Source: Bacillus sp. AFS055030
Lineage (GTDB): Bacteria; Bacillota; Bacilli; Bacillales; Bacillaceae_G
Direction of reading: 5' to 3'
DNA length: 32,018 nt
NCBI RefSeq assembly: GCF_002574545.1
Contig: NZ_NUGT01000024.1
Span: forward strand, 1-32,018
Shown here: piece after piece, positions 1 through 32,018 of the stretch
Position numbering within the stretch: the stretch's first letter is position 1
Layout of the letters: each line of letters starts with the position of its first letter
Notes under the pieces: generated by a model
What the model was told of the DNA's origin: nothing
The model's database searches: none
Seen by the model: only the letters and a program-made list of their open reading frames with translations
Translations under genes and position numbers: made by a program

Positions 1-283
1 GCAACCTTTCGTTCCAATCATTTTCTTTATGAAAAATAATAATCTTAAAAACAATAAAAAAGTGAATTGAACTAATGAATTACACTTTATTCATCAAAAC
101 TAAATCGAAACTCATGATGAAGACATTCACTTCTTTACAAATATTCATTGTCAAAAAGATGATCTATTCAATTTTAGTCAGTTAGTTAAAACATTTATAT
201 TTCAACCAATACCAATTGTATATCAATAAAAAGACAAATAAATAATAAATAGATTATTTTCCCTTTAAATTCAGTTAATTTTC

Positions 284-313
284 CTATTGACTACAATATA
301 TTTCAACACTCTG
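284..313. repeat. Relic end of an IS1182-type insertion sequence
   Basis: This 30-bp segment closely matches the last 30 bp of the complete IS at 25309-26844. Both begin CTATTGACTA and both end TTTCAACACTCTG, with differences only in the middle. As with the intact element, a terminator-like hairpin follows directly. No matching left end or transposase remnant was found in the window, so it is probably what remains of a decayed or deleted copy. The match is seen in the sequence; its origin is inferred. Confidence 0.55.
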
Positions 314-314
314 A

Positions 315-343
315 AAAAGCCACAAGGAATTCTTGTGGTTTTA
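315..343 (-). terminator. Hairpin terminator downstream of the GIY-YIG gene
   Basis: The arms CCACAAG (320-326) and CTTGTGG (332-338) flank a 5-nt loop, with A-rich sequence on the left that reads as U-rich on the minus strand. It lies about 95 bp beyond the stop of the minus-strand gene ending at 438, so it may end that two-gene unit. It directly abuts the IS-like end. Confidence 0.5.
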
Positions 344-437
344 GTGTTTGACAGAGCCCTAGAAATTTGAATGTCAAACTGTCTAAAAGAACATAAATTA
401 ATTGATAAAACGAGCGTAATCAACAATAAATAATTTG

Positions 438-803
438 CTATTGATTACCATTGCTACTATATGAGTTATACCCTCTTTCACCATAAGGTTGAAGTTTTTC
501 TAACCATTTTTCTTCTAGTTTTTTTAGATCTCCTTTGATACCTAATGGACTAATGTCTTCTTCCTTTAAAATTTCTAATACTTCAAATATAAATGACTCT
601 TTTCCATATTCATTCCATTCTTGTTGAAGAAGTTTATTTGTACAAGACCCCGCCTCTAATTCAAATTTCTTCCCATTAATGGTTTTTAAATTTTTAGTAC
701 TTACGATGAAGACTTTTTGATTTTTTATGTTTTTAATTTGGTAAATACCTGCTTGAACTTTCGTTTCCTTATATTGCATTTTCAATTCTTTTTTTCTACT
801 CAT
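438..803 (-). CDS. GIY-YIG-like small protein with degenerate YIG motif
   Basis: A 121-residue protein if read from the ATG at 803, which has GAAAGG about 11 nt upstream. A longer ATG reading from 839 would overlap the upstream gene. The segment AGIYQIKN followed about 10 residues later by VFIVSTKN has the layout of a GIY-YIG nuclease fold, but the second half reads FIV rather than YIG, so nuclease activity is doubtful. The C-terminal part (EEKWLEKLQPYGERGYN) resembles small Bacillus proteins that travel with DUF2087 regulators. It follows the DUF2087 gene by 20 nt on the same strand, so the two are probably co-transcribed. Function is unknown; a nucleic-acid-binding or regulatory partner role is a guess. 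Confidence 0.7.
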   Translation of the reverse strand: MSRKKELKMQYKETKVQAGIYQIKNIKNQKVFIVSTKNLKTINGKKFELEAGSCTNKLLQQEWNEYGKESFIFEVLEILKEEDISPLGIKGDLKKLEEKWLEKLQPYGERGYNSYSSNGNQ

Positions 804-823
804 TTTTAACAACCTTTCTTTTA

Positions 824-1579
824 CTAAGCTTTTACCCAATAACTACTGCCATCCGACTTTCGATCAATAAAGCCATATTCGATTAAGTATCTTCTTAACA
901 CGACATAATCAGGATAAATAGCTGTCAGTACTTCATTTATCTCTTTTTCTGAATAATTCTTATTTGGTGAAAATCTTTTCACAATTTCTCTTAACACAAC
1001 AAGCTTTTGTTTTTCCTTTAATGGAAATTTTTTTAATGGCCCATCTACGCCTTCAGGAAAGTATTTTTTTATAGTTTTTTCCATTTCATCTTCCGTAATG
1101 TTATAGCGCTCATCAACCATTTTTGCTGTTTTATGAAGTGGTAAAAAACTTGGCGCATGCTGATCCTTTTCTTTTAAAAGCTCCATCAAGACAAGAAATA
1201 ATTTTGCCTGTCTTTCCTTTTCCTTTAAAACAAAGCGATGATTCCTGATTGTCGAAGAGCTACCGATTCCCGTTTCTTTTTGTATTTCTGTATCACTCTT
1301 CCCTTGATAAAAAAGACGTAAAAGATGGTTTTGATGTTCTGTTAATCCTGTTAATTTTTTATCCAGTTGGATTAAATAATCGAAAACAGAGTCATGACTA
1401 TGTTCTATATGGACTTTCATGTATTTTTCGGCTTCATATAAAATTCCCGAATCTTGATAAATAATGCCTTTTTCAATTCTATTACTACAGAGTAAACAGT
1501 AATAATGATTTTCCTCTTCGATATATCCTTGTTTTAATTCTTCTATATCGGCATTCCAAAAAACGTCTAAATTTTCCAC
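824..1579 (-). CDS. Zinc-finger/HTH/DUF2087 domain regulator
   Basis: A 251-residue protein starting with GTG at 1579, with AAAAAGGG about 12 nt upstream. Three parts are visible. Residues about 25-62 carry CLLC followed by VHIEHSH, a likely C2H2-type zinc site. Residues about 75-120 look like a LuxR/sigma-type helix-turn-helix (QNHLLRLFYQGKSDTEIQKETG). Residues about 180-251 match DUF2087, with a RYLIEYGFIDRKSDGSSYW ending. It is probably a DNA-binding transcription factor. A near-consensus sigma-A promoter and a perfect 8-bp inverted repeat lie just upstream, which suggests autoregulation. The targets are unknown. Confidence 0.75.
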   Translation of the reverse strand: MENLDVFWNADIEELKQGYIEEENHYYCLLCSNRIEKGIIYQDSGILYEAEKYMKVHIEHSHDSVFDYLIQLDKKLTGLTEHQNHLLRLFYQGKSDTEIQKETGIGSSSTIRNHRFVLKEKERQAKLFLVLMELLKEKDQHAPSFLPLHKTAKMVDERYNITEDEMEKTIKKYFPEGVDGPLKKFPLKEKQKLVVLREIVKRFSPNKNYSEKEINEVLTAIYPDYVVLRRYLIEYGFIDRKSDGSSYWVKA

Positions 1580-1615
1580 TTAACAAACACAACCCTTTTT
1601 CGTTTATTACAAAAC

Positions 1616-1679
1616 AAACATTTAAACAAAATGTTTACTAATTTATAAACATATTATGTTATTGTTTAAAAAATGTCAA
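1616..1679 (-). promoter_or_regulatory. Sigma-A promoter with two inverted repeats (candidate autoregulatory operator)
   Basis: On the minus strand TTGACA (1679-1674) and TAATAT (1656-1651) are separated by exactly 17 bp. Just downstream is the perfect inverted repeat AAACATTT-N5-AAATGTTT (1616-1636). Overlapping it is a second one with arms GTTTA (1633-1637) and TAAAC (1646-1650). The placement between promoter and GTG start suits a repressor site for the HTH protein. The sequence is observed; the operator role is inferred. Confidence 0.5.
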
Positions 1680-2116
1680 TTTTACTATTCTATAAAACTC
1701 AAGTTGTTTATACATAATTAATAAAAAAGATCTCTTAAAAGCCCCTTTAACATAAAGGTACATTTTTCCTAATATGGTACCGTTTTTATCATTTAATGTT
1801 TTAAAAATGATTCTTTCTATTCTTTTCAACATAATTCATTTATTCCATAAGGACTAATTTCAAATCTTCAATTGACAATTTATTACAGTACTTTACAATT
1901 AAAATGTAAGGTAAATTTAATATTCGACACATTTTAATCTAATTAAAAAACCTAGTTTAATATGGAAAAATCTTTACATATTATTTTTCTTTTAGACTAA
2001 TATGGTTTAAGGAAAACAAAGGAAATAGGTATGACAAAGGATATATTCTTACGTCAGTCTTTACTGTCTAAGAATAAACGCAAATGAGTGATTTCTTTAC
2101 AAGATAGGAGGAAGTT
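1680..2116 (+). other. Intergenic region with 5'-UTR stem-loop before the deacetylase
   Basis: AT-rich divergent intergenic DNA. No gene is seen. A stem-loop at 2044-2076 has perfect 8-bp arms (TATTCTTA and TAAGAATA) and a shorter inner AGT/ACT pairing. It ends about 40 nt before the deacetylase start and has no T-tract, so it is an operator or mRNA-structure candidate rather than a terminator. I found no convincing ECF-type promoter. The start has a strong GGAGG ribosome binding site. Confidence 0.35.
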
Positions 2117-3415
2117 ATGTCAATTAACAATGAAAAACACATTGAGCTTTTATCAATCGAAAAAAAATTCGATAAATCCTTTTTGCATATAAAACTATTA
2201 TTTAATCAAGAAATAGAACTTCATTGGGAAATTGACAACGAAACGGCCAATCTTATGAAATCAAAAATTATTTTTGATGAAAACAATAAGTTTAGCCTTT
2301 CTTTATGTAGTACTTGGGATGAGGATAAAAAGCAGTTTACTAGTTTTGTAACGAAGTCAAACAGTAATAAGAGTGAAAAAATTTACTTTTCTTGTTCTGA
2401 AGAGTTTCATTTGCAACTTCACTCTATAAAAAATATGAAAGATCTTAGAATTTTAATTGATCTACCTTACTTATCAATTAGTCGATCCAGTTCAAAAAAA
2501 AATAAGGGTAATTCGAAAAAGTATAAACTATATGGTTGGCTTACTGTTGCTGCTATTAGTATTCTATCGATAAGCTTAATAGGTTATAAGAGTCAAACTT
2601 GTAAAGCAGAATCTTTATTTTGCGGAAAAAAACCAGCAAAAGCAGAAAGTGTTTCAAAGGTACAAAATACAAAATCTCCAGAGAAAAAAATTAAGTCAAA
2701 TCAGGAAAAACAAGTTCCAAAGAAAGATGATATCAAAAACGTATCTCAACCGAATGTACACACAAATGAACCTGATGTCAGATATGCAGTTAAAAAAGAA
2801 CCCATCAATAAACCCGTTCAATCAATATATCCGACTGTAAAATTAAACAATGTAATTAATTATAGTATCCCACAAGGTAGCGTAGCACTTACATTTGATG
2901 ATGGTCCCTCGAAATATTCGAAAGAAATAGTAAATGTTTTAAAGAAATACAAAGTTGGCGGTACTTTTTTCTACATCGGAGATAACGTTCAAAGGTATCC
3001 TGAAAATGTACAATATGCATATTCTAACGGTTATTCTGTTGGAAGCCACTCCATGCACCACTATAACTTCTTAAAACTATCTTATAAAAATCAAGAAGAT
3101 GATCTGGTTAGAACAAATAACTTAATAAAAAATATTACAAAGCAAGATACAGTACTCTTTAGACCACCCTACGGTGCAAAAAACCAAGCAACTATTGAAT
3201 TAATGCAAAAACACCAATTTAAAATGGTTTTATGGGATAAAGATACTGAAGACTGGAAGAATCGCAATACGAATACAATTGTAAATTACGTTAAAAGCCA
3301 CACTGGATCTGGAAGTATCATTCTACTTCACGAAACTAAACCTTCTTTGGATGCTTTACCACAAATTATTGAATATCTCCAATCAAAAAATTTAAAAATT
3401 GTTAGTTTAAATTAG
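2117..3415 (+). CDS. Membrane-anchored polysaccharide deacetylase (NodB domain, PgdA-like)
   Basis: A 432-residue protein. Residues 1-135 form a cytoplasmic domain I do not recognise, 137-157 a single membrane helix, and 160-250 a Lys/Pro-rich linker. A carbohydrate esterase 4 (NodB) domain follows from about 250 to the end. Its motifs are complete: TFDDGP (259-264, catalytic base D261 and metal ligand D262), SHSMHH (metal ligands H311 and H315), RPPYG (349-353), and LLHE (H405). Enzymes of this type remove acetyl groups from N-acetylglucosamine or N-acetylmuramic acid in peptidoglycan outside the membrane, and this can confer lysozyme resistance. Its place just upstream of sigV-rsiV-oatA fits that role. 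It has its own terminator, so it is a separate unit; the substrate is inferred. Confidence 0.85.
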   Translation: MSINNEKHIELLSIEKKFDKSFLHIKLLFNQEIELHWEIDNETANLMKSKIIFDENNKFSLSLCSTWDEDKKQFTSFVTKSNSNKSEKIYFSCSEEFHLQLHSIKNMKDLRILIDLPYLSISRSSSKKNKGNSKKYKLYGWLTVAAISILSISLIGYKSQTCKAESLFCGKKPAKAESVSKVQNTKSPEKKIKSNQEKQVPKKDDIKNVSQPNVHTNEPDVRYAVKKEPINKPVQSIYPTVKLNNVINYSIPQGSVALTFDDGPSKYSKEIVNVLKKYKVGGTFFYIGDNVQRYPENVQYAYSNGYSVGSHSMHHYNFLKLSYKNQEDDLVRTNNLIKNITKQDTVLFRPPYGAKNQATIELMQKHQFKMVLWDKDTEDWKNRNTNTIVNYVKSHTGSGSIILLHETKPSLDALPQIIEYLQSKNLKIVSLN

Positions 3416-3417
3416 CA

Positions 3418-3446
3418 AGTAGTCGCTTTTAGCGACTACTTTTTTA
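3418..3446 (+). terminator. Strong intrinsic terminator of the deacetylase gene
   Basis: A perfect 10-bp stem (AGTAGTCGCT, 3418-3427; AGCGACTACT, 3431-3440) with a TTT loop, followed by six T, starting 2 nt after the stop codon. Confidence 0.92.
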
Positions 3447-3851
3447 TTCAAACGTTTGTTTAAATTTTAGAGTAGTACTTTTCATTTGTTTTTGAATGAA
3501 TATCTTCTTCATTAGTCGCCCCCCCAATAATCAAAACTTTATTCATAAATTTATTTCTCTTTTAAAATTTTTTGTTTTATTTTCGTTCATTTTATTCTAT
3601 AAAAAGCCAATTAATGGAATTTTGGTGCACCCTTGCTCTTTTTTTATTAATTGTGTTTAGATTGTTTACGAATAGGAATGCCATCTGTATACTACTTATT
3701 TAGACCCATATCTCTTAAACGGTTAGGTTATTTTCTTTAGTAAATATTTCCTAGATTTTTTTTTATTTTTTATAAAACTTTTTCGAATAGGTATACGTCT
3801 TTTATAATGTGTACCTTCTTAGATACGTATCTCAAAAAAGGAGCTCTTTAA
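3447..3851 (+). promoter_or_regulatory. sigV upstream region with possible ECF and sigma-A promoters
   Basis: A 405-bp stretch without a supported gene; a hydrophobic 29-codon ORF at about 3608 has no ribosome binding site. AAAAC (3774-3778) and CGTC (3796-3799), 17 bp apart, resemble an ECF-type promoter and would allow sigV autoregulation. TATAAT (3803-3808) could be a sigma-A -10 element with a poor -35. A short palindrome AGATACGTATCT (3821-3832) lies just before the ribosome binding site. Promoter roles are inferred. Confidence 0.4.
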
Positions 3852-4337
3852 ATGAAGGGGAAAGCTAACTTAGAAAAGGAACTTGTAGATTTAATTATAA
3901 ATAATAAAGATGATTTTTATCGGTTAGCTTATAGCTACGTTAAAAACTCAGAAGATGCGGTGGATATATTACAAGATTCTATTCATAAAGCCATTTCCTC
4001 AAAAGATAAATTAAAAAATGAACAATCTTTAAAAAGTTGGTTTTATAGAATTGTAGTAAATACATCATTAGATTTTTTAAGAAAACAAAAAAAAGTAACT
4101 GTAATGGATGAAGAAACGATTGAGCTATATTCTTCAGGACAGGATGATAATTATACAGATATTGATTTAGAAAGATCATTAGAATCTTTACCAACTAAAT
4201 ATCGGGCTGTAATTGTCCTCAGGTATTTCGAAGACTTAAAAATTGAAGAAGTTGCTGAAATTTTACAGGAAAGTCCAAATACAATAAAAACTCGTTTATA
4301 TAAAGCTTTAGAAATACTCCGGATTAAAATGAAATGA
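3852..4337 (+). CDS. sigV: ECF sigma factor SigV
   Basis: A 161-residue ECF sigma factor, with AAAGGAG 8 nt before the ATG. Region 2 covers residues about 15-80 (FYRLAYSYVKNSEDAVDILQ, then SWFYRIVVNTSLDFLRKQ). Region 4 covers about 105-160, with the helix-turn-helix VAEILQESPNTIKTRLYKAL. There is no sigma-1 or -3 domain, as expected for the class. The next gene is an unmistakable RsiV, which identifies this as SigV. In B. subtilis SigV is released when lysozyme binds RsiV and then activates oatA and related cell-wall genes. Here sigV and rsiV are 24 nt apart and probably co-transcribed, and an ECF-like promoter lies upstream. The assignment rests on gene order and family resemblance. Confidence 0.9.
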   Translation: MKGKANLEKELVDLIINNKDDFYRLAYSYVKNSEDAVDILQDSIHKAISSKDKLKNEQSLKSWFYRIVVNTSLDFLRKQKKVTVMDEETIELYSSGQDDNYTDIDLERSLESLPTKYRAVIVLRYFEDLKIEEVAEILQESPNTIKTRLYKALEILRIKMK

Positions 4338-4361
4338 ATTTATTTTTGGGAGGCCAATTAG

Positions 4362-5234
4362 TTGGATAAAAAATTAGAAAAATTAAGATCGGACTATAAA
4401 AATGTTCCTATCCCTGATCATTTGGACATTATTGTTAATAAAGCAATTAAACGTTCCATAAAAAAAAGAGTCCCTTTAAAGTCAATTACAGGTTTTTTAA
4501 CTGCAGCACTATTTGTTTTATCAATCAATACTAGCTCGACTTTTGCAAAGACATTATCAAATGTTCCAATACTTGGAAATGTTGTTAATGTACTAACTTT
4601 TACTGAATATACTGTAGATGAGCCAACCTTTAAGGCAAATTTAAAAGTCCCTGCGGTTAAAAATTTAAAAAATAAAGAGTTAGAGCAAAGCTTGAACAAC
4701 AAATACTTAGAAGAAAATAAAAAGCTATATGATCAATTTATGAAAGAAACAGAATCTGTTAAAAAAGGTTCTGGTGCACACCTAGGAATTGATAGTGGTT
4801 ATGAAGTTAAAACAGATACTGAGGATATTTTGTCCATCGAAAGATATGTTGTTAATACCGCTGCCTCTTCCTCAACAACTATGAAATTTGACACAATTGA
4901 CAAGAAAAAGGAAATATTATTGTCATTACCGATTCTTTTTAAAGATAAATCATATGTAAAAATAATTAGCGAAAACATTAAAGAACAAATGAAAGAACAG
5001 ATGAAAAAAGATAAAAGTAAGGTATACTGGATACCGGAAGCAAATCTTGACTATTCAATTGATCCTTTCGTAAGCATTAAAGACAATCAAAATTTTTATA
5101 TAAATGAAGATCATAAGCTTATTATTTCATTTGATAAATATGAAGTTGCACCTGGTTATATGGGTGTGGTTGAATTTACGATTCCAACCGACGTCATTTC
5201 AAAAGTATTAGTTGGAGATCATTATATTAGATAA
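4362..5234 (+). CDS. rsiV: Anti-sigma-V factor and lysozyme receptor RsiV
   Basis: A 290-residue protein starting at TTG 4362, where GGGAGG sits 8 nt upstream; no in-frame ATG is as well placed. Residues 1-38 are the cytoplasmic sigma-binding part (LRSDYKNVPIPDHLDIIVNK). About 40-63 is a membrane segment ending in a signal-peptidase-like site (STFAK). The rest is the extracellular DUF3298-type lysozyme-binding domain. The ending EVAPGYMGVVEFTIPT closely resembles B. subtilis RsiV. In the known mechanism RsiV holds SigV at the membrane; bound lysozyme exposes it to signal peptidase and then RasP, which frees SigV. A terminator follows, so oatA is transcribed separately or by read-through. Confidence 0.92.
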   Translation: MDKKLEKLRSDYKNVPIPDHLDIIVNKAIKRSIKKRVPLKSITGFLTAALFVLSINTSSTFAKTLSNVPILGNVVNVLTFTEYTVDEPTFKANLKVPAVKNLKNKELEQSLNNKYLEENKKLYDQFMKETESVKKGSGAHLGIDSGYEVKTDTEDILSIERYVVNTAASSSTTMKFDTIDKKKEILLSLPILFKDKSYVKIISENIKEQMKEQMKKDKSKVYWIPEANLDYSIDPFVSIKDNQNFYINEDHKLIISFDKYEVAPGYMGVVEFTIPTDVISKVLVGDHYIR

Positions 5235-5255
5235 CTTTTTTAAATAAACGAATAA

Positions 5256-5295
5256 AGAGTCACTTTTAATTTATTAGATTTGGCTCTCTTTTTTT
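5256..5295 (+). terminator. Intrinsic terminator after rsiV
   Basis: AGAGTCA (5256-5262) pairs with TGGCTCT (5281-5287) with one G-U pair, followed by C and seven T. It separates sigV-rsiV from the oatA transcription unit. Confidence 0.75.
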
Positions 5296-5378
5296 GAAAA
5301 ACAAATACATTAAACAAAAGCCAATAGATAAAGAAGGCTATATAAATATAGATAAATTAGAGGAAGGGGAAATTAAAA

Positions 5379-5492
5379 ATGAACTTCGCGGTTCGGACGA
5401 TTAAGAAATTAAATAGTATAAGCGCTCAACATTTGTTCAAAAAAGAAATCGTTTATGAGGTGTTTAAACGAAGAGGTTATGCTTATGTCTAA
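5379..5492 (+). CDS. 37-codon basic leader ORF overlapping the oatA start
   Basis: A short ORF with a very good ribosome binding site (GAGGAAGGGG, about 8 nt before ATG 5379). It encodes 37 residues beginning MNFAVRTIKKLN and ending KRRGYAYV, rich in Lys/Arg and without a signal peptide. Its stop overlaps the preferred oatA start in the string ATGTCTAA (ATG 5485-5487, TAA 5490-5492), the usual layout for translational coupling. I do not recognise the peptide. It could be a true small protein, a leader that controls oatA translation, or the truncated end of a larger ancestral gene. Nothing else in the 220 bp between rsiV and oatA has coding character. Confidence 0.5.
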   Translation: MNFAVRTIKKLNSISAQHLFKKEIVYEVFKRRGYAYV

Positions 5493-7506
5493 TACAAAGA
5501 AACCGTTTCGTTATATGGCTGGATTAGACGGGCTTAGAGCTTTAGCTGTTTTATCTGTAATTGCATATCATTTGAATTTTTCATGGGCTTCTGGCGGGTT
5601 TCTAGGCGTTACAGTATTTTTTGTACTTTCAGGTTATTTGATTACCGATTTATTAATTGCTGAGTGGAGTACAAATCAAAGGATCGACTTAAAAAGCTTT
5701 TGGTACCGCCGCGCAAAAAGACTTCTACCGGGTATGTTCACCTTACTACTTATTGTCATTGCATTTGTTTCATTATTCAAATCATCAATGATCGGAAATT
5801 TAAAACAAGATTCAGTAGCTGCCATATTTTATTACAGTAATTGGTGGTATATCTTCCATCACCTTTCATATTTTGAGTCTTTTGCAAATCCATCGATATT
5901 AAATCATTTTTGGTCGTTAGCTGTTGAGGAGCAGTTTTATATTATTTGGCCGATCCTTACTCTATTAGGCTTAAAATATATTAAAAATAAAGATCGACTA
6001 TTTTTGTATACATTAGTTGGTGCAATCGTTTCTGCATTACTGATGGCTATATTATTCCATCCTGGTAGTGATCCTAGTAGGGTCTATTATGGAACTGACA
6101 CGAGAGCTTTTTCATTATTAATAGGGGCATCATTAGCTTTAGTATGGCCTAGCCGAAAACTTACAAATAACGTTACAACCTCTGGAAAAATATTAATTGA
6201 TCTAGTAGGGATTACGGGTTTACTTATTTTTCTACTGATGGTCAGTAAAACAAATCAGTATGATAGTTTCCTTTATCGTGGGGGAATGTTCTTATTGTCT
6301 ATTTCATCTGCCATGCTAATTGCGGCACTTGCTCACCCGACAAGTAAGATTGGTAGATTCCTATCAATGAAACCATTGAAATGGATCGGATTACGTTCAT
6401 ATGGAATCTATTTATGGCAGTACCCTGTCATTATTTTATTGTCCCCTAAGGTTAACACTGGCGATATTTCACTGTTTAGAGCAATTTGTCAAATTACATT
6501 AATATTTGTTCTTGCAGCTCTTTCCTATCACTATATTGAAGATCCAATTAGAAAAGGTAAACTAGGTATACTTTGGAAAAACTTCCTTGCAGGAAATATT
6601 AATTTAAAAGAATTCTTTTATAAACATATTGTGATCATATCCACATTTATTTTATTATCAGGTATCGCAAGCTTTGGACTATCTATTCTCCCTGATTCTA
6701 AAGATGTAAAAGCAAGTTCAGAAATTGAATCAGTTCAATCCGTATCAAAACAATCTTCTGAAACTGTTGTTGAAAACGGTACTAAAAACCCTCCTTCAAC
6801 AACTATAGATGATCACGATAAACAAGCAACCAAACCAATTGGGCAAAATGATGACGAAAAATCAGTAACTAATGAAGAAAAAACAGTAAATCAAGATGAA
6901 AAGCCAGTCAATGACAATACAAGTAAACAAAATAATAATAGTGGTCAAACAAATGAAGAGCCAAAGTCAGGTGTCGATCACAATCAAACTCCAAATACTA
7001 ACAAACCCGCTGAAACGAATAAGCCGGTTGTGTCAAATAATAATGTATTTATCGTAGGAGATTCAGTCGTTATTAATTCAATTCCTGAACTGAAGAAAAC
7101 CTATTCATCACTTTCTGTAAATGCTAAAATTGGAAGACAATTTACTGAAGCATCTGCAATCATTCAACAAGCAAAAAACACAAATTCGCTTGGAAATATT
7201 GTTGTTATAGAACTAGGTACAAACGGTCCCTTTACCACAAAACAAATGTCTTCTCTCATCGATTTAATTGGGAAAGATCGAAAAATTTTATTTGTTAACA
7301 CGCGAGTACCAAGACCTTGGGAGTCGATTGTGAATAAAACTTTAAGAGAAGTTTCAAGTAAATATGCAAATACTAGAGTTGTAGACTGGCATAGTGCTAG
7401 CGCAAATCATAACTCATATTTTTCTCCAGATGGTGTTCATTTAAAACCAGATGGTGCAAAAGCATTAGCGTCACTACTCATAAATGCAATTGAATCTTGG
7501 AAGTAA
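5485..7506 (+). CDS. oatA: Peptidoglycan O-acetyltransferase OatA
   Basis: The start is taken at ATG 5485 because GAGG lies 8 nt upstream; reading from ATG 5455 would add ten residues with no ribosome binding site. The product has 673 residues. The N-terminal acyltransferase-3 domain (about 10-370, some ten membrane helices) has RALAVLSVIAYH with H29 and SLAVEEQFYIIWP. An Asn/Lys-rich linker (about 405-515) is followed by an extracellular SGNH esterase-type domain, with GDS (S527), GTNG (N580) and DGVH (D649, H652). OatA acetylates the C6 hydroxyl of N-acetylmuramic acid, which blocks lysozyme. In B. subtilis the homologue YrhL/OatA belongs to the sigV operon; here a terminator and a small ORF intervene. 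Confidence 0.9.
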   Translation: MSNTKKPFRYMAGLDGLRALAVLSVIAYHLNFSWASGGFLGVTVFFVLSGYLITDLLIAEWSTNQRIDLKSFWYRRAKRLLPGMFTLLLIVIAFVSLFKSSMIGNLKQDSVAAIFYYSNWWYIFHHLSYFESFANPSILNHFWSLAVEEQFYIIWPILTLLGLKYIKNKDRLFLYTLVGAIVSALLMAILFHPGSDPSRVYYGTDTRAFSLLIGASLALVWPSRKLTNNVTTSGKILIDLVGITGLLIFLLMVSKTNQYDSFLYRGGMFLLSISSAMLIAALAHPTSKIGRFLSMKPLKWIGLRSYGIYLWQYPVIILLSPKVNTGDISLFRAICQITLIFVLAALSYHYIEDPIRKGKLGILWKNFLAGNINLKEFFYKHIVIISTFILLSGIASFGLSILPDSKDVKASSEIESVQSVSKQSSETVVENGTKNPPSTTIDDHDKQATKPIGQNDDEKSVTNEEKTVNQDEKPVNDNTSKQNNNSGQTNEEPKSGVDHNQTPNTNKPAETNKPVVSNNNVFIVGDSVVINSIPELKKTYSSLSVNAKIGRQFTEASAIIQQAKNTNSLGNIVVIELGTNGPFTTKQMSSLIDLIGKDRKILFVNTRVPRPWESIVNKTLREVSSKYANTRVVDWHSASANHNSYFSPDGVHLKPDGAKALASLLINAIESWK

Positions 7507-7536
7507 CACCGGTTGAATTGATTACTAGGTAAATTT

Positions 7537-7588
7537 AAAATGCACCCCATATAGTAGACATAGTCTACAATTTGGAGGTGCATTTTTT
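7537..7588 (+). terminator. Terminator of oatA
   Basis: AAAATGCACC (7537-7546) pairs with GGTGCATTTT (7577-7586), and inner TAGAC/GTCTA pairing extends the structure. It ends in a T-run 80 bp after the oatA stop. Confidence 0.8.
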
Positions 7589-7603
7589 ATTTATCATACA
7601 GAG

Positions 7604-7631
7604 AAAAGCCACAAGTTTCTTGTGGCTTTTT
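7604..7631 (-). terminator. Terminator of the subtilase gene (bidirectional)
   Basis: A perfect 11-bp stem (AAAGCCACAAG, 7605-7615; CTTGTGGCTTT, 7619-7629) with a TTT loop lies 12 bp beyond the minus-strand stop at 7643. A on one flank and T on the other allow action in both directions. Confidence 0.85.
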
Positions 7632-7642
7632 CATCTAACACT

Positions 7643-10600
7643 CTAGTTAAATTTCTTTTTCAATTCTTCTAACGTTAATTTACTTGTTTTTTCAACTGGT
7701 TTAATAGATGTAGGGAAATATGGATTTGTTGTCATAAAGTTCTTTTCAACATAATTGAAGTCCAAAATATCAACTACTCCATCTTTATTTAGATCTTCCT
7801 TCAACTTATCTCCAGTTACATGCGCTTTATTTGCAATAAGCTTTGCATCATAAATGTCGATTACATTATCTCCATTAATGTCTCCTGCCGCTGCAGTATC
7901 GGTATAAGCGAAATAGTCTATTCCTTGGATTTTTCCATCTACTAATTTACTTAATTTAACTTTTCTACTATATTGATAGTGTCCTGGTATGCTAACTACG
8001 AATGTATAATCATCTTTAGTGGCAGGAATATTTAAAATCGTCATATAGCCATGATCAGAAATATCCGCTTTATATTGTTTACCATTTTTATCTACAACAT
8101 ATGCTTTTACACCTAGCTTCGAATAATCTAAATCGTAGTTATAAAAGTTAACTGCTTCACCGTGAAAATACCCTTCTAGAACTGAGTGTTGGGCGATGAA
8201 TTTAAAGTGATTAGCATATGTCGGTAACGTAACCTTATTCCCTTCATTTGTTTGATAAGTTGACTCTTGATAATAAAAGCCACTCTCCCTCATATAGTTA
8301 AGGTCGCTCACTACCTTTAAATTAATATCTAACAAATCAATATTCCCATTAATTTTTACTGGTAAATTCGTCTTTTTATCCTTAATATCAACTGATAATG
8401 TTGTAATATTTGACCACGTATCCTCTGTTATTTGTGGTTTTCCAATGCGAATACTCCAATTATTTTTCTTCATTAACTCATCTAATTGTTTCGATTGCTT
8501 TACACTCATAACTTTGTAATAGTTTGGAATATTAATAGTTGCGTTAGCACTTGTTAAATTTTTCGCATTGTGGATCGTAAATATACTTGTAAACTCTGAA
8601 CCTAAAGTAACTTCTTTAGACTTTGTATTAATTGTTGCGTATCGGTCACCTTTATTAATAATCGTAAAATCAGGGAAAACCGGGTTTCCTGCTGTTGCAT
8701 AATCATAGGTATAAATTGCTACGTTCGTAGGGTAATTTGCATACTCTTCTGGTAATACACCAAATTTGAAGTCACCATTTTTAGTTGGGAAAAATTGTGC
8801 TGTCGGCCATGATGAATCCTGATAAGCATAAACTGAGTTTGCTTCTTGAGTTAGCTCATGTCCTCTACTCTTTAGATAATCGATTGTATCGTCGTATACA
8901 TTTCCATGGACCCAGTAAGCTTTGTAATCTTTACCATCCATTGGGTTTGTTTCAGTTGTTAAATCCGCATCGGAAATTTCATTAATGCCTGTCTTTTTAT
9001 CAAATACTACTTTTGGAGGGGTATTATCAATTACCATATCATTGTCAACTTTATAGGTTTTCCCAGCAGCATCTGTACCAATATAAGAAACAATGTATTT
9101 GCCTTCATCTAAAGGTTCATATTCAAGTGTTAATGGCTTATTTGGATCACCTGTAAATAATTTTGCATCACCAGAAAAGCCGTACATGATTAAGTAGTCT
9201 GTATCAACATTTGCACCTGCACAATCGAAAGTACCGTATAGGCCAATTGGTTTTCCAGATAGATCGCTAACAACAACATCGATTTTTTCCATCTCACTGT
9301 TAAATCTTACTGTAACTGGTGTAAAAGGTAGTATATCAGGATGGAAGTTACTTAAGTCACTTGTTATTGCATTCTTAAAGAAATCAACCTTTGCAAATCC
9401 ACTTGTCGTATACCTCACGTGGAACGGTATTTGGTACTCCTGTGTTTTCGATTCATTTTCTACATAAATATAGCCTTCATATATGCCAAATTCAGCAGAT
9501 TTTGGTATTGTTACTTTGGCGTCTATATTGACACTGTCATTTCCATTAACAGTTACTTCAGAAGGCAGTTCGAGTTTCACTCCATTTTTACTAGCATCTC
9601 TTGAAACCTCATCAATCGTTAAAAATTCTACTCTTGTATGATATGTTTCATTATTTTTGCTTAAATTTTTAATATTAATTGAAGTTGTACGATTTTGTTC
9701 CTCGCTTGTTTGTGTAATACTTCCGAATGGTAATGAACCTGATAGATCATCGATTTGCTTTTTAAAACCATTTTCATCCAATGTATACGATTTATTTTGT
9801 ACTTCTACTAAAGTCGTGTTATGAACTGCCTCGTAAGCATCTACTCGACCAGCTCCAACTTCGTTTACATGATATGTTCTTCCTTTTAATGGATCGGCTG
9901 TATTCATAAGTGCTGCTTTTACATCGGCAACAGTATATTCTGGGTGGGATTGTAGTAATAATGCAGCAACACCCGCAACATGTGGCGTAGCCATTGAAGT
10001 CCCATCCATGCTCGCGTAACTAGTTGAGTAATCCGTTTCTTCCCCAGGATTATTAATATATTCTGGTACAGTTGAGAAAATAGAAACACCTGGTGCCACA
10101 ACATCTGGTTTAATATCAAAATTATTACTTACAGGTCCTCGGGAACTAAAGTCTGCTAATACGTCACCAGATGTCATATTTGACTGTAAATCCGTCATTT
10201 TTAATTGAACATCCGGATTCTTAGTGAGCTCATCAACAATACTTTTCCCTTCCTCTTGACTCATTTTAAAAGTAGGTACATAACCAAAGTTTTCACCTAA
10301 AAAGAAAGGAATCTCTTCTTCTATATTATTATAAATTAACACTGCTACTGCTCCTTTTTCATGAGCACGTCGGATTTTTTCATCAAAAGATAAAGTACCA
10401 CGTGATATTAGCGCCACTTTGCCACTTACGTCTTTATTTGTATAATCCTCCTCGGCACCTATTCCTACATCTACAACATTCAATTTTTTATCAATAATAT
10501 TTAAGTAATCTTTTCCTAAACCGTGAGCCATTAACTCATTTTCAACTGAAACATTCCCTATACTCGTTTGTACAGTTGGTATATCTGTAGGAACATCGCT

Positions 10601-11797
10601 TGCTCCGACAGTAATAGCTAATGGTGACGAACCAGGAGAACCTAGTGACCCTGGAGTAGGACCTGCATTACCTCCCGCTACCACGGGAACTACCCCTTGT
10701 AAAGCTGCATTATTAATCGCTACTGCTGTAGCATCTAAAGAATAATTATTACTGTTTCCTAAAGAAAGATTAATTACATCCATCCCATCTTCTACAGCCT
10801 TTTCAATTCCAGCAATAATCCAAGAATCATATCCTGAACCATAATGACCTAAAACACGATATGCATATAAGTCAACATTTGGTGCTACGCCAGTCATTGC
10901 ATAATCAACGTTATTTCGCGGGTTTGATGCAATTGTACCCGCAACATGTGTTCCATGTTCAGTAACAAATGGACGGCCATCAATTTCTGCCGGCTCACCA
11001 GAAGCAGCTAAATCTGCAGGTGTAGATTCCATTGGATCCGAGTCATTATCTACAAAATCATAACCACCTTTATAAACATCCTTTAAATCCGGATGATTAT
11101 AATCAATACCCGTATCAAGAACTCCTACTTTAATCCCCTGGCCATTTATATCCTCGTTATGTAAACGATCTACACCTAAAAGTGGTAACGCTGGTGGCAC
11201 ACTTTTATTTTTTGTAGAAGAATTAACAGAAAGCTCTTTGATCGGTACACTAACTTTGTTATCCTTCCATACTCGTTTCACAACACCCGTTTGAAGAAGC
11301 AAATTAATTTGATCCGTCGGAATCGTCATTGCCACTCCATTGAATACATTTTCAAATGATTGTTTAATATGAAACTGATTTGTTTTCTTTTTAGCTTGCT
11401 GATTTACTTCCACTTTTTCGTTTTTCTTATTCCATAATTCCGTTAATCGCTTTTTAAAGAACTCTTGTTCACCTTTTATTTTTTCTTTCTTACCTTTAGA
11501 TACCTTTTTGATTTTCCCATTTTGATCATTTTCAATTGGTGAAGTTTTTAGTTCAACTATAATATTTGCAGTTTTATCTTTTAAGGATAATAAGCTTGGG
11601 TCAATCACAAAGCCTTCTTGAGGAGTTAAACGTTTAATCGATTGTCTTTGCTCATCTGTCAGTCCCTTTAAGATTGATTCTACAGAGTTCGACGTTGCAT
11701 AAGATTTTTGTTGAGGCATTAAATAAGATGTAAAAAAGCTTGTAGTTAATACACTTGTTACCATTACATTTAGCATTTTCTTATTTCTAATCTTCAT
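7643..11797 (-). CDS. Large secreted subtilase (S8, Vpr-like) with PA domain and C-terminal dockerin-like module
   Basis: A 1384-residue exoprotein with AGAAGGAG 9 nt before its ATG. Domains in order: signal peptide (1-34); I9-type propeptide (about 75-185); S8 catalytic domain with D228 (VLDTG), H281 (HGTHVAGT) and S601 (GTSMATPH); a PA insert (about 435-530) between His and Ser; Fn3/Ig-like segments (about 690-950); further beta-type regions; and at about 1302-1350 two calcium-loop repeats (DINGDNVID, DLNKDGVVD) typical of type I dockerins. The first two-thirds resemble minor extracellular protease Vpr. Its roles are probably protein degradation for nutrients or processing of secreted proteins. 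The divergent HTH-TPR regulator is a plausible controller. The dockerin is unusual because no cohesin protein is seen in the window; it may instead mediate calcium-dependent stability or self-association. Confidence 0.9.
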   Translation of the reverse strand: MKIRNKKMLNVMVTSVLTTSFFTSYLMPQQKSYATSNSVESILKGLTDEQRQSIKRLTPQEGFVIDPSLLSLKDKTANIIVELKTSPIENDQNGKIKKVSKGKKEKIKGEQEFFKKRLTELWNKKNEKVEVNQQAKKKTNQFHIKQSFENVFNGVAMTIPTDQINLLLQTGVVKRVWKDNKVSVPIKELSVNSSTKNKSVPPALPLLGVDRLHNEDINGQGIKVGVLDTGIDYNHPDLKDVYKGGYDFVDNDSDPMESTPADLAASGEPAEIDGRPFVTEHGTHVAGTIASNPRNNVDYAMTGVAPNVDLYAYRVLGHYGSGYDSWIIAGIEKAVEDGMDVINLSLGNSNNYSLDATAVAINNAALQGVVPVVAGGNAGPTPGSLGSPGSSPLAITVGASDVPTDIPTVQTSIGNVSVENELMAHGLGKDYLNIIDKKLNVVDVGIGAEEDYTNKDVSGKVALISRGTLSFDEKIRRAHEKGAVAVLIYNNIEEEIPFFLGENFGYVPTFKMSQEEGKSIVDELTKNPDVQLKMTDLQSNMTSGDVLADFSSRGPVSNNFDIKPDVVAPGVSIFSTVPEYINNPGEETDYSTSYASMDGTSMATPHVAGVAALLLQSHPEYTVADVKAALMNTADPLKGRTYHVNEVGAGRVDAYEAVHNTTLVEVQNKSYTLDENGFKKQIDDLSGSLPFGSITQTSEEQNRTTSINIKNLSKNNETYHTRVEFLTIDEVSRDASKNGVKLELPSEVTVNGNDSVNIDAKVTIPKSAEFGIYEGYIYVENESKTQEYQIPFHVRYTTSGFAKVDFFKNAITSDLSNFHPDILPFTPVTVRFNSEMEKIDVVVSDLSGKPIGLYGTFDCAGANVDTDYLIMYGFSGDAKLFTGDPNKPLTLEYEPLDEGKYIVSYIGTDAAGKTYKVDNDMVIDNTPPKVVFDKKTGINEISDADLTTETNPMDGKDYKAYWVHGNVYDDTIDYLKSRGHELTQEANSVYAYQDSSWPTAQFFPTKNGDFKFGVLPEEYANYPTNVAIYTYDYATAGNPVFPDFTIINKGDRYATINTKSKEVTLGSEFTSIFTIHNAKNLTSANATINIPNYYKVMSVKQSKQLDELMKKNNWSIRIGKPQITEDTWSNITTLSVDIKDKKTNLPVKINGNIDLLDINLKVVSDLNYMRESGFYYQESTYQTNEGNKVTLPTYANHFKFIAQHSVLEGYFHGEAVNFYNYDLDYSKLGVKAYVVDKNGKQYKADISDHGYMTILNIPATKDDYTFVVSIPGHYQYSRKVKLSKLVDGKIQGIDYFAYTDTAAAGDINGDNVIDIYDAKLIANKAHVTGDKLKEDLNKDGVVDILDFNYVEKNFMTTNPYFPTSIKPVEKTSKLTLEELKKKFN

Positions 11798-12205
11798 TTC
11801 TATGCGCTCCTTCTACTAGATTAAGTTAAACTGTTTGAAAAAAATGATTAAATTAACTAACTCTATTTCATTCCTCCAATAAAAAAAATGGTGTAAAATT
11901 AGAATTGGAATAGTTAGATAAATCTAATAATTTAATTGTAATTTAGCTATTTTTCGTGGTAAATGGGGGTTATTTCAGATCGAATTGTCTTTAATGAGCC
12001 TTATTTTCGACATTCATCATCATAAATTATTTTTCTATTTAGCATTAAAGTCGCATTTTTTACTAAATTTATTGATTGATAGATTTTGCATGGAATGAAA
12101 GTTTTTAAAAATTCAATAGAAATTTTTAGGATTAACTTGGGGGAATCAATGGTTTTCTACTACTCAAACTTTTAATAAAAGGCTTACAAAAAGGAGAAAT
12201 TTGTT
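11798..12205. promoter_or_regulatory. Divergent intergenic region between protease and regulator
   Basis: 408 bp shared by two divergent genes. TTAGAT-AA-ATCTAA (11914-11927) is an inverted repeat suited to a dimeric regulator. No clear sigma-A promoter could be fixed on either strand. A 26-codon ORF (12095-12175) is listed separately. Confidence 0.35.
12095..12175 (+). CDS. Candidate 26-residue peptide upstream of the HTH-TPR gene (uncertain)
   Basis: Reads from ATG 12095 to TAA 12173-12175. The product starts MKVFKNSIEIF and ends in the aromatic tail SMVFYYSNF. No ribosome binding site precedes this ATG, but GGGGGAA precedes the in-frame internal ATG at 12149. It lies on the same strand, 30 bp before a possible peptide-responsive regulator. 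Signalling-peptide genes are often found next to RRNPP receptors, which is why it is listed. It may equally be chance in AT-rich DNA. Confidence 0.2.
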   Translation: MKVFKNSIEIFRINLGESMVFYYSNF

Positions 12206-13426
12206 ATGTATGAGGGGAGAATCATAAAATATTATCGAGAAAAATCTCAAATGACACAAGAACAATTAGGGAAAGGAATTTGTTCTAGTACGCATATTAG
12301 TAAAATAGAAAGATCTCAAACTGAATATGCAAATGAAATTATAGCCCTTCTATCAGATCGACTTGGAATAAAAATCGAAAATGAGATTTTAAAATTAAAA
12401 AATATTAAAATGCGTATAGATAGTTGGCAGCAGTCTATTGTAATGCAGCTATTTGACGAAATAGAAAAAATCAACATAGAACTTGAGCAAGAAGAGTTAA
12501 TTCAAATTTCAAATCATATTAATCAATATAAATTACTTCGCATCCGATATTTATTAATGCGTAATTTAATGAGTGAAGCAAAAGAGCTCATTAATGAAAT
12601 TAAAAAAATAAAGCACAAATTGGCACCTTATGAACGAAATCTTTTTAGACATGTGCAAGGTATTTATCACTTAACGAACCATGAACCTTTACTTGCCATT
12701 CAAGTTTTAAAGAAAATTAATATTGAAGAATATGCAAATGAGGAATATTATTATCACTTAGCTTCTGCTTATCATTCAAATGATTTTCCTGTTATGGCAT
12801 ACTTCTATGCTGATAAAGCCCGACAGTATTTCAAAAGTATTAATTCCTATCTTAGGGTAATCGACTCCGAAATGCTTATGCTAATACAAGTTAAGGATAA
12901 TGAAGAATTTTCTGAGACGATTAAAAGATTTGAAAACTTAATCCAAAGCTGCGAAATTTGTAGATCATCGGACCGAAAAGCAAGGGTATATCATAATTTA
13001 GCTTTTGAATATTATCGAAGAAAAAATTATGAGTTAGCAAAAAAATATTATTTTGAGTCTATGAAATTGAAGGATTCCAATTCGATCCCATACTTACTTT
13101 CCTTAGAAGGATATATACGAAGTTCCTATTATGGAAAACTTTTATCTAAAGGTGAATTATTACAATATGTAGGGAAAGGGTATGATCTTGCTACCAAAAA
13201 AAATGACAAACTTTTTATTAATTTATTCATCTTATTAGACTTATTAATCTTAGAAAAAGAACAAGAATATCACCAATATTTGGCAGATCATTCATTACCA
13301 TTTTTTAAAAAAGTAGGATTCGCTTATCTAATCAATCAATCGGAAAAAGAATTGTTTAACTATTATATTAAAGGCAAACAAACCCGTAAAGCATTAAATA
13401 TGGCAAATACATTAATAAATCAGTAG
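12206..13426 (+). CDS. XRE-HTH/TPR regulator (RRNPP-like, NprR/PlcR-type architecture)
   Basis: A 406-residue protein with AAAAGGAG about 8 nt upstream of ATG. Residues 5-60 are an XRE helix-turn-helix (IIKYYREKSQMTQEQLGKGI, then SSTHISKIERSQ). The rest (about 95-400) is all-helical with TPR-like repeats, for example AKELINEIKK, PVMAYFYADKARQYF and AFEYYRRKNYELAKKYYFES. This layout is that of RRNPP regulators such as NprR and PlcR, cytoplasmic receptors for secreted signalling peptides. In B. cereus NprR controls an extracellular protease; here the regulator is divergent from a large secreted protease, so a similar link is plausible. No canonical pro-peptide gene follows it; the repeat element begins at its stop codon. 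Peptide binding is inferred from architecture only. Confidence 0.75.
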   Translation: MYEGRIIKYYREKSQMTQEQLGKGICSSTHISKIERSQTEYANEIIALLSDRLGIKIENEILKLKNIKMRIDSWQQSIVMQLFDEIEKINIELEQEELIQISNHINQYKLLRIRYLLMRNLMSEAKELINEIKKIKHKLAPYERNLFRHVQGIYHLTNHEPLLAIQVLKKINIEEYANEEYYYHLASAYHSNDFPVMAYFYADKARQYFKSINSYLRVIDSEMLMLIQVKDNEEFSETIKRFENLIQSCEICRSSDRKARVYHNLAFEYYRRKNYELAKKYYFESMKLKDSNSIPYLLSLEGYIRSSYYGKLLSKGELLQYVGKGYDLATKKNDKLFINLFILLDLLILEKEQEYHQYLADHSLPFFKKVGFAYLINQSEKELFNYYIKGKQTRKALNMANTLINQ

Positions 13427-13740
13427 AAAGTAAAAGGCATGTCCCGTACTAATGAGACATGCCTCAGACTGCCCGAAAACGCTCGCTTTCTTCGTTGCTT
13501 CGCCTGTCTGCGGTGCTCATTACCGTCTAAGGTAACTCCGCTCCTCACCAGGCTTCGCGCCTCGAAAGACAAGCGCTTGCAATCAGTCTGAAAATCAGAA
13601 TTACTTTGTCTACACACTGAAGCATGTCCCGTACTAATAAGACATGCCTTTTACTTTCTGATAATCGCTCGCGTTCTTCTTTATTACTTCGCTTCAGACT
13701 TCTGTCCTCGAAAGACAAACGGTTGCAATCAGTCTGAAAA
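13426..13740. repeat. Two copies of a GC-rich structured repeat element
   Basis: Both copies share a hairpin block (arms GGCATGTC/GACATGCC around CCGTACTAAT; 13436-13463 and 13622-13648). Both also share a tail containing CTCGAAAGACAA and TTGCAATCAGTCTGAAAA. Copy 1 (13436-13594) keeps a GC-rich middle bounded by TCAGACTG (13464-13471) and CAGTCTGA (13584-13591), which are perfect inverted ends. Copy 2 (to 13739) is shorter with a decayed middle. In addition, the 18 bp at 13426-13443 are the exact reverse complement of 13641-13658, so the whole block is an inverted structure. GC content is clearly above the surroundings. It resembles a dispersed non-coding Bacillus repeat; whether it is mobile is unknown. 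It may also end transcription of the HTH-TPR gene. Confidence 0.7.
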
Positions 13741-13751
13741 GTTTTTTATGA

Positions 13752-14543
13752 TTATTTTTTAGCTGGCATCGCTTCTTCAAGTGCAAGGTGATTCATATAT
13801 AAATAAGTAGCGTATTCTTTTCCAACGTATCTTAAATGCCATGGTTCATAGTGATATTTTGTGATCTCCACTTTATCTTCAGGGTAACGAATGATAAAGC
13901 CGTATTCATGTGCGTGCTCCGCTAACCATGTACCTTCAGGCGTTTTGGCAAAACCTACTTCTAACTTATTACCAAATGCCGGTGATGAAACATCCATCGT
14001 TAGTCCAGTTTGATGTTCACTCGTTCCTGGATATGCGCTGTATGCTTTAGTCCATTCCTCACCGTGTACAGAAAGATAATTATTGTATAATGAAACTTGT
14101 CGATCATACGAACGATATCCAGAAATTGCTGTTAATGTATAACCATCAGCTGATGCACCAGCAAATAACTTCTCTAATGCATGTCCAGCTTCACTTCTCA
14201 TTCTAGTTTTTTCTTTTATTGCCCCATTTAATGGGATTGATGGATAGATAAGATCACCTGGTTCATAACCATCTGGTAACTTTCGATCTTTATTCACTAA
14301 CACTAAATTTGAATCAACGTTTAAAACTTCTAATAATCCAGATTCATCTTCTTTTGTCGTTTTATAATAATCTGGAAAACTAAGTACCATATCATTTTTA
14401 ACTTTGGCATTCTTTTTAATAACAATTGTTTTAGGTTCTTTGTTTTGTTCATAAAGAGTACCTGCAACACCAGCTACTAAAACGAAAGAAATTGCAATCC
14501 CCAAAATTGGTTTTTTTCTACGATTTTTCATACTTCTGAACAA
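13752..14543 (-). CDS. D-alanyl-D-alanine carboxypeptidase, M15/VanY-LdcB type
   Basis: A 263-residue protein. The start is a TTG at 14543: AGGAGG sits 9 nt upstream, whereas the next ATG (14531) is too far away. Residues 12-30 are an uncleaved signal anchor after a basic N-terminus. The M15B peptidase domain (about 100-255) has SGYRSYDRQ, SEHQTGLTMD (zinc ligands H177 and D184) and HYEPWHLRYVG (catalytic E233, zinc ligand H236). Such enzymes trim D-Ala or tetrapeptide ends of peptidoglycan stems outside the membrane; B. subtilis YodJ is similar. It appears monocistronic, between the repeat element and its own upstream region. The exact substrate (DD or LD bond) cannot be decided from sequence. 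Confidence 0.88.
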   Translation of the reverse strand: MFRSMKNRRKKPILGIAISFVLVAGVAGTLYEQNKEPKTIVIKKNAKVKNDMVLSFPDYYKTTKEDESGLLEVLNVDSNLVLVNKDRKLPDGYEPGDLIYPSIPLNGAIKEKTRMRSEAGHALEKLFAGASADGYTLTAISGYRSYDRQVSLYNNYLSVHGEEWTKAYSAYPGTSEHQTGLTMDVSSPAFGNKLEVGFAKTPEGTWLAEHAHEYGFIIRYPEDKVEITKYHYEPWHLRYVGKEYATYLYMNHLALEEAMPAKK

Positions 14544-14940
14544 TATTTATCTCCTCCTACATTATTTCTATACTTTTTCGCTTTTTTAATTGGTTTTTGT
14601 CGTAAGAATTTGATAGGCGATTAATTACGTTCTGTTTACTCTAGTATCGTCACGAAATCTTATAATCAAACTACTAAATAATCATCGTTTAAGATCAAAC
14701 AAAAACTAACCATAAAAATAATAAAATTTGTTTTACTAAAAATTAGACGATTTAATTATACAAAAAGTTTTATAATCTGACATTTTTTTTAATAATATGT
14801 TATGTTAATAAATAGTATTTATAACAATTAAAAAATTGTGTTAATATAATTTACTCGATAAACAAAAAACAGAATATTTTGGAAGTATTTTACTAAAAAG
14901 ACTAATACATTTAAGAATCTATATATAGGAGAATAAAATT
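14544..14940. other. Intergenic region before the 55-codon membrane peptide gene
   Basis: About 400 bp, AT-rich. It carries the AGGAGG of the carboxypeptidase on the minus strand. On the plus strand a TATAAT (14845-14850) lies about 90 bp before the small ORF, but without a good -35. Nothing else is recognised. Confidence 0.35.
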
Positions 14941-15108
14941 ATGAAATGGCTAATTTGTTTTGGCCCCTTATTAGAACTAGCTATAACAGCTAGTATTGCT
15001 AAATTCTGGGCCGATGATTTTAAAGAAATTGCACCGATTATTATACTTCAGTTTTTACTTTATACTTTTTTAATAACACCAATTCTTCTTTGGGGATTTT
15101 TACGTTAA
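14941..15108 (+). CDS. 55-residue membrane protein of unknown function
   Basis: A complete small gene: TAGGAG lies 9 nt before ATG 14941, the stop is TAA at 15106-15108, and an intrinsic terminator follows within 15 bp. The product starts MKWLICFGPLLELAITAS and ends LLWGFLR. It has two hydrophobic stretches (residues about 3-20 and 33-52) joined by a short acidic loop (WADDFKE), so a two-helix hairpin in the membrane is likely. I do not recognise a family. Its own ribosome binding site and terminator make it convincing as a gene despite its size. Confidence 0.7.
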   Translation: MKWLICFGPLLELAITASIAKFWADDFKEIAPIIILQFLLYTFLITPILLWGFLR

Positions 15109-15122
15109 ATATTCCCGATAAT

Positions 15123-15151
15123 AAAAAACCTTCTTCTCTGAAGGTTTTTTA
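15123..15151 (+). terminator. Terminator of the 55-codon gene
   Basis: AAAAAACCTTC (15123-15133) and GAAGGTTTTTT (15140-15150) form an 11-bp stem with a 6-nt loop, ending in a T-run. Confidence 0.9.
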
Positions 15152-15342
15152 TTATATTCCAATAATACCTTACTTCATTATACGATAGAATTTTAATTCA
15201 AAAGAACTATTCCATCTAATTTACGAGACTTTAGTATGTCGAGTTCATGTCGATTGTGCATTTAACCCGCGCCAGTATTAGGTTTGGTGAATTCATCTTT
15301 TATCAATAATTCGTAATGACTATGTTGTAAAATAGAACAAAA

Positions 15343-15375
15343 AAAACAAGAATACCAAATAGTATTCTTGTTTTT
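15343..15375 (-). terminator. Terminator at the end of the TOMM operon
   Basis: A 13-bp stem (15343-15355 with 15362-15374; core CAAGAATAC/GTATTCTTG) with a 6-nt loop. The A-run at its left reads as a U-tract on the minus strand. It lies 9 bp beyond the SagB stop. Confidence 0.88.
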
Positions 15376-15383
15376 AAGGTTTA

Positions 15384-16958
15384 TTAACTATGCAAGTTTC
15401 CTTTTAGCCAAGGTCGATTCCGATAGTGACCGATTGGGATTTGAATTAAACTCGTTTTTCCCATCTTTTCTAATCCGTATATCTCATCGCATAATTTTGT
15501 ATTGTATCCAAGAAGTGGATGCCCTCCCATTCCTAATGCTGATGCGGCTATTAGTAAACGCTGAACCATTATGCCAGCTTCCATTTGTTGAATTCGATAG
15601 CCTCTATAACTATGTGTTGATTTTAAATGTTCCGTATTACCCATTACATGTATACAAATTGGCACTTGGAATAAATTAACGGTAGGGGCATTCATTCCAG
15701 ACTGGAGCTGTATACGATGATCTCCTAATTTCATTTGTACTAGCGTATGAGTACGATCATCATAATAATAAGCTCCATTGTTAATCCCTTCAACGTTATA
15801 CAAACATAAATATAATTTTGGCCTGTTCTTACTATTTTTAAAGGATCGATCTAAATCATTTATATAGGAGAAGGATGCTGTCGCCTCTTTAAGTAATGTT
15901 GCAAGTTTTATTTGACTAATAGAGCTTAAAACAAAGTCAAGCTCAGGTGAAAACCGTTCTTTACATATCGCGGCAAAATCATAGGATAGACGTTCTACTT
16001 TAGGTAATATAATTCGATGCCGTTCATCTACAGGATCAACAGTTTCGTCAACTTTTCTAAATGATTGAGTCGATTCAATCATCGATACTTTATTGAGTTT
16101 AATTAGCATCGGAAACTCTCTAATCTTTTTTGATTTTATTAAATATTTATGTGAAACTGCTTGTAACTCTTTACTTAGATCGATTGAATAATGATGTTTA
16201 CTTTTTGCATTATCTTTAGACATCAAGCTAGTTACTTCAATAGAGAGTGGAATGATTCCGTAAACACTTTCCTCACGTTCGTTTATGCCGATTAAATGGT
16301 TGATTGCTTGATCGAGAAACTGGTAATATACTCCAGCCTTAAGCCCAAACCGTTTAGCCGCCTCTAAAATCTGTCCAATTAGCACACCGCAATCTAGCCC
16401 TTGAAGACGATAAGAAAAATTATTATATTTGAAGAAATTTTTCCAAAACATTGTTGAAATAAAAATAGTACAAAAACACTTTGGAAGATCGCATCTATCT
16501 CCTAAAGCTCTTGACACATAAGAATCAAAATTTCCTTCTCTTAATAAAACTAAGCAATGTCTAGCAACATCATAATGATAGATCCCTGAACAGACATGTT
16601 CGGACTTCAAATATAAATACAACTCATTCGGATACAATCCTCCACCAGAAGGAATGAATCTTCTGTTTGAAGACATCATATTAACCATTTCATTGGAACC
16701 AGAAGCAATTGCTGTTTGAGCAACTTGGGTTAATCCATATACATACCATAGAAAATAGCCAATTTCGTCTATATTTGGCTCAGATGCGTTCCTGATTTCT
16801 TTTAAGGATAGTGGCACGTTAAGAGAAAGTGGAATAGTAGGTAAATCTTTATAAAGCTTATAAGTTAGTGGGGCATCCTCCCAATCTACTTCCCAATCTG
16901 ATTGATTAGCCTTTTCGATATCAAAATGAAGATTGTGTAGAAATGTTTGTAAACTCAT
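15384..16958 (-). CDS. hcaB: SagB-type FMN-dependent azoline dehydrogenase (tandem nitroreductase domains)
   Basis: The start is ATG 16958 (GGAGG 8 nt upstream); the GTG at 16967 lies inside that ribosome binding site. The product has 524 residues. The first nitroreductase-like half (about 40-260) carries PSGGGLYPNELYLYL (from 103), the hallmark of the SagB family. The second half (about 310-524) is a related but diverged copy (GAYYYD, then LLIAASALGMGGHPLLGYN) lacking that motif. SagB enzymes oxidise thiazolines and oxazolines, made by the YcaO enzyme, to aromatic thiazoles and oxazoles using FMN. It is the last gene of the operon, 24 nt after the cyclodehydratase. The hca symbol is by analogy with Bacillus heterocycloanthracin clusters. 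Confidence 0.85.
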   Translation of the reverse strand: MSLQTFLHNLHFDIEKANQSDWEVDWEDAPLTYKLYKDLPTIPLSLNVPLSLKEIRNASEPNIDEIGYFLWYVYGLTQVAQTAIASGSNEMVNMMSSNRRFIPSGGGLYPNELYLYLKSEHVCSGIYHYDVARHCLVLLREGNFDSYVSRALGDRCDLPKCFCTIFISTMFWKNFFKYNNFSYRLQGLDCGVLIGQILEAAKRFGLKAGVYYQFLDQAINHLIGINEREESVYGIIPLSIEVTSLMSKDNAKSKHHYSIDLSKELQAVSHKYLIKSKKIREFPMLIKLNKVSMIESTQSFRKVDETVDPVDERHRIILPKVERLSYDFAAICKERFSPELDFVLSSISQIKLATLLKEATASFSYINDLDRSFKNSKNRPKLYLCLYNVEGINNGAYYYDDRTHTLVQMKLGDHRIQLQSGMNAPTVNLFQVPICIHVMGNTEHLKSTHSYRGYRIQQMEAGIMVQRLLIAASALGMGGHPLLGYNTKLCDEIYGLEKMGKTSLIQIPIGHYRNRPWLKGNLHS

Positions 16959-16982
16959 TCCAATCACCTCCTATAGCACCAC

Positions 16983-18926
16983 TTATGGGAACGGGTGTGG
17001 ATATGGATTGAGCTGCTCCGGCTTTAGCGGCTTCTTCGTATAGCCCAATTTAACAGGTACTTTTAACACTCGATCAAGTCCATTTAATCGTTTTAGATGA
17101 TGGCCAAATGTCATAGGCAACATCCCTGGAATTAAAACTTTTACACAAGATAATCCATTTCTTTTGATTTCAGGTGTAGTTTGATCGACTACAATCACAT
17201 CAAGATTTAATTGCTTAAATACTTGAAGAATATCTTTTAAATCATTCGTCAAATCCAGATGGTTTGTATCCCATTTAAATTCTTCCTCAAAAGTCTTTAA
17301 TGGACGGTTATCATCTAATAAAAACTTCAGACGATCTTCTGCTTGTCGTAACCCATATAACATCCCATGATCATCCATTTGTTTAACGAGATTATGATCT
17401 AAAAGCATTTTCATAATTTGGGCATAATTTTCTTCAAACTTTTTATCCAATGTTAACATCATTCCAGCTAACTCATGTACTGCGCTTTTAACCGCCCTAA
17501 CTGGATCAAGATGTGCACCTGCAGCACAAATGAGATTTAATCCATGTTCTTTTCGATTTTTTGCAATGGCAACAATACTTGGGATTCCATTCTCCATCGT
17601 CGAATTAAATAAATGTAGATCATATCCTCCAACTAAGCGCATTCGTTCAATCATTAAATCGAGTTCTTGATCATTAGCCGATTTTGGATCAAGCTTTGGA
17701 AGGGGTAACTGAGCATACCAAGTCATTAGGAATGAATCTCGTTCAACAATTTCCAAAATACCGTAAAATATAGCTTCTTCTAAACTACCTCCTAATGCAC
17801 ATCCATTGGAAGTTTCATACACATAACCGCGTCCACATCCTAGACTATAGTATGAAAGCAACTCCGGTACAAGAATCGGCTCTTCCTTCATAAATGAATA
17901 ACCCCATACCCAATCAATCTTCCGTTTAGGATTAAACGCCTTAAATGGAAAATGAGGCAGAGCATACTGTTCTTTCGAATGAGTACCGACACTTTCTGGA
18001 TTCATTGCATAATCTTTTACGTTGTTATAACTATCATGTACTACTGTTTTTTTTCCCCGTGGAGTAAGGCCACAATACCTTTCTAACCCTTCTAAAATGG
18101 CAGTTAATTCACTAGATTCATATGAGAGCGTACGTCCCGCTGTTCCTTCATCCCCTTGTATTAACGGTAGGTTTACAACTACATCTGCAAATGGCGTGGT
18201 TAGATCGTATGCCTTCCCATTTAAAAAACCAGTCTTTTGGCCTAAATAGTCATTAACTAACACTTTTTTTAATTCATCCATCGAGCGACTACGATAACTA
18301 GTTGGAGAAACTTTCATACTAGGCTCAAGTGAAATAATTGCTAAATCAGCAGAATCATCTTCTAACTCACCACAAACCGGACATAACGGATTCGGTAAAA
18401 AAAAGTGATTAGAGCTTTTGAATGTTTTCATATTTAATAAAAAGATCCGTTCCTCTAGACGAGTTTCTTTACCATTCATAAATTTATCTACTTCAGCAGC
18501 AATTAAGTAAGCCATCTGTAAAAGTCCCGTTCTTGTACTCCATACATCATCTGACCTTCCATCAGATTCTACTATCTGATGATCTATTTCTAGCATTTCT
18601 CTACGCTCTCTACCAGCCATTAAACGTCTAAAATCGGCACATTTTATACATCCTTTTTGTCCTGGATAGACTAAAGGTCCGATTACCCCTTCCCCAAATG
18701 AAACACAAGCGCGTAACCATGGAACTGTTCCTAATTTGAAGACTTCATCTACTTTTTCATAAATTTTAGGGTTCCATGCGTCATCTAAAACAAGTAGTAA
18801 ACTAGTATCCTCAGAAACTTTCGACGCTAGATCTTTTTGTTGAACTATTTTATATTTATTTATCAGGATTTCAGATGTGTACTTACTTAATAATCCTTCT
18901 CCAAATATGGCAACCGTTGAATTCAA
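16983..18926 (-). CDS. hcaD: E1-like/YcaO fused cyclodehydratase of TOMM biosynthesis
   Basis: A 647-residue protein starting with TTG at 18926, overlapping the upstream stop by 4 nt (TTGA), with AGAGGTG about 8 nt upstream. Residues 1-195 are an E1-like domain with a four-cysteine zinc site (GCIKC, C93 and C96; LCPVC, C182 and C185). Residues about 215-647 are a YcaO domain. ATP-binding elements are visible in SSELTAILEGLERYCG (271-286) and SLEEAIFYGILEIVERD (381-397), and the protein ends in the Pro-rich tail NPYPHPFP expected of YcaO cyclodehydratases. It converts Cys (and Ser/Thr) in the precursor core to azolines using ATP. The overlap with the F protein gene implies translational coupling, matching F-dependent cyclodehydratases. 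Confidence 0.9.
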   Translation of the reverse strand: MNSTVAIFGEGLLSKYTSEILINKYKIVQQKDLASKVSEDTSLLLVLDDAWNPKIYEKVDEVFKLGTVPWLRACVSFGEGVIGPLVYPGQKGCIKCADFRRLMAGRERREMLEIDHQIVESDGRSDDVWSTRTGLLQMAYLIAAEVDKFMNGKETRLEERIFLLNMKTFKSSNHFFLPNPLCPVCGELEDDSADLAIISLEPSMKVSPTSYRSRSMDELKKVLVNDYLGQKTGFLNGKAYDLTTPFADVVVNLPLIQGDEGTAGRTLSYESSELTAILEGLERYCGLTPRGKKTVVHDSYNNVKDYAMNPESVGTHSKEQYALPHFPFKAFNPKRKIDWVWGYSFMKEEPILVPELLSYYSLGCGRGYVYETSNGCALGGSLEEAIFYGILEIVERDSFLMTWYAQLPLPKLDPKSANDQELDLMIERMRLVGGYDLHLFNSTMENGIPSIVAIAKNRKEHGLNLICAAGAHLDPVRAVKSAVHELAGMMLTLDKKFEENYAQIMKMLLDHNLVKQMDDHGMLYGLRQAEDRLKFLLDDNRPLKTFEEEFKWDTNHLDLTNDLKDILQVFKQLNLDVIVVDQTTPEIKRNGLSCVKVLIPGMLPMTFGHHLKRLNGLDRVLKVPVKLGYTKKPLKPEQLNPYPHPFP

Positions 18927-20869
18927 ATCGAGCTCACCTCTCTTAACAAGACACCATAAACTCCCGCAAGTTCATCTACATTAATCGATTCAAGCATAAA
19001 CTCCAATATTACTAATTCCTTATTATTCTGTTTTAAACTATCTATAGCTGATCCTACTAATTGAGTATGTTTAGTACGATTAAATTCTAGGAACATCATT
19101 TCTGATACTTGCTGTTCTTCCACTAAAACTGATGAACTTTGGATCGCTTTTGATGCAAGTAGTGGGGTTTTATTTTGTGATTCCTTAAGTACTAGTTTTA
19201 GTGCCTCTTGTAGGGCCATTGTTAGATTTAAACCAACACTTCTAAACCAGCCTTTTTGTGTTCCAATCCAGACTACTGGAAATCCACAAATCTCTTTTCC
19301 TAATGCTATTTTTGGAGATTCCTGTATTGTGTTTATTGTTTGTAAATAAAATTTTGCACAATCATCTTCTATTTTTATCGTTTTTATTTCCTGAATATGA
19401 TGTTTCTGAACACCCGTTTGTTTATCCAGCTTATTTGATAAATATTTTTGCAGAGCTCTACAAATACTTTCTGAAAAAGTTTGACCAGTAGCTATTGCGA
19501 TGTATTCCCCAGGTTCAATACACTCTATGACATCTGACTCAGAATTCATAATAAGTTGATGAGCTATTTGAGATACATACATTTCAACCCCAGTAAGTCC
19601 TGCCTCTTTTCGTGCTTCTTCATGCGTTAGTTCAGTACAAATCGTACTCGTTAGTAGTTTTACTGGTCCTTCTGTAAGAGGATCTACAACTTGTATCCGA
19701 CACTGCGCTAAAGGAAGTTGATTTAATTCACCTTCATCCCAAACATGAAATAATCCAGTTTCTTGTGAATTGAACTGACCTAAGTAAGTTAATAACTTAC
19801 TTTGATCACCTATAGGTTTGGTTTGCTCTAACAATTCAGCAAAATTCCGAACAATCTTAGCTTTCGCTTTCCCGTCCACTAGCGGGTGAGGAGAAAATGA
19901 ATGCCAACTGCCTTCCAGCGTCTCTTGGTTAATAATATAAACTTGATTAGTCTTTTCTGTTTCGCGTGACTTTGTAATATCCTTAAATAACTCGAACACC
20001 ATTATATTTGCCAACATTGCTGATGTCATAGAAGACAATGGCTGGTTCGTTTCTTCTTCACAAAGTATGTTTTGATGCACACTTCTCCATGCCGACTCGA
20101 AGCAAACATCAGAATTTGGAGTCACTAGAGGTCCAGCCATACAAATCTTTGGAGAAGAAATGGCTGGGATAAACCTTTTTTTCTCTCTTTTACAAATCTC
20201 ATTTAGCAATTTCAGTTCATAAACACGATCATCTTCTGATACGTATAAAATCGAATCAAAAGTAGATACAATTTCTTGTAAAGAAAGCTTCTTTCTCTTA
20301 ATAAATTCAACTTCGACTTCACGATCAGTTCTCCGAGCGTTGTCTACAATTTCTTTTATTCGTTTTTCATCTGTATTTTCCGTATTCGTTATTAAAAGAT
20401 GGAATTTTGCTAACCCCGACTCTAATAATGCTGAAACTAACGAAGTGACAATTGATCCAGAACCAATTGCCAATATTTTGGATTGGCGATAAGTTTGAAA
20501 ACGATAAGAACCAGAATCCCCAAAACAATTTAAAAACTCAATTTGACTTGCATACTTCTCTAAAATATCTTTCGATAATTGATGTGGGTGATCCTTACTT
20601 ACATCCCGTGCAAAGCCATTGTTATATAAAATCTCACCAATTTCATATACTCTTTCTCGATATTGGTCAGGCAAGCCATTTGTTAAAATTTCTAATGAGT
20701 GTTCACCATTAAACATAGGAAGTAACTTTTCAATCCACTGGTAAATAGATGCACCTTCCATCCGAAAAGAACTTAAGTTATTCCTAAAATAAACACCTCC
20801 ATTCAAATCAGGTACAAAAAAAGTATCTCGATTAACCTTTAGACGTGCTGATGGATCCAATTTTGACAT
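18923..20869 (-). CDS. hcaF: Ocin-ThiF-like F protein (leader-peptide binding, azoline biosynthesis)
   Basis: The preferred start is ATG 20869 (AAGGGG 9 nt upstream; product opens MSKLDPSARLKVNRDTFF), giving 648 residues. Reading from ATG 20929 adds 20 residues with only a weak AGGA. The N-terminal about 90 residues look like a leader-binding winged-helix domain (FRMEGASIYQWIEKLL). An E1/ThiF-like Rossmann region follows at about 130-300 (SKILAIGSGSIVTSLVSALL, GSGS at 136-139). The C-terminal part is specific to thiazole-bacteriocin maturation proteins. In studied heterocycloanthracin systems the F protein binds the precursor leader and presents it to the YcaO partner. It follows the precursor gene after a hairpin and overlaps the YcaO gene by 4 nt. 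Confidence 0.82.
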   Translation of the reverse strand: MSKLDPSARLKVNRDTFFVPDLNGGVYFRNNLSSFRMEGASIYQWIEKLLPMFNGEHSLEILTNGLPDQYRERVYEIGEILYNNGFARDVSKDHPHQLSKDILEKYASQIEFLNCFGDSGSYRFQTYRQSKILAIGSGSIVTSLVSALLESGLAKFHLLITNTENTDEKRIKEIVDNARRTDREVEVEFIKRKKLSLQEIVSTFDSILYVSEDDRVYELKLLNEICKREKKRFIPAISSPKICMAGPLVTPNSDVCFESAWRSVHQNILCEEETNQPLSSMTSAMLANIMVFELFKDITKSRETEKTNQVYIINQETLEGSWHSFSPHPLVDGKAKAKIVRNFAELLEQTKPIGDQSKLLTYLGQFNSQETGLFHVWDEGELNQLPLAQCRIQVVDPLTEGPVKLLTSTICTELTHEEARKEAGLTGVEMYVSQIAHQLIMNSESDVIECIEPGEYIAIATGQTFSESICRALQKYLSNKLDKQTGVQKHHIQEIKTIKIEDDCAKFYLQTINTIQESPKIALGKEICGFPVVWIGTQKGWFRSVGLNLTMALQEALKLVLKESQNKTPLLASKAIQSSSVLVEEQQVSEMMFLEFNRTKHTQLVGSAIDSLKQNNKELVILEFMLESINVDELAGVYGVLLREVSSI

Positions 20870-20973
20870 CTTTTTCAACCCCTTCGATCCAGTGAGTTGT
20901 ACATTGAAATTCATAAATACTTTCTTCATAATCCTATGTATATTCTGTATTCCTTATGTCATAACCTAACTAG

Positions 20974-21003
20974 ATGGCCCCTACAAAGATTAGTAGGGGC
21001 CAT
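20974..21003 (-). terminator. Hairpin between precursor and modification genes
   Basis: A perfect 11-bp stem (ATGGCCCCTAC, 20974-20984; GTAGGGGCCAT, 20993-21003) with an 8-nt loop but no U-tract on either strand. It lies between the precursor stop and the F gene. It probably acts as a partial terminator or mRNA-stabilising structure that makes precursor mRNA exceed enzyme mRNA. Confidence 0.6.
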
Positions 21004-21044
21004 GTTTGTCTAGATGGACAAATAGTTTTTATGAAACAGTACAA

Positions 21045-21266
21045 TTAACGGTGACAGCGACCGCATCCTCCGCAACGGAAACAGCCTCCGCATCCTCCGC
21101 AACGGAAACAGCCTCCACATCCAAAACAAGTAAAAATAGGGAAGAAACAAGCAAAACAAACTCTAGCATCGTAATTTTGATACTGATTATAATCCCATGG
21201 AACTGCTTGACTAGCTTGAAATTGATCAACGTTTAATTGTTGAAGTTCTCTTTGAAAATCATACAT
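21045..21266 (-). CDS. hcaA: Heterocycloanthracin/sonorensin-family TOMM precursor peptide
   Basis: The start is ATG 21266 (GGAGG 8 nt upstream); the ATG at 21284 overlaps that ribosome binding site. The product has 73 residues. The leader (about 1-35) reads MYDFQRELQQLNVDQFQ followed by AVPWDYNQYQNYDARVC, the family pattern. The core (about 34-73) contains 11 cysteines, mostly as CGGC and CFRCGG, with one Thr and no Ser, so up to 11 thiazoles could form. The units are repeated (9-residue period). It stands alone before a hairpin, then the F, YcaO and SagB genes. The mature product is probably an antibacterial thiazole-rich peptide; its activity and cleavage site cannot be read from sequence. 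Confidence 0.9.
   Translation of the reverse strand: MYDFQRELQQLNVDQFQASQAVPWDYNQYQNYDARVCFACFFPIFTCFGCGGCFRCGGCGGCFRCGGCGRCHR
21067..21120. repeat. 27-bp tandem repeat inside the precursor core
   Basis: Units 21067-21093 and 21094-21120 agree at 26 of 27 bases and code for the same 9-residue Cys/Gly/Phe/Arg block. The repeat is in frame, so unit gain or loss would lengthen or shorten the core without a frameshift. Confidence 0.9.
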
Positions 21267-21284
21267 TTTTATAACCTCCGACAT

Positions 21285-21461
21285 GAAATTTGAAAGCGAA
21301 TAAAAACATACCGTATTTAAATAAAATCAATACGATTCCTCAATTTGAATCTACTAAAACGCAGACTCTCAACAATAAAATATGTTGAAGACTTGGGCAT
21401 TGTTACCGATTCAATTGCCCAATTTATTACTCCTTAGTAAAACGATGACCTGATTGCGTAC
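21285..21461 (-). promoter_or_regulatory. Upstream region of the TOMM precursor with two hairpins
   Basis: Two stem-loops precede the precursor. One has arms CAACA/TGTTG (about 21370-21386). The other has arms TTGGGCA (about 21393) and TGCCCAA (about 21416), with extra TTG/CAA pairing. A possible sigma-A pair on the minus strand (TTGAGG, 17 bp, TTAAAT) lies closer to the gene but is weak. Roles are uncertain. Confidence 0.3.
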
Positions 21462-21492
21462 AAAAAAACCTCACATCTAAAGTGAGGTTTTT
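21462..21492 (-). terminator. Terminator after the four-helix membrane protein gene
   Basis: AAAAACCTCAC (21464-21474) and GTGAGGTTTTT (21482-21492) form an 11-bp stem with a 7-nt loop, 23 bp beyond the stop at 21515. The A-run on the left gives the minus-strand U-tract. It separates this gene from the TOMM precursor. Confidence 0.85.
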
Positions 21493-21514
21493 CATCAGTT
21501 AAAATCTTTTATCT

Positions 21515-21994
21515 TTAATCTTCATTAAATTTAATGTTATTAAGAGGTTCATATGAATATAGCTTCTTAATTTCTTTCTTATTTCTGCTGTTTTCTTTTC
21601 CAAAAATTAATTGCGCTGGCTTTATTTTGGGTATTTTGATTAGTAGGAGGTATAGTAATAATAGAATATCAATAATGAAAAGTAAGTCCTTTATCATAAA
21701 AAAAGAGAATATAGTATTGGTGATTTCTTCTGTTTGTTCGAGAGTAGAAAATACAAAAACAGCATATCTTTCATAAATAGTACAGGTAAAAAAAATAGTT
21801 CCAACCACTATTGAAGTAAAACTATAACCTATTAATCGTTGTCTTTTATTGAATTCTAAAAAGGTTGGAAGTAAATATAGCAAAGCGATAATAAATAGAC
21901 TAAATAATAATCCTAACAATGTAATCCGACTAGGTAACATAGACTGAACTAGTAAAAGTTTTCCTAGGATAAAAAAAAGTAAAACAATCCCCAT
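21515..21994 (-). CDS. Four-helix membrane protein of unknown function
   Basis: The start is uncertain. ATG 21994 (GGAGG 6 nt upstream; product opens MGIVLLFF) gives 159 residues; a GTG at 22063 would add 23 residues preceded by AAAAGG. Four hydrophobic helices are visible: VLLFFILGKLLLV, LLGLLFSLFIIALLYLL, FTSIVVGTIFFTC and LLFIIDILLLLYLLL. A charged cytoplasmic-type tail follows (NSRNKKEIKKLY). I do not recognise a family. It lies directly upstream of the TOMM precursor on the same strand, but a terminator intervenes. A self-protection (immunity) or export-accessory role is possible only by position. Confidence 0.6.
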   Translation of the reverse strand: MGIVLLFFILGKLLLVQSMLPSRITLLGLLFSLFIIALLYLLPTFLEFNKRQRLIGYSFTSIVVGTIFFTCTIYERYAVFVFSTLEQTEEITNTIFSFFMIKDLLFIIDILLLLYLLLIKIPKIKPAQLIFGKENSRNKKEIKKLYSYEPLNNIKFNED

Positions 21995-22114
21995 CATCAC
22001 CCTCCTCATTTCCACTTGTAGAGCAACATTTCTGATCAGATCCGAAAAACAGTGAACGAACACCTTTTCAAAGTAAATTATAGTATTGCTTAATAGCGTT
22101 TTAAATGCTATTTT

Positions 22115-22133
22115 TTACCGTTTCTATAGGTAA
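22115..22133. promoter_or_regulatory. Palindrome copy 1 (TTACCG-type)
   Basis: TTACCGTTTCTATAGGTAA matches copy 2 at 16 of 19 positions, including all outer bases. It lies in the divergent region between the membrane protein and AtxA-like genes. Confidence 0.5.
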
Positions 22134-22213
22134 AAGCAGTTAATATAGTCAGTTCATATAACAATGTATACCATACGTAATCTAAAAAGAAATTATCGAT
22201 CAATTAATATTTA

Positions 22214-22232
22214 TTACCGTTTTTAACGGTAA
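22214..22232. promoter_or_regulatory. Palindrome copy 2 (TTACCGTT-N3-AACGGTAA)
   Basis: A perfect inverted repeat with 8-bp arms, centred 99 bp from copy 1. Paired sites about nine and a half helical turns apart suggest cooperative binding or looping by an unidentified regulator, possibly the AtxA-like protein itself. Confidence 0.55.
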
Positions 22233-22298
22233 AAGTTGTCATATCCTTATTCATCATCAAAGTTTAAAATAATTTTGAAAACATTATCTCAACAACAC

Positions 22299-22322
22299 TT
22301 TTTGTGATTATTGTCACAAAAA
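22299..22322. promoter_or_regulatory. Rex/FNR-like operator upstream of the AtxA-like gene
   Basis: TTTTTGTGA (22299-22307), spacer TTATTG, TCACAAAAA (22314-22322): perfect 9-bp arms around TTGTGA-N6-TCACAA. This is the consensus shape for the redox repressor Rex and also fits the Bacillus FNR/CRP-type TGTGA-N6-TCACA. A weak -35 (TTGTCA) overlaps it. It is 51 bp before the start codon. Confidence 0.6.
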
Positions 22323-22372
22323 TAGATAGTTTGTTAGTAAAAATTTTATTCTAGATCAAAGTAGGAGATGAG

Positions 22373-23821
22373 ATGGATAAGGCTAGTTTACGAAGATTAC
22401 ACTTAATCGACATTTTATGTAGTCAAGAAAAATGGTTTAAAACGGAGGAACTTGCTAAAAATTTAAATTGCACTGAGAAAACAATTCGAACTGATATACA
22501 ATTTATCAATGCAACTTTCCCTGAAGGTTGGCATATTGAAACGATAAAAGGAAAAGGAATTTATATAAATAATCCAATTAATTCCTCGCTTGATCAAGTT
22601 CGGGCACTTTTTGTTAAAAACTCTTTATCACTTCAAGTAATCATGTTTATTTTAATCAAAGAGATTGAACACATTAGTGATTTAGGAAAAGTTTTATATA
22701 CACATCACAATACTGTTTATAAAATTCTCGAACGAGTAGACACTTTATTGAAGTCTTATAACTTAAGTTTAAAGCGGGCACCTCTTGAAATTGTAGGTAA
22801 TGAATTTCAAAAAAGAATCTTATGTTGTGACGTATTGTATGATCTATATTCCCATACGAATAAATGGCCTTATGATTCCATATCGTTTTCTATCATAAAA
22901 AAAGTAGTTACAAGGTCAGCAAATGAAAACAATTTACTTATATTTACACCTACGATCTATCGACTTATTTATTATGTTGGTACGATGCTTCAAAGAATCG
23001 ATCGGGATATACAATTGGATTTAAATCCTGCTAACAATATAAAGGATTCGAAGTTTTTTTTAGTTGCAACTTCTATATGCATACAGATTGAAAAAATTTA
23101 TAAAGTAACAATACCATTAAATGAAATATACGCTCTTTCAATAGTAATATCTGCATCCCCTTATTTTTCTAGCGATAATGAACCTCAAGATAAAATATTA
23201 AATAGCTACCATAAAAAATCAGAAAAACAATATATTGAATTATACGAGCTCGTTAGGATGCTCGAAAAAAATCTTAGTATAGAATTACATGATCAAAATG
23301 ATTTTATTCTCACTCTTCAAAAACAATTTAAAGCCTTTTCCCAAGTTCTTTTTTTAAACAGTAGAATCGATCGATCTTGTCTCATTTCTGAATACGTTAA
23401 AAATCGTTATCCGGAGTTATTTAATAAAGTAAAAACTGTATTTCGTAATTGGTGTAATGTTCTTTCATACCCAGAAGTAAATAATGAAGTAATTGCTAAA
23501 ATCACATTAAATATTCAAGCAATCATCAATAAATTATCTTTAGAAAAAAAAAGAGTACTGCTATTAAGTAGTGAGGGTTATGGCGTTCAACATTATATAA
23601 AGGTAAAACTAATAAAAGAATTTGGAGATACAATCCAATTTGTTGAACCCCGAAGCGCCAATTTTAGCCCTGAAACGATTAGTGAATTACGTTTGGACTT
23701 TATTATTGCTGATTTTCAAATTGATTTAGATCTCGTTCCCATTGTGGTAATTAGTTCTACTCTTTCAAAGCGCGATATAAATCATATTGCCCATTTATTA
23801 AATGAATTTCATTTTAAATAA
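22373..23821 (+). CDS. AtxA/Mga-type PRD-containing transcription regulator
   Basis: A 482-residue protein with TAGGAG just before the ATG. Residues about 5-75 form a Mga-type winged helix-turn-helix (EKWFKTEELAKNLNCTEKTI) ending in KGKGIY. A second helix-turn-helix region follows (about 85-150, SDLGKVLYTHHNTVYKILER). About 165-380 are two PRD-like helical domains. About 390-482 is an EIIB-like end (RVLLLSSEGYGVQHY). Length and order are those of AtxA of B. anthracis (475 residues) and related PRD regulators, controlled by PTS phosphorylation of PRD histidines. It is co-directional and 19 nt apart from an HD-GYP gene. Target genes are unknown; the adjacent TOMM cluster is a candidate. Confidence 0.8.
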   Translation: MDKASLRRLHLIDILCSQEKWFKTEELAKNLNCTEKTIRTDIQFINATFPEGWHIETIKGKGIYINNPINSSLDQVRALFVKNSLSLQVIMFILIKEIEHISDLGKVLYTHHNTVYKILERVDTLLKSYNLSLKRAPLEIVGNEFQKRILCCDVLYDLYSHTNKWPYDSISFSIIKKVVTRSANENNLLIFTPTIYRLIYYVGTMLQRIDRDIQLDLNPANNIKDSKFFLVATSICIQIEKIYKVTIPLNEIYALSIVISASPYFSSDNEPQDKILNSYHKKSEKQYIELYELVRMLEKNLSIELHDQNDFILTLQKQFKAFSQVLFLNSRIDRSCLISEYVKNRYPELFNKVKTVFRNWCNVLSYPEVNNEVIAKITLNIQAIINKLSLEKKRVLLLSSEGYGVQHYIKVKLIKEFGDTIQFVEPRSANFSPETISELRLDFIIADFQIDLDLVPIVVISSTLSKRDINHIAHLLNEFHFK

Positions 23822-23840
23822 GCACTAAAAAGGTGATTAT

Positions 23841-24407
23841 ATGATAAAAGAAAGGCAAACATTAGCCACAAATAAGATAGTCAATCTGTTAAGGAAACTT
23901 GATCATGATACTTTTTTACATGGGATGCGTGTAGGAGAAATGTCTTATAAATTCAGTAGATATTTAGATCTCTCTTTACAAAAATCCAATCAATTGCATT
24001 TTATTGGTTATGTACATGATATTGGTAAGCTTAAAATACCAATTTCTATTGTTTCAAAAAGAGGACCTCTTACTGATTTCGAGTGGAATCTAATGAGGAA
24101 TCATACAATTTATGGATATGATTTATTAAAAGATTTTTCATATCATGATGATATTTTAAATGCTGTACGTTATCATCACGAAAATATTGATGGGACTGGC
24201 TATGAAGGTTTATGTCATAACGAAATTGATTTTAATTCAAAAATAATTAGGATCATTGATAGTTTTGATGCATTAACCAATGACCGTTGTTACAGAAAGA
24301 AAGGTTCGATTGAATTCTCTTTAAAAAAAATTCAAAAACAAAGTGATACTGTTTATGACCGAGAATTAGTAAAGGAGTTCACTAAGTTTATACGTAAACT
24401 ATATTAA
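23841..24407 (+). CDS. HD-GYP domain phosphohydrolase (GYE variant)
   Basis: A 188-residue single-domain protein with AAAAGGTG before the ATG. The HD-GYP pattern is nearly complete: H27, HDIGK (59-63), H88, HHENIDGTGYEG (112-123) and a DSFDALTNDRCYR motif (140-152). The GYP tripeptide reads GYE. Canonical HD-GYP proteins hydrolyse cyclic di-GMP; those with altered GYP motifs may prefer other nucleotides or be inactive. No sensor or receiver domain is attached. It probably shares an mRNA with the AtxA-like regulator (19-nt gap), which suggests second-messenger input to the same response. No terminator is evident after it. Confidence 0.8.
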   Translation: MIKERQTLATNKIVNLLRKLDHDTFLHGMRVGEMSYKFSRYLDLSLQKSNQLHFIGYVHDIGKLKIPISIVSKRGPLTDFEWNLMRNHTIYGYDLLKDFSYHDDILNAVRYHHENIDGTGYEGLCHNEIDFNSKIIRIIDSFDALTNDRCYRKKGSIEFSLKKIQKQSDTVYDRELVKEFTKFIRKLY

Positions 24408-24497
24408 GTAATATACAATAATGCTAATAATTTACACCTATTAATTGCTAGACCAGAATCTATTAACATGTTATAGTTTCATTAAAATTATAAATTT
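24408..24497 (+). promoter_or_regulatory. Likely xpt promoter region
   Basis: An extended -10 (TG at 24469-24470 followed by TATAGT, 24472-24477) would start transcription about 15-20 nt before the riboswitch. No good -35 is seen at the right distance. Confidence 0.4.
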
Positions 24498-25269
<772 letters not shown>

Positions 25270-25275
25270 GAATAA

Positions 25276-25308
25276 AGAAAAGACATTGTAGTTCACAATG
25301 TCTTTTTT
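25276..25308. terminator. xpt terminator; left copy of the 33-bp target duplication
   Basis: AAAAGACATTGT (25278-25289) pairs with ACAATGTCTTTT (25295-25306), followed by further T, 8 bp after the xpt stop. The whole 33-bp block recurs exactly at 26845-26877 on the other side of the IS. Confidence 0.92.
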
Positions 25309-25337
25309 CACGCTGTTGAAAAAAGACTTCGTCAAGT

Positions 25338-25366
25338 AAATGCCACGAATTTTTCGTGGCATTTTT
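25338..25366 (-). terminator. Terminator of the transposase gene inside the IS
   Basis: AAATGCCACGAA (25338-25349), a TTT loop, and TTCGTGGCATTT (25353-25364) form a perfect 12-bp stem 17 bp beyond the transposase stop. Confidence 0.8.
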
Positions 25367-25382
25367 GTTTTTAGTTGTCCAT

Positions 25383-26747
25383 TTAGTCTGTTTTTTGGTA
25401 AATTAAATGCAGACCTATTTCCTTTAGTGAGAGAAGTTTGGTCCATTTGATTAAGTTTTGTATGATGGCGGTCATCAAAATTTGTCTTTTTACTTTGTGA
25501 ACTCCTCGGTATCGTGCGTAACGTAAGCCGTGGAGTTCTTTACTTTGCGCAAAACTTAACTCAACGGTTGAAGGTCTTACTGACTTTAATATCTTTCCTC
25601 GAATTGATAGTCTTTGTTCCCTTAATTCATCGTAAATTGGTTGATTAACTGAAATTCTTAAAACCCGATCATCTTTTTTCGTGAATGGACAATTAAAACA
25701 GCTACCTTTGTCAGGCTTAAACTCATGATAGCCTTGTCTAGTAGTAGTTTTATAACGAAAAGGAACACCACAAGGACAGGCGTATAGGTCTTCATTTACT
25801 CTTTGAAAATTAGACTTTCTACATTCTTTATGTTCCTTACTTGGAAATCTACGATGAGAGATATAAGCAAATATCCCACGTTTGAATAAACCTTCGGCAA
25901 ATCTTGAATTATAGTAGCCCGCATCAACAGCGATTTCGTTGGAATAATATCCAAGCCTATCTTTTAATGAATCTAACTGATCTAATAAAACTCTATGCCC
26001 AGGAACATTCGCACTCGTGACATGAGTATCGATTATAAAATTATGTAAAGAATCAACTACTCGGTGCTCAAAATATGCAAAGCGACCTCGTTCATCATGT
26101 TTAACTGATAATCTTGCATCACCATCAACGGGACTAAGTAAAACGCGTTTCAGTTCAGCTTTATTTCCTTTAGGTTTAAGTAATTTAATACCGTGTTTTT
26201 GTCTACTCTCGTTTACTTTTTTTAAAGTATCTAGATCTTCCTCAATGATGACTTCTTTGATCCATACATCACGTTTTCGTTTATTTGCATTCGCTTTTAA
26301 TTCTGTTTCATCTGCCACCCAAGTTTCATTCGCAATAAATCCATCTATATTAATTAAATTTACTACATAGTGAAAGAAAGCTTCCCAAACCTCGTTATTT
26401 TTCAAACGATGATTAAGAAACTTTGAAATAGTCGAATGACAAGGTATTTTTTTATCAGGTGAAATCCCTAAAAACCAACGATAAGTAGCATTTTGTTTGA
26501 CTTGTTTACAAGTGAATCGAACAGAGCGAAACCCTTCAATATATTGTATCAATAGTATCTTTACTAGTATCAGTGGATCAATTGATGGTCTGCCAACAGT
26601 TGACCGATAGAAAGGTTCAATAAGTTGATATAAATAATTCCAATTAATTGCCTTATCAATTTTTACAACATGGTGCTCCTCATCAATCATATTCTCATAA
26701 AGTTTGCGATTTTTTGCGATGTCTAAGTTCTCTTGATAGTAGTACAT
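25383..26747 (-). CDS. IS1182-family transposase
   Basis: The start is ATG 26747 with AAGGGGG 7 nt upstream; a longer reading from 26855 would run into the flanking terminator outside the IS. The product has 454 residues. The N-terminal part (about 20-120) is a DUF772-type domain (GRPSIDPLILVKILLIQYIE, CHSTISKFLNHRL). A DDE-type catalytic region follows (WVADETELKANANKR, IAVDAGYYNS). The C-terminal section has paired cysteines (ACPCGVPF, CFNCPF) as in DDE_Tnp_1_6 proteins. No frameshift or stop is seen, so the element may be active. Confidence 0.92.
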   Translation of the reverse strand: MYYYQENLDIAKNRKLYENMIDEEHHVVKIDKAINWNYLYQLIEPFYRSTVGRPSIDPLILVKILLIQYIEGFRSVRFTCKQVKQNATYRWFLGISPDKKIPCHSTISKFLNHRLKNNEVWEAFFHYVVNLINIDGFIANETWVADETELKANANKRKRDVWIKEVIIEEDLDTLKKVNESRQKHGIKLLKPKGNKAELKRVLLSPVDGDARLSVKHDERGRFAYFEHRVVDSLHNFIIDTHVTSANVPGHRVLLDQLDSLKDRLGYYSNEIAVDAGYYNSRFAEGLFKRGIFAYISHRRFPSKEHKECRKSNFQRVNEDLYACPCGVPFRYKTTTRQGYHEFKPDKGSCFNCPFTKKDDRVLRISVNQPIYDELREQRLSIRGKILKSVRPSTVELSFAQSKELHGLRYARYRGVHKVKRQILMTAIIQNLIKWTKLLSLKEIGLHLIYQKTD

Positions 26748-26794
26748 AAAAAATCCCCCTTGTAGTAATAATTTTCCTACAAAGGGGATTTTTT
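26748..26794 (-). promoter_or_regulatory. Insulating hairpin covering the transposase ribosome binding site
   Basis: 18-bp arms (26748-26765 and 26777-26794) with one G-U-type mismatch lie immediately before the ATG. On the minus strand the second arm contains AAGGGGG and ends in six T. In an mRNA entering from outside the IS, the stem would hide the ribosome binding site and could terminate transcription. A transcript started inside the loop or second arm would escape. Such protection against read-through is known from other IS families. Confidence 0.65.
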
Positions 26795-26844
26795 CTAAAA
26801 TAATATGCTTAGATCTATTGACTAAGTTGTTTTTCAACACTCTG

Positions 26845-26877
26845 AGAAAAGACATTGTAGTTCACAATGTCTTTTTT
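26845..26877. terminator. Right copy of the duplicated terminator, now ending the iron-uptake operon
   Basis: Identical to 25276-25308 over 33 bp (34 if the following C is counted). On the minus strand it lies 8 bp beyond the stop of the last permease gene and ends in TTTTCT, so it serves as that operon's terminator. Confidence 0.88.
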
Positions 26878-26884
26878 CTATGGA

Positions 26885-27895
26885 TTAAGCCTTTTTTAGA
26901 ATTAAGTAGACAAAATAAGGTCCACCGATTAGGGCTACTATAATCCCTGCTGGTATTCCTTCTGGATCGACTAAGTTTCTTCCGATTGTGTCGGCAACTA
27001 ATAGTAATAATCCACCAATTAAAATTGCAATCGGAATAAATAATTGATTTCTTGGTCCAACTAAGCTTTTGGCAATATGTGGTGCCATTAATCCGATAAA
27101 CGCTATTCCTCCTGTTACAGAAACAGCAGATGCTGCTAATGCGACTGCTGCTAACATTAAAACAATTCTTTCCTTTTCTAATGAGACTCCTACCCCAATT
27201 GCAACAGGCTCATTTAAATTAAGAAGGTTCAATATATTTGCCTTATATAGGGTAAAAGGAATTAATACAATTAACCAAGGTAAGAATGCCCAAATAAACG
27301 GCCAATCTGTTCCCCATATATTGCCTGCTAACCATTTTGCAATAAAATCTACTTTAGCACGTTCTGCAGATGAAATTAATACAATCATGATGCCTGAAAG
27401 AGCCATCGAGAAACCAATACCTACTAAAACTAATCTGATAGGTTGTAAACCTGAATTTTTCTTATAAGAAAATATGTAAATAATCATTGCTGTAGCAACA
27501 GCCCCACAAAAACCAACGATTGGGATTAAATAGACAAACGATCCTGCTTCAATTGGAAAGTATAAAAAGAATACTGTGATAGCGACACCTGCACCAGCGT
27601 TAAAACCTAGTATTCCGGGCTCAGCCATTTCATTTCGTGTTACACCTTGCAAAATTGCACCAGATAAAGCTAGTGCCATTCCCGCCATTAAAGTTATCAA
27701 CATTCTAGGTAATCGAATTGAAAAGATTACAAACTCTTCTTTAAATGTACCATCCCCTAAAAAGGTTGGAATTAATCTACTATATGGTATTGCTGAAAAT
27801 CCCATTCCCATTCCAATAAACATTGTTAAAAGAATAAGAATAAAGAGTATCAACAGAATTAGCCTTTGTTTTCTAAGGACAGTAGGATGGATCAT
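26885..27895 (-). CDS. Ferric-siderophore ABC transporter permease (FecCD family, FhuG-like)
   Basis: A 336-residue membrane protein with about nine to ten helices. FecCD-family signatures include FSIRLPRMLITLMAGMALAL, GAILQGVTRNEMAEPGILG, FIGLMAPHIAKSLVGPRNQ and DPEGIPAGIIVALIGGPYFV. The GLMAPH loop contacts the ATPase. It pairs with the other permease to form the channel through which ferric siderophore enters the cytoplasm. The start ATG overlaps the upstream stop by 4 nt (ATGA), with GGAGG inside the upstream gene, so the two are translationally coupled. It is the last gene of the Fur-controlled operon. The siderophore cannot be named from sequence. Confidence 0.92.
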   Translation of the reverse strand: MIHPTVLRKQRLILLILFILILLTMFIGMGMGFSAIPYSRLIPTFLGDGTFKEEFVIFSIRLPRMLITLMAGMALALSGAILQGVTRNEMAEPGILGFNAGAGVAITVFFLYFPIEAGSFVYLIPIVGFCGAVATAMIIYIFSYKKNSGLQPIRLVLVGIGFSMALSGIMIVLISSAERAKVDFIAKWLAGNIWGTDWPFIWAFLPWLIVLIPFTLYKANILNLLNLNEPVAIGVGVSLEKERIVLMLAAVALAASAVSVTGGIAFIGLMAPHIAKSLVGPRNQLFIPIAILIGGLLLLVADTIGRNLVDPEGIPAGIIVALIGGPYFVYLILKKA

Positions 27896-28902
27896 GAGAA
27901 TTCTTTGCCTCCTTTATGTACGATAAATAGAAAGAAAGGAAGGCCAATCATTGCAACAATCGCTGCAACTGGTGTTTCATAAGGTATATTAATTGTTCGC
28001 CCAAGTGTATCTGCCAAAAGTAAGAATGTGGCACCAAAAATAGCAGACATTGGAATAATAAATCGGTAATCCGTTCCAACGAATCCACGTACCATGTGAG
28101 GTACCATCAAACCTAGAAATGCCATATTTCCGACTAAAGCAACTGCCGCGCCAGCCAGTAAAACGATTACTACAAATAGGATTGCTTTGATTCTTAGGAT
28201 GTTTTGACCTAAACCTACAGCAACCTCTTCATTTAAACTAAGTATTGTTAATTGGCGTGCTAAGAAAATTGCTACGAGAATACCGACTATAATAAAAGGC
28301 GTTATCGTTTTTACTTGCCCCCAAGAAGTACCAACTAATCCACCTGAAGTCCACATTGAAATATTTTGAGATAGTTTAAAGTAAATCCCCACTCCTTCAG
28401 CAATAGCAGTTAAAAAGCCTGTAACAGCTGCCCCCGCTAATACGATACGTAATGGAGAAAAGCCGCCTTTTTTCGCTGTAGCAATACTAAAAACGATTAG
28501 TGAACCTACTGCTGCACCAATAAAACAAGCGATCATAATTCCAAAATAATTTACTTTAGGTAAAAAAGCCATTGTTAGTGCTAAAGCTGCATTTGCTCCT
28601 GCTGTTAAGCCGAGTAAACCTGGATCGGCAAGTGGATTTCTTGTCATCCCTTGCATAATAGCGCCTGCTACTGCAAGAGCTGCCCCAACAAATATTGCTG
28701 CCACCTCTCGAGGTAACCTTAATTCTCTTATAATAGAAATCTGTTGACTAGTCATGTTTGTAAAAATCGCATGCCATACATCGCCAACAGTTGTATCTGC
28801 TGCGCCAAAAACAATCGCAATTACAAACATAACGATAAAAATGATAATCCCCACTATTAATTTTAAAAAAAATGGAACAAAACCTCTTTTTTTGTGTGTC
28901 AT
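27892..28902 (-). CDS. Ferric-siderophore ABC transporter permease (FecCD family, FhuB-like)
   Basis: A 336-residue membrane protein. Signatures are IIRELRLPREVAAIFVGAAL, GAIMQGMTRNPLADPGLLG, FLGLMVPHMVRGFVGTDYR and INIPYETPVAAIVAMIGLPF. It forms a heterodimeric channel with the following permease, which it resembles throughout, indicating an old duplication. ATG 28902 is preceded by GAGAGG at a short distance. A 107-bp gap with a hairpin separates it from the binding-protein gene, so it may be made in smaller amounts than the lipoprotein, as is usual for ABC importers. Confidence 0.92.
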   Translation of the reverse strand: MTHKKRGFVPFFLKLIVGIIIFIVMFVIAIVFGAADTTVGDVWHAIFTNMTSQQISIIRELRLPREVAAIFVGAALAVAGAIMQGMTRNPLADPGLLGLTAGANAALALTMAFLPKVNYFGIMIACFIGAAVGSLIVFSIATAKKGGFSPLRIVLAGAAVTGFLTAIAEGVGIYFKLSQNISMWTSGGLVGTSWGQVKTITPFIIVGILVAIFLARQLTILSLNEEVAVGLGQNILRIKAILFVVIVLLAGAAVALVGNMAFLGLMVPHMVRGFVGTDYRFIIPMSAIFGATFLLLADTLGRTINIPYETPVAAIVAMIGLPFFLFIVHKGGKEFS

Positions 28903-28969
28903 TAGCCTCTCATCTTCTCTTTATAGAATGTCTTATAGACTACATAAAATTATTGGTCAATTTCTAAAT

Positions 28970-29005
28970 AATAAGAGTAGGAATAATAGCATCCCTACTC
29001 TTATT
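28970..29005 (-). terminator. Stem-loop between binding-protein and permease genes
   Basis: A perfect 12-bp stem (AATAAGAGTAGG, 28970-28981; CCTACTCTTATT, 28994-29005) just after the lipoprotein stop. There is no good U-tract on the minus strand, so it is probably a partial terminator or a 3'-end stabiliser favouring binding-protein expression. Confidence 0.65.
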
Positions 29006-29009
29006 TTAG

Positions 29010-29930
29010 TTAATTACCTAAAAATTGCTTTTTAAAGAATTCTAATTGCATGTCTAATGTATCTGGATCATTGAAGTAGAATTCACTTCCATTTACTTCA
29101 AAAACGTGCTTATTCTTTACTGCTGGTGTATTTTTATAAGTATCTGTTTTTTCTACTGAAGTATCAGTTTGATCAAATTTACTGAAGATTACATAGTCTC
29201 CCATAAATTCTGGTAATACTTCTAATGAAATTGCAAAGTATCCTGGTTTCAATGCGTTTTCTTCAACTTTTTTAGGCATTTTTAATTTCATTTCTTGGAA
29301 TAGAATTTCTGTTCCACGACCCCAGTTGTTACCATATACATAAAGCTGCTTGTCGAATTTTTCAATGACAGAAACTGTTGTGTCTGGACCAATTTTAGCT
29401 TTAATCTCTTCTCCGGCCTTTTGTGCACGAGCTTTAAAGTCATCTACCCACGCCTTAGCTTCTTTTTCTTTGTTTAATAATTTACCAATTTCAATATGTT
29501 GAGTTAAGTAATCTACTTTGCCGTAAGTATAAACTACAGTAGGTGCAATTTTCTTTAATTTATCAATGTTTTTAACATTATCTAAACCAATAATTAAATC
29601 TGGATTTAGTTCGATAATTTTTTCAATGTTTTCATCTGATACTTCTTGAGCATTTTTTAATTTTTCAGACCAGCGAGGATTCGCTTTAGACCATGAATCA
29701 ACCCCAACAATATTAACGCCTAAAGACATGACATTACCTGCAAATGAAGATAACACAACTACACGTTTAGGATTAGCTGGGACTTTAACTGGACCACTTT
29801 GTGATTGATATGTAATCGTTCCGGACTTTTTTGGTTCTTTCTTTGAGTCTTCTGTACTTGATGCCCCTTTACTACATGCACTAATAACTAGCACGAATAT
29901 TAAAAGAAATGGTATTAAGATTTTCTTCAT
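29010..29930 (-). CDS. Iron-siderophore substrate-binding lipoprotein
   Basis: A 306-residue lipoprotein: basic start, hydrophobic core, and lipobox LVISAC with the lipidated Cys at 19, followed by an SKGASSTEDSKKE linker. The periplasmic-binding-protein class III (FecB/BtuF) domain is visible in VPANPKRVVVLSSFAGNVMS, LGVNIVGVD, NIEKIIELNPDLIIG and the C-terminal LDMQLEFFKKQF. It captures ferric siderophore at the outer face of the membrane and passes it to the permease pair. Its start lies within the end of the ATPase gene (50-nt overlap) with GGAGAAGAG upstream. The siderophore is not identifiable, although the general type fits hydroxamate or carboxylate ligands of Bacillus. Confidence 0.92.
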   Translation of the reverse strand: MKKILIPFLLIFVLVISACSKGASSTEDSKKEPKKSGTITYQSQSGPVKVPANPKRVVVLSSFAGNVMSLGVNIVGVDSWSKANPRWSEKLKNAQEVSDENIEKIIELNPDLIIGLDNVKNIDKLKKIAPTVVYTYGKVDYLTQHIEIGKLLNKEKEAKAWVDDFKARAQKAGEEIKAKIGPDTTVSVIEKFDKQLYVYGNNWGRGTEILFQEMKLKMPKKVEENALKPGYFAISLEVLPEFMGDYVIFSKFDQTDTSVEKTDTYKNTPAVKNKHVFEVNGSEFYFNDPDTLDMQLEFFKKQFLGN

Positions 29931-30726
29931 TTTTCTCTTCTCCTCTAAGTAAATTGTATGTTATGCACATTGGTTTATTTGTTCTTGGATCTCTTCCAAT
30001 CACTGCATCAATTGAAAAAACTTTTTTTAGCACTTCATGTGAAATGACTTCTTCGCAAGAACCTGCTTTTACGATTTCTCCATCTTTAAGTGCGATGATG
30101 TAATCTGCAAATCGAGCTGCTTGATTTAGGTCATGTAAGACCATTACAATCGTCCGTTCTTGCGTTTGATTCAGCTTTTGTAACAGCTCCAAAATTTCGA
30201 GCTGATGAGCTAAATCTAAATATGTAGTAGGCTCATCAAGGAAAATGATTTCAGTTTCTTGAGCTAAAGCCATTGCAATCCAAACTCGTTGACGTTGACC
30301 TCCAGAAAGTGAATCAACTGCTTGATATTTATATTCCTTAGTTCCTGTAACCTCGAGTGCCCAGTCAATTACTTCACTATCTTTTTGCGTTAATCTGCCA
30401 AAACCACTTTGATATGGGAATCGACCATAAGATACTAGTTCACCTACTGTTAAACCACTTGCACTCTCTGGTGTTTGAGGAAGAATCGCCATCTTTTTAG
30501 CTAGTAATTTAGTATTCTCTGAAGCAATGTTTTCCCCATCTAAAATAATCGTTCCGGATTGATGCGAAATTATTCTTGTAATCGCCTTCAAAAGAGTCGA
30601 TTTACCGCATCCATTTGAACCGATGATTGTTGTAATTTGTTTATCCGGAATTTTTATATTAAGGTCTTTTACAATCAAACGATCACCATAACCAATGGTC
30701 AACTCATTAGTAAATAACCGCACCAT
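29881..30726 (-). CDS. Ferric-siderophore ABC transporter ATPase (FecE/FhuC-like)
   Basis: The start is ATG 30726, with GGAGG 7 nt upstream; the ATG at 30759 would add 11 residues ahead of that ribosome binding site and is rejected. The product has 281 residues with complete motifs: Walker A GSNGCGKST (36-44), Q-loop ILPQT (Q84), signature LSGGQRQR (140-147), Walker B IIFLDEP (160-166) and H-loop VLHD (H198). It powers import of ferric siderophores from the cytoplasmic side. It is the first gene of the operon and follows a sigma-A promoter and Fur box. Its last 50 nt overlap the lipoprotein gene, so those two are translationally coupled. Confidence 0.93.
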   Translation of the reverse strand: MVRLFTNELTIGYGDRLIVKDLNIKIPDKQITTIIGSNGCGKSTLLKAITRIISHQSGTIILDGENIASENTKLLAKKMAILPQTPESASGLTVGELVSYGRFPYQSGFGRLTQKDSEVIDWALEVTGTKEYKYQAVDSLSGGQRQRVWIAMALAQETEIIFLDEPTTYLDLAHQLEILELLQKLNQTQERTIVMVLHDLNQAARFADYIIALKDGEIVKAGSCEEVISHEVLKKVFSIDAVIGRDPRTNKPMCITYNLLRGEEKNEENLNTISFNIRASY

Positions 30727-30763
30727 ATACTGACCTCCATTCATTAATATTTTAACCATTAGT

Positions 30764-30782
30764 GATAATGATAATTATTATC
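30764..30782. promoter_or_regulatory. Fur box of the transporter operon
   Basis: GATAATGATAATTATTATC is very close to the 19-bp Fur consensus. It lies 12-30 nt downstream of the predicted transcription start of the transporter operon, where a bound repressor would block transcription when iron is plentiful. Confidence 0.9.
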
Positions 30783-30800
30783 ATTAGCTATTACTACGTA

Positions 30801-30829
30801 AATATAAGTGCATTTACTAATATTGTCAA
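30801..30829 (-). promoter_or_regulatory. Sigma-A promoter of the iron-transport operon
   Basis: On the minus strand TTGACA (30829-30824), 17 bp, TATATT (30806-30801), directly upstream of the Fur box. Confidence 0.8.
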
Positions 30830-30850
30830 TATTAATTTTTCGTGAAGTCA

Positions 30851-30898
30851 TTGAAAAATTCTCAAAAATGGTTTATATTTTATTGAGAATGATAATCA
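30851..30898 (+). promoter_or_regulatory. Sigma-A promoter and Fur box of the reductase gene
   Basis: TTGAAA (30851-30856), 17 bp, TATATT (30874-30879). TGAGAATGATAATCA (30884-30898) follows directly and matches the 7-1-7 Fur consensus except for two positions. The reductase is thus probably iron-repressed together with the divergent transporter. Confidence 0.8.
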
Positions 30899-30927
30899 AT
30901 GACAGAATATTCTGGAGTGAGTACATA

Positions 30928-31977
30928 ATGAACATGAACGATCTTTATGATGTAACAGTAATCGGAGGAGGTCCTGCTGGCCTTTACTCTGCCTTTTATA
31001 GTGGTTTACGAGAAATGAAAACAAAAATAATCGAATTTCAGTCTGAATTAGGCGGTAAAGTTCATTGTTATCCTGAAAAGGTGATTTGGGATGTTGGAGG
31101 ACAACCACCAATCCCTGGCGAGAGATTTATCAAACAAATCGTTCAGCAAGGATTAACTTTTGATCCCACTGTTGTGTTAAATGAAAAAGTAGACACAATC
31201 GCTCGTGACGAGAATGGCATTTTTGTTTTACATACAGCTTCAGGTCAAAAACATTATTCTAAAACTGTTATTGTTGCGGTTGGAAGCGGTATTTTAAACC
31301 CAACCAAGCTACAAATAGACGGTGCAGAAAGATTCGAAGTTTCAAATTTAAACTATACAGTAAAATCACTTAAACATTTCCGAAATAAAACTGTCATCGT
31401 TTCTGGTGGTGGTAACTCTGCAATTGATTGGGCTAATGAGTTAGAGCCGATTGCTAAAAAAGTTTATTTGACTTACCGAAAAGACGCTCTAAAGGGTCAT
31501 GAAGCACAAGTATCTCAATTAATGAATAGTTCAGTCGAATGTCTTTTCAATACATCTATTACGAAATTAATTGCTGGTGAAAATCATGAAGAAATAGAAA
31601 AGGTTGAACTGACAAATAATGAAACTGGTGAAATTTCTCATTTGGCAATTGATGAAGTCATCATAAACCACGGTTATGAACAAGATACTTCTTTATTAAA
31701 TAACAGTGAAATTAAAGTAGAAATGATTCAAGATTACTATATTAAAGGGAATACAACGAGTGAAACTTCAATTGAAGGGATTTATGCAGCTGGAGACATT
31801 CTAATGCATGAAGGAAAGTTACAATTAATTGCTGGCGCATTTCAAGATGCTGCTAATGCTGTTAATAAAGCGAAGCAATATATCCAACCAGATGCTAGTA
31901 GCGCAGCAATGGTTTCATCACATAATGAAGTATTTAAACAACGAAATCGTGAATTAATTAAACAGATGATGAACTAA
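30928..31977 (+). CDS. FAD-dependent ferredoxin/flavodoxin-NADP reductase-like protein (YcgT/YumC family)
   Basis: The start is ATG 30928 (GGAG 10 nt upstream). An ORF open from 30808 includes the promoter and Fur box and cannot be translated in full. The product has 349 residues. An FAD-binding Rossmann motif is at the N-terminus (VTVIGGGPAGLYSAFYSG), an NADPH-binding motif in the middle (VIVSGGGNSAIDWANELEP), and the FAD-closing motif GIYAAGD near the end. There is no CxxC pair, so it is not a thioredoxin reductase. B. subtilis has two such enzymes, YumC and YcgT, the latter in the Fur regulon. Here it is divergent from a ferric-siderophore transporter under its own Fur box. A role in supplying electrons for iron release from imported siderophore is plausible but inferred. 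Confidence 0.88.
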   Translation: MNMNDLYDVTVIGGGPAGLYSAFYSGLREMKTKIIEFQSELGGKVHCYPEKVIWDVGGQPPIPGERFIKQIVQQGLTFDPTVVLNEKVDTIARDENGIFVLHTASGQKHYSKTVIVAVGSGILNPTKLQIDGAERFEVSNLNYTVKSLKHFRNKTVIVSGGGNSAIDWANELEPIAKKVYLTYRKDALKGHEAQVSQLMNSSVECLFNTSITKLIAGENHEEIEKVELTNNETGEISHLAIDEVIINHGYEQDTSLLNNSEIKVEMIQDYYIKGNTTSETSIEGIYAAGDILMHEGKLQLIAGAFQDAANAVNKAKQYIQPDASSAAMVSSHNEVFKQRNRELIKQMMN

Positions 31978-32018
31978 TCTTAACAAATTTTTAGTTTTCT
32001 AATAGCTCAAAAACGAAT

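Follow-up and report, generated by a model that had tools for sequence, protein, structure and literature searches.

The question raised by this locus is in which cell, and at which stage of its life, the encoded compound would be made. The window, i.e., the whole analysed stretch of 32,018 nt, comprises positions 1–32,018 of contig NZ_NUGT01000024.1 (assembly GCF_002574545.1) of Bacillus sp. AFS055030, a relative of Gottfriedia. Judged by the matches of its genes, the locus is a thiazole-peptide (TOMM) cluster of the known heterocycloanthracin/sonorensin (HCA) family, as the original prediction had stated, and the genes for the precursor, the F protein, the fused C/D protein and the B protein follow one another in this order on the minus strand (Table 1), so that the predicted adjacency of the precursor to its enzymes was also confirmed.

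Table 1. Positions of the genes and of the putative regulatory features of the HCA cluster in the window.
Feature	Position	Strand	Family or remark
HCA precursor gene, 73 aa, leader and Cys-Xaa-Xaa core	21045..21266	-	TIGR03601
27-bp tandem repeat, 2.8 copies, 89% matches, within the core-coding part	21047..21122	-	
GerE-type box AATTGGGCAATT, fits RWWTRGGYNNYY	21413..21424	-	
Sigma-K-like promoter AC-N17-CATA; AC 21403-21402, CATA 21384-21381	21381..21403	-	
Strong hairpin between precursor and F gene	20976..21001	-	terminator or stabiliser
Sigma-E-like promoter before F gene, ACATA ... CATA, AT-N17-CATA	20935..20959	-	
F protein (ocin_ThiF_like), leader-binding partner, 668 aa	18923..20929	-	TIGR03693
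Fused C/D cyclodehydratase (YcaO), 647 aa	16983..18926	-	TIGR03604, TIGR03882
SagB-type dehydrogenase B, 527 aa, two nitroreductase-like stretches	15384..16967	-	TIGR03605

The precursor was read from the ATG behind a GGAGG; an alternative ORF of 79 aa begins 18 nt earlier and overlaps the ribosome-binding region. The peptide scored 52.6 bits against its family model (curated cut-off 35). From the first Cys onwards, the core contains 11 C, 10 G, 7 F and 4 R, with one each of A, P, I, T and H and no Ser, in agreement with the predicted 11 Cys, single Thr and lack of Ser. Nine of the ten Cys-Cys spacings are of 3 residues, corresponding to the Cys-Xaa-Xaa repeats that are the hallmark of the family described in 2009 (Haft 2009, PMC2674419). 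The exact sequence was seen once among 92 precursors compared, with a best tblastn match of 95% identity over 73 aa in the orthologous loci searched (L034). The CGGCFRCGG motif, suggested to be possibly new, was found in 33 of the 92 precursors, from 4 families, and an unusual thiazole density within the family was not supported, since the same set has a median of 14 Cys (range 9–19) and the window's core has 11. The F protein scored 717.9 bits (curated cut-off 561.9), and its residues 35–109 matched PbtF (8t19). The C/D protein scored 416.2 and 145.2 bits against TIGR03604 and TIGR03882 (curated cut-offs 219.25 and 36.9, respectively) and matched TruD (4bs9), LynD (4v1t) and MusD (7u58); its N-terminal C part is shortened, the matched YcaO part starting at residue 263–269 compared with 410–420 in these three proteins. 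The B protein (212.4 bits, curated cut-off 78.4) matched 3eo7 and McbC (6gos). Precursor and F co-occur in the same 18 of 19 genomes of the window's family.

A truncated fused C/D protein and a ThiF-like F protein that binds the leader are likewise features of the F-dependent TOMM cyclodehydratases, including those of thiopeptides, in the accessible parts of PMC4603692, where 254 HCA clusters are counted (Cox 2015). A gene for thiopeptide ring formation was not recognised next to the window cluster, and the absence of Ser from its core distinguishes it from thiopeptide-type F-dependent TOMMs. The heterocycloanthracin of the Bacillus cereus group has the same TIGR03601 leader family, a Cys-Xaa-Xaa core and a homologous enzyme trio, but its precursor lies far from the enzymes (PMC2674419). 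In the B. licheniformis HCA locus the precursor is found beside the maturation genes, as here, whereas its core consists mostly of Cys-Trp-Ser and that of the window of Cys-Gly-Gly and Cys-Phe-Arg (Haft 2009, PMC2674419). Sonorensin shares the family name.

The DNA upstream of the precursor went unmentioned in the original prediction. In the window, it contains an element with -35 TAACA and -10 CATATTTTA, arranged as AC-N17-CATA and carrying C at the discriminating -35 position; the distance from AC to CATA agrees with the spacing rule for sigma-K, a sporulation factor of the mother cell, in the accessible part of Eichenberger 2004. The element was compared in 92 genomes with one precursor each, namely 89 of the 90 precursor hits of the host's order together with G009, G014 and G015; G290 (E 4.8e-5, partial match, no F hit) was excluded, and the second precursors of G014, G015 and G330 were kept outside the set. 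AC-N17-CATA was present 60–260 nt upstream of the precursor in 78 of the 92 genomes, covering 20/20 families and 29/31 genera, compared with a mean of 3.5 and a maximum of 9 in 200 dinucleotide-shuffled sets. The 14 deviants had GC for AC (10), a 16-nt spacing (2) or an otherwise different form (2), and further spacings were frequent within the element (N12 in 40 and N14 in 18 of the 92). In 91 of the 92 upstream regions, a leave-family-out matrix gave a score higher than any of 20 shuffles, and the -35 position at which sigma-K (C) and sigma-E (T) differ was C in all 92, the matrix itself favouring C. All 21 matches that scored above 14 in 23 loci (933,616 nt, counting both strands) lay upstream of a precursor, the second, unlinked precursor of G014 being among these. 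Outside the order, 32 of 63 class genomes were examined and yielded 40 precursor loci; AC-N16..18-CATA occurred at 32 of these (6.5 expected) and was accompanied by a TRGGY box at 13 (0.25 expected), while the order-trained matrix recognised only 14. In two f17 genomes, with F and a precursor-like ORF, AC-N16..18-CATA was not found in the 248–260 nt examined.

The second upstream motif, AATTGGGCAATT, was identified by its fit to the GerE consensus, which we take to be RWWTRGGYNNYY. In 38 of the 92 genomes, from 11 families, a box of this type precedes the AC at a distance of exactly 21 nt, an arrangement that the shuffles never produced. Control genes gave unequal results. In dpaA (spoVF), which is presumably sigma-K-controlled and was the fourth control tried, chosen after CotX, CotZ and sigK, AC-N16..18-CATA was found at 25 of 30 loci of the same order, 24 of them N17 (3.0 expected), an architecture common to the HCA element. 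The dpaA promoters differ in having no GerE-type box at -21 (0/28 AC...CATA sites), whereas the HCA element adds the conserved GTTGagGAGAGT block. CotX-type genes had AC-N16..18-CATA upstream in 2 of 16 cases (4.35 expected), and CotZ genes had AC-N17-CATA within 1500 nt in 4 of 19, none with a paired GerE-type box; neither of these controls gave the expected box-promoter pair. The sigK upstream regions showed the sigma-E pattern in 7 of 20 and GGACAA in 1 of 20. GerE-dependent promoters were kept out of the published sigma-K consensus set, according to the accessible part of Eichenberger 2004; our guess is that the failed controls stem from GerE promoters lying outside the consensus and from sigK using another promoter form.

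Between the precursor and the F gene, the hairpin region (105 nt) has a folding energy of -32.4 kcal/mol (z -3.92), and z values below -1.5 were obtained for this intergenic region in 22 of 31 genera; no clear T run follows the hairpin in the window. Before the F gene, AT-N17/18-CATA was found in 87 of 88 genomes (shuffle mean 19.6, maximum 26), in a set that excludes G193, G284, G380 and G181, where the precursor lies apart from F. The strict form of this element was present in 71 of the 88, in 20/20 families (shuffle mean 0.02), and in none of the 92 precursor upstream regions. The window copy, with a gap of 17, is sigma-E-like in form, the sigK-upstream control being uninformative on this point. 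The SpoIIID consensus is GGACAAG; a GGACAAA block, central in the F element of other genera, is absent from the window and from 12 relatives of its genus. The gene set of the predicted single operon stands, but its transcription as one unit is doubtful because the hairpin and a second conserved promoter-like element separate the precursor from the F gene.

These comparisons point to a TOMM cluster of heterocycloanthracin type that depends on an F protein and whose product probably arises in the mother cell during sporulation. With somewhat less assurance, we favour the broader view that HCAs are developmental products, their enzymes being expressed via sigma-E and their precursors via sigma-K/GerE, and that the polythiazole would be released or deposited with the spore, as a spore-borne RiPP without dedicated export, protease or self-immunity. 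Early on in the mother cell, F, C/D and B would be expressed from the sigma-E-type promoter, and sigma-K with GerE would, to judge from the conserved DNA, switch on the precursor late. The leader would then be bound by F, on which the truncated C/D would depend; both properties were found in vitro for the family, as described in the accessible parts of Cox 2015 (PMC4603692). By the chemistry of the family, C/D would make thiazolines from up to 11 Cys and B would oxidise them to thiazoles, with a mass change of -20.03 Da per thiazole and of at most -220.3 Da, consistent with the loss of about 20 Da per azole anticipated earlier. The product might finally leave by lysis of the mother cell or be laid on the spore, and would act as a spore-carried antimicrobial; this exit is suggested because the clusters have neither an exporter nor a leader protease nor an immunity gene in common. 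If this is true, precursor and enzymes could function though apart because each has its own mother-cell promoter.

The mother-cell origin would be retained if the peptide were a spore coat component (UV screen, metal binding or cross-linking) and not an antibiotic, a possibility that we regard as tentative. It is favoured by the sigma-K/GerE-like control, by the low-complexity core with its variable number of Cys, and by the presence of the precursor in all 13 searched genomes of the window's genus. Nevertheless, precursor hits were confined to 90 of 397 order genomes, compared with dpaA in 195 of 199 tested, and the peptide is therefore no general coat part. Additionally, sonorensin is described as a bacteriocin that kills by membrane damage in the accessible part of PMC4544038. 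F was found in 110 order genomes, of which 89 were shared with precursor hits and 21 had none; in seven of eight examined among these 21, a Cys-rich ORF resembling a precursor lies next to F, preceded by AC-N17-CATA in four, by the GC variant in one and by neither in two (G191 and G216). Among 398 class genomes, a sigK-model hit was found in all 70 that bear a precursor and in 268 overall, a co-occurrence confounded by phylogeny and with the curated cut-off passed by 177 of the 268 hits. The host genome itself has sigK, cotZ and dpaA hits.

The killing attributed to sonorensin fits a secreted agent equally well, and the cluster could encode an ordinary stationary-phase bacteriocin, with a vegetative sigma-A promoter, a transporter encoded elsewhere and another regulatory site in the upstream DNA. 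The family name, the fact that HCA-family genes may lie far apart (PMC2674419) and the conservation extending past the -10 are compatible with this explanation, which we consider unlikely in view of the published sigma-K geometry and of the same spacing before dpaA in the order. Moreover, C/D, F and B are the only genes in all HCA clusters according to the accessible parts of Cox 2015 (PMC4603692). Among the window proteins that were tested, those recurring at orthologous loci outside the window's genus were the precursor, F, C/D and B alone, with the exception of 28% ABC-ATPase matches at two loci. A 182-aa membrane protein (22063-21515), whose gene is followed by a terminator-like hairpin, had matches of 59–77% identity at 9 of 12 other loci of the genus, with no match at the remaining three or outside the genus and no Pfam or PHROG hit; this protein and a nearby subtilase could be the HCA immunity protein and protease within the genus.

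Still less probable is that the upstream element resembles sigma-K/GerE sites by chance and serves mainly as an RNA leader or as the target of a regulator specific to the cluster. Conservation continues beyond the -10 (GTTGagGAGAGT), exceeding the needs of a bare promoter; a GAGAGT block is conserved downstream of the -10, which lies about 110 nt from the start codon, and the CotX, CotZ and sigK controls were negative; the AC-N17-CATA count in the 92 genomes and the identical spacing before dpaA speak against coincidence. In one relative (G003) the C/D gene reads as two ORFs of 187 and 444 aa, but that the cluster is silent or decayed is very improbable, since none of its four reading frames is interrupted in the window and F, C/D and B have matches of 77–95% identity in the nine closest relatives.

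With the cluster type already known, we propose the regulatory reading, with a precursor under sigma-K/GerE and enzymes under sigma-E, as the new point that the DNA suggests. Promoters are not described in Haft 2009 (PMC2674419), and no link between HCA and sporulation control was found in the literature searched, a weak absence given that subscription papers were mostly outside its scope. Mother-cell production, if true, could explain why HCA clusters share no exporter or immunity gene, would offer a single answer also for some genera carrying HCA in every genome, and would mean that the compound should be sought in spores and mother-cell lysates, beyond the culture fluid. In biofilm cells of B. 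cereus, putative HCA genes and sporulation genes were both upregulated, as given in the accessible part of PMC6962202.

The four cluster genes of the window (Table) were found at the positions given in the original prediction, all on the minus strand, and their products passed curated HMM cut-offs (precursor TIGR03601, F TIGR03693, C/D TIGR03604/TIGR03882 and B TIGR03605), supporting the thiazole-peptide (TOMM) assignment already proposed and making membership of the heterocycloanthracin/sonorensin (HCA) family near certain. By sequence, C/D resembled TruD, LynD and MusD, being about 150 residues shorter ahead of the matched YcaO part, residues 35–109 of F resembled PbtF, and B was similar to the putative nitroreductase 3eo7 and to McbC. 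This gene set agrees with the HCA clusters described in excerpts of Cox 2015 (PMC4603692), where a fused, truncated C/D relying on a leader-binding F is accompanied by B. The core, encoded by DNA built on a 27-bp tandem repeat, lacked Ser and contained 11 Cys, 10 Gly, 7 Phe, 4 Arg and a single Thr, the Cys, Thr and Ser counts being those predicted. The suggestion that its CGGCFRCGG motif might be new did not hold, as the same motif was present in 33 of 92 precursors, from 4 families. These precursors carried 9 to 19 Cys (median 14), with a Cys-Cys spacing of 3 in 923/1175 cases (9/10 in the window). The window core is thus a variant of the Cys-Xaa-Xaa repeats that are a family theme (Haft 2009, PMC2674419), and the cluster is an ordinary, further HCA member.

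Table. Features of the cluster and its surroundings in the window
Feature	Position	Strand	Remark
Subtilase, large, with PA domain	7643-11797	-	downstream of cluster
HTH_3 regulator with TPR-like repeats	12206-13426	+	flanks cluster
VanY-type carboxypeptidase	13752-14543	-	downstream of cluster
B (SagB-type dehydrogenase)	15384-16967	-	
C/D (fused cyclodehydratase)	16983-18926	-	
F	18923-20929	-	
F element, AT-N17-CATA	20935-20959	-	
Hairpin	20976-21001		between precursor and F gene
Precursor	21045-21266	-	73 residues; start ATG at 21266, preceded by GGAGG
Precursor element, AC-N17-CATA	21381-21403	-	AC 21403-21402, CATA 21384-21381
182-aa hydrophobic protein	21515-22063	-	upstream of precursor; matches at 9/12 other genus loci, 59-77% identity
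Mga/PRD regulator	22373-23821	+	flanks cluster
Transposase (DUF772/DDE)	25383-26855	-	~4 kb past cluster
Siderophore-type uptake system	26885-30759	-	binding protein, ABC ATPase, two FecCD permease-like membrane proteins (by eye)

TIGR03601 matches were found in 13/13 genomes of the genus, 18/19 of the family, 90/397 of the order and 70/398 of the class. F matched the same 18/19 family genomes and 110/397 of the order, and comparison of the two match lists placed both in 89 order genomes; the named records closest to F were from Gottfriedia and Bacillus sp. strains. Among the window proteins tested, orthologous loci outside the genus kept precursor, F, C/D and B, the remaining flanking genes recurring inside the genus only, except for 28% ABC-ATPase matches in two loci. 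Two class genomes (G567 and G577) held six TIGR03601 matches each, over contigs or positions, and represent multi-precursor species.

Similar DNA about 120–190 nt upstream of precursors from different genera was first seen while the precursors were being listed. In a survey of one precursor per genome (92 genomes, 20 families), AC-N17-CATA occurred 60–260 nt upstream in 78 genomes, 20/20 families and 29/31 genera, whereas 200 dinucleotide-shuffled sets averaged 3.5 and never exceeded 9. Other spacings were rarer, N12 (40 genomes) and N14 (18) recurring because further AC pairs sit inside the element. The 14 remaining genomes had GC in place of AC (10), a spacing of 16 (2) or a different arrangement (2). 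Exactly 21 nt 5' of AC, a box fitting RWWTRGGYNNYY, which we take to be the GerE consensus, was present in 38 genomes from 11 families and in none of the shuffles; the consensus across 29 genera was AAAaTaGGC..Tt..ATCAGTAACAAtacCCaa..at..ttCATA.TTTGTTGagGAGAgT. A leave-family-out matrix beat the best of 20 shuffles in 91/92 cases. When 23 loci, amounting to 933,616 nt with the two strands taken together, were scanned with a matrix trained with their families included, all 21 matches above 14 lay upstream of a precursor, and 13.5 was the top score elsewhere. No score exceeded 12 in the Brevibacillus, Paenibacillus castaneae and Alicyclobacillus loci (L010, L011 and L013). Outside the order (40 precursor loci from 32 of 63 class genomes), AC-N16..18-CATA was found at 32 loci (6.5 expected from shuffles), together with a TRGGY box at 13 (0.25 expected), and the order-trained matrix recognised only 14, so the architecture reaches further than the exact sequence. 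In multi-precursor genomes, separate elements preceded both G015 copies and the unlinked G014 copy within the order, and both G462 loci, 4/5 of G567 and 3/3 examined of G577 within the class. Of eight examined F-bearing order genomes lacking a TIGR03601 match, seven had a precursor-like ORF, preceded by AC-N17-CATA in 4, the GC variant in 1 and neither in 2. In f46 genomes, Cys-rich precursor-like ORFs missed by TIGR03601 adjoined F at three loci (L162, L163 and L164), each preceded by AC-N17-CATATTTTAATATGA; these are a divergent branch of the HCA family.

According to excerpts of Eichenberger 2004 (PMC517825), sigma-K promoters consist of a 5-nt -35, a 14–16 nt gap and a 10-nt -10, the latter common to sigma-E, with -35 position 4 being C for sigma-K and T for sigma-E. 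Read as nnACA and nCATA, this layout gives AC-N17-CATA, the spacing observed upstream of precursors; the equivalence is our own alignment of the published coordinates, the logo letters not being visible in that source. The discriminating base was C in 92/92 at the best position of a matrix that itself favours C. Three controls tried first failed: AC-N16..18-CATA preceded CotX-type genes in 2/16 cases (4.35 expected), the sigma-E pattern was found upstream of sigK in 7/20 (GGACAA in 1/20), and AC-N17-CATA lay within 1500 nt of CotZ at 4/19 loci, without any paired box. At dpaA, a sigma-K gene, AC-N16..18-CATA was found in 25/30 loci (24 at N17; 3.0 expected), and the GerE-type box at -21 in 0/28 sites. 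A sigK model matched 70/70 precursor-bearing class genomes vs 268/398 overall. Phylogeny confounds this difference, and the model's own cut-off was passed by 177 of those 268 matches. The strain's own genome had matches for sigK, cotZ and dpaA.

Between precursor and F gene, a 105-nt stretch containing the hairpin folded with z -3.92, and z was below -1.5 for this region in 22/31 genera. Downstream of the hairpin, AT-N17/18-CATA preceded F in 87/88 genomes, whereas mononucleotide shuffles averaged 19.6 and reached 26 at most. A stricter version, in which an (A/G)GAC(A/G)A block lies at the centre, occurred in 71/88 genomes, spanning 20/20 families and 30 genera; shuffles averaged 0.02, and upstream of precursors it occurred in 0/92. 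Its form recalls a sigma-E promoter with a SpoIIID-like block. Within the window's genus all 13 genomes, that of the window among them, lacked the central block and retained ACATA...ACATAGG with AT-N17-CATA before F; the sigma-E assignment is therefore weaker here than that of sigma-K.

These promoter-like sequences suggest that HCA is probably made by the sporulating mother cell. F, C/D and B would be produced early under sigma-E and the precursor late under sigma-K and GerE, the product being spore-bound or set free by mother-cell lysis. If true, this would account for C/D, F and B alone being common to all HCA clusters, as stated in excerpts of Cox 2015 (PMC4603692), and for precursor and enzymes acting together in B. 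cereus, where they can lie far apart (Haft 2009, PMC2674419). The joint increase of putative HCA and sporulation genes in B. cereus biofilms, reported in part of PMC6962202, is compatible with mother-cell production and not specific to it. Counting against it are the failed CotX, CotZ and sigK controls and the killing reported for sonorensin in excerpts of PMC4544038, which needs no spore. The 182-aa membrane protein and the subtilase found in the genus, possible candidates for immunity and for a protease that could in principle remove the precursor leader, were also counted against it. No description of a sporulation-type promoter architecture for HCA was found in the literature searched, and the lead is such an architecture, conserved across this whole TOMM family.

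Both regulators were kept beside the cluster in most genus loci, and the subtilase and VanY-type carboxypeptidase lay downstream in several. The 182-aa protein had no Pfam or PHROG match and evolves faster than the cluster enzymes. The transposase was unmatched in the orthologous loci of relatives and is thus probably a recent insertion in AFS055030. The uptake system was partly missing or shortened in two compared genomes, G003 and G005. In G003, a relative within the genus, C/D reads as two ORFs of 187 and 444 aa (L036, 11801-12364 and 12409-13743), relatives having one of 647 aa; either a disrupted cyclodehydratase gene or faulty assembly may be the cause.
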